Source of the DNA: Zea mays
Lineage: Eukaryota > Streptophyta > Magnoliopsida > Poales > Poaceae
NCBI RefSeq assembly: GCF_902167145.1
Contig: NC_050098.1
Span: forward strand, 11,986,501 to 12,050,500
Direction: 5' to 3'
DNA length: 64,000 nt
Shown piece by piece: positions 1 through 64,000 of this stretch. Made by a program: the position numbers and the translations under genes. Numbering within the stretch: the stretch's first letter is position 1; each line of letters starts with the position of its first letter. The notes under the pieces were generated by a model. It was not told the DNA's origin. It worked only from the letters and a program-made list of their open reading frames with translations, and ran no database searches.

Positions 1-2
1 TG

Positions 3-3000
3 CCGCCCCCGCCCCCGATGTCCATCGAGCAGATGTTTCTGATGCAGACTCAGGCAGTTCAAGCCATCGGTCAGACTTTGGCCGCCATTCAGCAGCAGCA
101 GCAGCAGCAGGCTCCACCTCAGCCTCAGATGCCTAGAGACAAGCGTGCTGAATTCATGAGAGGTCATCCACCAACGTTCGCTCACTCTTCTGACCCTATG
201 GATGCTGAAGATTGGCTGCGCACTGTGGAGCGGGAGTTGCATACCGCTCAGTGCGATGACAGGGAGAAAGTTCTGTATGGTCCCCGTCTGTTGAGAGGAG
301 CAGCCCAGTCATGGTGGGAGTCTTATCTCGCCACCCATGCCCACCCTGACGCCATCACCTGGGAAGAGTTCAGAAGTAGCTTTCGTCAGTACCATGTTCC
401 TGCAGGTCTGATGACAGTGAAGAAAGAGGAGTTCCTGGCTCTCAAGCAAGGGCCGTTGTCTGTCAGTGAGTATCGAGACAGGTTTCTGCAATTGTCTCGC
501 TATGCTCCTGAAGATGTCAACACCGACGCCAAGCGGCAGTACCGTTTCCTGAGAGGCTTGGTTGACCCTCTGCAGTACCAACTGATGAATCACACCTTTC
601 CGACATTCCAGCACCTGATTGACAGAGCAATCATGACAGAGAGAAAGCGCAAGGAGATGGAAGATCGTAAGCGCAAGATCAGTGGACCTCAGCCTGGAAG
701 CAGCAGCCGTCCTCGTTTCTCAGGCAATCAACCTCAGCAGTTCAGGCAGAACCAGCGTCCACCTCAGCAGCATCAGCAGTTTCAAAGGCAGTACCCTCAG
801 CATCAGTACCAGAACCGTCAGAGCAATCAGTCAGGAGGTCAGTTTCAAAGGCAGAATCAGCAGGCACCTCGTCTTCCTGCCCCAGCAAATCAGCAGAACA
901 GTCAGGCAGCACCAGCTCAGGTTGGAAACAGAGCATGTTTCCACTGTGGAGAGCAAGGCCACTGGGTGATGCAATGTCCGAAGAAGGCAGCCCAGCAGCA
1001 GTCAGGCCCCAATGCCCCAGCGAAGCAGAATGTGCCTCAGCCTGGAGCAGGCAATCGCCCTCAGCCGCGCTATAATCATGGAAGGCTGAACCACTTGGAG
1101 GCGGAAGCAGTTCAAGAGACCCCCGGCATGATAGTAGGTATGTTCCCAGTCGACTCCCATATTGCAGAAGTGTTATTTGATACTGGAGCAACGCATTCTT
1201 TCATTACTGCATCATGGGTAGAAGCACATAATCTTCCAATTACTACCATGTCAACCCCCATTCAAATTGACTCAGCCGGTGGTAGAATTCGAGCCGATAG
1301 CATTTGTTTGAATATAAGTGTGAAAATAAGGGGGATAGCGTTTCCCGCCAACCTTATAGTAATGGGTACTCAGGGAATAGATGTCATCCTAGGGATGAAT
1401 TGGCTAGATAAGTATCAGGCAGTTATCAGTTGTGATAAAAGGACCATCAAGTTGGTGTCTCCACTAGGAGAGGAAGTGGTGACCGAGTTAGTCCCACCTG
1501 AGCCGAAGAAAGGAAGTTGTTATCAGATGGCTGTCGATAGCAGTGAAGCAGATCCAATTGAGAGTATCAAGGTTGTATCTGAATTCCCAGATGTGTTTCC
1601 AAAGGATTTACCGGGTATGCCACCAGAGCGGAAAGTTGAGTTTGCCATAGAGCTTCTTCCCGGAACCGCCCCTATCTCTAAGAGAGCTTATAGAATATCC
1701 GGACCAGAGTTGGTTGAACTTAAGAAGCAGATTGATGAGCTGTCAGAGAAAGGTTACATTCGGCCAAGCACCTCGCCTTGGGCCGCCCCTGTCCTATTTG
1801 TGGAGAAGAAAGATGGCACCAAGAGGATGTGTATCGATTATCGAGCTTTGAATGAGGTCACGATCAAGAACAAGTATCCCTTGCCCAGAATAGAAGATCT
1901 GTTCGACCAGTTGAGAGGAGCCAGTGTGTTCTCCAAGATTGATCTGAGGTCAGGTTATCATCAGCTCAGGATCCGACCTTCGGACATTCCGAAGACGGTA
2001 TTCATTACCAAGTATGGTTTGTATGAGTTCACGGTGATGTCATTTGGTTTGACCAATGCGCCAGCGTTCTTCATGAACTTGATGAACAGTGTATTCATGG
2101 ATTATCTCGATAAGTTTGTGGTGGTATTCATTGATGACATTCTGGTTTATTCTCAAAGCAAAGAAAAGCATGCAGATCATTTGAGGATGGTGTTGCAGAG
2201 ATTGCGAGAGCACCAGTTGTATGCAAAGTTGAGCAAGTGTGAGTTCTGGATCAGTGAAGTCCTGTTCTTGGGTCATATAATCAACAAAGAAGGATTGGCC
2301 GTGGATCCGAAGAAAGTGGCAGACATTCTGAACTAGAAAGCGCCAACAGATGCTCGAGGAATCAAGAGTTTCATTGGAATGGCCGGATATTATCGGCGAT
2401 TCATTGAAGGGTTTTCGAAGATTGTGAAACCTATGACAGCGTTGCTAGGCAACAAAGTTGAGTTCAAGTGGACCCAGAAATGTCAAGAGGCCTTTGAAGC
2501 GCTGAAAGAGAAATTGACTACAACGCCTGTCCTAGTCTTGCCTGATGTGCACAAGCCCTTCTCGGTGTATTGTGATGCTTGCTACACAGGTTTGGGATGT
2601 GTGTTGATGCAAGAGGGAAGAGTTGTGGCTTACTCGTCCCGACAGTTGAAGGTTCATGAGAAGAACTACCCAATCCATGATCTAGAGTTGGCAGCAGTGG
2701 TTCACGCACTGAAGACATGGAGGCACTATCTGTATGGACAGAAATGTGATGTTTACACAGATCACAAGAGTCTGAAGTACATATTCACTCAGTCAGAGTT
2801 GAATATGAGGCAGCGAAGATGGTTAGAGTTGATCAAAGACTATGAGTTGGAGATCCATTACCATCCAGGCAAAGCAAACGTAGTGGCAGATGCTTTGAGC
2901 AGAAAGAGTCAAGTCAATCTGATGGTTGCTCGTCCGATGCCTTATGAGTTGGCCAAGGAGTTTGACAGGTTGAGTCTCGGATTTCTGAACAATTCGCGAG

Positions 3001-4457
3001 GAGTCACAGTCGAGTTGGAACCTACCTTGGAGCGCGAAATCAAAGAAGCGCAGAAGAATGATGAGAAGATCAGTGAGATCCGGCGACTGATTCTAGAAGG
3101 CAAAGGCAAAGATTTTCGAGAAGATGCAGAAGGCGCGATATGGTTCAAAGACCGCTTGTGTGTTCCCAATGTCCAGTCCATTCGGGAGTTGATTCTCAAG
3201 GAAGCTCATGAGACAGCCTATTCGATTCACCCTGGCAGTGAGAAGATGTATCAGGACCTGAAGAAGAAATTTTGGTGGTACGGAATGAAGAGGGAAATCG
3301 CAGAGCATGTGGCTATGTGCGATAGTTGCCGAAGAATTAAGGCAGAACACCAGAGACCTGCTGGATTGTTGCAACCGTTGCAGATCCCTCAGTGGAAATG
3401 GGATGAAATTGGTATGGATTTCATAGTCGGATTGCCTCGCACTCGAGCCGGCTACGATTCCATCTGGGTAGTAGTGGACCGCTTGACCAAGTCAGCCCAC
3501 TTCATACCTGTCAAGACCAACTACAGCAGTGCAGTGTTGGCAGAATTGTATATGTCTCGGATCGTTTGTCTTCATGGTGTGCCAAAGAAGATAGTGTCAG
3601 ACAGAGGAACGCAGTTCACCTCTCATTTCTGGCAGCAGTTGCATGAAGCTTTGGGCACGCATCTGAATTTCAGTTCAGCTTATCATCCGCAGACAGATGG
3701 CCAGACCGAAAGAACCAACCAAATTCTCGAAGACATGTTGAGAGCCTGTGCGTTGCAAGATCAGTCCGGATGGGACAAGAGATTGCCTTATGCGGAGTTT
3801 TCCTATAACAACAGTTACCAGGCCAGTTTGAAGATGTCACCATTTCAGGCGCTCTATGGAAGGAGTTGTAGAACTCCGTTGCAATGGGATCAGCCTGGAG
3901 AAAAGCAAGTGTTTGGGCCAGACATTTTGCTTGAAGCCGAAGAGAACATCAAGATGGTCCGAGAGAATCTGAAGATAGCACAATCGAGGCAGCAAAGCTA
4001 TGCAGACACAAGAAGAAGAGAGCTGAATTTCGAAGTCGGAGACTTTGTCTATCTGAAAGTGTCACCGATCAGAGGAGTCAGAAGATTCGGAGTGAAAGGC
4101 AAGCTAGCACCCCGCTACATTGGTCCGTATCAGATTCTTGCAAGACGTGGAGAAGTGGCCTACCAGCTCAGTTTGCCAGAGAATTTGTCTGCTGTGCATA
4201 ATGTCTTTCATGTGTCTCAGTTGAAGAAGTGCTTGCGTGTGCCAGAAGAGCAGTTGCCAGTGGAAGGTCTTGAAGTCCAGGAGGACTTGACCTACGTTGA
4301 GAAGCCAGTGCAAATCCTTGAGGTTGCAGACCGAGTCACCCGAAGGAAGACCCTCAGAATGTGCAAAGTCAGATGGGACCACCACTCTGAGGAAGAAGCA
4401 ACCTGGGAGCGTGAAGATGATCTGATGGCCAAGTACCCTGAGCTCTTTGCTAGCTAA
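3..4457 (+). pseudogene. gag-pol: Tekay-1 gag-pol polyprotein with one in-frame stop
   Basis: The frame is already open at the window edge (a proline run), so the true start is probably upstream; the first ATG seen is at 18. In order: Retrotrans_gag domain (about residues 60-200 from that ATG), a Gln-rich linker, a CCHC zinc knuckle ([14 protein letters not shown], about 307-320), an aspartic protease (DTGATHSF, about 388), RT with [16 protein letters not shown] and the catalytic FIDDIL. A TAG at 2334-2336 stops the frame between RT and RNase H, where a tryptophan codon would fit. The same frame then continues from about 2379: RNase H ([16 protein letters not shown]), integrase with HHCC zinc finger and the D-D-E core (GMDF, SDRGTQF, QTERTNQ), and a chromodomain ending near residue 690. 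One base change separates this copy from an open polyprotein, so it is a recent insertion. Gag forms the particle; pol copies and integrates the RNA; the chromodomain targets heterochromatin. Confidence 0.93.
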
Positions 4458-4485
4458 CCCTGAATCTCGAGGGCGAGATTCTTTT

Positions 4486-4495
4486 AAGGGGGATA
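4486..4495 (+). other. Polypurine tract of Tekay-1
   Basis: The purine run AAGGGGGATA lies 4 bases before the TG of the 3' LTR. This is the expected primer site for plus-strand DNA synthesis. Confidence 0.8.
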
Positions 4496-5000
4496 GGTTT
4501 GTAACGCCCTGAATTTGGGGGTAGATTTTTTTCTTCTTTTCTCTCACCAAATTCAGGCGTTACTCTTTCCTTTTCCCTTTTCTTCTCGCTAAGCCTTGAT
4601 CTTTTCAAAGTCGCAGCGGGTTTTGGCTTTAGACCTCGTGTAAAGCAAAACCTTAAAACACTTTATTTCGTATGATGCACCATGCCGAATCGTGCATTTT
4701 TTTGATTGATTAAAATGTGAAAGCATTCGTCCTAAGAAAATTAGATTTTAGAAAAAGAAAATCCTTTCTTTTTCTCTCCCTCCCTCCCTTTCCCATTTCG
4801 GCCCAAGCCGCCCCCCCCCCTCTCCCCCCTTCGGCCGGCCCAGCTGGCGGCCCAGCCGCCCCCTCCCCTCTCCCCTCCCGCGTGGGCCTCCCGGCCGGCC
4901 CAGCCGCGCCCCCCTTCCCCCCACTTTGGGCCCATCCGGCCCAGCCGCCCCCCCCCCCTTTTTCTTTTTTTTCCAAAAATCCCCCCCGCGGGCCCCGCCC

Positions 5001-5003
<3 letters not shown>

Positions 5004-5042
<39 letters not shown>
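5004..5042 (+). repeat. (CT)n microsatellite in Tekay-1 LTR
   Basis: About 18 CT dinucleotides, followed at once by two CCCTAA-type units and a GCC-rich stretch. The same order (pyrimidine tract, telo-box, GCC repeats) is common around transcription starts of grass housekeeping genes, so this may mark the LTR transcript start. Confidence 0.85.
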
Positions 5043-5046
<4 letters not shown>

Positions 5047-6164
5047 CAACCCTAACCCTAGCCGCCGCCGCCGCCGCTCCCCCGCGCCGCCGCCGCTCCC
5101 CTCCGGTGAGACCCCTTCTCCTCCCTCACCCCCCCCTCTCCTCCCTCTCCCCCCGGCGCCCTTCCCCCACCCGCGCCATGGGCGCCGCCCGTTCCCGCGC
5201 CCCGGCGTCCCGCGCCCGTCCCCGCCCGCGCCGGCCGCCCTCGCTCGGCCCCGGCCCGGCCGCCGCTCCCCCGCGGCCTCCCGCGCCCGGCCGCCCTCGC
5301 CCTCGTCCGCCCCGGCCCCGGCGACCCCGGCCGCTCGGCTCGGCCGCTCCGGCGAGCCCGCCCTCGCCTCGCCCCGGCGCGCCTCGCGCCGCCGCGCCCG
5401 GCCGCCTCCGGCGAGCCGCCCGGCCCGTCCTCCCCCAGCTCGGCCCCGCCCCGTCGCCCCGGCCGCCCTCAATCGACCCCGCCCCCGGCTTGGCCGCCCT
5501 CGGCTGCCTCGCCCCCGGCGAGCCCCGCGCCCGCGTCGGCCCCGCCTCGCCGCCCTCCGGCGAGCCGCCCTCGCCCGGCCCCGCTCGGCCCCGCCCTCGC
5601 GCCCGCCTCCCGGCAAGCTCGGCGCCCCCCGGTTCAACCGCCCCCGTGCCCCGGCTCGACCGCCCGTCCCCGCGCTCGGCCTCGTCCGGTCGCGCCCTCG
5701 CTCGCTCGCGCTCGCTGGCCCCAGCGTGCTTGCCCGCTCGCCCCGCCGTGCCTTGCTCGCGTCGTGTCGGCCCCTGCGTGGCCTCGAGCTTGGCCCAGCG
5801 TGCTTATGGCGCGCGGCTTAGAGCTCGGCTAGCGCACGGCCCCGACGTGCGTACGGTTAGTCCGTAGCGTGTGCGTGCGACCTCGCGTGCGTGCCCGCGT
5901 AGTGCGCGTGCCTTGGCACGACTCGTCGTGCCTCGTCTACCCCCTAACCCCTCGTCTACCCCCCCCCCCCCTTCTCCTATATGCGCTAATCACGTCGTTT
6001 ATATTAGTAAGATAGGAGTCTCGATTTGGAAATTGATTACGTTAGTTAATTCGTATAACTAATCATCTATCTCGTTCAATGTTAATCTACTAAAAGTGGT
6101 TGCGATTACATTAGTGCATGTAGCTAATTCTTTTGTTGGAACTAATTAAAACTAGAGCACGTGA

Positions 6165-7498
6165 CGTCTAGTCTTTCGTTTACCCGTAGTGTCCCTCGAG
6201 CATAAGCCTCAACCCTTGCGAGACTTTCCCTCGTTTCTTTCTAACCAAGGTAAATTCATTATCGTATGTGGTATTCTATGCATATTTGCTTTACTTGTTC
6301 TCTTGTATGGTGTACTGTTGGTTTCCTAATTTCAATGGATGGATGTATGTATGTTTGCGCTCGCTTAGAGAACGATCCGGTTGAAGAGCCCGAGGAACTC
6401 GCAGGAGAAGCCCCTGAGCAGCAGTCGGTTGGTGGAGGCAAGTGTCCCTTGACCTATCTCTGTCCTATTCATTCTTTAATTCACCTCCCGCTTTACATAT
6501 TTATGCCTAAGGTTTGACTAGCTTTTGTTATCCCCATCCTTGCTTACCTATTTGGGTTGGATTATTACTGTTTAGCTTTATGCTATTGCTCAACTCTAAT
6601 TAATGAACATGATGAGATTATCTATGATACGCTGTTTTCCCTTCTCTTATGATGATGTTGTACTTGTGACCTTCAAGGGGGCTCGAGCGGTTTCTCGAGT
6701 GCCTCTCCGTAAGGACCTGTTCTATGGATGACCGCCCGGGAAAACAGTGCAACCATGAGGGTGGAATGGGATGCCCTTAGCTGAATAATTAGAGGATCCG
6801 GGGTGTAGTTCACTTAGCCGTCGTGCCGTCAATGGGGCTCGGTGTATGCGGCTCGCTCTGCCAAGGTTGATTTGTCCCTTGGGGAGGAGTGCGGTACATT
6901 TAGGAAACCTAACGGGTGGCTACAGCCTCGGGGAATCTTTGTAAAGGCTACGTAGTGATGCCCTGCTAGGCCACCTAGGTAGTGGTCAATGGGGAGTAGC
7001 TCTCTCCGGGCAGAATGGGAATCACGGCTTGTGGGTAAAGTGCACAACCTCTGCAGAGTGTTTATAAACTGATATATCAGCCGTGCTCACGGTTATGAGC
7101 GGCCAAGGGAGCTCCAGTGATTAGTGGTACTTGATCAGAGATACTTTGGTACAGGTGACAATGAGATTGATGGTTCTGATTACGATTATGGTATTGGTAA
7201 GTGGTATTCTTTCCGTTTGGAAAGGATACATTGGGCTAATAACTTGGGTTAATGTTAAAACCTGGCTTTCTACTAGTAAGTAATAACCTGACCAACTAAA
7301 AGCAACTGCTTGACTTATCCCCACATAAAGCTAGTCCACTACAGCCAAACAGGATACTTGCTGAGTATGTTGATGTGTACTCACCCTTGCTCTACACACC
7401 AAACCCCCCCAGGTTGTCAGCATTGCAACCACTGCTCAGGCGAAGATGAAGCTGTGGAAGGAGACTTCCAGGAGTTCCAAGATTACGACGAGTTCTAG
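6165..7498 (+). CDS. Candidate spliced acidic ORF inside Tekay-1 LTR
   Basis: Three open segments can be joined in one frame by plausible splice signals. The first (6165-6249, no ATG seen) ends at AAG|GTAAAT. The second (6369-6437) follows TTAG and ends at AG|GCAAGT, the consensus of the minor GC-AG intron class. The third (7413-7498) follows CCCCCCCAG and ends in TAG. Phases agree at both joints (phase 1 each time). The product would be Pro/Glu-rich (PVEEPEELAGEAPE), then a short Cys/His cluster (CQHCNHC) and an acidic tail ending DYDEF. I do not recognise it. It may be a real accessory peptide, the tail of an upstream spliced frame, or chance. The third acceptor has a counterpart in the diverged Tekay-2 LTRs (near 12100 and 21690), which argues that splicing there is real. 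Confidence 0.3.
7085..7100 (+). other. Conserved hairpin GCTCA-CGGTTA-TGAGC
   Basis: A five-base perfect stem with a six-base loop. The Tekay-2 LTRs carry the same stem with loop CGGTCA at 11778-11793 and 21370-21385, despite heavy divergence around it. Confidence 0.6.
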
Positions 7499-7754
7499 GT
7501 GTGGGTTAGCGGCAACCCCCAGTCGGCTGCCTGTGAAGGCCGCGGTTATCTACGTTTCTTTTCCGCACTTTGATTTATTGTAAGGACTATATGGACGTCT
7601 CAGACGTATGATGTAATCGACTATTTCCCTTATTAATACTATTTTGAGCACTGTGTGATGATGTCCATATTATGTAACTGCTGTGTACGTGAATAACTGA
7701 TCCTGGCACGTACATGGTTCGCATTCGGTTTGCCTTTTAAAACCGGGTGTGACA

Positions 7755-9011
7755 GCTACGCTAGCGCAAAACAAAATTTTCATCCCCATAATACCAAGAA
7801 CTACTGCGGTTATAGGTCATGGAATTACCACTAGACGCGCAGAGCAGCGGAAGACGTCTCGATGTAGAAGAACGCGTCGAGCAGTGCCGTGCAGTCGCCG
7901 GCGTCCTTCACGTCCTCGCACAGTTCGTCCAAGTGCTCCAGATGCAGCACCTTCGAGGTATCCACACGTACAGGGAGGAAGCGCCGCGTACCGAACTGCT
8001 AGGTTCGCGACGGCGGCTTGGCGAGGGCGAGAGGTGGGCGGCGGCTGTTAGTCCGCTGGTGGCGAATTAGGTTATCTTTTAACCGCGCCCCCGCCCCTCA
8101 TTATATAGGCGTTATGGTGGGCTTCTGACGCCGAGGCCCATCATTAACCCTAAAGCCCAGTCTAATTTCGGATCTAATCCGAATTAGGCTTCCTTCCCCT
8201 TAAGTGTGTGACCCTATAGGTTCACGTACAAATAGACATAGCCCGAGTACTCTTACTTGGCCCAATAATTGACAGCGGCCTCTAGCAAGACATGTCAACT
8301 CCTATGTGTACGTAAAGATCATATCAGACGAACCATTGCGACATTAAGTACATGCTGTTCCCTTTGTCTCACGATATTTGGTCTGGCTCTAAGCTGACCT
8401 CTCTTTCTCGATACTGTGAATTGGAATCCTTTCAATGGTTAACTCTTAACCCTAGCACGGCCATGCATTTCTTGATCCAATCACTCGAGGGGCCCAGAGA
8501 TATCTCTCTCACAAAGAGAGGGACAAATTCCATCTTGACTGACCATGCCTCATAGCATGCTTCCTGACAAACCCAAAACTACCTTTATAACTATCCAGTT
8601 ACGGGATAGCGTTTGATAGTCCCTAAGTAAGTCAATTCACATCTTGAGAACATGCGACAATCTCAGGTCTAAGGATACAGTATTCATGTTGCAAGAAGAG
8701 AACTATATTACAATATCTCACGTTGGGTCGGTCCAGCCTCATGTCATACATGCACCCACATTATTAATTTAACATCTCCATGTTCATGACTTGTGAAATG
8801 TAGTCATCAACTAATACATGTGCTAGTCATCGACTCTGACTAGGGACATCATTTAGAATAACCATATAAGTAAAGAATCTCACAAACAATTCACATAATT
8901 GCTAATCAATACAATGTGCCTTCCATGGATATTCAATTAAGCAATATATATATCATGGATACAAAGAAATATGCTCATCTCTATGATTATCTCTAGGGCA
9001 TATTTCTAACA
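7755..9011 (-). mobile_element. Copia (Angela/BARE-like) LTR, reverse orientation, truncated
   Basis: Read on the minus strand it begins TGTTAGAAATATGCCCTAGA at 9011, the typical start of Angela/BARE LTRs. It runs through the family's characteristic 3' section and stops at GCTAGCGTAGC, short of a CA end. The last five bases on the plus strand (7755-7759, GCTAC) directly abut the Tekay-1 LTR. I infer that Tekay-1 inserted into this LTR and that its remaining end lies left of the window. Confidence 0.72.
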
Positions 9012-11327
9012 GGAGAATGATGCAAAGAAAGAGAGAGATTGTGAAATTCACATGCGAAGTGAAGAACTATCCTTAGGCAGTCGCAATGTCATAACTCGTT
9101 GGTGATAGAGCACCGCCAAACACCGTGAGTAGCAACAGATCTGATGGAAGCAAGCTTCCTGGTGCTAGAACCCTGGTAAGTTTCTAGGAGAACAGGTATG
9201 TGGTTCTGGTAACTTTCTGTAATTTCATTTTATGTCCGTACATTAGAGTTACAATGTATTTTTATATCTGACTAGCACACGACCTAGATCCCCTTCTCTT
9301 CTATACTTCTAATGACAGCTAAATGCTAGCTAATGACAGCTTACAGATTTGTCAGGTTGTTAAATCTGGTACAGACCCAATATCAGAATACAGCTGGCTT
9401 AATATTGAATCAGTACTACTTACCTAGGCACTATCCACGATCCTGACACGCAGATGTCTCAGGCGGCTGAGGAGAATGGCGCAGTCGGTGGTCCGAAAAC
9501 CCTAGGTAGTTGGGGATGAGCGCCTGGGCGAGCGGACACCGTCGCACCGAGGGGGGGAGTTCGATGGGCCTCATCGGTGGAGGAAGCCAGCACGGGTGGA
9601 GAGCTTCTCGAGGACAGGAGGTGTAGTGGGGGCTTGGCCACGTTTAAGGGGAGGGACGGGCATGGAACTCCTAAAGCTTCGTGGTGCGTTCGATAGAAGG
9701 ATGGGACGTGTAGTGGCCATCATAGGCCACTGATCCTAGATCGAACAGTGAAGGTAAAAAATGACGTGGATACTAGACAGAAGCCATTTCAAATCGGCTT
9801 TAAAGTATATTAAAAGTATAGGAAAAGGAAATGATTCTCTTATCTGTCCAGCTACCAGCTTCCGGCATGAGAGCCACTGTCCTCTAAGGGCTAGTTTGGC
9901 AATAAATGGACAAAAAACCTAGGGAAGTAATCCACCAAGGGGATTTTAAATGACACATTAATTCCCTGGAGGATTTTTTCACTCGGATGTATTTCCCTGC
10001 CACTATTTGGCAACCAAGGGGCTAAAAACCCCTTTTGAGACAAATTACTTCAGAAAAATCACAAAAAACCAAAGAAAAATAGGAAATATTTAGATAAATC
10101 AAAAATACAATGAAACATCACTACAAATCTAAAAACATGCACCGGACTTGATAATCTAATATCCAACAAAGTTTAACTTAAATATCATCTAATATCCAAC
10201 AAAGTTAATCTATCCATCATCATATCACATAAGATCATCTCCATTCACACTACAAATAGACAATATAACATATAAACAGAGTAAAAGTCCCTTCATTATA
10301 AACTTTGACACTAGAATAAATTATGAGTTTAACTCCTTTTTATAAGCTCATGTGGACTGTCGTTCCATTTTCCTTCTTCACGTCAGCTTATATGTTGCTT
10401 CCACTTAGCACTATGCAAGTACCAGCTCTCATGCCCTTCAAGAATTTATTTAACCTTTTTAGCACTGGTGAGGAAGGATGTGTGGATGGACCTTTTCTCT
10501 TCCGAGAGGTATAGGATTATAGCAGGAAGAATAACAAAGAATAGTTCTTCGTCATCTTCCTCCTCCAACAAAAATTGCCTAACGTGCTCCTCCCAAGAAC
10601 CCATTATCTAGAAACATAATAAATTTTAATCATGCACTTATATAGTTGTGCTACCTCTCATATAATATAGCAATGTTGAACAATATAATTGTTAATAGTT
10701 ACTTCAATACCATATAATTGTTATCCTATTTCAAGATTAAATTAAAGCATCAATTTGTTAACAGTTACTTCAAGTAAAGTAAATAGCACCAGAAAAGAAG
10801 CAATATATTAGACATTTAGTAGAAGATTAAATTAAATCACAATTTGTTAACAGTTACTTCCACTTCCACCCAAGAAGCTCTTTCTTTCTTTTTTTGAATA
10901 AACCAACAGATGAATTAAATAATTCAAGCCATCAAACACAAACCAAACATGAGAAATAATCAACCAATTCCAAGGGTGAAGGAACACTTATTTACCTTAA
11001 GTTAGCCTATCTATTCAAGGATGACAAACTGAATTAAGCTGGACCAACAATCTGTCACACTCTGCAAATGACACCAACTATACGTTTAATGCAGTGAGCA
11101 TAGTAGGGTTAATGCAGTAATCAAACAATGTAGTAGGCTAAACTAGCAAGTGACCACTGCATTTAGCATGTAATTTTAACTTTAAAATAAACTAAGTGAT
11201 AATCTTCAGAACAACCAAAGACATCGTAAGCTCGAGCTCAGCTTCTACTTACAACAAGACAGAGAAGTGGTGAACATGACGTGCAAGCAATAATGTGTAA
11301 TTTTAACTATAAAATATTAGATAAGAA
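9012..11327. other. Unassigned AT-rich sequence
   Basis: No coding region or known repeat is recognised over most of this stretch. Two local points. On the minus strand a GC-rich segment (about 9650 down to 9424) ends in a strong donor (CTAG|GTAAGTAG) and looks like a first exon. Around 9886-10050 the sequence resembles the end of a non-autonomous DNA transposon (GGGCTAGTTTGGCAA), but no inverted partner is visible. Confidence 0.5.
11323..11327 (+). repeat. Tekay-2 target site duplication, left copy (AAGAA)
   Basis: AAGAA directly precedes the TGT of the 5' LTR. The same five bases follow the 3' LTR at 21964-21968. Confidence 0.9.
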
Positions 11328-12375
11328 TGTAAGGCCCAAAATCTGTATAAAAAATATAAATAATAAAATAAATATATGATGAGATAAAATCATAAATTCA
11401 GATATCTCAAATTATACTTGAGTGTTGAAAAATTGAGAACAGAATTTTGAAAACCAAGAATTATATTAGGAAAGCTAGTGGAAGACTACCTTACCCGAAA
11501 TAAAGGGGCAAGGGCAGTAGGGTAGTTGCATGCAAGGAGGTTCTCAGGTTGATTTTGTTGCGATGGCGGTCAGACGAGGGATTCTTGCAAGTGCTCTTCC
11601 CATAGACTGTAGCAGGTTTTCGGAAGCTAGTGGAACTTTGTAAAGGCCTCGTAGTGAATCCCTAGCCATTCACCTCGGTAGTGTCTAAGGGTCTAGCTAA
11701 CCCTGGTGACATGGGAAACACGACTTGTGGGTAAAGGGTACAACCTCTGCAGAGTGTAAAACTGGTATACTAGCCGAGCTCACGGTCATGAGCAGCTTAG
11801 GACTCTCTGATGATTAATCTATGGAACTTAAATTCAATTTGTCATTTGCATTGCATGAGATTTGTTATTAATTTTGTTCTATTATTTTATTATGGTTTGG
11901 TATTCACTTACACTTAGTAACTACTAATAAAATTTTGACCAGCTTATAAAAGCAATGCTCAGCTTTAACCTCTATTGTTGATCAGCCTTACACTTCATGA
12001 ACTCCCACCTTTGGTGAGTTCATGTCACATTATTCCCCACAACTTGTTGAGCGATGAACATATGTGAGCTCACCCTTGCTGTCTCACACCCTCCCACAGG
12101 TCAAGAACAGGTACCACTGGATGAGGCGCATGGTGGATGTTGCGCTGTGTTCGTGAGAGGTCTAGGTCGTCGTCTCTCAGTTGACTCTCTGGCGCCAAGG
12201 ATGGATTTTAGTTCGATCCATATCTATCATTTATTTTGTAAGTCTTCTGCTATGTAATAAGTACTCTGATTATATTGTGACATTTATCCCTATACACTCT
12301 GTTATTATATATGTTGTCTTCTTTGGCGCATGTATGAGATGCACCCGACTTTGTCCCTTAAAACCAAGTGTGACA
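11328..12375 (+). repeat. Tekay-2 5' LTR, internally deleted
   Basis: The first 150 bases match 15991-16140 and the last 870 match 21097-21963. The section of the 3' LTR corresponding to about 16140-17537 is missing here; a short segment (about 11486-11507) at the joint has no clear match. Confidence 0.9.
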
Positions 12376-12874
12376 GAAGTGGTATCAGAGGAAATGTTGA
12401 TTGTAGGACGAAACCTAGATAGAAATGGACAAAATCCTTACCTACTTACCTTACTCTGATTCTTTTGTACTTATCTTGATCCTGTCTCACCTTCTACTGT
12501 TCTATTCTGATCATTCTTATCTTTTCTATTCTAAGACAAGATGGATTTCACACTTTGGAATCCTACATTTATGACTTTTCTAAGAGATAGGAGGCCTAAG
12601 ACAAAAATCAAAATTATTTTCTCTATTTAAAAATGTTGGTTGATTGTTCTGATGATAAATGTCTGATTTGCTTCTTTGATTGATTGAAACATTATAGTTG
12701 GGCATCTTAGCATGTACCACCATAAGGTAATATATTAGCTTTAGTGGATAACACACTAATCTACTTAGCTAATAAATCCCCCGCAGTAACATTTCTCGTA
12801 ATTACTCGCCTTGTCTACAATTCCTCCTTTCTTACCCTATATTTCTAACCCCGATGGGCTACCCCTATAGTGTT
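12376..12874 (+). other. Tekay-2 leader with gag deleted
   Basis: After the primer site there is leader-like sequence, then a jump straight into the end of protease. No gag domain or zinc knuckle is found, so most of gag and the protease active site have been deleted. Confidence 0.65.
12380..12390 (+). other. Primer binding site, initiator tRNA-Met type
   Basis: TGGTATCAGAG lies four bases after the LTR end, complementary to the 3' end of initiator tRNA-Met, as usual for this group. Confidence 0.9.
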
Positions 12875-15800
12875 AGAAGAGAGCACCATAGATGTGATCC
12901 TTGGTATGTCATGGTTAAGAAAGGCAAAGACAGTTTATACACTGTGCTAAGGGAACCGTAGAACTCACCATTTCCAAAAGAGAAAGATTTGAAGGTGAAA
13001 TTACAGTAACTACCACACCAGACGTGTGGCATTCTTCATAGATGAGGAGTTTGTTGGTAACAACATCCGGGTGGTTAGAGATTTTTCGGATGTCCTTCCA
13101 GAGGAGTTACCAGGGATGCCACTAGATATGGAAGTTGAGTTGGTCATTGATCTCTTACCTGGGACTGCTTTTATTTCTAAATGGCCATATAGGATGTCCG
13201 TAGAAGAACTAAAGGAACTTAAGAAGCAATTAACAGAGTTACAAGAGGCTGGGTACATTCATTCGAGTTCCTCACCTTGGGGGAGCGCCAGTTCTATTTA
13301 TACAGAAGAAAGATGGATCACAAGGGATGAGCGTGGATTATAGGTCCCTTAACGATGCCACTGTGAAGAACAAGTGTCCATTACCCCGCATTGAGGATTT
13401 ATTTAATCAGATGAGAGGTGCTAGGGTATTCTCGAAGATTGATCTCCGATCAAGATACCATCAAATGAAGATTAGGCCATCGGACATTCCTAAGACGGCT
13501 TTCTCGACTCGATATAGTTTATATGAGTTCACTGTTATGTCATTTGGACTAACTAATGCACCAGCCTATTTTATGGATCTGAAGAATAAGGTGTTCATGT
13601 TCTGGACAGATTCGTTGTGGTTTTCATCGACGATATTTTTATTTATTCCAAGAGTGATAGTGATCATGAGGAACATCTGAGATTGGTACTATAGAAGCTA
13701 CGAGACAATCAACTCTACGCCAAGTATAGTAAATGAGAGTTTTGGATTGGCAAGGTGCCCTTTCTTGGACATATCATTTCTAATGGAGGGATTTCAGTGG
13801 ATCCTGCTAAGGTCAAGGAGATTATGGCGTGGAGCATACCCAATATAGTTACTGAGGTCCGGAGTTTCTTAGGACTTGCAAGATATTATCAGAGATTTAT
13901 TGAAGGATTTTCTAAGATTGCTAAGCCTATGATCTCGCTTCTGGAGAAGGGAAGAGAGTTTAAGTGGGATGAGAAGTGTCAAGATAGCTTTGATCAATTA
14001 AAGAAGAGGTTGATGTCGCCACCAGTGTTGGTTATGCCAGATTTACAGAAGGGATTTGATATTTATTGTGATGCATGTGGCTAAGGCTTGGGATGTGTGC
14101 TCATGCAAGAAGAACATGTGATTTCCTACGCTTCTCGTCAATTGCGGAAACATGAGTTGAACTACCCCACTCATGACTTAGAGCTGGCAGTCGTTGCGCA
14201 TGCACTTAAGATTTGGAGACATTATATCATGGGGACCAAGTGCCAACTGTACACGGATCATAAGAGTTTGAAGTATATATTCACACAGAAGGATCTCAAC
14301 CTTAGGCAATGTCGTTGGTTGGAGCTTATTAAGGGTTATGATTTGGAAATTCACTATCACCCGGGCAAGGCGAATTTGGTTGCAGATGCCTTGAGTCGAA
14401 AGGAACACGTTCATTCAGCTATTGTTGCCTAGCTACCCGATGAGATTGATGAGGATTTCAGGAGACTTAACCTGGGGATAGTTGCTCACACTGAAGGAGT
14501 TACTATTGATGTGGAATCTACTTTGGAGCAAGAAATCCACAAAGGACAAATTGGTGATGCTAAAATACAAGAGATTAAGGATCTAATTACTGAAGGTCGA
14601 GGTCCAGAATTCACGGAGGATGAGCAAGGCACCGTATGGTTCAAGGACAGGATATGTGTTCCTGATATTGAAAGCCTTCGTGAGACTATATTGAAGGAAG
14701 CCCATGACTCAAATTATTCTATTCATCCTTGTAGTACCAAGATGTATTAGGATTTGAAGCGGAAGTATTGGTGGTATGGATTGAAGAGAGATGCGGCTGC
14801 ACATGTGGTTATGTGCGATGTGTGTCAAAAAGTTAAGGCTGAACACCAGAGGCCAACTGGACTACTGCATCCATTAAAGATACCCGAATGGAAGTGGGAC
14901 GAGATTGGTATGGACTTCATTATTGGATTGTCTCGCACCCTGAAAGGATATGATTCGATATGAGTTATTGTGGATAGACTGGCCAAAGTGGCTCATTTCA
15001 TTCCGGTCAAGACTACTTATAAGGTATCTCAATTAGCTGAGTTATATATGGCCCGGATTGTGTCTCAACACGGTGTATCGAAGAAGATCATTTTTGATAG
15101 AGGATCACAGTTTACCTCCAGATTTTGGAGAAGCTCATGAGAATATGAATACGAAGTTGAACTTCAGTACAGCTTATCACCCTCAGACGGATGGATAGAC
15201 CGAAAGGACTAATCAAGTATTGGAAGACATGTTGAGAGCTTGTGCCCTTCAGCATGGTAGTAGTTGGGAGAAGAGTCTACCATATGCTGAGTTCTCACAT
15301 AATAATAGTTACCAGACCAGTCTGAAGATGTCACCGTTCGAGGCTTTATATGGCAGGAAATGCAGGACTCCTCTATTTTGGACCAGACTAGAGGAAAACA
15401 GATCTTTGGACCTGAACTTATTCAAGAGGCAGAAGAATAAGTCTGTATAATCAGGGAGAACTTGACGGTAGCTCAGACCAGGCAAAAGAGCTACGCTGAT
15501 AATAGAAGAAGACCACTAGAATTTGAGGAAGTTGATTATGTGTACCCAAGGTGTCACCACTCCATGGAATGAGGAGATTCAAAGTCAAGGACAAATTGTC
15601 CCCTCGCTTTATTGGACCCTTCAGAGTTTTTTAGGCGAGTTGGAGAGATAGCCTATCAACTCGAGCTACCCGATAATCTATTCGATGTGCATAATGTATT
15701 CCACGTATCTCAACTTAAGAAGTGTCTTCGTATCCCTGAGGAACAGTTACCAATGGAAGAGCTCAGTGTTCAGGGTGATTTGACTTGCACGGAGTATCCT

Positions 15801-15953
15801 ATCAAGATTCTTTATACATTGACTCGAGTTACAAGAAATAAGGTGATAAAGATGTGCAAAGTACAATGGAGCCATCATGGAGAAGATGAAGCTACTTGGG
15901 AGAGAAAAGAACTCCGCATAGATTTTCCCCATCTTTTCACTAGACCTTCCTAA
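12875..15953 (+). pseudogene. pol: Tekay-2 pol remnant (RT, RNase H, integrase, chromodomain)
   Basis: It starts in the end of protease (DVILGMSWL) and continues through RT ([23 protein letters not shown]), RNase H (TDHKSLKY), integrase (WDEIGMDFI; TDG, with stops around it) and a chromodomain ending near 15950. Frameshifts occur near 13320, 13600 and 15410-15610, and in-frame stops at about 14082, 14430, 14748, 14961 and 15196. The RT catalytic aspartates (FIDDI) are still visible near 13625 but in another frame. It cannot make a working polyprotein. Decay is far greater than in Tekay-1, so this is the older insertion. Confidence 0.92.
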
Positions 15954-15976
15954 ATCTCGAGGACAAGATTCTTTTT

Positions 15977-15988
15977 AAGGGGGTAGGA
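15977..15988 (+). other. Polypurine tract of Tekay-2
   Basis: AAGGGGGTAGGA lies just before the 3' LTR, closely matching the tract of Tekay-1. Confidence 0.8.
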
Positions 15989-15990
15989 TT

Positions 15991-17537
15991 TGTAAGGCCC
16001 AAAATCTGTATAAAAAATATAAATAATAAAATAAATATATGATGAGATAAAATCATAAATTCAGATATCTCAAATTATACTTGAGTGTTGAAAAATTGAG
16101 AACGAATTTTTGAAAACCAACAATTATATTAGAGAAGAAGTAGTAGAAAGGCTTTCAATTCAACTAAATGACTATTTATTTCATTAAATGAAGCACTATA
16201 GGCATCCTATACTTATGAATATGTGGTGGAACATGTTGATAGAGAGTCATAATCTAAACTTGGGACCTCAAGGTATACATGAAAATAAAATAGAAAATAG
16301 GAAAGGGGATTTAATAGAACTATTTATTCCTTTTCATAAATAAATAATGGAGAAATGAATAAATAATAATATTATAAACAGTAGAACATATATTCACATT
16401 AAGTTTATATTTGAGAATGGGAATTTGGAAAAGGAAAACTAAAACAAGAAAAAGAATAAAACCCTGCTGGGCCTGCTACCTCATTTTAGGCCCATTCCCA
16501 ACCTCCACCGCGCGGCCTAGCTCATTTCTCTTCCATGGTGTCACCTACGTGTGGGGCCGCGTGGTCAGTCGCTCACTGGAGTATGTGTGCTGTTGTGCAA
16601 TCACTGCCGTGTAGACCATCCTTGTCAGCTCGTTCCCTTTCTCGAAACAGAACGCGAGAATTTCTCTGTGCGCACCGTGGGAATCGCGGGTCTTCCACCG
16701 GCCGCCACAATCATGTGCCCTCACCCCTATTTAACCAGCCGGGGCCTCGTGTTCTCTCCTCTCTCCTCCCTCCTCTCTCCCATCTCCTCTCATCTTCTTG
16801 TGCCGCACATAAGCATCAGGGCCACCGCGGTCACAAGAACAGAGGAGAGTGAGAGAGATGTGCGCCGCCGTGGATCCCCGCTTGCGCCGTGGCTAGGGCA
16901 GGTACATGTGGCTTGGGTGCTTCAACGAGTTCCTGGGAGGAGATCATGGCTGCGCCTGGGAGTACTGTCATCCTGGCGAGGCGGAATTCCTCGTCGGGGC
17001 AAGGTCAGCGCCGCCTTGGGTGGGATGGAATGCCGTAGTCGTCGTGCGTGCGCTTCATCGCCTATCCAGACCTTGGAGTCGGTTTGGGTGGAGGGATTGG
17101 TGCTCGAGGATGGTTAGACCGACGACAATTTCTTGATGAGATCCCTCGTCCACCGCGAACCTGCCTGATGTCGAGGACAGCTTCGCTCCGCCACCCAACC
17201 CTCGGTAATGCTTAGTTTTCTGTTTCGCCATGCGCCTAGGTCCGCGTTGCACCGGTTCAATTTGGATTTGGAGCTCGGGTGGTCCAGTTGGGTGTCGCGC
17301 CGGCCATGGCTCCGCCGTGCTGGCCCTGCGCCACCGTGTTGGTGCGGCCAGTGGGGAAGAGGTTGTTTGCGCCGTCCGTCTCTTGATGAACGGCGTAGAT
17401 TAGAGCAGATCGCAACCCTTCGCGGGATAGAATCTGGGCTGTCGACCTTACTGCGGATGGTTGAGATTAGTGATTGGCGTGGGCTGGCGCTGATCGTTAG
17501 ATCTAGATCTGAAGGTCGGCGTTGCGTACCAGGTTGG
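15991..17537 (+). repeat. Tekay-2 3' LTR, left part
   Basis: It opens TGTAAGGCCC and is collinear with the 5' LTR for about 150 bases, then continues through sequence missing from the 5' LTR. It has a GC-rich part (16490-17530) with no convincing gene. It is cut at 17537 by a copia insertion. Confidence 0.88.
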
Positions 17538-18280
17538 TGAAAGTTGCCTAGAGGGGGGGGGGTGAATAGGCAAGTTAAAACTTTTTCAACAAAAACTAGA
17601 AGCAAACTGGGTAAAACTGAATTGATCTCGAAATTCACCCAGTTAACTTTGGAAATGAGATGTTCTAAATGATCCACAGGGTTCAAAGTAGTAGATCTGA
17701 GAAGGGCACTTCTCAAAATCCACACACCAAAAAGATATAAACAATCTTCCACGGAATGGTGAGAGAACGAAGAACATGAACAAACACAATGAGCAAGAAC
17801 GCAAGAGACACAAGATTTATCCCGAGGTTCGGTCACACCACAAAAGGTGCCCTACTTCCTCGTTGAGGCGCCCACAAAGAGCCGGGTCTCTTTCAACCCT
17901 AATCCTCCCTTTGCCGACCACAAAGGTCAAGCCCACACAATAATCTTTGCTCAAACGAGCGGGTAATACAAACTTTCTTGTGGTCTTCCACAAGATTTGG
18001 AGACTCACAAGAGACACCTAGTCGTCTAGGAGCTAGAAGCTCCAAGAGTAATGAATCCACAAAGAACTCGATGTAGTACCAAAGCTCGAATGAAGAAGAA
18101 GAGCAAGAGAGATTTAGAGATGAAGCACAAAACCGCAGCTCTCAAGCTCACTCAAAGATTTCTCTCCAAAGATTTGAAATGGGAGAGGCAAGAGATGTGT
18201 GTGAGAGAGAGGGAGGTGTTTCTTGGGTTAGAAATGGAGTTCAAATCGTGCTCACTGCTTTGGGGAGAGAGGTAGGAGGT

Positions 18281-18290
18281 AGTATATATA
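18281..18290 (-). promoter_or_regulatory. Putative TATA box of the SIRE-type LTR
   Basis: TATATATACT on the minus strand, in the expected promoter part of the LTR. Position and composition are the only support. Confidence 0.45.
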
Positions 18291-18334
18291 GGTGGAGTTC
18301 AAAACTAGCCGTTGGGCAGATTTTTCTGCCTGAG

Positions 18335-18850
18335 ACCGGTTGAACCTCCCCCTAGGGCGGTTGAACCTCCCCTGGCAGGCCTGGCAGCCTGTCTGCCAGT
18401 CTGACTGGCAGACTGACGCGCAGACTGACCTGCAGACTGGTCAGGGTTGACCAGACCGGTTGAACCTCCCCCTAGGGCGGTTGAACCGCCCCTGACACCT
18501 CTGGCGACCTGTTTGCCAGTCTGACTTGCAGACTGTTGGTCAGAGGTCAGAGGGGTCAGAGACCAGCTAAACTGCCCCTCAGGACCAGTTCAACTGGTCT
18601 TGACCAGAGAGTTTAGGAGAGAAAACCCCAGCTCAACTGCCCAGAGGCAAGTTCAGCTGGTGTATGGTCAAAGAGGTTCACAGCTGAAGTTGAGTTCAGC
18701 TGAAGTTGAGAAAGCTCAACTCAGCTGAAGTTCAGCTCAGCTGAAAAGCTCAGCTGCAGCTGAAGAAGCTCAACTCAGCTGAAGTCAAGTTCAGCTGGAA
18801 AGCTCAGCTGCAGTTGAAGAAGTTCAGCTGCTTTTCAGCAAGAACACTCT
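18335..18850. repeat. Short tandem and inverted repeats in the SIRE-type LTR
   Basis: Two copies of a block containing CCGGTTGAACCTCCCCCTAG (about 18337 and 18455), then many variants of CAGCTGAAGTTGAG / CTCAACTCAGCTG. The second set is dense in the palindromes CAGCTG and TCAGCTGA. Confidence 0.75.
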
Positions 18851-19843
18851 AGGTTTCTCAATCCTAACCACGGTCAACCATAGAACGTTAAAGAGATTTT
18901 TTCTTTTCAAAAATAGCTTTTGAATAGAGAGGTTTGAGCTTTGGCAAACACCAACCTTCTTTTTGGATCCCCCTTTATAGTACGACGATTCCTATACTCA
19001 AGTTAAATAAAATATAATGAAGTAAACTCCTTGAGTCATTGGTGTCTCATGTGTGATTTCTCCATGGCATTGCTTCATAAGGATCACAAACATCTTTGTC
19101 TCACCTTTTGAAGCAAACTCAAATCAAACCCAGTGACTTGTACCATATCACCTTATATGAGTTCAAATCATGGCTTCAAGTCACCTTACTGATGCATCAA
19201 CATGTTATAACTCTTCATAGCTGATTAGTTCATCGACTTAGTGCAAGTACTCTCTTCTTCACCTTAGCCATGGTACCTCGGTCTACAAGCCGTCGCTTGA
19301 CCTTCACCTTCGCTTAGTTCCTCGAAGCCCTTTCCTTGCTATCTTCACCCTATCAAGCCATTCTTGAGTCACATCAAATTGAGCATCCATTGAGAGAATC
19401 ATTTCTTCAATATTGTGAACCTTGCTTGAATGTCTTCTAGATATAATTGTCAAGGTCAATCAAGCTCTAGTTTGATTCTCATAGAAGCATATATGGACTG
19501 ACAGTAATATGGTCAAGCCAATTCATGATTCCTCATATCTTATTCTCTTTGGCTTGACCAATCCTCTAAATCACTTTGTCCTCTATTCTGGTCATATGTA
19601 TGTAGTGATTTCTCAGGTCTTGTCCATATATTCAAACCAATATAGGGATCATATTATATCCATTTGCATTGTCTCATTGGTTATTTAACCTCGTGTTGAA
19701 CCTTTGTTCACTGATCATTATACACTATTCAAGTATGTTCATCATACTGAATTTCCTGTTCAACACTTAGCAAACTCGTTAGACCTTTAAATGTGTTGTT
19801 ATCCAAATCACCAAAACTCACAAAAGGGATGAATACACTTTCA

Positions 19844-21096
19844 ATCTCCCCCTTTTTGGTGATTGATGACAACACATTTAAAGCTTACATAAGATTTGAT
19901 AAATAAGATTTTAAATCCTATGATATAGTTTCCTCCCCCTAAATATGTGCATTTCAGAAAATAACACTTTTGTACTCAAATGCCAAAAGCACATATTTAG
20001 GTCAAAGTATAGACAACTTATATCATACTATTCATAGGGTGCAGTGTGTCATAAAATAAACGTGATGCTCATGACATGGAATGCACTTATCAACTTTCTT
20101 CATCTTATGTTTTTCTTATGACTTCCCCTTTTTGTTAATTATTTCTCCCCTTTTTAAAAGTCTTCTAACACTTAGTTACATAAGACTAAAGGTAAGCTTT
20201 AATGCACAATTTCTCCCCCTTTGTCATAAATCTCCAAAAAGGATACAAAGAATATAAAGGATAGAAATTATGATTAAGCGAGATGTGAACACACTATCAT
20301 GAAAGGGATCCTTAGATGGCACAAAGGTAATGGATAAGTGTCATAAGTGATGTACCTTTGTGTTTTACCTTTTCAAGGGGTTTCCAGACTTGTGTTGGAT
20401 TTAGAATTCATTTGCAAGCTCTTGTTGGCATAATTGTGACATAGGTCCAAGATAGCAAATGAAGATTGTCATACTAACTGAAAGATAAATCTTGATACCT
20501 GGAGTCTAGATGTCACCTAGCATTTTCTTATCACAACAAGAGGCAACATGAAAATTGCACAAGTATGGATTATGCAACTAGTGATCATGTATGAAAAATA
20601 TCAATTGAAAAACACCAATTGATACAATTTGATAGATAAATAGATCACTAATAGCATATTACACTAAGTTCTCCTCAAGTTTTAGTGCACACATATATAT
20701 ATGAATTCAATTGATATATGTTGAGAGTACTTATTTGAAATTTAAAGTACCATTAGCATAAAAGGAGTATCAACTGAACATAATCATGCAACATAAGGAA
20801 CATGTGCACTATTTAATCAATTAAGTTCTAGACAGGAGAATCTATAAGCTATGCTACTTCAGATATTTGTAATCCAAAAAGATGTGATACATATTTACCA
20901 ATTTTAGATGACGTTGGAGTAGCATATACAAGAGAAACTCATTCTCTTATGAAATGTATAGAAGTTACATTTATTGGAGCAAAGAATCTTTGATACTCAT
21001 CAAAATTTGCAGTGGAAGCGATTGTCTTTGCTTGAGGATTCCTTTCTAATTTGAGACTACACACATAATAGACTTGAAAATGAAGTTAGTCTCAAA
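19844..21096 (-). other. Residual internal region of the SIRE-type element
   Basis: AT-rich, without a coding region; corresponds to the stretch just upstream of the 3' LTR in the element's own orientation. Rich in TCTCCCCCT-type tracts on the plus strand. Confidence 0.6.
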
Positions 21097-21963
21097 AATG
21101 CAAGGGCAGTAGGGGAGTTGCATGTAAGGAGGTTCTCGGGTTGATTTTGCTGCGATGGCGGTCAGACGAGGGATTCTTGCAAGTGCTCTTCCCATAAACT
21201 GTAGCAGGTTTTCGAAAGCTAGTGGAACTTTGTAAAGGCCTCGTAGTGGATCCCTAGCCATTCACCTCGTTAGTGTCTAAGGGTCTAGCTAACCCTGGTG
21301 ACATGGGAAACACGACTTGTGGGTAAAGGGTACAACCTCTGCAGAGTGTAAAACTGGTATACTAGCCGAGCTCACGGTCATGAGCAGCTCAGGACTCTCT
21401 GATGATTAATCTATAGAACTTAAATTCAATTTATCATTTGCATTGCATGAGATTTGTTATTAATTTTGTTCTATTATTTTATTATGGTTTGATATTCACT
21501 TACACTTAGTAACTGCTAATAAAATTTTGACCAACTTATAAAAGCAATGCTCAGCTTTAACCTCTATTGTTGATCAGCCTTACACTTCATGAACTCCCAC
21601 CTTTGGTGAGTTCATGTCACATTATTCCCCACAACTTGTTGAGCGATGAACATATGTGAGCTCACCCTTGCTGTCTCACACCCCCACAGGTCAAGAACAG
21701 GTACCACTAGATGAGGCGCATGGTGGATGTTGCACTGTGTTCGTGAGAGATCTAGGTCGTCGTCTCCCAGTTGACTCTCTGGCGCCAAGGATGGATTTTA
21801 GTGATCCATATCTATCATTTATTTTGTAAGTCTTCCGCTATGTAATAAGTACTCTGATTATATTGTGACATTTATCTCTATACACTCTGTTATTATATAT
21901 GTTGTCTTCTTTGGCGCATGTATGAGATGCACCCGACTTTGTCCCTTAAAACCGGGTGTGACA
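21097..21963 (+). repeat. Tekay-2 3' LTR, right part
   Basis: Collinear with 11508-12375, including the conserved ACAACCTCTGCAGAGTGT block and hairpin, and ending GGGTGTGACA. Followed by AAGAA (21964-21968), the right target duplication. Confidence 0.92.
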
Positions 21964-22604
21964 AAGAATTAGCTTAAATAAATCAAACACAAGAGCAGAA
22001 ACACAAAAGCTAATTCGTGAGGTGTTATCATTAGAACGATGACAACTTTGTGAAGCAACTGTTCCTTTTGGTACACAGAGAGAGCGATCTGGACGGCATA
22101 GATGGACACAGAGGGGTCATCAGACTTTTTAGCATTGACAAATTTGGTCCGGGATGTGTAAGATATACCTCATGAGCATATTGTCGAATAAACTCTGTGC
22201 AGTTCCTAAGTCGACATCAACTGCTGCATCGGAGGTGAGGATGACATGATGGCAGCCAATCAAGGTTGCAAAGACTGGCAAAAGGAAAGGAGACTCATCC
22301 CCACGCCCCCAACATTCAAGCATTCTAGATCTACACAGGGTATAATGAACTGATCTAGATCTGCACCTAGTGGATATGGACAAAGGACAGAGAGAGCTGT
22401 TCACACCCACGAGAGAGAATAAAAGCGGTCGCGTCAGATCCTACCATGCTTCTAGCCTGCGTTCGTCACTGTCCAAGAAGCAGCAAGAATAGAAAAAAGA
22501 AATCCTAGCAAGAAGAAGGTGCGGAAGAGGAGCTAGATTTACCCGACAAAATCACTGGGGGAGGGGTGTGCGGCGACTGGCGAAGTGGTGGCGGCGTGTC
22601 CGTG
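21964..22604 (-). other. Possible exons of an unrecognised minus-strand gene
   Basis: On the minus strand 22274-22169 is open and bounded by an acceptor (TTTTGCCAG) and a donor (ATGAG|GTATATC). It encodes a hydrophobic segment including VFATLIGCHHVILTS. Upstream, 22590-22400 is pyrimidine-rich and 5'-UTR-like. Together these suggest a gene divergent from the Alba gene at 23644. I do not recognise the product. Further exons would have to lie beyond Tekay-2. Confidence 0.3.
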
Positions 22605-23142
22605 TAGGGATGGCAACGGGTACATACCCGTCGGGTAGTGTCGTTCCATACCTATACCTATCAAAAAAATTTCTACCCGTCAGGTTACCCATATATGCTC
22701 GTGGGTATAAAATCCTACCCATACCCGTACCCGTGCGGGTAATTTTACCCGTCGGATAACCCGTACCCGCTAGGAAAGTCTTAAATTCTAATATATCAAT
22801 CACTCAAAACATTAAATAAACATAAAAAACAAGTCAAACTTTACATATAACAAATCATATGATTACATAACTTGGTAGCTAGACAAATGATAGCTAGAGA
22901 AGATTTTTATTTTAGCTAAGATGGACTATATTAGATGATTATAGTGGTATTGTTGCAGGTATATTCTATCCATGAGTAGATAGGTATGGGTAGTACCAAC
23001 TCGTACCCGTACCCGTTTATCCAACGGGTGGAGGATCTTGCCCATTAACATACCTACGGATAGAGAAATCATCTTATACCCGCCTTTATATCGAGTAAAA
23101 CCTGTCGGGTAGTCGGGCTTCAGGTATCCATTGCCATCTCTA
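22605..23142. mobile_element. hAT-like non-autonomous element (538 bp)
   Basis: Ends are inverted: TAGGGATGGCAACGGGTA at left, and TAGAGATGGCAATGGATA read from the right. The flanking 8-mers TGTCCGTG and CGGCCGTG agree at 6 of 8. Subterminal parts are packed with ACCCGTACCC-type units. There is no transposase. It lies about 0.5 kb upstream of the Alba start codon. Confidence 0.78.
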
Positions 23143-23643
23143 CGGCCGTGATAGAGGAGGCGAGAGGAAGAGACGATTCGGGGATAGCCGCCCGACGTCT
23201 AAAGGTCGGACGAGTTTCCACGCGTAAGTTGCGCTCAGAATGGGCCAGTATACCTTCGAGGCCGGTTTCCAAACAGGATGGAGTGATGGTCGGTGAAAAT
23301 TTAGCGTATGGATTAGCGACACAGGGAAAACACCGGGTTCCGGGCGGGAAAAGCGGCTGCCAAATCAGCCCTGAGTGGGCCCGCTTCCATTTGGGCTGCT
23401 TGAATCGTCGGCTAAGGAGGTTGGGCCGAGACATCCCATCGCCGGTTCCGTCAAGCCCACGCATCATCACTCGCGCGCGGGGCCGTCCGACCGGGCTCTC
23501 CTCCCTCGTTTTACCCGCACCCGCCGCAACGCCGAGAAGACGCGAGAGGGAGGGAGGAGGTGAGCCACCGGAAGCGGAGACGTGAGCAGTCGACCAACCC
23601 CGTCGATCCGGCTGCGGCCCGGCGTGCTAGATCGCTACCGATC

Positions 23644-26600
23644 ATGGTGGTGGAGGAGATCGCCGAGGGGGTGAAGAACCTCACCGTTACCGGAGACGCG
23701 GCGGCTTCAGGCGGAGAGGGGCAGAGGAGGGGCGGCGGCGGCAGCAGCAACCGCATCCAGGTGTCCAACACCAAGAAACCCCTCTTCTTCTACGTCAACC
23801 TCGCCAAGGTACGGCTGCCCCTCTCTCCCTACGCGCCGCATCTTTCCGTGATACTCCTGCCCACCCGCCGCTTCCGGATTCTGGCTGATTTGGTTGCTTC
23901 GGTCCGTGCAGAGGTATATGCAACAGCACGAAGATGTAGAGCTATCCGCTCTTGGAATGGGTGCGTCCCTCCTTCGTCCTTCTTTCTAACTTATTTTTGC
24001 ACTATATTTATTACTGGTGAAGTTAATTTAGGCATTGTCGCTTGACATTGATGCCTCTATCCGCGAATTTGGTCTATGTTATTAAGTACGCCGATAAATA
24101 TGATGTACAAGACGCAGAATGCGTCGGCGCGGCGTGTCTTCTTTTCTGTATGTTTCTCAATGCTGGATCTGTGTTGGTTATTATTGCTAAAACCTTAGCT
24201 TTTATGTCAGTTAGGGTCCCTTTGCTAGGGCTTACAAAAGGCTCTGGCTTTGGCTTCTGAAGAAATCATACCAAACGGGGTAAAAAGAAAACCGGTTTCT
24301 CACTGAAACCACCAAGGAGCCGGAGCCCAAAATATTAACTTGCACCAGCTCCTCTAAAAAATGCTCTACGAAACCCTTTTGTCAAATATCTTTCTACAAA
24401 GTGTTCTGGCTCTACCAGAGAAGTGTAAGTACCGTGTGATTGTGGCTAGGGTTCCTGAGAAATTACTGGTGAAGGGGGGGGGGGATTAGGTGAAGGATTA
24501 TGGGCCTCGTTATTGGGCCTTTAGTCATTTGTACTAGTATAAATACTACCTTTTGTACTGAGACAATCATCAAATAATCAGAAATACCAGATCCACACAT
24601 TTCTTACCTGTTCCAACTCACCTGGGAACTGACGCTCGCAAGAACTCACCGGAGTTCTTCTGTCAATCTGCTCACGACGAGGAAGGCGAGCGTCCTCCGT
24701 CCAGGGGCTGTGACAAGAAGCTACTCCAGGAGAGGAGCTAAATCTGATGCCATTTTAGGACCTGGAGCCCTAGCAAACTTTCCCTTAGTGTTCCTAGGCG
24801 GCATTTGCCTTGTGACACGCAGAGCACAGCTTAGAATTTGGTCTAGCAAATTGCCAGATTTATTGTCCGAGGAAAAACTTACCAAGTTTGAGTCAAGTGC
24901 TATGCAATGCATTGTTTTTTTTTGACGAAGGGGCATAGCCCCCTATTTCATTAGGAAATAGGTAAAGAGTCATTACAGACCACCATGATGGAGAGCAACC
25001 CATCACCAAAAGTAGTAACTAGTGGAACTAACCTCTACAATCTAACAAGGATATGCAAAGATCAGACTCCACTAGCACCCAACCAGAAAGCTCCACAGTT
25101 TTTAAGCCAAGCTTATTTACAAAGGCCACAGGCCAAAGGCAGTAACCCAGCTAAAACCAACCTAGATGCAACTAACCCACCAACATAACATCCAAAAGAA
25201 CTTGAGCTACGATGACCACCAGAAGGAGCATGAAGTGCCAAAAGGAGTCTTCAAACAGTAATGCGACGGTCCCTCGGACACCATCCAAAGGCCCTGCTCA
25301 TCGCCTCACTTGCTATCCTTCTGATAAGTTGACTTCCTTGTACCACCATCTTTTTTTTCCTTCTCTTTCTGTCGAATAACCCAAGAATCCAACCAAAAGC
25401 AACAGAGAAATATTATGTTAGCCGGGTCAAGAATAATCTTTTCACCAAAAAAACAATCATTTCTGGTTCTCCAAATAGCCCAAAACAAAGCACCACAACC
25501 AAAGATCAATAAGTTTGAAATTCTGTCTTTAGGCTTATTCATCCTAGTCAAGCTGGTCATTGGGGACTTGGTTCTCAATGTTATCAGCGCGTATGCTCCT
25601 CAAGTAGGCCTTAATGAGAACTCAAAGAGGGAGTTCTGGGAAGGCCTGGAGGACATGGTTAGTAGTGTGCCAGTTGGCGAGAAGCTCTTCATAGGAGGAG
25701 ATCTCAATGGCCATGTGGGTACATCTAGCACCAGTTTCGAGGGTGTGCATGGAGGCTTCGACTTTGGGACTAGGAATCAAGAAGGAGAGGAAATCCTGAA
25801 CTTTGCCCTAGCCTATGACATGTTTATAGCAAACACTTTCTTTAGGAAGAGGACATCCCACCTGGTGACCTTCAGTAGTGGCCAACACACTAGCCAGATT
25901 GATTTCGTCCTCTTGAGAAAAGAGGACAGGCATGCCTGCTTAGATTGCAAGGTTATACCTGGAGAGTGTGTGGTAACCCAACATAAGCTTGTCGTAGCTG
26001 ACTTCCGTTTTAAGATTCGTTTACAACGGAATAAGCATAACAAGGTCACTAGAACAAAGTGGTGGAAGCTTAAAGGGGATGTGGCCCAAACTTTCAAGGA
26101 GAGAGTTATCGAGGAGGGCCCTTGGGCAGAAGAGGGAGACTCAAATATCATGTGGAGGAAGATGGCGATGTGCATCCGAAAGATAGCTTCAGAAGAGTTT
26201 GGGCTGAGTCAAGGAAACAGAAGGGAAGTTAAAGACACTTGGTGGTGGAACGAAGATGTCCAAAAGGCTATCAAGGAGAAGAAAGATTGCTACAAACGCT
26301 TACATCATGACAAGTGTGCAGAAAACATAGAGAAGTATAGGATAGCGAAGAAGTCTGCAAAGCGAGCGGTTAGTAGAGCCCGGGGTCAAGCCTTTGACAA
26401 CCTTTATCAACGGTTGGACACAAAGCAGGGAGAAAAGGATATCTATAGGATGGCCAAGATTCGTGAAAGGAAGACAAGGGATGTCAACCAAGTCAAATGC
26501 ATCAAGAATGAAGCAAACCAACTATTAGTGAAGAATGAAGAGATCAAGAATAGATGGAAGGAGTACTTCAACAAATTGTTCAATGGAGGGAATGAGAGTT

Positions 26601-29600
26601 CTACAATAGAATTGGACGAACCATTCGATGACAACAACAGGGGTTTTGTGCGAAGGATACAAGAATATGAAGTTAAGGAGGCGCTAAAAAGGATGAAGGT
26701 AGGAAAGGCGATGGGCCCTGATGGTATCCCTATCGAGGTATGGAGATGCCTTGGAGACATAGCGATAGTATGGCTGACTAAGCTTTTCAACACCATCTTT
26801 CGGACAAACAGAATGCCCGACGAGTGGCGGCGGAGTACATTAGTACCAATCTTCAAGAACAAAGGAGATGTTCAAAGTTGTACTAATTACCGTGGAATTA
26901 AACTCATGAGCCATACAATGAAGCTATGGGAGAGAGTCATTGAACACCGCCTGCGAAAGCTGACGAGCGTGACCCAAAATCAGTTTGGTTTCATGCCCGG
27001 GAGATCAACTATGGAGGCCATTTTCTTACTAAGACAACTTATGGAGAGATTCAGAGAACAAAAGAAAGACCTGCATATGGTCTTCATAGACTTGGAGAAG
27101 GCTTATGACAAAGTACCCAGGAGTGTAATGTGGTGGGCCTTGGAAAAACACAAAGTAGCAACAAAGTACATTAATCTTATTAAAGATATGTACACTAATG
27201 TTGTGACAAGTGTCCGAACAAGTGATGGGGACACCGATGACTTTCCAATTAACATAGGACTACATCAAGGGTCGGCTTTGAGCCCTTATCTTTTCGCTTT
27301 GGTGATAGATGAGGTCACAAGGGACATACAAGGAGATATACCGTGGTGTATGCTTTTTGCCGATGATGTGGTACTTATTGAGGAGAGTAGGAGTGGTGTT
27401 TCGCAAAAGTTGGAATTGTGGAGACAGACGCTGGAAGCAAAAGGTTTTAGGCTTAGTAGGTCTAAAACGGAGTATATGAAGTGTGATTTCAGTGCCATGG
27501 GGTATGAAGATGGCGATGTTAGTCTTGATGGGCAAGTGGTACCCAAGAAAGACACTTTTCGTTACTTAGGATCAATGCTTCAGAAGGATGGAGACATCGA
27601 TGAGGATGTCAGTCATAGAATTAAAGCTGGATGGTTGAAGTGGCGGCAAGCGGCGGGTGTCTTATGCGACCCCCGGGTGCCACACAAACTAAAAGGCAAA
27701 TTCTACAGGACAGCAATCCGGCCGGCTATGTTGTATGGAGCAGAATGTTGGCCCACTAAAAGACGACATGTCCAACAACTGTGTGTGGCAGAGATGCGTA
27801 TGTTGCGCTGGATATGTGGCCACACAAGGAGAGACCGAGTCCGGAATGATGACATACGAGAGAGAGTAGGAGTGGCGCCAATTGAGGAGAAGCTTATGCA
27901 ACATCGTTTGAGATGGTTTGGACATATCCAACGAAGACCTGAAGAGGCACCAGTGCATATCGGAATAATTAGGCGTCCCGAGAATGTGAAGAGAGGTAGA
28001 GGTCGACCAACCTTGACGTGGACAGAGGCAGTGAAGAGGGACCTGAAGGAGTGGAATATTGATAAAGAGCTCGCCGTGGATAGGAAGGGGTGGAAGTGTG
28101 CAATTCACGTGCCAGAACCGTGATTTATAGTTCCGCTTTTCCTCCTTAATCGTTTGACCTTTTCTTGTGCCCATTTAGACCTTGCTGGTTCTTGTGGGTT
28201 TTATCTCTTTTATGTGTTCCCCCGTTTCGTCGTTTTCGGTTCTCCTTTGCCTTTGTTTCCCCTGTTTTCTTTGGGGGTTGAGCTCTGAGGTTTTCATACG
28301 GGGTTTCATCTCTAGCCTACCCCAACGTGCTTGGGACAAAAGGCTTTGTTGTTGTTGTTGTAGGCTTATTCATCCATCTGTCACAAATTTCATCAATGTT
28401 TTTTGGAATGGAATCCAGATTTAACGCAATTTGAATCACTCTCCACACAAATCTAGCAATAGAGCATTTAAAGAACAAATTATCAATCGATTCCAGACCA
28501 CCACAAAAACAGCATTCATTAGATCCCTTCCAATTTCTTTTTTTCAAGTTATCTTTTGTAAGAATTTTATTTCTTATCACCAACCAAAAGAAGACTTTAA
28601 TTTTCTGTGGTAACTTAGATTTCCACAGAAATCTGTAGGGAACCTTAATTTGATCAATAGAATTTTTCTTATACAAAGAATTTACAGTGAATCCTTTGTT
28701 GCCTAAACCCCATTTCAGTTTATCTTCTTGATCTGTCAGAGTGCAATTAGAGCATAAAGCAACTAGGTCATCATACAACACCTGAAGGTCACCGGTCATT
28801 CTTCTTCTGAAAGAGAGTGCTTCAAAATTTGAAGACAAAACTTTATTAACCGTAACATCTTTATCTAGAGCCAAATCAAACAGGATAGGAAAGTTCACAG
28901 CAAGAGGACCGTCACCAATCCAACAATTTTTCCAGAAACTAGTTCGACAATCATTACCAACAACCATCTTACAATACTTAAATAAAGTTTCTCTGAGACT
29001 TAGGAGTTTTTTCCAAAACTGAGAGTCATTCTGTCTTTGTTTAACTGAGATAAGGGGTTTTCCCTTAATATATTTTGCACTTTTGCAGAAATGATATTTT
29101 GCCATAAACCATTTGAATTTTCCAAGTTCCACAGCCATTTTGTTAACAGAGCATCGTTCATATATCCCAGATTCAAAACACCTAAACCTCCTAGACTTTT
29201 AGGAGAACAGACCGTATTCCAGTTGACCAAATGCATTTTCTTCGTTTGAGAGCCGCCTTGCCACAAGAGTCTTTTCCTGAACAGGTCCAACTTCCTAATA
29301 ACAGATTTAGGAAGTTGACCAAATGCATTGTTGTTATTACATGGCTATCATGCTCTGGCTGACCACAGGCAGGCAACTACTTCCACTTGGGGTTTGCCTG
29401 AGAACCATGGTTTTCAAGGTGTCACCTAGGCGCCTAGGCGCTCAAAAATCATGGGCGTCCCTGTTCCCTAACTGAAAATAAAAAAAATCAGAAAGAGACC
29501 GGGAGGGGGGCAACCAACAAGCCCCAGCAGCTGCCAATCCCCGATAGCTCTTGCTTGTAGAACTCACGCTTGTCAATTGAGGCGTGATAGATCTCGACCT

Positions 29601-30824
29601 GGACAGAAGCTCAGTTATCTGAGAGCGCACGACTCAATGAGGGCCTGAGAAGAAGCAGGGAGGAGGAGCAGAGGAGTTGCTGGCAGCATCACGCTCAAGG
29701 AGAATAAGGAAGGAGTTCAGGAGACCTATAGGCTATAGGGCTATAGGCAAGTCGGGGGATGGTAATTTAGGTTGGCTAGTGGACTGGGGCAGCCCCTTAA
29801 GTCTCCTGCCCTCTTTCTCCTTTTTCTTTTTTTTTTCCTTCCTTCATGCTGCTGCCTTCCTGTTTCTCAGATTGGTATACATCACCTTGCGAGTGTGTAG
29901 GTGTCACCTTAGGTGATTAGAAGGTGGTCCATCACCATGTCTTTCCTTATTGCCTTAAGAACCATGTTGAGAACTGTTTGGGGTTCCGGAATTTAGTTGT
30001 ATGAATATTTGACTTGCAATCTCCTGTATTCAAAGTATTCATTAGAGATGCAGAAAAGGAAAGATAATCATCCGTTGCTGATCTTCATGTTGTCACGGAA
30101 AGATAATCATCTGTTGCCTTAAATTTAAGTATAGGAGTTTGGATAGGGGTACAGGGTAATCTTGGAGATGCTCTTAGTCAGTGTATTCTGATATTTCTTT
30201 ATTGGATACATAACTTAAGCTCAATTAACATCTTTATATGTGATTTATTTGATTCATCAATGCTACTTTTTTGTTAAAACATACAATGATACAAAAGCTT
30301 TCCATTTCAAGTTTCTGCATCAGTGTATTGTTTGAGGCAACACTAACCAAGCTTTATTTTGTTTCCAGCCATAGCAACAGTTGTGACCGTGGCAGAAATT
30401 CTGAAGAACAATGGATTTGCTGTTGAAAAGAGTGAGATTTCGGGGCTTTGTTGTCTTGTAGATTATGCCTCATCTATATTATTATATTTGCCGCTCTGAA
30501 TCATCCCTTTGTGTCTTAACCTACATAGAAATTAGGACCTCTACTGTTGAAATAAACGACGAATCAAGAGGGCGTCCATTCCAAAAGGCCAAGGTCAGAA
30601 AATACTATACCCTTCATTCAGTGTGCTTAAGCTATTCATTGTGTTTGTCAATTTGGTCATTCTATCTTAACTGTATGAAATTCGTCTTTTACTGAGAATT
30701 AAACTGACATGAACCTCTCCCTCAGATTGAGATAATCTTGGGAAAGAGCGACAAATTTGATGAGCTGATGGCCGCTGCTGCAGAAGAGAGGGGCGAAGTG
30801 GAAGATGGTGAAGAGCAGGCTTGA
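23644..30824 (+). CDS. Alba-domain DNA/RNA-binding protein, five exons, 146 aa
   Basis: Exons 23644-23808, 23912-23960, 30369-30431, 30529-30593 and 30726-30824, all with GT-AG introns and matching phases, stop TGA. The product is a small Alba protein of the single-domain plant type (Arabidopsis At1g29250/At2g34160 group). The signature NRIQVSNTKKPLFFYVNLAK ends exon 1, ELSALGM spans the exon 2-3 joint, AEILKNNGFAVEK is in exon 3 and RPFQKAKIEI spans exons 4-5. It has an N-terminal Gly-rich stretch and an acidic tail. Alba proteins bind RNA and DNA, and in plants are linked to R-loops and mRNA control. I chose the ATG at 23644 because family members start a few residues before the EEI motif; an earlier in-frame GTG is not needed. 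Intron 2 is 6.4 kb and filled with transposons, yet all splice sites and the frame are intact, so the gene is probably functional. Confidence 0.93.
24214..24784. mobile_element. Tourist-like MITE split by a solo LTR
   Basis: Left end GGGTCCCTTTGCTAGGGCT; right end, read inverted, GGGAAAGTTTGCTAGGGCT. TTA flanks both sides (24211-24213, 24785-24787), the three-base duplication of PIF/Harbinger elements. Without the LTR and one AGAAG the element is about 274 bp. It lies in Alba intron 2. Confidence 0.8.
24424..24715 (+). mobile_element. Small solo LTR (292 bp)
   Basis: TGTAAGTACC...GGGCTGTGACA flanked by the perfect duplication AGAAG at 24419-24423 and 24716-24720. A TATA-like AGTATAAATACT lies near 24536. 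No internal domain or second LTR remains, as expected after LTR-LTR recombination. Orientation is from the TATA-like site and is tentative. Confidence 0.82.
25545..28123 (+). CDS. RTE LINE endonuclease-reverse transcriptase, N-truncated
   Basis: About 860 codons without a stop. The first part is the AP-like endonuclease lacking its N-terminal third: it keeps GGDLNGHVG, SQIDFVLL and the catalytic His region (VTQHKLVVADF). RT follows with GPDGIP, YRGIKLMS, QFGFMPGRST, the DLEKAYDKV block, HQGSALSPYLFALV and the catalytic FADDVVLI. The C-terminal region (YLGSMLQKDG, AECWPTK, RWFGHIQRRP) is typical of RTE. An enzyme of this type nicks the target and primes cDNA synthesis there. No start codon of its own remains: an in-frame ATG at 25415 is in the flanking L1 sequence. 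The endonuclease is incomplete, so this copy is not autonomous. Confidence 0.88.
25545..28360 (+). mobile_element. RTE-clade LINE, 5'-truncated, nested in the L1
   Basis: A perfect 15-bp duplication TAGGCTTATTCATCC flanks it (25530-25544, 28361-28375). The 3' end is a (TTG)n tail instead of poly(A), a hallmark of RTE elements. The ORF is intact from the truncation point to its stop, so it is young relative to the L1 around it. Confidence 0.9.
28376..29321 (-). pseudogene. L1 ORF2 C-terminal remnant (zf-RVT part)
   Basis: Frame pieces include RRLLWQG-like and LVNWNTVCSPKSLGGLG, followed by the zinc-binding module with KLPQKIKVFFWLVIRNKILT and CCFCGGLESIDNLFFKC, typical of the reverse-transcriptase zinc-binding domain of plant L1 elements. 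One frameshift separates the first part (to about 29000) from the second. The coding sequence resumes across the RTE insertion at about 25529 with LIFGCGALFWAIWRTRND. Confidence 0.82.
29406..29966. mobile_element. Non-autonomous TIR element (hAT or Mutator-like)
   Basis: Left end CATGGTTTTCAAGG; right end, inverted, CATGGTTCTTAAGG. Flanks CTGAGAAC and TTGAGAAC match at 7 of 8. No transposase. In Alba intron 2. Confidence 0.6.
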
Positions 30825-32054
30825 AAACAGTACCGATGACAAGCTGCTGCTGCTGTGCTCTGTTAGTGTTGTTTAATTTAGTTTAATACCGTGTGCATGA
30901 GATATGGCACGCGTTCTTGCTCAACTACATCACCATGGCAATGTCTGCAAATCCATGGATTGATGGATGGATGTTGGTTGTTTCTTAACATTCTGGACAT
31001 GTTGTTCACTTTGGCTATGTATGTTTTAGCAGTCCAGCGTTCCCCTTACAAAATATGGCGTGCTTTGTTGACTACACAGACCGTAGTTCCTTTCCTGAAT
31101 TATTGTCTGCAAAGATAAGAGATATCAATGGGTAACTAATACCCGATGTATAAAAACTCTATTACGGTATGGGTATGAGGAATTTTGATGCTTACAGGTA
31201 TGTTATTGGGTCATTTTATATACCTAATGGATATGGTGGGTGTGGGCATCTTCGATAATGTTGGGTTGGATGAATCTATCATGCTGGATAAAAAGTTAAT
31301 ACACTATTCTACAATCTTCCATTATTAATAAGGTTTGGGCTTTTTATATTTTGTAAATTTTGTATTTGGTTCTTATTATTGTGATAAAAATAAGCACGTT
31401 AGTCGGTATGGATACTCGATGGATATCTGTTATCCATATGAGTGGCGTGTATGAAGTAATTTTATACCCATTATAGATAATGGGTGTGGATAATGACGTA
31501 CTAAGTATTTTTTTTTCTGTGGACATGAGTATGTTCTCTCCCTACCAGTTATCTTACCTGCTTCCATTTCTAGCCAAGACTAGGTTTTTGGGTTCTTCGG
31601 CCAAGTCCCTCGAGGTTATGCCCAAAAAAAATGTCATTTAGAGCTAGTTTAGAAACCACAATTTATTAAGGGATTTCTATTTTTTCAAGAGAAATTAGTT
31701 TATTTTATCATAGGAAAATAGAAATCTCTTGGTAAATTGAGTTTCCAAACTAACCTTTACGGTGTTTTTTGTTCAGCTTTCCAAGGTAGATTTACGGTTA
31801 ATAATCTGAAATTTCAACAAAAAGGTACAAGAGATGAGCTGAATAGATTCTTAGGAGCAAGAGGGAGAGGAGTTGAATAGATTCTCTAAATTCTGTAGAT
31901 TATTTTACTTCAATCCAGAATTTTTGTCCTAAATTTAAGATTTCCTAGATTTCCGTCATATGATTTTTTTTCAAAAAAAATATTACTCAATTGCAAGTGT
32001 TTATAGGATTGAATCATTTTAATTTTTTATTTAGATGCTCACCACCCGAATCGT
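30825..32054. other. Downstream flank of the Alba gene
   Basis: The start is the 3' UTR (TTTAATTTAGTTTAATACC near 30868). At 31115-31510 the text TAATACCC / ATGGGTAT / ATACCCATTA recurs and resembles a decayed relative of the hAT-like element at 22605. No gene is seen. Confidence 0.5.
31639..31757. mobile_element. Hairpin MITE (about 119 bp)
   Basis: The two arms pair almost along their length: TAGTTTAGAAACC...AATTTA against TAAATTGAGTTTCCAAACTA, with a second inner pairing (GGGATTTCTATTTT / AAAATAGAAATCTC). Confidence 0.65.
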
Positions 32055-32610
32055 TAGGGGTGGACAAAAAAATACCAAACACCAAAAACCACACCGAACC
32101 GAACACCATACACTGAAATTTGCAGTTTATTTGGTTTTTGGTGTTTGGTGCGGTTGGATTTTAGCTCTATTTAGTGTTTGGTGCTTGGTGCGGTTTTCAA
32201 TATTCAGACACCAAAAATACCAAAAAACCGAAATATAGCAAACCTATCTCTTGAAGCCCAACAAGCAGTTGTTATAAGGTCCTAAATCCTAGACTCATAT
32301 CATTATACTTTTTAATAACTATGCGTTATTTGCTCTTATTAAACACTAAAATTTTTATGCAATTTATTAAGTACTTGTTGATAAATTATTAGTATGTTCT
32401 CTATGCAATTTTATGTTTGTAGTTTCAAATTGCTAGTTGTTTGGTGATTGTGGTAATACCAAACACCGAACTGAAAAAATCGAACACCAAATTATGTGGT
32501 TTTCTTATTTCCGAATAAAAAGTTTGGCTTCCATTTTTTCAAATACCAAACTTTTTTGATACCAAATAAACCGCATCGAATAAACCAATAAAATCAAATG
32601 CCAAGCACTA
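32055..32610. mobile_element. hAT-like non-autonomous element (556 bp)
   Basis: Left end TAGGGGTGGACAAA, right end (inverted) TAGTGCTTGGCATT. Flanking octamers CGAATCGT and CAAATCAT differ only at two CG-to-CA positions. Subterminal ACCAAACACC / GGTGTTTGGT motifs recur at both ends. There is no transposase. Confidence 0.5.
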
Positions 32611-33081
32611 CAAATCATCATTTGACTCGTACCTGATAATATATGCTCGACCGAAGACTTTATCTCTATAGAAGACCACACAACATCTATTATTTCAGCT
32701 ATTGCCACCATTATACGCGCTGCTAGTATAGAAAGCCATGCAAGCGTTAGACTGGACGTGAGATGGCCGATGTGTTTTTGCTTTATTAGGACATGAGTCT
32801 GAGCTAATTTTTTATCTATAGGTTTATTAATAGGCTTAAATAGAAACCCAACGAGTATGTGGGCATGTGTTTGTTCTTTCACTATCTATACCCGTAAACC
32901 CATATATTTTTAAAATTTGTCTTAAAATCAACATAATTTATAAATATATCTCATAATTTTATTAATCGAATATGTTCTAGTTGAAATAAACTTATCATAA
33001 AAAAGTTTAAACTAGAATTAGTTATCACTTGTTTCTTTTACCATATATTATTAATATATTGATTATCATTTACACGGTAAA
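32611..33081. other. Unassigned AT-rich sequence
   Basis: No coding region or known element is recognised. Confidence 0.5.
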
Positions 33082-33119
33082 TCTCTACTACTTATTAAGG
33101 CTGCAATAGTAGTCTGCAT

Positions 33120-33500
33120 GTTCTGCCTTTCACATTCCTGTTCTCTCATTTCCATTCCCATTCTCATTCTCACCATTCCTTGTTGCACACCCTGGTCAGC
33201 CATATGTTCTGTCAGATCCATTCACATTCTCACCATTCCTTGTTGCACACCCTCGTCAGCCCCGCACCGCGACCCCATTCTCATTGCGCAAACCATCACA
33301 CTCTGGACGCGGGGCCCATGTGACAGCACACTCCGGATGTCGGGCCCATGTGACAGCCCCCATTCCCATTGTCCACCAGGCCCATGTGACAGCCCCCCAT
33401 TCCCATTGCCCATTCACACTCCAGACGTCGGGCCCACACTCCGCACTTCGGGCCCATGTGACAGCCACTCTCAGTTTTGCACACGTCGGGCCCATGTCCG
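33120..33500 (+). repeat. Irregular tandem repeats
   Basis: A unit with TTCTCACCATTCCTTGTTGC occurs twice (about 33170, 33229), then five variants of GGGCCCATGTGACAGC spaced 30-70 bases apart. Confidence 0.75.
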
Positions 33501-36189
33501 CTCGCGCAAAAAACGAGTCACTTTGACACTAACAAGAGAACTTGAGCACTATTGCTTCCTCCGAAGCAGGAAGGCTTATAAGCTGGGATTGGGGGGACTG
33601 ATTGACTGGTATGGTACAATTTTTGCGCCGCCGTGAGCTGGTGACGACAATGTGTGGGTTGTGTTATTCGGTGCAGCCCACTAGCATGCCCAGCACGCCA
33701 CACTTCTCTGGCCCAGCCCAACTTGGTGTTTTAGTCCCCTGCCAACGCTCTCACTGTCCAGTGGGGCCCCCTCCAACTCACCCTCGCACATCAGTCTCTC
33801 GAGAGGTCGACATGTGACGGCGCCTTCGTCCTTGCAACCGCTGCTGCGACGGCGTCGGTCCACACCCGCATCCCCTGTCTCCAGGACCTCCAGGACCTCC
33901 ACTCCGCGAGCTCTTCTCCTTGCTCTCTAGCACACCTATGAGTACCCCGCGCGCTACACCCTCGTTGACCTTGACCAACTGCCCCTCCTCTCCACCCACC
34001 TGCCCGCCCCCCGTTGTCCTCCTCCCGCGGATCCATGGTGCACGGTGCAGGATCCACTCTTCTCGCCCCCTCCGCCCGCCCGCCGTCGCCCTCCTCCATG
34101 GATCCACTGCGCTCGGCGCAGGAGCTCTTCACGCGTGCACCTCGCCTTTCCTTCTCCTGTTGTTGGGGACGGTGCGGCCGCACGTGCGGTGGTTCTCCAT
34201 GGACCCATGGACGTCGACGCGCACCTAGACGATCCCTGGAAGCACAGGGGGAATACGGCAAGGTGCACAACGGTGAACCAGATCACCGGGAGCAGCAGAG
34301 TGGGTGCTAGGGATGGAGATGGCCACCATCGCCGTCGACATGGAAACTAGAGTTGTCCCTCCACTAGCCGCATGGATCCTCTCTACTTTTAGTTCCTCAC
34401 CTCTTCTCTCTCTTTGCAGGTCTGCGAGGTAGTACCATCGACGAGGCTTCTCCATCCCCTCCGGCGAGCTCCCCTTCCAAAAAAGTGGTGAGGTATGCCT
34501 GCCCTCATTCCTTACCTCTCGTACATGCCCTTAGTACTAATATCGCCATAGATGGTGCATACGAAACAAAACTGCTTTTGTTGACCCCGTGCAGCAGGAT
34601 TATTGCTTAACAATGGCGGTGAATGAAGGAATGAACGGAAGTAAATTTTATGCAACCTGTTCTTAGGCCCAAGAATCTCTCTATATTGACTGGAACTTAA
34701 CAGGTTTTCTGAGTGAGCAAACCATGACGAGATTGAGATGTGGCCTCGGTCCTGTTTTTTACTGTGAGCTACTAGCTGAAGATGACCCTTTTCAACTCCA
34801 TCTACTGCATGGATTATACATGGGCGGCGTCGCAGCGAGCAGCCCAGCCCGCCGGTAACAATCTCCGGAATCCTATCATTTTCGTGGCTTTGTTGAGGGA
34901 TCATCGGCAATCACATGCTTTTGATGGATCAAAAGCGACCGCATAGATAGCACAGAGTGGCATATCCTCCCTTGGGGCAATTTTTAGAATTGTCTTGATA
35001 TTTTAGGAACCATTTTTCTTTTGCATTTGATGATGCATTTATTGATTTCAGTTCAGAACTCTATTTGTACTTATGTTTGCATAGGCTACCATGCTCTAAT
35101 TTCACACGAGATTTTGAGATACTTCTTGGCACTTGTATTTTTTGTCATTGAAGCCCATATGCTCTGTTGCTATGCCATAATGGATTGCTTGGATGATGCT
35201 GACCTTCTAGCCAAAAGGGTGTGGAGATTTGAGGTATCTAGCTATTAATTTATATTTATCTATAAAAACAAAAACATACTTGTGACAGTCTTGTCAATAG
35301 AAGTATTTGCAGGTTTATTGTCCTTTTCCGATGGATGTTTCAGCTCATATATACCAAAAAGATTTCCCATGGTTAAAAAACAATAGCAGATTAAAGTTGT
35401 TCTCATGTATGGATGTGTGATTGGTTGCTCTTTTTCTTTCCGTAGTTAGATGATATGGTGAATCGAGGATAAGTGACCCAAACTTAGACATATTATGTGT
35501 TCTGTACTTTCTTATCGTGAATAGAGGACAAGTGACCCAAACTTTAGACATATAATGTGTTATGTACTTCCTTATCATGTACCTATGTGCATTGTGGTGT
35601 TGTTGTAGCCTTAACAAGGGGTTATACTTTGATAATGTGTAGTAGTTAATGTCATATCTTTGGTTTATGTTCTACAGGTCATCAAAAACCACATCTTTAA
35701 GTTGCTTCCCATGAAATTCCTAATTAATCGAGCCCTAAAAACCACACAGACACTTGACTTATTTTTTTGGATCGTCATTTTTTTATTGACCCAAACTTAA
35801 TTTTGAAAATATTTAAACTAACAAAACAAACTAAGATCATTTCACTAATTGTAGGTGCTCATTTGTTATGTTGTTTTGGTACATTCTATATGACTGTTGG
35901 ACCACTGCATTGGGAGTTGCGACCTATTCAACTGTTAGGCACTTATTGGTTTAAGACTTAAGGGTTCTGTTCTGATATAGATTGGAATGTATGGACATAG
36001 CTGGCTCTTTGATGTTGTATATCGTTTTCTTATATGTTTACAGATGATTTTAATCAGTTTCCAAAGTATTGACTGATTACTAATCAGTACCAGTTCGATG
36101 TTGGTTTAGATTCCCTTTTTGCTTTAGTGCATTTAAATTGTAACCACTATACCTTCTTGACTTCTATGGATACTTTTTAAAAACTTTTT
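33501..36189 (+). other. Helitron-like interior without recognised gene
   Basis: 33830-34330 is GC-rich and resembles a grass first exon, but its frames are not recognisable. Segments with good splice borders but unknown coding content lie at about 34422-34494 (TTTGCAG ... GTGAG|GTATG), 35083-35233 (GCATAG ... TTGAG|GTATC) and 35678 (TTCTACAG). They may be further captured exons. Confidence 0.4.
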
Positions 36190-36225
36190 ACAGGTGATTT
36201 TTAAACTCTATTCTATTATTTCTTT

Positions 36226-36383
36226 TAAAAAGCTAATTGCTCTTGATATGGGTGCATTGATTGCTGGTGCCAAATATCGTGGAAAGTTTGAGGATACACC
36301 CAAGGCTGTTCTCAAAGAAGTTACAGATTCTGATGGGCAGACCATTCTTTTCATTGATGAGATTCACAAAGTTGTTAGAGCAG
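36226..36383 (+). pseudogene. ClpB/HSP100 exon fragment
   Basis: One exon's worth of the first AAA+ domain of a ClpB-type disaggregase: [28 protein letters not shown] and the Walker B stretch TILFIDEIH. It ends at a donor (GAGCAG|GTAACT) where plant ClpB genes are expected to have an exon border. Changed residues include Glu to Lys after AKYRG and Thr to Lys and Gly to Arg just after Walker B. The best match from memory is the organellar ClpB type. The Walker A exon and the rest of the gene are absent. Confidence 0.85.
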
Positions 36384-36577
36384 GTAACTATGAAGGATGC
36401 TCTGTTGTTCTCTGACTATTAGATGTTTTCAGTTTTGCCATTAATTTATTTTAGTTCAAATTGTGGTGCTTTGGCTCTATTTCATTTTTCTTTCCACAAC
36501 AATAGTGATGCTTTGGCTCTCTTTTTACCATCTTCTATGGTATGAATAAACTAATGTCTCCATATATCTCATATAAG

Positions 36578-36742
36578 TTGCAAATGCCATGGCTGCAAAA
36601 AGCAAAGTTGCTATTGCGGGAGCTGAAAACTGTGAAGGCAGATTTAGCTTTTGCAAAGGAATGTTATGCTCAGCTTGAAGAAGAGAATAAAATGTTGCGT
36701 GAGAGTTATGATAAGCGTGATAATCCAGAAGCTAATGATCAG
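36578..36742 (+). pseudogene. Exon fragment of a plant coiled-coil protein
   Basis: Bounded by ATAAG and CAG|GTAAAT. It encodes a heptad-rich segment ([30 protein letters not shown]) like that of a small conserved plant coiled-coil family of unknown function. It is unrelated to the ClpB fragment 200 bases upstream and is on the same strand. Confidence 0.7.
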
Positions 36743-37036
36743 GTAAATATTTCTTCTTTGAAAAAGCAAGATAATAAATATATTCTTTAGTCTGTTCATT
36801 GTAGTTCCCCGGCCCACCACCGCCTGTCCAACTTCATAACCAGCTTCTGAAAACTACCTTGTACTACATGTCACTTTTAACATCAGCCATAATGGTTGGA
36901 CCAACAAAATTATCATCTTCATATTAAGGAAACTACACATTACAGAAATTTCAGATTAATAAGATATAGTACAATTGCATGCAGGCTATTCTAGATCACC
37001 CTATAAGGCGATGTAAGTCGTTATTTTCTAGCACAG

Positions 37037-37250
37037 GATTGTAATAATGCCATGCCCTCACGTAGCTGAAAAAGATCCACATAATGGGAAGAAAAAGTGT
37101 GAAGCTCTCTTGCCTATTTTCCGTATTTCTCATCAAAGGAGCGACTTCATATATGGTCTTTACTACAGAAGGAAGGAAATATCGTAGGAGCTTTATGAGT
37201 TCTTGGACCCGGGTTATGCAGACTGTAAGCTGATCACAAAGTGGAAAAAG
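37037..37250 (+). pseudogene. BUD31/G10 exon fragment
   Basis: After the acceptor GCACAG the frame gives DPHNGKKKCEALLPIFRISH, then RKEIS, a TAG at 37185-37187, ELYEF and GYADCKLITKWKK before a donor (AAG|GTAATT). This is the middle of BUD31 (G10), a small splicing factor conserved in eukaryotes. One residue of YEFCLDQGYAD is deleted. The zinc-binding Cys-rich C-terminus is absent. Confidence 0.88.
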
Positions 37251-37825
37251 GTAATTATCCTTCATTCCATATTTGTTGTACATTGTCTATATCTCACTTG
37301 GCTTGATTTTTTTCTCCACGACATCTTGTTCTTTTTGGGCTAAGGGTGGGTGGGAGGCATACAAATCTTCCTTATGGTTAGCTGTAAGTTAGTAGATTGA
37401 CTGGAAATGTTGTGTATACATTGTTTGTGCAAATTGCATTATAAATATCTTACTATTACACTTCGTTTTTGGTTTTGTGAGATTTATATAGCTTACATGC
37501 ATGGTAGATTGTAGTAGCTACTGATGCAAGGTATGGCTTTCTGTGCACCAGAATGAGCCAACCACTAGCTGAAACCTGGTACCATTATTGTCCACCACGT
37601 CGATTTTCATCAAGTTTGGGAATTGGAGATCACGACTAATACTGTCATGCATTATTTAGTACATTTTTTGTTTATTTTTGAAATAGGATATTTCTGATGT
37701 TACCAGTGACTGGATCTGGTTTATTTAGTTGACTGGAAATGAATTTATCAGGCATCCAATATGTTATTTTGATTTACCTTAATTTGTATAGTGGTGTCTG
37801 GGAATGTTGGACCGAAGATAATTAA

Positions 37826-37962
37826 TCCCTCTGGTCCCAAGTACTTTGCTTTGACAAAAATCCATAAAACTTTTGAAACACCATCAGATTTAAAAAAATT
37901 AGTGCTCAAATTTGCACCTTGAAGATCATGAAAAGTCGCTTCAAAAGTTATCGGTCGCTTAT
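37826..37962. mobile_element. Possible Stowaway-type MITE end, cut by the Huck-like element
   Basis: TAATCCCTCTGGTCCCAAGT resembles the Stowaway terminus (CTCCCTCYGTYCC next to TA). The opposite end is not visible before 37963. Confidence 0.35.
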
Positions 37963-39300
37963 TGTCGGGTACCGTAATTAGGGGTACCCCCAACACTCCT
38001 AATCACGGCTGGTAAACACCCTCAGACCAACTGACAGGCGCGGTTCAAGTCAAGGCTTCGTCTACCCAAGGGATACGACCTTGCCCGAGCCCAGCCTCGG
38101 GTAGGAGCAGTAGTCCCGGACGAATTCATGCCTCGCCCAAGGACCTCCTCAGGCAGTGGGCACACCCTCGGCTCTCCCGAAGCCTGGCTCGGGCAGGCTT
38201 CGTTGTGAAGCAGCCTTGGCCAAACCGCCTCACCAACCGACCACATCGCAGGCGCATTCAATGCGAGGATCGTCTGACACCGTATCCTGACACACGCGCC
38301 TCAGTCAGCAGGGCCGAAGTAACCGCAGTCACTTCGCCCCCCTTTTTACTGTCCGATCTGACGGGAAAACAGCGCCGCTCGCCCCGCTCCAACTATTGTG
38401 CCAACCACCCAGGCGAAGCTGACAACAAGTCACGATCAACCACCGAGTTCGGCCTCGGGCGCAACAGGAAGCTCCGCCTCACCCGACCTCAGGCTCTGGC
38501 CTCGGGAGGAGGTCTCCGCCTCGCCCGACCTCAGGCTCCGGCCTCGGAAGGAAGTCTCCGCCTCGCCTGACCTCTGGACTCGGCCTCGACCTCGGTCTCG
38601 GGAGGAATCGCGTCCTCGCCCGACCCCGGCCTCGGCCTCAAGAGAAGCCTCCGCCTCGCTCGACCTTGGGCTCGGACCGACCGCGCCAACAGGGGATACA
38701 TCATTACCCTATTCCTAGCCAGCTCAGGCTACAAGGAACAAGACCGGCATCCCATCTGGCTTACCCCGGCGATGGGTAATGATGGTGCCCCGCGTGCAAC
38801 CATGATGCCGGTGGCTCTCAACCCCTTACGGCAGCAAGGAGACGTCAGCAGGATCGTTGCCGCACTGTCAGCTGTGCTCCTATAGAGCTCAGGCGCTTCT
38901 CCGACGGCCACGCTATCACGTATACAGGGCTCAAGCTCTCCCCCGACAGCCACGTTGGCATGTACACAGGGCTTGGGCATTTCTCTGCCAGGCACGTTAG
39001 CGCATTGCTACACCCCCCATTGTACATCTGGACCCTCTCCTTGCATCTATAAAAGGGAGGTCCAGGGCCTTCCCGCGAAGAGGAGGGCTCTCGCGCAGAG
39101 GGGGCGGCGGGCTGACGGGCCGGCTCTCTTCTTCCCTCTCGCGACGCTTGTAACCCCTACTACGAGCACCCTAGTGCAGGATAATACAAGGCTTGTCCCA
39201 CCTCTTGTGTTCCATCCCGCGCCAACCCATCTGGGCAGGGGCACGCAACGACAATTTCACTCGTCGGTCTAGGGACCCCCCCGGGTCCGAAACGCCGACA
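37963..39300 (+). repeat. Huck-like 5' LTR (1338 bp)
   Basis: From TGTCGGG to CGCCGACA, next to the primer site. The middle is dominated by CTCGCCCGACCTC-type short repeats (38460-38680). A TATA-like CTATAAAAGGG lies at about 39046. The first 951 bases match the 3' LTR base for base in length. Confidence 0.92.
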
Positions 39301-39302
39301 GT

Positions 39303-39320
39303 TGGCACGCCAGGTAGGGG
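39303..39320 (+). other. Primer binding site of the Huck-like element
   Basis: TGGCACGCCAGGTAGGGG two bases after the LTR. The Grande-like element has the near-identical TGGCGCGCCAGGTAGGGG, so both probably use the same tRNA. Confidence 0.8.
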
Positions 39321-39360
39321 CCTGCTGCGTGTTAACGAACGCCTTCCCGTTGAGTTCCAG

Positions 39361-41928
39361 ATGGGGAGTCTTCAACAACCTCTTCAGCCCGGGACGGTGC
39401 TCCGCTTTGGGAGTCTCAAGTTCATGTCCCTCGACGGCAGCTATGACATGGTACTCCTCCCCTCGCGGCGCGACGACAATGACGATCTTCGACTCGCCCG
39501 GCGGCGGCGAGCTCGGCGACAGCATCTCCCCGCGACAGAAGAGGAGCACTCCGGTCGTCCCCGCCACCCTCCTCACCGGAGGAGGCGGAGACGGGGCAAC
39601 CATGGCCACGCAGGAGGCGGCACCTTGTCGGCTGTCGCACCAGAGCGAGTCGATGACGCCGGCACTCCCCCAGGGGACATGTCGGGCATTGTCCTTGCAC
39701 CTGAGACGACGGCGGGTGTCACTTCCCCGCAACGTGTCAACCCCAAGCGGACTGATGACGCGAGCACCCTCGCAAAGGATCTGTTGGGCGTTACCCTCGT
39801 ACCTGAGATGACGGTGTGCTCTGCCCCCGACGCGACTTCACCACCGTCCATCGACCAAGAGGTACCATCTGTTTTCCATCCTGTACCCTTTCGATTCAGC
39901 TTCGATCCACCTAGCGACCCCGCTACGGTGAGCGCTTTCGTAAAGGCGTATCCAAACCTTCCGGGGTACCATATGTGGTCGACCTGGGACCGACTGACAG
40001 CCGTCTCAACCTCCGGACCGGCGGGTTCTGAGGAAGAGGACGACCCCGACTTTGGTTGGGATTTCTCTGGCCTCGATGACCCCGGTGCCATGCGGGACTT
40101 CATGTTCGCATGTGACCACTGTCTCTCCGGTTGTTCTGACGATGGCCATGACCTTGACAACGAGGGTTACGGCCCAAGCCACGAATGTTTCCACGTCGAT
40201 CAGGGAGATCACCGCGAAGGCAACCACCTCGGTATGCCGGAGGTTGACGATCCCCCTGGGCCCGCATCTCGTGTTGACATCCCGCGGGAGCTAGCTGTGG
40301 TTCCAGTCCCTGTGGGGGGTCGGGACACACAGCTCGAGCAAATCCGCTAGATGTAGGCCCAGGTCGACGGGGAAGCAGGCCGGCTTGTGCAGCTCCGATA
40401 GAACATTGAACAGGAGTGGGCAGGCCGAACACTCGCCGGAGGAGCCTGTCATCGGGCCCGGGACGTCCAGCGCCGCATCGTCGACAATGCCAGGGCAGCG
40501 CTGCCCTCGGCCGTCAGCGGGTCCGGCCAGGACCTAGCTACAGCGGTGATGCTACTTCGATCCATGCCGGAGCCATCCACCACCGAGGGACGGCGTATCC
40601 AGGGCGAACTCAAGGATCTCCTGGAAGGCGCCGCAGTTCGACGAGCCGAGAGCTCCGCCTCCCAGAGGCAAGCTGACCCCTCGGAGCATCACGCGACGTC
40701 CTCCCGACGCATGCGGGAGGCCTCGGTCCATCCCGAGCGCACGCGGGACGAGGCACCCGCCGCCCGGGATCGCCTCGGCAACGAGCGTCACCATCGCGAC
40801 CATCGAGCCTGCCTCGACGAGAAGGTGCGCCGAGGCTACCATCCAGGCGCGGGGGACGCTGTGACAGCGAGGAGGATCGGAGTCCTTCGCCCGAGCCGCC
40901 CAGTCCGCGAGTCTTCAGCCGGGCCATACGACGAGCGCCGTTCCCCGCCCGTTTTTGAGCCTCGACTACCATCACCAAGTACTCGGGGAGACGAGGTCGG
41001 AGCTGTGGCTTGCGGACTACCGACTGGCATGCCAGTTGGGAGGGGCGGATGATGACAACCTCATCATCCGTAATCTACCCCTTTTCCTCTCCGACGCCGC
41101 CCGAGCCTGGCTGGAGCATCTGCCTCCTACGCAGATCTCCGACTGGGACGATCTGTTCAAGGCTTTCGCGAGAAACTTCCAAGGCACGTACGTGCACCCT
41201 GGGAACTCGTGGGATCTCCGAAGCTGCCGCCAGAAGCCAGGGGAGTCCCTCCGAGAGTACATCCGGCGGTTTTTGAAGCAGCGCACCGAGCTGCCCAACG
41301 TTACCGACTCGGATGCCATTGGGGCTTTCCTTGCCGGCACCACTTGCCGAGACATGGTGAGCAAACTGGGGTGCAAGACTCCCACCAGTGCGAGCGAACT
41401 GATGGACGTCGCCACCAAGTTCGCCTCGGGTCAAGAGGCGATCGAAGCCATCTTCCGAAAGGACAAGTAGCCTCAGGGAGAGCCGAAGAAAGATACCCCC
41501 AAGGCGTCCGCCCAGTGGGGCATGAAGAAGAAGGCCAAGAACAAGTCGCAAGCGAAGCGCGACGCCGCTGACGCGAATCTCGTCGCTGCGGCCGAGCACA
41601 TGAACCCTCGAAAACCTCCTGGAGGGGCCAGCGCGTTCGACAAGATGCTCAAAGAGCCGTGCCCCTATCACCAGGGTCCCGTCAAGCACACCCTCGAAGA
41701 ATGTGTCATGCTCCGGCGCTACTTCCACAAGGCCGGGCCCCCGGCGGAAGATGGCAAGGGCCATGACAACAACAAGAAGGAGGGCGACAAGGAAGAAAAG
41801 TTCCCGGAGGTCCACAACTGCTTCATGATCTATGGCGGGCAGGCGGCGAACGCCTCGGCTCGGCACCGCAAGCAGGAGCGCCGGGAGGTCTGCTTGGTAA
41901 AGGTGGCAGCGCCAGTCTACCTAGACTA
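39361..41928 (+). pseudogene. gag: Huck-like gag
   Basis: Starts at ATG 39361. The N-terminal half is long and poorly conserved, with an acidic stretch (SEEEDDPDF). Stops occur at 40348 and 40398, and a one-base loss near 40983 shifts the frame just before the capsid domain. The capsid domain then reads ELWLADYRLACQLGG, LFLSDAARAWLEHLP and SLREYIRRFLKQRTELPN. TAG codons at 41468-41470 and 41926-41928 break the remainder, including a short zinc-finger-like CPYHQG...HTLEEC segment. Gag is the structural protein of the particle; this copy is not functional. Confidence 0.9.
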
Positions 41929-44434
41929 GTCCTACAAGCCTATCACCTTTGACCGACGCGACCACCCCGACTTCGTGCCAAGCCCAGGGAGGTACCCGCT
42001 CGTCGTCGATCCAATCATCGGCAACGTTAGGCTCTCTAAAGTCCTCATGGACGGAGGCAGCAGCCTTAACATCATCTACGCCGAGACCCTGGAACTCTTG
42101 GGGGTTGATAGGTCCGAGGTCCGGGCCGGTGCAGCACCCTTCCACGGGATCGCGCCCGGAAAGCGAATCCTGCCCCTCGGACGGATCGACTTACCCGTCT
42201 GCTTCGGGACTCCCTCCAACTTCCGAAAGGAAACTCTCACCTTCAAGGTCGTCGGGTTCCGAGGAACCTACCATGCGGTGTTGGGAAGGCCGTGCTACGC
42301 CAAGTTCATGGCCGTCCCCAACTACACCTACCTCAAGCTCAAGATGCCAGGCTCGAACGGGATCATCACCGTTGGATCCACGTACCGCCACACGTACGAA
42401 TGCGACGTGGAATGCGTGGAGTACGCTGAGACCCTCGCCGAGTTTGAGGCCCTCATCACCGACCTGGAACGCCTCTCCAAGGAGGCGCCCGACGCGAAGC
42501 GGCACACCAGCAACTTCGAACTAGTCGAGGCGGTCAAGTCCGTCTCTCTCGACCCCAGCAACGACACTGTCAAGAAAGTCCGGGTCGGCTCCGAGCTCGA
42601 CCCCAAATAGGAAGCAGTGCTCATCGACTTTCTCCGCGCAAACGCCGAAGTTTTTGCGTGGGGTCCCTCGGACATGCCAGGCATACCAAGGGATGTCGCC
42701 GAGCACTCTCTGTACATCAGAGCTAGAGCCCGACCCGTGAAGCAAACCCTGCGCCGTTTTGACGAAGAAAAGCGTAGGGCCTTAGGCGAGGAGATCCACA
42801 AGCTACTCGCGGCAGGGTTCATCAAAGAGGTATTCCATCCCGAATGGTTAGCTAACCCTGTTCTTGTAAGGAAGAAGGATGGGAAATGGAGGATGTGCGT
42901 AGACTACACTGGTCTAAACAAAGCATGTCCGAAGGTTCCCTACCCTCTACCTCACATCGATCAAATTATGGACTCCACTGCTGGATGCGAAACCCTGTCA
43001 TTCCTCGATGCCTACTCAGGCTATCACCAAATCAAGATGAAAGAGTCCGACCAACTCGCGACTTCTTTTATCACACCTTTTGTCATGTACTATTACACTA
43101 CAATGCCATTTGGTTTGAGGAATGCAGGCGCCACCTACCAGAGGTGCATGAACCACGTGTTCGGAGAACACATCGGCAGAACGGTCGAGGCTTACGTCGA
43201 TGACATCGTTGTCAAGATGAAGAAAGCCTCCGACCTCCTCTCTGACCTTGAAACGACATTCAAGTGTCTGAAAGCAAAAGGCGTGAAACTCAATCCCGAG
43301 AAGTGTGTCTTCGGAGTCCCCCGAGGCATGCTCCTGGGATTCATCGTCTCCGAGCGGGGTATCGAGGCCAATCCAGAGAAAATCACGGCCATCACCAACA
43401 TGGGACCGATCAAAGATTTGAAAGGAGTACAGAGGGTCATGGGATGCCTTGCGGCTCTAAGCTGCTTCATCTCACGCCTTGGCGAGAAAGGCTTGCCTCT
43501 GTACCGCCTCTTAAGGAAGGACGAGCGCTTCACTTGGACCCCCGAGGCCGAGGAAGCCCTCGAAAACCCTAAGGCGCTCCTTACAAATGCACCCATCCTG
43601 GTGCCCCCCGCTGTAAGAGAAGCCCTCTTGATCTACGTAGCCGCAACCACTCAGGTGGTTAGCACCGCGATCATAGTCGAGAGACGAGAAGAAGGGCATA
43701 CACTGCTCATCCAGAGGCCAGTCTACTTCATCAGCGAAGTACTATCCGAGACCAAAGTCTGCTACCCGCAAATCCAGAAGCTGCTCTACGCAGTGATTCT
43801 GACACGGCGAAAGTTGCGACACTACTTCGAGTCTCATCTGGTGACTATGGTGTCATCCTTCCCCCTGGGGGAGATCATCCAGTGCCGTGAGGCCTCGGGT
43901 AGGATAGCAAAGTGGGCAGTGGAGCTCATGGGCGAAACGCTATCATTCGCCCCTTGGAAGGCCATAAAATCCTAGGTCTTGGCAGACTTCCTGGCTGAGT
44001 GGACTGACAGCCAGTTACCAACAACTCCAATCCAACCCGAGCTTTGGACCATGTACTTCGATGGGTCACTCATGAAAATAGGAGCAGGCGCTGGCTTGCT
44101 CTGCGTTTCACCCCTCGCAAAGCATCTTTGCTACGTCATACGCCTCCATTTTCTGGCATCAAACAACATGGCCGAGTACGAGGCTCTTGTTAACGGGCTG
44201 CGCATCGCCATCGAGCTAGGGGTCCGGCGCCTCGACGCTCGTGGCGACTCTAGCTTGTCATCGACCAAGTCATGAAGAACTCCCACTACCGCGACCGGAG
44301 GATGGAAGCCTACTGCGACAAAGTCCGGTGCCTAGAAGACAAGTTCTACGGGCTAGAGCTCAACCACATCGCCCGACGGTACAACGAGACTGTGGATGAG
44401 CTAGCGAAGATAGCCTCGGGGCGGACGACGGTTC
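41929..44434 (+). pseudogene. pol: Huck-like pol, part 1 (protease, RT, RNase H, aRNH)
   Basis: Protease with the Tat-type motif VLMDGGSSLNI (41975-42610), then RT (42617-43975) with HPEWLANPVLV, RMCVDYTGLNKACP, DAYSGYHQIKM, the catalytic AYVDDIVVK, and classical RNase H. TAG stops at 42608-42610 and 43973-43975 fall where Gln codons are expected. From 43979 comes the extra RNase H of Tat elements: MYFDGS, NNMAEYEALVNGL, LDARGDS. A one-base loss near 44252 shifts the frame. At 44434 pol is cut by the Grande-like insertion and resumes at 56764 (GGTTC duplicated). Confidence 0.92.
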
Positions 44435-45058
44435 TGTGGGGGACAGATATCCCCCGGGTCCACCAGAAGGATAAAAGACCTCACGAAGGGCCCAAGGGCT
44501 CCATAATTCGTGAGGTCATCTCCTAGTGGGCCTGGGAGAGATGACCAGTGAAGCGGATCGACACAAGGCCGGATCGGTGCAAGCCCAGACGGCCCAACGA
44601 CTTCGAGCAAGTAATCATAACAGAGACCCGACCCTCTCGCGCTGGAGCCCCATGCGACGAAACCGAGCGAGGATGGGTCGGCGGAATTATAGGAAGATGA
44701 ACTCAATCGGTTCACTATTTCTTAGGTGCACATGGTTATCGTATCTGCATGTATTGCCCCACGGTCGAATATATAAGGCCTAGGGGGCACCCCTTCAGAA
44801 GAGATCGAACTCACTACTTAGCCATCCACCCCAACTTTCTACGCACTAGAGAACTACCTTGTAACCCACCACATACAGCACTCTCGCCAGGACGTAGGGT
44901 GTTACGCACTTCAAAGCGGCCTGAACCTGTAAACCATTGTCTACTGTCTCTCGTGCAACCGGCACGAACCATTGAGCTACAGTCGATAACACCGTCCTAC
45001 TCCTAAAAACATCTTGAGGGGCAACCCCGGGTGTGCGGTTGGACCCAAAACACCGACA
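44435..45058 (+). repeat. Grande-like 5' LTR (624 bp)
   Basis: Begins with an inverted motif (GGGGGACAGATATCCCCC) and ends ACACCGACA. A TATA-like GAATATATAAGG lies near 44768. Confidence 0.95.
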
Positions 45059-45060
45059 GC

Positions 45061-45078
45061 TGGCGCGCCAGGTAGGGG
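45061..45078 (+). other. Primer binding site of the Grande-like element
   Basis: TGGCGCGCCAGGTAGGGG, two bases after the LTR end. Confidence 0.85.
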
Positions 45079-45104
45079 GTGTGTCGTCGATCCAAGCTAG
45101 CTCA

Positions 45105-47951
45105 ATGGCCGTCACCTTCCTGCACAAGATCGTCTTCCGTCCTGGGTCCACATTCTGCTTTGGAACCAACTCATCTTTAGCGGATGAGGAGGGAACTTTG
45201 CATCGCATTGCGAATTCGACGAAGAGAAGATCCTCCCCAGAAATTTCCAAGAAAATCGGGGAAAGGCAGGAAAAGACGCAACCTCCAATGCTTCGAAAAA
45301 AGATCGCTTCTGGCAAGCCAGAGACCCAGGATCCGTCAACCCGGAGAACTCCACTGTCTACCTCTCCGACCAAAGAATGGACACAAATCACAAGAAAGAA
45401 GGAAACAAATAAAATCGGGAGGAAGCAAGTTGATCTTTCTGTGCCTCTGCCCTCAAAGGAGAACAGAAAGGAGTTCGTCACGACAGCTGCACCATTCTAC
45501 CCCGACGTCCTCTTCATCAAGAGAGTGGAGTCGCCCCCCATCTCCGACGACGAGCCGACTGTACCCGGAGAGGAACTTCCTCAGCGGGAATCCCGTCGAC
45601 GAAGGAACCGACGCCGAAATATCCGGAGACATCACGAGGCCGGAGAGCGGGACCCGGCGCAGCCTGTGTCACGAGATGAGGCCTCGGAGATGGGAGAAAC
45701 CCCAGAAGAGCGTGTCTTCCGGGAAAGGAGGAATTCCCGACGGCGTGATCGCCGGCGAGCTCAAGAACAGGCCGAACAGGAAACAAGGCAACGCCGGGAA
45801 AATCCACTCTTCGGGCGCAACCTGAACCCCGACTTCGCCCGAGCCTTAAACACGCCAAGTGAAGTCGGCGGAGTACTGGCTCGGATAGCCGACGGTCTCC
45901 CTCGGACTCCCGATGCCGAGGGCTACCGGCGACTGTTCACTCGAGCAGCCAACCATCTTCTACCCCTCGCACATCCGCCGAATGATCTACGGCATGCCAT
46001 CAACAGTCGGCGAGACGCACGGAGCTCCATCAACGCTTCACACGAACGACGACATGAGAGCGAGATCCGTCGCCGGGAAGAATATGACAGGGACCACGGC
46101 GTCCCATCCCGGAGTCAGGCTACCAGGACTGAGTCGGCTACGGCTTCGACTGGCGGCACCACCCGGGGACGGTCGAGGCACCACGACAACCACTCCCCTC
46201 CCCGGGACAGACATCATCCCCGACGACAGGAGGACACATGTGGAGTGTCGGCACTTACTCCGCGCCTCAGAGCCATTCAATGGCCTCCTAACTTCAAGGT
46301 ATCCAACGTTGACAAATATGAACCTAAGCAGGATCCAGGAGGCTGGCTGGCCATCTACACCACCGCTGCTCGAGCTACCGGAGCAACCGAGGACGTGATG
46401 ACCGCATACTTGCCCATCGTCCTCGGGCAAGATGCACTGCAATGGCTGCGATACCTACCATGACACTGCATCGACGACTGGAGTGATTTCAGTCGACGCT
46501 TCATTGCCAACTTCCAATCCCTCTCCGACAAGCCGGCGCAACCATGGGACCTCAAATCCATCAAGCGCCAGGGGGACGAAACTCTCCGGTCATACCTCAA
46601 AAGATTCCAGACCATGAGAAATCGTATCCCCGAGATCGCGGAAGCGGCGGTGATCGAAGGCTTCTACCGGGGATCTGATGACTCAGCCTTCGTCCGAACC
46701 ATACTGCTGAAGGCGCCGACCACCTCCAAACAACTGTTCTGAGAAGCCGACCTCTATATCACCACCGACGAGCGAGCTCGGGACCTCATCGGAGGAACGA
46801 AGCCGGCACTGGCGGCGTCGCGACGTGACACGAACCAACAACCCGACAAGCGTTGGGAGAAGAGGCCTCGCGAAGACGTCCATGCTGCCGGACCGCCCGC
46901 CTCTCACGCCCGAGGAGGACCTCGGGGAGGCGAACGCACGCTGGACGACATCCTCGACGTCCAGTGCCCGTACCACAAAGACATGCGCCACACCCTTCGG
47001 AACTACAGAGACTTCAAGCACTCCATCGGGCACGGCCGACCCTTCCAACCTCTACCCCCTCCTCCGTCACGGGGAGGACCAGGAGAACCGCGACAACCCC
47101 AACAACAAGAGGAGGGAGGAGGAGGAGCCTTCCCACGTGTCGACAGAGAGGTCAACGTCATCTTCGGCGGACACGGATCGCAGGAAAACAAGAGACAACA
47201 AAAGCTTAACGATCACCAAATACTGGTGGCGACCACCAGTCCTCCCGCTCCGTACCGATGGTCGGAGCACCCGATCACTTTCACTCGGGTAGATCAGTGG
47301 CTTAACTTCGATCACCCAGGCAAATACCCGCTCCTCGTCGATCTGGTGATCCGAGAGAGCAGGGTGAAGAAGGTATTAGTGGACGGGGGGAGCAGCATCA
47401 ACGTCACCTTCCCCCGGACGCTCCAAGGATTAGGAGTTCGCCTCAAAGAGCTCCATGAGTCGGACACACCCTTCTTCGGCATCGTGCCAACTGAAGGAGA
47501 ATACCCGCTGGGCCACATCTACATGCCGGTCACCTTCGGGACTCCGGAAAACTACAGAACCGAATACCTGAGGTTCGAGGTGGCGAACTTCGACTGCGGG
47601 TACAACGCCATCATCAGGAGGCCTGGACTAGCAAAATTCATGGCCATTCCACATTACATATACATGATACTGAAGATGCCAGGACCACAAGGGATCATAA
47701 CTGTGCATGCTGACTTCCAAGGTGCCGCAGAATGTTTCCGAGTGGCCATCCAGGCAGCCCTCACCACCAAGCCGTCGGTGACTTCTTCTATGCAGGCAAA
47801 CTCTAAGCCTGAAGAAGACCTCGCGGTACCCGCGAACGAGGCTCAAGCTGCGACCTCTATGCGGCCGATTGAAGAAACTAAAAGGATCAACCTCGGGTTC
47901 ACTGATGAACGCAAGACTGCCATCATCAGCTCCAGCCTGGATGACAAATAG
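45105..47951 (+). pseudogene. gag: Grande-like gag and protease
   Basis: ATG at 45105. A long Arg-rich N-terminal region (RRRRNRRRNIRRHHEAGERD) precedes a capsid domain (about 46270-46740: YEPKQDPGGWLAIY, DWSDFSRRFIANFQSLSDKP, SYLKRFQTMRNRIPE). TGA at 46461-46463 and 46740-46742 interrupt it. Then a nucleocapsid-like region, then the protease with VLVDGGSSINV (about 47374) and a TAG at 47949-47951. The frame is otherwise kept for 2.8 kb, so few changes separate it from an intact gene. Confidence 0.9.
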
Positions 47952-49210
47952 GAAGGCGCGCTCGTCCAGTTCCTGCAAGATAACTGATACGTATTCGCAT
48001 GGCAACCTGCGGATATACCGGGAGTCCCGAGAGAACTGACCGAGCACAAATTGAAGGTCTACCCCCAGGCAAGGCTGATTCGGCAAAAATTACGTCGTTT
48101 CACGCCCGACAAGAGAGAAGCCATTCGCGCTGAGCTGGCTCGCTTGGTCGCGGCTGGATTTATTAGAGAGGTGTTACATCCCGAGTGGCTGGCTAACCCT
48201 GTTCTTGTACTAAAAAAGAATAAGGTGGATTGGCGCATGTGCGTCGACTATATGGATCTCAACAAGCACTGTCCAAAGGATCCCTTCAGGCTCCCTAGGA
48301 TAGATCAGGTGGTAGATTCCACCGCTGGATGTTCTATGCTGTCCTTCTTGGATTGCTACTCTGGGTATCATCAGATTAGCCTGGCGAAAGAAGACAAGGA
48401 AAAAACAGCATTCATCACTCCATTCGGTGCTTTCTGCTATACCTCCATGCCGTTCGGCCTCAAAAACGCTGGAGCGACTTATCAGAGAGCTATTCAAACA
48501 TGCTTAGCCGATCACTGGGGCAAGCGTGTGGAAGCTTATGTGGACGACATGGTAATCAAAACAGAAAATTCGGAAAACTTCATTGAAGATTTACAGCTGG
48601 TTTTCAATAGTCTACGGCGATACAGATGGAAGCTTAATCCCGAGAAATGTGTTTTCGGGGTACTAGCAGGAAAATTACTCGGGTTTATTGTCAGCCACCG
48701 GGAATCAAAGCTAATCCAAAAAAGATCGAAGCTATCATGAGGATGGAGGCACCGCGATCATAGAAGAAAGTTCAAAGGCTTACCGGATGTATGGCAGCCC
48801 TGAGCAGATTCATATCCAGGTTGGGAGAAAAAGGCTTACCATTTTATAAGTTACTCAAAAAGGTAGACAAGTTTCAGTGGACTTTAGAAGCACAGGAAGC
48901 CCTAAACGCATTTAAAAAGTTCTTAACGACGCCGCCAGTGCTGAAACCGCCACGATGGGCCACGTCGACTCAACCAGCTGAAGATTTGCTGCTATATATC
49001 TCTTGCACGACTCACGTGGTGAGCACCGCGTTGGTAGTCGAGCGAGCAGAAGAAGGACATGCCTATCCAGTGCAACATCCTGTTTATTTCATTAGTGAAG
49101 TTCTGGGTCCCTCAAAGAAAAAATACCCTCAAGTTCAGAAGCTATTATATGCAGTACTCCTAACTGCACGCAAGCTCCGTCACTACTTCGACGACCACAA
49201 AGTCATAGTA
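47952..49210 (+). pseudogene. pol: Grande-like pol, truncated in RNase H, no integrase
   Basis: RT with HPEWLANPVLVLKK, DYMDLNKHCPKDPF, DCYSGYHQIS and the catalytic AYVDDMVIK. There is a TGA near 47986, a one-base loss near 48702 and a TAG near 48760. RNase H then reads to RKLRHYFDDHKVIVV and ends at about 49209, where the tandem array begins. The rest of RNase H, the aRNH and the whole integrase are absent. This copy needed enzymes from another element to move, or lost them after insertion. Confidence 0.92.
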
Positions 49211-50030
49211 GTCAGCGATGACTTAAGACGGTGCGAGATGCTCACGCTTACTTAACTCGGGGTGACCACTATACCCTACTAACGGAGCAATCGGTTTAAG
49301 TCAGCGATGACTTAAGACGGTGCGACATGCTCACGCTTACTTAACTCGGGGTGACCACTATGCCCTGCTAAAACGGAGCAATTGGCTTAAGTCGGCAACA
49401 ACTTAAGACGGTGCAACATGCTCACGCTTACTTAACTCGGGGTGACCACTATGCCCTGCTAAATGAAGCAATCGGCTTAAGTCGGCAACGACTTAAGACG
49501 GTGCAACATGCTCACGCTTACTTAACTCGGGGTGACCACTATGCCATGCTAGCGGAGCAATCGGCTTAAGACGGCAACAACTTAAGACGGTGCGACATGC
49601 TCACGCTTACTTAACTCGGGGTGACCACTATACCCTACTAATGGAGCAATCAGTTTAAGTCAGCGATGACTTAAGACGGTGCGACATGCTCACGCTTACT
49701 TAACTCGGGGTGACCACTATGCCCTGCTAAAACGGAGCAATCGGCTTAAGTCGGCAACAACTTAAGACGGTGCAACATGCTCACGCTTACTTAACTCGGG
49801 GTGACCACTATGCCCTGCTAAACGAAGCAATCGGCTTAAGTCAGCAACGACTTAAGATGGTGCAACATGCTCACGCTTACTTAACTTGGGGTGACCACTA
49901 TGCCCTGCTAGCGGAGCAATCGACTTAAGACGACAACAACTTAAGAACGGTGCAACATGCTCGCGCTTACTTAACTTGGGGTGGCCACTATACCGCACCA
50001 ACGAAGCAATCAGTTCGAGTTGATACTAAC
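49211..50030 (+). repeat. Tandem array, about 90-bp units in a 359-bp higher-order repeat
   Basis: About nine units starting near 49211, 49300, 49391, 49481, 49570, 49659, 49750, 49840 and 49929. Each contains GACTTAAGACGGTGC, CATGCTCACGCTTACTTAAC and GGGTGACCACTAT. Units four apart are the most alike: 49300/49659, 49391/49750 and 49481/49840 are each exactly 359 bases apart. The last unit (about 50020) is degenerate. Confidence 0.95.
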
Positions 50031-50259
50031 TCAAACTGGCGCAACACACTCGGCGCGTACACGGTTACTCATCCAGGGGCGACCTCTATGTCCCACGAAG
50101 GAGTCTCGAAACCATTACGCTGCATTTTACTTCTACAAATATAGAAACTGTTGAATTCTAAACAATGGGAGAACAATAGCAGCATTCAAGTACTGAAATG
50201 TGTCCTCTAACGAAACATCCGAGCACGTTAACCACGTGCTCAAAGCATACAATGTTTTT
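50031..50259. other. Spacer between the array and the antisense gene
   Basis: Short region downstream of the antisense gene's stop; nothing recognised. Confidence 0.5.
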
Positions 50260-53200
50260 CTATTTTGCAACGTTCTTTTCAGGAGCAACCGACGAAGAAG
50301 GACGACTGGAAGAATCAGGAGCGGCGTTCACATCTGCCACTATATCGTCAGGGACAACCACACCAGGTCTCCTCATTAGAATCTGCCCCGCGCGAATAGC
50401 TTTATCCATAGCTTTATCGCGCTGGGCCCTCAGAGTGGCGGAAGTCTCTTCAGCAACCTTGACAGCCAACTGAGCGGCCTCTAGCTCCTGGGCGACGGAT
50501 TTCTTAGAAGCACACAGATTCTTGATGACAACATCTTTGACTGATATCAACTGTCTGAGGCGAATCATGTCATCCAAGGATTCTTGCAGCTTATAACGAA
50601 GATTGTGTAACTCCTCCCTGGTAAAGCGATGACTCCTCTCCAAGATGGTCAGCGAGTTGCTAGAGTCACGGTATAGCCTGTCAAGATTGTCACGAGAAGT
50701 AACAAGGGCACGTTTTTCTTCCTGCAAGCAAGAGTCAGCTTCTTCAAATGTCAAGCAAGCAATAAGAGCACAGCAAAATAAAACCCGGATTCAAATATCA
50801 CCTTTTCAGAGTCAAGCTGAGCGTGAAGAGTAGAGTTCAGCGTGTTAGCATCATTCAGAGAAGAAGAAACTTGGGCCAGCTCAGTCTGACTTTGGGAATA
50901 CTTTTCCTGAAGATCAGAGCACCGCGGGACCAAAGCAGCTTGACCTTGAGAGAGTTTTTCTTCAAGATCAGAATACTGCCGAGTCATATCTGGCGAGAAA
51001 CAGTCAAGCAAAGGTGCTAAAATAAGAAGCACTTTAATAAGGTAGCCAAAAGGAAGCAAAAGAGCACTGACCAGCATTCGCCGCCTCTAAGTCAGAAACA
51101 CGCCGCTGAAGCAGCACCAGATTCCAACGCGCTAGAGACAAAGCTCCTTCTGGGACAGAAGCGCCCTGCGACCTCAGCTGACTAGACATCTCATCGACCA
51201 ACGCCTGGCATTAAAAAGCAGACAAGCATGAGAGTAATTATCTGCTTGGGTAAAAGTCAGACCAAAAGAAACCAAAATACCTGGAAGTTGGAGAAGAAGG
51301 AGGCGACTCCCAAGTCGTGAGAGATCAACTGATGGCTCGGTAAAGGATCACCACCTAGAGCAACTTGCAACGATTCAGCAGGGACCAATTCAGTGTCATC
51401 AGCAGAACCCAAAATTTTGTCATCAGGTACGCTGGCCTCTAAAGCGACCCCTTGGCCAAAGGTTTGGGCTGTCACCATGCAACCAGAGTATGGAGGAGAG
51501 GACCCTATGTGAACATCCATGGAAGTGCAAGAGGGAGAACCCGCTCGGACACCCTCGGGGGCTGGGTCGTAGCTTGCACTACCCATCCGAGTCGGATCAT
51601 CTCTGGCAACACCCTCGGGGGCTGGGTAAGTGCCAGCACCATCCTTGAGGGCCGAGTTCTCTGCAGCAGCCGCCTCTAAGGCTGAAGGTCCCTCGGCCAG
51701 TTCCATGGGAGCAGGGGAATCCAAACCAGCTCCCTGACCCTCAAGACCGTGCTCCAAGGTCGTCGAGGCGCAAGACGCTGCCCGGGATGATCCCAACCCG
51801 GCGTCGAGCACATCAACGCAAACATCCATCGCGCCACCATCTGCTGGTTCTGATAACAGATCTTCTGGAACCATGTCTTCAAGAGTTTGATCAAAATTCA
51901 CCAGGGATAATTCTTGCAGACCAATGAGGGCAGACAAGGCAGGAGAAGGGACACCACTACTTTCCCCACTAGCTATATAACGACGGTTGTTCTTCTGAAT
52001 CAGAGGGATTTCGTCCTCTTCCTCGTCATCCTCACCAACAACACGGACAGCACACCCATTGGGATCAGCGTCAGACGGGTCACACCCATTGGGATTAGCT
52101 TCAGTAAATTCAGACACTGGCACTTCCTCAGCAACAGGAGCAGAAGGACCGGCACCTTGATCCAAGCTAGACACCCGACGAAGACGTCTCTTTTTCTTTT
52201 TCTTCCCCTCAGCAGGAAAAGAGGCTTGATCAACTTGGCGAGAACATTTTGGACGAACATTGATAGACTTCTGAGCGTCCAAAGCTTTGTCAGCTTCAGG
52301 GATGGGCACCACCACAAATGTTTCAGCAAGAGCGGCATCAGAAGAATCCTCAGCCAACATATCCAGCATGGCACCTATATCTGCATCACTGGGATCCAAA
52401 GGCACCTCGAAATGAACCTGCCTTTCATCATCAAGAATTTCGTCAAGCGAAGCAACCAAAGCGCTAACTTCTTCGGCAGAGGGTCGCACTCTAAGGCCCA
52501 AACCGCCACCACCAGCAGGAGGATTTGATACAAAATGGGTGAAGGCCTTGGAAGGAGGCAGGTTCCAGGCCGAATACGCAACAGGGACGCCAACATTTGA
52601 CACTTTGCCTCTGAGTATCATTTCAAGCCGGCTCACCAAATCCACAGCAGGAATTCTTCTGTTGGTAACCCGGGTTGAGTCAGCCAGGCCTCGGTACAGA
52701 TAGGCCGGATGTGCCCTGTCTTTCAGTGGCTGAATATTCTTGAAGACAAAATCAGCAACCACAGCCTCTGCAGTCAGACCTCTCCCCTTCAACAATCCGA
52801 CTTCAACTAATAGAGCCCTTGCCTCAACCACCTCCTGGTCTGTGGGGGCTTCGGTCTAGCTCGGAGTGCGAACATCCGGCTGTCTCCCTGACCGTGGGGG
52901 GAGGGAATTCCCATGATTCTCCACGGTAAACCACTCTAAGCGCCATCCTTTGATACTGTCCTTGAGTGGGATGTCAAGGTAGTCAGTCTTCCTCCCACGG
53001 CGCATCTCCAAGCTCGCGCCCCCTACCAGTTGGTGCTGCCCTCCGGCAATCCCAGGGCGACAGTGATACAAATATTTCCACAGTCCAAAGTGTGGCAGGA
53101 TGCCAAGAAAAGCCTCACACAAATGAACAAAGATGGAGATTTCCAGAATGGAATTGGGGTTCAGATGAGTCAGATTCAAGTGATAGAAATCGAGGATACC

Positions 53201-53476
53201 GCGGAAAAAGGGAGAAATAGGAAGGGCAAGGCCGCAGAGGAGAAATGGAATGTAGACGACGGACTCATGAGTGTCTTCTGTTGGAACAGTGACCCCACAG
53301 CAGATCCTCCAGGAACAGAGTTCTTTCGGAGGAAGAACTCCGATGGACATGAGATGGAAAAGGTCAGACTCAGAAACAACAGACGTATGGTTACCTGTGA
53401 AAGGCAACTGACTGTTGGGATCGATGGGGGGAATGACAGCAACAGATGAACTCGAGGTTTTTTGCTTGGGCGCCAT
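50260..53476 (-). pseudogene. Antisense gene 1 of the Grande-like element (PF04195-like, coiled coil, four exons)
   Basis: Minus-strand exons 53476-51281, 51204-51072, 50989-50802 and 50721-50260. The three introns are 76-82 bp with GT-AG borders and consistent phases, 993 codons in all. The ATG context is GAGATGGCG. The N-terminus matches the plant putative-gypsy-type-transposon family (PF04195, Transposase_28): LMSIGVLPPKELCSWRICCG, FRGILDFYHLNLTHLNPNSI, VHLCEAFLGI. A single TAG interrupts at codon 207 (52856-52858). The middle is acidic and low-complexity with a basic, NLS-like KKKKKRRLRR. Exons 2-4 encode long heptad-rich coiled coils (LEEKLSQGQAAL, LYRDSSNSLTILERSHRFTR) and a Pro/Ser tail. 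As far as I recall, Grande- and Retand-type Tat elements are known to carry an antisense gene downstream of pol; its function is unknown. Apart from one TAG, frame and splicing are intact. Confidence 0.85.
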
Positions 53477-53640
53477 CTCAACCTCGCCGGCGAGCGGAGC
53501 GGAAGCAGAATCGCAAAAAGGCAGAGAAGGCCTGAATGCAGGAAAGCAGAAACTAGGGCACAGAGCGTGGAGTCATGCTACAGTGCAGTACATATGGGGT
53601 TTTCCCGGGCCAGATGCCGTTCCCAAAAAAACGCCCAGTC
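53477..53640 (-). promoter_or_regulatory. Presumed promoter and 5' UTR of antisense gene 1
   Basis: Sits between the ATG at 53476 and the 41-bp array. A weak TATA-like CCATATGTACTG (minus strand) lies near 53590. Placement is the main support. Confidence 0.3.
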
Positions 53641-54110
53641 ATCACCAGGCGGTTACTTCTAAAACGCTAGCGTGCCATGTCATCACCCAGCGGTTATTTC
53701 TAAAACGCTGGCGTGCCAACTCATCACCCGACGGTTACTTCTAAAACGCTAGCGTGCCAACTCATCACTCAGCTGTTGTTTCTAAAAGCTGGCGTGCCAT
53801 GTCGTCACTCGGCCATTATTTCCAAAACGGCCGACACAGCTAAAATTGACTCGGCTGTTACCTCTAAAACGCCGACGTCACCATCAGTCACTCGGCTGTT
53901 ACCTCTAAAAAACGTCGATGTTGCCAACAATCACTCAGTTGTTACCTCTATAACGCTGATATCACCAGTAACCACTCGGTCGTTAATTCTAAAAACACCG
54001 ATGTGGCCCCGCCATCATTCGGACGCTACTTCAGAAGCGCCAATGTTGTCAATAATAACTTGGTCATCACCCCTAAAAGCGACAATGTGACTCCAAGTGA
54101 CTCGGCTACT
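53641..54110 (-). repeat. Tandem array, about 41-bp units
   Basis: About eleven diverging units with GGTTACTTCTAAAACGC followed by GCGTGCCA and TCATCAC. The first starts are near 53651, 53692 and 53733, 41 bases apart. Later units drift. It lies just upstream of antisense gene 1. Confidence 0.85.
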
Positions 54111-54451
54111 ATTTCTGAGGCATCAATGTTGCAGATAAAACGAACGGAAGAATGATTCGAGAACTCCAAGTTACTACTTAAGCATAGCAGACAGAGAACA
54201 TCATGGGCAATAAATGTTGTGACGATCATCAACCGACCAGGAGGCGAAGTAATCAACACAGGAGGAAACGAAATTGTTCTTCATAAAGGGAAGCTACAGA
54301 ACTTACAAATCAACTCGTTATGAGTTGATACTTCCCTACTACTACTACTACATTACATTACCACTACTCTATACTACTAGCTACTACTACATTATTTCAC
54401 TAATACTATTTCTACTACTAATCTATACTAATATCTAAAAACCAGTGGCAT
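54111..54451. other. Spacer with CTA/ACT microsatellite
   Basis: 54337-54430 is a run of (CTA)n-like triplets; the rest is not recognised. It is the downstream flank of antisense ORF 2. Confidence 0.6.
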
Positions 54452-54907
54452 CTAGCCACTGGCCTGGTTGCTGCCCCTGCTGCTGCCCTTGCCGCTGCCG
54501 TCGCCGCCCTTGCCGCTGCCGTCACCGCCCTTGCCGCTGTCGTCGCCACCGTCGCCGTCGCCTCCGTCGTCGTCGCCGTCTCCGCCATTGCCGCCGCTTC
54601 CCTCCTCGGACGAGTCCGAGGAGTCCTCCTCGTCCGAGGAGTACTCTGACTCATCCGAGCCCTCGAGCCCAGCGTGCTCGACGGCCCGGATGTAGGTCCA
54701 GACCTCCGCGGCAATCCCCTGTGAGTCGTCTAAATCATCAAACGACGCCGGGGGAGAGACGGGGGCCGGAGATCCCTCGGACCCAGAGGAGAACTCCTCC
54801 TCCGAGTACTCCTAGTTGCCGAAGTCCTCCGAGGGAGGAGTCGGTTCACGTTTGTGCTTGTCACCAGAGCGAGGTGAGGAACTGCTACCCTTCTTACTCT
54901 TGCCCAT
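54452..54907 (-). pseudogene. Antisense ORF 2 of the Grande-like element (acidic, Ser/Gly-rich, 151 codons)
   Basis: Minus-strand ATG at 54907 in a strong context (CCACCATGG), stop TAG at 54454-54452. The start is basic (MGKSKKGSSSSPRSGDKHKR), then an acidic serine-rich part (EYSEEEFSSGSEGS), a short conserved-looking core (FDDLDDSQGIAAEVWTYIRA), another acidic stretch (SEYSSDEEDSSDSSEE), and a GGDG/GSGKG repeat tail. One in-frame TAG at codon 32 (54814-54812) breaks it. I do not recognise the family. A TATA-like CTATTAATAG lies about 80 bases upstream on the same strand (near 54987). It is transcribed in the same direction as antisense gene 1. Confidence 0.6.
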
Positions 54908-54979
54908 GGTGGAAAGGAAGGAGGAAGAAGAGAGCAAGCAGCAGAGAGCAGTAAGAGATGTGAAAATACCGGGGAAGCA

Positions 54980-54990
54980 AGAACACTATT
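54980..54990 (-). promoter_or_regulatory. Putative TATA box for antisense ORF 2
   Basis: CTATTAATAG on the minus strand, followed by a pyrimidine-rich leader down to the ATG at 54907. Confidence 0.35.
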
Positions 54991-54999
54991 AATAGAAGA

Positions 55000-56130
55000 A
55001 GAAGGCAACCGCTCACCTCCTACCATGGCCACTGAACAGTCGCAAAAATTCAATATGCAATTCAAACCGTCTGAAGACACGTCAGACGGCTGACACCGTT
55101 TCACGCAACACAACACCCATTGGGACTCCAGTCAACTGCGCGGGCGATATGATTACACCCGCGGTCACATCAAGTTACTACTCAGAAGCAGTTCGCTAAA
55201 CACTCAGCGTACCAAGCCGTCCCTTGCCTACACCCATTGGGGGGGACGCCCAGGAAATACCAGTATATTTTTCAAAACTGTCACATCCGTGCAGTACGTG
55301 CAATGAATACTTCAAGACAAAAGTGAGATATCAACAAGGATCAAAGGAAAGCCAAATACAGCCAACAAGGTACAAGTCTAATCGACAGAAACATTGAAGC
55401 AAGAAGTGATAACGAAGACTAGCCAAGGGTCACCTGTCGAACGTCCAATCAGTCACAGATCAAATAAATTGCACTGTCTAGCAAGATATGTGCAGATCAC
55501 GAACTCGGCCTCAAAGACAAAATATACGCTGACCTCTAAAGCGTAATATCAATAACATAGTGCTGACCTCCAAGGCATTCGGCAAGAAGGGAAGAAGATT
55601 ACTGGAAAAGGGCATAAAATGAAGATCTTCGAGTAGATTATTTTCAAAAAATCCACTCGAAGCTCGGGGGCTACACCCATTGGGAGCACCTTCGGTGCGC
55701 CCAATGAATCATCATCTCAGATCAAGACAATGCTGACCTCTAAAGCATAGGGTAAAATCAATACAAGGCTGACCTCCGACATAGTACAAGTGGAAAATGA
55801 AAGTGATTTCTGATAACACTCGAAGTGAAGACCTTCGAGTGGATTATTTTCAAAAATCCACTCGAAGCTCGGGGGCTACACCCCACCCAATGAAATTCAA
55901 AGTCCTACAGTACGAAATGCTAACCTCTGAAGCAAGGGTCTGAGACAGAACACCAAATTTCGAGCAATAAAAGCAGAAGAAGGCAGTGAAAAATTGTTTT
56001 TATCGAACCACTCAAAACTCAGAAGCGTTGGCCCGGCAAGCTTATCCCCAAAGCGTTTTCTTGTTAAATCAAAAGACTAGAAGCTAGGCCTAGGATCATT
56101 GGGCCGTTTATTTCAAAATCGACCCAAAGA
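55000..56130. other. Grande-like 3' untranslated region
   Basis: No gene. ACACCCATTGGG recurs (about 55107, 55228, 55674). A block with ATTTTCAAAAAATCCACTCG and AGCTCGGGGGCTACACCC occurs twice (about 55640-55685 and 55845-55885) and contains a copy of the polypurine-like CTCGGGGGCT. Confidence 0.7.
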
Positions 56131-56139
56131 TCGGGGGCT
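56131..56139 (+). other. Polypurine tract of the Grande-like element
   Basis: TCGGGGGCT directly precedes the 3' LTR. Confidence 0.7.
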
Positions 56140-56763
56140 TGTGGGGGACAGATATCCCCCGGGTCCACCAGAAGGATAAAAGACCTCACGAAGGGCCCAA
56201 GGGCTCCATAATTCGTGAGGTCATCTCCTAGTGGGCCTGGGAGAGATGACTAGTGAAGCTTATCGGCACAAGGCCGGATCGGTGCAAGCCCAGACGGCCC
56301 AATGACTTCGAGCAAGTAATCATAACAGAGACCCGACCCTCTCGCGCTAGAGCCCCATGCGACGGAACCGAGCGAGGATGGGTCGGCGGAATTATAGGAA
56401 GGTGAACTCAATCGGTTCACTATTTCTTAGGTGCACATGGTTATCATATCTGCATGTATTGCCCTACGGTCGAATATATAAGGCCTAGGGGGCACCCCTT
56501 CAGAAGAGATCGAACTCACTACTTAGCCATCCACCCCAACTTTCTATGCACTAGAGAACTACCTTGTAACCCACCACATACAGCACTCTCGCCAGGACGT
56601 AGGGTGTTACGCACTTCAAAGCGCCCCGAACCTGTAAACCATTGTCTACTGTCTCTCGTGCAACCGGCACGAACCATTGAGCTACAGTCAATAACACCGT
56701 CCTACTCCTAAAAACATCTTGAGGGGCAACCCCGGGTGTGCGGTCGAACCCAAAACACCGACA
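56140..56763 (+). repeat. Grande-like 3' LTR (624 bp)
   Basis: Same length as the 5' LTR, with no indels seen, followed by GGTTC. Confidence 0.95.
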
Positions 56764-58170
56764 GGTTCCCTCGGACGTCTTCTCCAGAGACCTACATCAA
56801 CTATCCGTCAAGATCGACGACACGCCCGAACCCGAGGAAGCCTCGGCCCAGCCCGAGGTACCCTCGGCCATCGAGGAGGAGGCCTTGCCTGTCGAGGGGG
56901 AACAGAATGGGGTCACACCAGATCCGAACTGGCAGACCCCGTATCTGGAATATCTCCTCCGAGGAGAGCTTCCCCTCGACAAGGCCAAAGCTCGGCGACT
57001 GGCTCGGCGCGCCAAGTCGTTCGTCTTGCTGGGTGATGAAAAGGAGCTCTATCACCGCAACCCCTCGGGCATCCTCCAACGATGCATATCCATCGCCCAA
57101 GGACAAGAGCTGTTGCAAGAAATACACTCGGGGGCTTATGGCCACCATGCAGCACCTCGAGCCCTCGTGGGGAATGCCTTCCGACAAGGTTTCTACTGGC
57201 CAACCGCGGTGGCCGACGCCACTAGGATTGTACGCTCCTGCCAGGGGTGTCAATTCTACGCAAAGCAGACACGCCTGCCTGCTCAGACCCTGCAGACGAT
57301 ACCCATCACCTGGCCGTTTGCAGTATGGGGTCTGGACCTCGTCGGTCCCTTGCAAAAGGCACCCGGGGGCTTCTCGCACCTACTGGTCGCCATCGACAAA
57401 TTCTCCAAGTGGATCGAGGTCCGACCCTTGATCAGCATCAGGTCCGAGCAGGCGGTGGCGTTCTTCACCAATATCATCCATCGCTTTGGAGTCCCGAACT
57501 CCATCATCACCGACAATGGCACATAGTTCACCGGGAAAAGTTCCTGGACTTCTGCGAGGACCACCACATTCGTGTGGACTGGGCCGCCGTAGCTCACCCC
57601 ATGACGAATGGGCAAGTGGAGCGTGCCAACGATATGATTTTGCAGGGACTCAAACCGAGGATCTACAACAACCTCAACAAGTTCGGCAAGCGGTGGATGA
57701 AAGAGCTACCCTCGGTAGTCTGGAGTCTGAGGACGACGCCGAGCCGAGCCACGGGTTTCTTGCCATTTTTTCTAGTCTATGGGGCCGAGGCCGTCCTCCC
57801 CACGGACTTAGAATACGGTTCCCCGAGGACGAAGGCGTACGACGACCGAGGCAACCAGATCAGCCGACAGGACTCGCTGGACCAGCTCGAAGAAGCTCGA
57901 GACGTTGCCTTACTACATTTGGCACGGTATGAGCAGTCTCTGTGACGCTACCACACCCAAAGGGTTCGGCCCCGAGGCTTCCAAGTGGGAGACTTGGTGC
58001 TTCGTCTGCGACAGGATGCTCGAGGGCGCCACAAGCTCACTCCTCCCTGGGAAGGGCCCTTCATCATCGCCAAGATTTTGAAGCCCGAAACATACAAGCT
58101 GGCCAACGACTAAGGCGAGGTCTACAGCAACACTTGGAACGTCCAACAGCTACGTCGCTTCTACCCTTAA
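56764..58170 (+). pseudogene. pol: Huck-like pol, part 2 (integrase)
   Basis: Continues the frame cut at 44434. It has the integrase zinc finger (LLQEIHSGAYGHH, CQGCQFYA), the core (WGLDLVGPL, ITDNGT, GQVERANDMIL) and the C-terminal domain (RGFQVGDLVLR, GPFIIAKIL, QLRRFYP, stop at 58170). A TAG at 57524-57526 replaces the Gln of NGTQFTG and a base is lost nearby. Further stops lie at about 57943 (TGA) and 58111 (TAA). Not functional. Confidence 0.9.
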
Positions 58171-58849
58171 GATGTTTTAAGTCGTTCATGTACCTCGTTT
58201 TCTTTACATACACAAAGTCTAACCATCAAGGAAGGGTCGACCTTGCCTCAGCAAAGCCCGACCCTCCCTCGGGGGCTAGAAGGGGGGAACCCCCTCTGCG
58301 TCAAAACTTTCCTCAGAAAAAAATTTCTACCAAAACGACCTTCGTGCTTTCGACTTCTGTATCGATAGCAGGATCCTGAAAACGACGGGAGTACACATAA
58401 GCGGCAAGGCCGATCGAGCCTTTGAACTCCTACGCCTCCGGGATACGGATATCTCACTCATCACCTTCCGCGAGAAGTAACTCATGCTCGGATAAGCGAT
58501 CCTGCTACCGAACAAGTCCAAACACTCGGGTAGAAAACGACTTTCGTGCCTTCTCGACTGTATCGATAACGGAATCCTACGACCAAATGAGAGTGCACGT
58601 AAGCGGCAAGGCCGACCGAGCCGAGGAACTCCTACGCCTCCGAGATACGGATACCTCACTCATCACCTTCCGCAAAAAGTAACTCTCGCTTGGATAAACG
58701 ATTCTGCTACTGACAGACAAGTCGTGATGCTCGAAATGAGAGGAAAGAAAACACAGCTTTTTAACACGACGGTAAAGTGTTTAGGCCTCGGCGGCCGCGA
58801 AAAACATGCGCATGCTACAGACAAACTATTCCTGCAGGTTCAGGCATCG
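58171..58849. repeat. Huck-like 3' region with dispersed repeats
   Basis: A block containing GCGGCAAGGCCGA, CTCCTACGCCTCCG and GATACGGATA...CTCACTCATCACCTTCCGC occurs at about 58401, 58603 and again at 59159. No gene. Confidence 0.75.
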
Positions 58850-59810
58850 GCAGGGGGAGTAGTAGCACCCTCGGCGTTGTTTCCACCCTCGGCGGAACCT
58901 GGCCCGGCCTCGGACGGCGATTCGGGCGAAAGGACCTCCCCCCAAGGGAGGACGCCAGCACCGCACCCGTGGATGTCTTGGCCAAGCTCCAGCCGCTGCT
59001 GCCACATCTTCCTCGGCCTGGGAAGCCGCCAGCTCCCGGGCCGATGAAGTCTCTTTTCGAGCCGACTCCGCCTTTGTCCACGCCAACACCGCTGCCTCCG
59101 GCTCTGGCTCATCGCAGAGCAGCCGAGGGTTATAAAAACTGAGCAAGAGAGGCCTAGAGCGGCAAGGCTGACCGAGCCGAGGGACTCCTACGCCTCCGGG
59201 ATACGGATACCTCACTCGTCACCTTCCGCGAAAGGCAACTCACGCTCGATTAAGTGGTTCGGCTAGCCAACAGGCAAGTCCCAGTGCTCGAAATGAGGAA
59301 GAAATGCAGCTCCATACTCGAATACCCAAATGTTCAGGCCTCGACAGCCACAAAGAACAAACACATATACTTGGGGTAACTATGCTACACAGACCTAGAC
59401 GTCGGCAGAACCCTCGGCGGTTCTCCCAACCTACGACAAATGTCTAAGTCCTTGAAGCGGTTACATTTTGCTCAGGCAAAAACCCAGTATATCCCCTTAC
59501 AAACGGGACTCCGGTTCCATTCCCACGGGTATGAACAACCTCCACACCAGGGGCCCATGGGATAACAAACTCCAAGCGGCTCGCTGGCACTCCAAACCCC
59601 CGCTCGTGGAAGGGGATGAAGCTAACCCCGTACCCCGGCGACGGGGAAGGGACGGCCTCGCTCGGAGCCATCCACTCCGGCTGCGCCCCACTAGAGAGGG
59701 GACAGAGCAGACCATCGACGACGAGGGCCTCCAGATCCTTCGCAACGACGGTGGAGGAGGGCCACGGGTCGCACGGTGGGACAACGGTCACCCTGTTAGC
59801 CATCACCGAA
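58850..59810 (-). pseudogene. Decayed antisense ORF of the Huck-like element (PF04195-like)
   Basis: Minus strand from about 59806: KDLEALVVDGLLCPL, PEWMAPSEAVPSPSPGYG and FIPFHERGFGVPASR are the conserved start of the antisense ORF family of Huck-type elements. Similarity ends near 59550. Farther on, about 59140-58850, an Ala/Glu-rich coiled-coil-like piece (ARELAASQAEEDVAAAAG) may be the C-terminus. One copy of the dispersed repeat lies between. The central part is deleted. Confidence 0.6.
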
Positions 59811-60300
59811 CGGAGGTGGTGGAGGCGGAGGAGATGAGGTGCGCGGTTTCCTTTTCCCTAGCTATTCTCTTAGGTTGTGAAAACCAGAGCAGAAGGCAGG
59901 CGCAAATGGCAGAGTGACGAACCACTGCCGGCCCCCCTTCCGAGCATATAAAGGCCCGGGCGAGAACCGTTCAAAACTTCACCCAAACTCGCCACAAAAT
60001 TCAAAACTCGAAGGTAAAACGATCTTTCCGTTCCTCGAACGGCTCGCACGCGCAACGGGCGCCACGCGAATCGCCCGTCCCGTCGCATTAACTCCCCGGT
60101 AGAGCAAGCGACACCCCCTAGCAGGTGAGGCGGGCGTCGTTTCACCTCCGCCATGGTGACCGTGTCAAAAAAAGGTGCGCCACCTTATTTAAATTCATAT
60201 CCTTCCCCTCCTCCTCCTCTCTCTCTCTCTCTCTTGCTACAGGGACCGGGAAAGGGGATGTTGTGGAAAGGATCCTTCTCGGCAAAGGAAGCGGGCCCCG
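59811..60300. other. Huck-like 3' region, no gene
   Basis: A plus-strand GCATATAAAGGCCCGG (about 59944) looks like a TATA box but has no matching gene. (CT)n at 60210-60233. Confidence 0.4.
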
Positions 60301-60308
60301 AGCCCTCC

Positions 60309-60525
60309 TACTGATCAGGGGTTCCAAGGCTAGCCCCTCGGAAGGGTTTCGACAGTCGCCCCAGAGCACTTGGGCTCCAAGCCCATTACTGATCAGGGGT
60401 TCGAAGGCTGCCCCCTCGGAAGGGTTTCGACAGCCGCCCCAGAGCACCCGGGCTCCGCGCTCATTACTGATCAGGGGTTCAAAGGCTGGCCCCTCGGAAG
60501 GGTTCGACAGCCGCCCCAGAGCACG
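60309..60525 (+). repeat. Tandem repeat, 78-bp unit, 2.8 copies
   Basis: Units start at 60309, 60387 and 60465 with TACTGATCAGGGGTTC and carry CCCCTCGGAAGGGTTTCGAC. Confidence 0.9.
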
Positions 60526-61190
60526 CAGAGTGAGGGATGACTCTGGGTACGTCCGATACATGGCCGAGGCTCGGGCTACACTCCCGAGGTACCCTAGGAC
60601 ATTTCCGAGACCGGCGGGAACGATTTGTAACGGAATCCCACCGGAGGGAGGCATCGAGCCCTCGGACCCTGTCGAAGGGGTCCGGGTCCGGCGAATCACC
60701 CGCAGGTACTTTTGGAGCGCGCCTCTGGGCCACCAGCCGACCCCTCACTGGGAACACCATGTTCGGCGCCCTCCGAGGGCAACATGGCGCTTCCCCCCTC
60801 CTCCTTGCGGAAAGGCGACGCAGGGGCGTATGATAAAAGTCGGGAAAGTCCTTGATCGTCCTCTCGCTCCGTGCAGAGGCTCGGGGGCTGCTCTTGCACC
60901 CGGCTATGGCCAAACTGTTGACAGCGTCAACAAACCAGCTTGATAACTCGGAACCTGACCATGCACCCGGGCTACGGCCAGGCCGCATGAGGGAACGATC
61001 AGACCGGCCGAGGCACCACGAAAAGCATTAAGACCTCAGAGGAGTCAAACCACTCCTCCGAGGCCTCGGGGGCTACACCCGGCGGGTGCGCTCGCGCGCA
61101 CCCACCACAACAAAGCAAAACCGAGAAAGGTCGGTCCCCTCACCAAAAATGCGGCAAAAGCCTCCAAGCGAGTACCAACACTCCCTTCGA
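60526..61190. other. Huck-like 3' untranslated region
   Basis: No gene. Near 61055-61105 the motif GGCCTCGGGGGCTACACCCG is followed by a palindrome-rich GGTGCGCTCGCGCGCACCC. Confidence 0.6.
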
Positions 61191-61204
61191 GGCTCGGGGG
61201 CTAC
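61191..61204 (+). other. Polypurine tract of the Huck-like element
   Basis: GGCTCGGGGGCTAC immediately before the 3' LTR. Confidence 0.7.
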
Positions 61205-62155
61205 TGTCGGGTACCGTAATTAGGGGTACCCCCAACACTCCTAATCATGGCTGGTAAACACCCTCAGACCAACAGACGGGCGCGGTTCAAGTCAAGGCTT
61301 CGTCTACCCAAGGGACGCGACCTTGCCCGAGCCCAGCCTCGGGCCGGAGCAGTAGTCCCGGATGAATTCACGCCTCGCCCGAGGACCTCCTCAGGCAGCG
61401 AGCACACCCTCGGCTCTCCCGAAGCCTGGCTCGGGTAGGCTTCGTTGTGAAACAGCCTTGGCCAAACCGCCTCACCAACCGACCACATCGCAGGCGCATT
61501 CAATGCGAGGATCGTCTGACACCGTATCCTGACACACGTGCCTCAGTCGGCAGGGCCAAAGTGACCGCAGTCACTTCGTCCCCCTTTTTACTGTCCGATC
61601 TGAAGGGAAAACAGTGCCGCTCGCCCCGCTCCGACTACTGTGCCAACCACCCAGGCGAAGCTGACAACAAGTCACGATCAACCACCGAGTTCGGCCTCGG
61701 GCGCAACAGGAAGCTCTGCCTCACCCGACCTCAGGCTCCGGCCTCGGGAGGAGGTCTCCGCCTCGCCCGACCTTAGGCTCCAGCCTCGGAAGGAAGTCTC
61801 CGCCTCGCCCGACCTCCGGACTCGGCCTCGACCTCGGTCTCGAGAGGAATCGTGTCCTCGCCCGACCCCGGCCTCGGCCTCAAGAGAAGCCTCCACCTCG
61901 CCCGACCTTGGGCTCGGACCGACCGCGCCAACAGGGGATACATCATTACCCTATTCCTAGCCAGCTCAGGCTACAAGGAACAAGACCGGTGTCCCATCTG
62001 GCTTACCCCGGCGACGGGTAATGATGGTGCCCTGCGTGCAACCATGACGCCGATGGCTCTTAGCCCCTTACTGCAGCAAGGAGACGTCAGCAGGATCCTT
62101 GCCGCAGTGCCAGCTGTGCTCCTACAGGGCTCAGGCGCTTCTCCGACAGCCACGC
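61205..62155 (+). repeat. Huck-like 3' LTR, left 951 bp
   Basis: Collinear with 37963-38913 without net indels. It is cut after CCACGC by the Opie/Ji-like insertion; the remainder is beyond the window. Confidence 0.92.
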
Positions 62156-62402
62156 TGAAAGGGAAATGTGCCCTTGGGCCATTTCTAAGTATTTTGGTGA
62201 TTGAGTGCAAACACAAGGGCCTAAATGTGAAAATATGCTCATGGATGAACAAAGTGTAAATCACAAGTAAAGGTATGTTTCTAAGCCTTAGTACATTAGT
62301 TTTGTGTACTAACATCTTGTCTAAGTGTTAGAAACAGGAGAAAGAAGAAAAGAAAAGAAGTGGAGAGTGGCTGTGTACAGCCAAAGGCTGCTTCGGGCTG
62401 GG

Positions 62403-62757
62403 GCACCGGACTGTCCGGTGTGCACCGGACAGTGTCCGGTGCGCCAGATCAGCGCAGCGCAAACCAGCCGCTCTCGGGTTTTTCTCCGGCGACTTCGGCT
62501 AAAATTCACCGGACTGTCCGGTGTGCACCGGACTGTCCGGTGAGCCAACGGTCGGCCGGGCCAACGGTCGGCCGCGCGATCGGCGCGCGACACGTGGCCG
62601 AGCCAACGGTCGGAAGGAAGCACCGGACTGTCCGGTGTGCACCGGACTGTCCGGTGCGCCAGATCTGCAACGGTCGGCAACGGTCGGCTTCGCCATTTAA
62701 GGAAACAAATCGGGCACCGGACAGTGTCCGGTGTGCACCGGACTGTCCGGTGCGCCA
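62403..62757. repeat. Four paired palindromes in the LTR promoter region
   Basis: CACCGGACTGTCCGGTG or CACCGGACAGTGTCCGGTG occurs in head-to-tail pairs joined by TG at about 62404, 62506, 62621 and 62715. AACGGTCGG units lie between them. Confidence 0.9.
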
Positions 62758-62819
62758 CGAGACAGAAGGCAAAGATGGCCTTCCAGATTTGTTCCCAACG
62801 GCTCCTAGCTGCCTTGGGG

Positions 62820-62830
62820 CTATAAAAGGG
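62820..62830 (+). promoter_or_regulatory. Putative TATA box of the Opie/Ji-like LTR
   Basis: CTATAAAAGGG, 60 bases after the last palindrome pair. Confidence 0.75.
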
Positions 62831-63399
62831 ACCCCTTGGCGCATGGAGGAGCATAACAAGCATTCCTTGAGCACTCTTGATCACTCACACATCAATCTCG
62901 CGCACTTGTTCGACATTCTAGTGATTTGAGCTCTGTTCTAGTGTGCTAGTCTTTTGAGCTCAAGTCTGGGTCTTGTGTGTGCGTATTCGCTGTGATCTTT
63001 GTGTCGTGTGTGAGTTGCTAATCCCTCCTTTGCTCTGTGATTCTCTGTGAACATCTTTTGTAAGGGCGAGAGGCTCCAAGTTGTGGAGATTCCTCGCAAA
63101 CGGGATTGAGAAAAGAAAAGCAAGAACACCGTGGTATTCAAGTTGATCATTGGATCACTTGAGAGGAGTTGAGTGCAACTCTCGTCCGTTGGGACGCCAC
63201 AACGTGGAGTAGGCAAGTTTTGTACTTGGCCGAACCACGGGATAACCACTGTGTCATCTCTGTGATTGGATTCTTGTGGTTATTGTGTTTTGACTCCTCT
63301 CTAGCCACTTGGCATAAACTGTGCTAACACCTAATCAAGTTTTGTGGCTATAAGTTTAAGTTTTTACAGGATCACCTATTCACCCCCCCCCCTCTAGGT

Positions 63400-63795
63400 T
63401 AGGGATGAAAGTGGTAATCTTAACTGTTAGAACAAATTTAATATTTTAAAATAGAAATGTATAAAATTTGATGTTGATCTTTTCTTATGTTATCAAGCAC
63501 ATTAGTACAAATATGAATAAAATATTATATAAGTTGTTTTATGTATTATTTGCTCCCTACAACACAAAAAGTTGAAAAAATTACCGAATTTGTTTCCGAA
63601 TCCATACCGAAGTTTATATCTATTATTTGAGAAAATGTAGGATGAATTTGAGGTTTACCTTTTATGAATCTTAACAAGCTGGACGTTAAAAACAAGAATA
63701 CAAATTTGTATTGTATATTCTATATCTTATTAATTCACAATCAAAGAAAAAACTGATTACCGAATAAATACCGTTTCCGACCGTTTTCATCCCTA
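63400..63795. mobile_element. hAT-like non-autonomous element (396 bp)
   Basis: Inverted ends TAGGGATGAAA and a perfect 8-bp duplication CTCTAGGT (63392-63399, 63796-63803). AT-rich, no transposase. It sits a few bases before the end of the copia LTR. Confidence 0.92.
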
Positions 63796-63812
63796 CTCTA
63801 GGTGCTCTCAAT

Positions 63813-63825
63813 TGGTATCGGAGCC
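63813..63825 (+). other. Primer binding site, tRNA-Met type
   Basis: TGGTATCGGAGCC two bases after the LTR end; one base differs from the usual TGGTATCAGAGCC. Confidence 0.88.
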
Positions 63826-63860
63826 GTTCTCTTCAAGAAAGGGACTAACCGCCCGAAGAG

Positions 63861-64000
63861 ATGGATCCTAAGGGGAAGGGAATTGTGATCAACGACAAGG
63901 AGAAGGAGTCCTTCGTCAACGAGCCAAGGGATGACAAGTCCAATGACTCGGGCTCGGGCCACAAGCGAAGAGATGGGAAGAAGAAGAAGACAAGACGCAT
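63861..64000 (+). CDS. gag: Opie/Ji-like gag, N-terminus only
   Basis: ATG at 63861, about 35 bases after the primer site; open to the window end. The sequence is Lys/Asp/Ser-rich (MDPKGKGIVINDKEKE, SGSGHKRRDGKKKKTRR), as at the start of SIRE-type gag-pol polyproteins. Gag builds the particle in which the element's RNA is copied. The capsid and pol domains are beyond the window, so intactness cannot be judged. Confidence 0.85.
   Translation, partial: MDPKGKGIVINDKEKESFVNEPRDDKSNDSGSGHKRRDGKKKKTRR

What the first reader, a model, noticed from the sequence alone, without database searches (positions are those of the whole stretch)
50260..53476. Four-exon antisense gene with coiled coils inside a Grande-like retrotransposon
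Seen: minus-strand exons with clean GT-AG introns of 76-82 bp and consistent phases encode about 992 residues, broken by a single TAG. Known: PF04195-type ORFs are found in plants, and antisense ORFs occur downstream of pol in some Tat elements. Inference: an intact-looking, spliced, antisense gene kept in an element that has lost integrase suggests it serves something other than direct integration, such as particle, chromatin or silencing control.
Basis: partly seen in the sequence, partly recalled or inferred. Interest (0 to 1): 0.75.

Follow-up and report, generated by a model that had tools for sequence, protein, structure and literature searches.

The report
Spliced antisense accessory gene in retrotransposon
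A decayed plant retrotransposon copy carries, on the strand opposite its replication genes, a four-exon accessory gene of a family already described in maize and other plants; the new detail is comparative evidence that its pieces are joined by splicing.

Summary
On the minus strand, 53476-50260, four exons with GT-AG introns of 76, 82 and 80 nt give 992 codons with one internal TAG. Exon 1 carries PF04195 / Transposase_28 (E 1.8e-25). The gene lies between pol and the 3' LTR of a 12.3-kb element, 44435-56763. This is the known antisense ORF of Retand-type elements (Grande GENE23; PMC7264820, PMC11963269), so the family is not new. I add comparative support for introns 1 and 3. The intron-1 donor codon is V (GTN) in 60 of 63 relatives. 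Five of seven read-through relatives recover exon 2 at intron lengths 71, 74, 75, 76 and 76, all three classes modulo 3, against 0 of 2,100 shuffles (pattern chosen after viewing them). Intron-3 residues vary about twice as much as exon-4 residues. This copy is a fossil: 0.87 new stops are expected by neutral decay, one is seen. Probable role: a nuclear regulatory factor of the element, inferred, not shown. The coiled-coil claim has weak support. dN/dS and RNA evidence could not be obtained.

The parts
44435..45058 (+). 5' LTR (624 bp), preceded by target-site copy GGTTC at 44430-44434
   Evidence: self-BLAST; flanks; alignment
45059..49255 (+). gag-pol remains: gag region, protease region, RT (PF00078), RNase H (complete by one model, cut at position 79 of 105 by another); four in-frame stops and one frame change; no integrase found
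49220..49991 (+). tandem array, 89-bp unit, 8.6 copies
   Evidence: TRF
51281..53476 (-). exon 1 of the antisense gene: ATG, PF04195 at residues 73-140, basic KKKKKRRLRR stretch; TAG at codon 207
51205..51280 (-). intron 1, 76 nt, GT-AG
51072..51204 (-). exon 2
50990..51071 (-). intron 2, 82 nt, GT-AG (least comparative support)
   Evidence: ends of P0119 and P0003
50802..50989 (-). exon 3
50722..50801 (-). intron 3, 80 nt, GT-AG
50260..50721 (-). exon 4, conserved C-terminal part, possibly coiled coil, stop codon
53633..54004 (-). two arrays of 41-bp repeats (53633-53829, 53849-54004), beginning 157 nt upstream of the antisense ATG; candidate promoter region, untested
   Evidence: relative P0001 begins with a repeated stretch upstream of its start
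56140..56763 (+). 3' LTR (624 bp), followed by target-site copy GGTTC at 56764-56768

Best explanation
This is a decayed copy of the antisense additional gene (aORF-3R, Transposase_28 / TRP28 class, of which Grande GENE23 is the characterised case) of a Retand-type Ty3/gypsy element. The family's gene is a spliced, four-exon gene: a TRP28 domain, then a low-complexity charged linker with a nuclear-import-like basic stretch, then a C-terminal part, perhaps coiled coil, encoded by exons 2-4. Inferred mechanism: a promoter upstream of the ATG drives antisense transcription, the host splices the transcript, and the protein enters the nucleus, self-associates through its C-terminal part and acts on the element's own nucleic acid as a regulatory or pre-integration factor. 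The introns survive retrotransposition because the sense genomic RNA shows them as CT...AC, which the spliceosome does not remove. Shown here: gene structure, domain, signs of conserved introns 1 and 3 among relatives, decay of this copy. Inferred: transcription, splicing in vivo, intron 2 in relatives, nuclear entry, self-association and function.
For: PF04195 hit. [quoted passage not shown] 160 relatives of the spliced protein and 1,665 of the exon-4 ORF. Donor codon V in 60 of 63 relatives that reach past exon 1, out of 120 listed. Exon 2 recovered at intron lengths 71, 74, 75, 76, 76 in 5 of 7 read-through relatives, 0 of 2,100 shuffles. Intron 3 read through in 3 of 314 proteins with lengths 78, 81, 81 against 80 here. 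Residues before exon 4 are LQ, which fits a CAG acceptor, in 101 of 105 relatives matched out of 120. Non-majority residues 19.3% in intron 3 against 9.7% in exon 4 (46 of 120 rows). A frame of 698 codons survives at 57% identity (P0091), while 0 of 100 neutral runs at that identity kept a 525-codon part open. Literature on GENE23: antisense transcription from its own promoter and nuclear location (PMC7264820, parts 1-2 of 3 read).
Against: Relatives are metagenome gene calls, which favour open frames, and the listed ones are the best-scoring 120 per search. The exon-2 pattern was chosen after I had seen the read-through tails. Some translated intron-3 columns are themselves well conserved (for example F15 0.02 and I10 0.07 mismatch), so the relatives are recent and the contrast is modest. 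3 of 63 donor codons are not V and 4 of 105 acceptor residues are not Q. Intron 2 has almost no comparative support. In P0136 the codon after exon 3 is G, so its donor is shifted or broken. Two models of exon-1 relatives had pLDDT 30 and 43, so no fold can be claimed. The only TATAWW between the ATG and the 3' LTR is 2050 nt upstream. This copy is interrupted after residue 206.
Confidence: 0.78

Rival explanations
1. The antisense transcript matters as RNA: it pairs with genomic RNA and feeds small-RNA silencing or damps the element; the ORF is incidental.
For: PMC7264820 raises this possibility; the gene lies wholly opposite the genomic RNA.
Against: Long frames at 57% identity beyond neutral expectation, lower variation in exon 4 than in intron 3, and an unchanged spliced frame despite varying intron length point to a protein.
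Confidence: 0.12
2. The four exons are not one gene: exon 1 (TRP28) and the exon-4 ORF are separate antisense ORFs, as ORF-only surveys list them.
For: ORF-based annotation reports TRP28 and Smc-type antisense domains as ORFs (PMC11963269); the relatives here are separate gene calls.
Against: Exon-1 conservation drops at a conserved GT donor, and exon 2 resumes in one protein frame at three classes of intron length; exon 4 is preceded by more variable sequence ending in a conserved acceptor codon.
Confidence: 0.08
3. The region is kept as DNA or RNA in cis (packaging, length, promoter insulation), while gag-pol functions can be supplied in trans.
For: This copy has no detectable integrase and the Alopecurus clusters 2 and 3b in Table 1 of PMC11963269 lack RH and INT but keep the antisense region.
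Against: A purely cis role does not explain amino-acid conservation.
Confidence: 0.15

Closest known systems
Grande GENE23 (maize and teosinte)
   Same: Antisense gene between pol and 3' LTR of a Retand-type element; similar LTR size (631 vs 624 bp); reported own promoter and nuclear protein (PMC7264820)
   Different: Sequence identity to GENE23 not tested; no integrase detected in this copy, and one internal stop; splicing of GENE23 could not be checked because Gomez-Orte et al. 2013 is not held
TRP28 antisense ORFs of Retand elements (Vicient 2025, PMC11963269)
   Same: PF04195, orientation, position, tandem arrays nearby
   Different: That survey is ORF-based; 'intron' does not occur in its text and 'splic' only in its references. 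Here TRP28 and the C-terminal ORF are read as exons of one gene
Ogre elements with a spliced intron in gag-pol
   Same: Plant Ty3/gypsy elements that use splicing (passage in PMC6317226)
   Different: There the intron is in the sense transcript; here the introns are antisense

Membership tests
Retand-lineage antisense TRP28 gene (aORF-3R) | PF04195 domain | tested here: met
   E 1.8e-25, 89.4 bits vs cut-off 26.2
Retand-lineage antisense TRP28 gene (aORF-3R) | Antisense, between pol and 3' LTR | tested here: met
Retand-lineage antisense TRP28 gene (aORF-3R) | Reverse transcriptase groups with Retand | not testable with these tools
   RVT_1 present, but no reference set of plant RTs was available
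Retand-lineage antisense TRP28 gene (aORF-3R) | Long pol-3' LTR region, often with tandem arrays | tested here: met
   49256-56139 is 6,884 bp, slightly above the printed range of 2,933-6,566 bp; with integrase missing the start of the region is arbitrary; arrays
Grande | Sequence identity to Grande | not testable with these tools
   no plant repeat collection; only sizes compared
Grande GENE23 | Nuclear protein expressed from its own promoter | not testable with these tools
   basic stretch KKKKKRRLRR present; only TATAWW is 2050 nt upstream
Coiled-coil protein | Heptad periodicity in the C-terminal part | tested here: inconclusive
   three neighbouring windows p 0.007-0.037 of 34 tested, five other C-terminal windows p 0.07-0.76; no Pfam family above its cut-off for exon 4

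The most novel reading that the evidence does not exclude
Across Retand elements, the antisense ORFs listed separately as TRP28 and as Smc-, Mis12- or checkpoint-like are exons of one spliced gene with introns kept because they are invisible to splicing in the sense genomic RNA: an intron-bearing accessory gene carried through reverse transcription.
Probability: 0.5. Interest if true: 0.55.

Novelty: new member of a known kind. Interest (0 to 1): 0.38.

Why it matters
If the two classes of antisense ORF are one spliced gene, annotation of many plant elements changes, and the full protein (TRP28 plus C-terminal part) becomes the right object for functional tests. Conserved introns also speak against capture from a spliced host mRNA and make the origin of the gene more testable.

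Tried and rejected
Looked for DNA of relatives to compute dN/dS: five scans of viral contigs and one of genome contigs confirmed no relative. The window's own genome could not be searched: the same genome search was sent nine times and never answered. As a substitute I used the translated introns of relatives as a rough yardstick; introns have constrained ends, which makes the contrast conservative, but relatives are not independent and the listed ones are the best-scoring.

Structure: two AlphaFold2 jobs gave pLDDT 30 and 43; I ran no fold search on them. A PDB profile search gave one match at E 0.91, taken as noise. Pfam matches of the four C-terminal or read-through proteins scanned are all below their cut-offs; NCBIfam gave two sub-threshold matches for exon 4 and none for the two exon-1 pieces. 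Rfam at gathering thresholds found nothing in 44000-57000.

Rejected: a chance ORF; a detectable antisense copy in the outer element (tblastn of the spliced protein at E<=1e-3 matched only its own exons in the window); intron-less processed copies (0 of 314 fetched proteins have either of the two joined-junction patterns searched for; most do not span a junction). Seven paper searches showed, in the listed titles and abstract starts, no paper on introns in this antisense gene.

Full report
What is there. The window holds an LTR element at 44435-56763. Its LTRs are 624 bp each (44435-45058 and 56140-56763) and differ at 16 of 624 sites, 13 transitions and 3 transversions, K2P 0.0262. At 1.3e-8 per site per year (a rate recalled, from no source here) this is about 1.0 My. 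The target-site copy GGTTC stands on both sides (flanks printed). The element sits inside an older one with repeats at 37960-38914 and 61202-62156, whose integrase region follows the inner 3' LTR.

Sense strand. From 45059 come a gag region, a protease region, RT (PF00078, E 2e-28) and RNase H; gag and protease are named from ORF order and recalled motifs, since Pfam gave no match at E<=0.01 for those two ORFs. One RNase H model is matched whole (1-100 of 100), the other from 14 to 79 of 105. The gag-pol frame has stops at 46461, 46740, 47949 and 47985 and changes frame between 48738 and 48764; one break could be a natural gag-pol boundary. tblastn with the outer element's integrase region found only itself; one query only, so remote integrase traces are not excluded. 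An 89-bp tandem array follows at 49220-49991.

Antisense gene. PF04195 lies in residues 73-140. A basic stretch KKKKKRRLRR lies in the middle part. Under neutral decay since insertion 39 substitutions and 0.87 new stops are expected in the coding part, and one stop is present. So the copy could have been intact at insertion and decaying since. The codon is sense, invariant or nearly so, in the aligned relatives that reach it (A1 of 21 rows, A3 of 85 rows), so copies without this stop exist.

Is it more than a drawn gene model? Relatives are unspliced gene calls, nearly all from metagenome contigs, presumably plant DNA in root or soil samples (inference). The spliced protein found 160 relatives at E<=0.001 among 7,996 scored candidates, 120 listed; the exon-4 ORF found 1,665 of 1,770, 120 listed; the TRP28 region of P0091 found 409 of 3,020, 120 listed.

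Intron 1. Of the 120 relatives listed, 70 contain the end-of-exon-1 motif; 7 of these end there; in the other 63 the donor codon is V (so GT) in 60, I in 2, L in 1. In the 54 with enough tail, non-majority residues average 16% over the last 30 exon codons and 38% over the six codons after the donor codon. Seven relatives read at least 25 residues past exon 1. In five of these, back-translation finds exon 2 (A/T-L-V-D-x-M after an AG) at intron lengths 71, 74, 75, 76 and 76, that is all three classes modulo 3. The two misses are P0001, whose tail is too short for the test, and P0003, which seems to have lost part of the intron. 0 of 2,100 shuffled tails gave a match, 300 per relative; the two short tails leave little room for one. 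I had seen the tails before I wrote the pattern, so the shuffles do not measure that choice. One protein frame with intron lengths of all three classes is what splicing predicts.

Intron 3. Three of 314 fetched proteins read through it in frame: lengths 78 (P0135), 81 (P0136) and 81 (P0165), against 80 here. P0136 starts with a G codon, so its donor is shifted or broken. The residues before exon 4 are LQ in 101 of 105 matched relatives (of 120), LH in 3, LE in 1. In the 46 of 120 relatives that cover most of the translated intron, non-majority residues are 178 of 920 (19.3%) in the intron and 681 of 7,033 (9.7%) in exon 4; Mann-Whitney over columns p 0.0035. Several intron columns are as conserved as the exon. 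Columns and relatives are not independent, so p is a guide. Intron 2 has little support: P0119 and P0003 end right after exon 2 in the expected codon.

Constraint on the protein. P0091 keeps a 698-residue frame at 57% identity over 70% of the query. In 100 neutral runs to 57% identity over 525 codons, none was free of stops (mean 7.8); nor was any at 75% or 65%; at 84% identity 9 of 100 were. Gene callers report open frames only, so close relatives prove little and distant ones more. dN/dS could not be computed.

Coiled coil and fold. Heptad-type periodicity is seen in windows 785-840, 813-868 and 841-896 (p 0.037, 0.007, 0.010), not in the five other C-terminal windows (p 0.07-0.76), and in one window elsewhere (309-364, p 0.040), of 34 tested. 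This is modest. Structure models were too poor to use.

What is known. PMC11963269 (parts 1-3 of 5 read; find) reports antisense TRP28 ORFs in 97% of clusters of recently active Retand elements, tandem arrays, and predicted DNA binding, plus, in antisense ORFs, 11 Smc, 2 mitotic checkpoint, 2 polymerase III, 1 topoisomerase 2 and 1 Mis12 domains. PMC7264820 (parts 1-2 of 3 read) reviews GENE23 of Grande: antisense transcription from its own promoter, nuclear location, possible regulatory or RNA roles, and asks for a look at antisense and spliced transcripts. PMC3091746 (passages only) gives Grande as 13.769 kb with LTR 631 bp. PMC6317226 (passages only) reports Transposase_28 in 23% of Retand elements and a spliced sense intron in Ogre. 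The gene is therefore a known kind. Exon-4 relatives carry mixed automatic names: hypothetical protein, YhaN, EnvC-like septal ring factor, and 'chromosome segregation ATPase' among others; one exon 3-4 relative has a sub-threshold Mis12 match (E 0.68). This suggests, no more, that the Smc- and Mis12-like ORFs of the survey are the C-terminal exons of the same gene.

How it most likely works. Shown: structure, domain, conservation of donor and frame across relatives. Inferred: an antisense promoter upstream of the ATG, where 41-bp repeats lie, host splicing, nuclear entry, self-association by the C-terminal part, action on the element's nucleic acid. The reason introns persist is established splicing logic: on the sense genomic RNA they read CT...AC and are not removed. 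Three introns also argue against capture from a spliced mRNA.

Noticed in passing
37960-62156: Older LTR element (repeats of 955 bp, 94.9% identical) interrupted by the element of this finding; it has RT and integrase domains, and tblastn at E<=1e-3 found no antisense relative of this gene in it.
   Followed up: partly
11508-21966: Another pair of long direct repeats (872 bp, 96.9%) about 9.6 kb apart, perhaps a further LTR element; its ends were not settled.
   Followed up: partly
49220-49991: 89-bp tandem array, also described by TRF with a 359-bp period, starting where the RNase H ORF ends.
   Followed up: partly
53633-54004: Two arrays of 41-bp repeats beginning 157 nt upstream of the antisense start codon; relative P0001 begins with a repeated stretch upstream of its start.
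   Followed up: partly
45059-49255: The gag-pol frame carries four stops and a frame change, more than the antisense gene's single stop, although both share one insertion date.
   Followed up: partly
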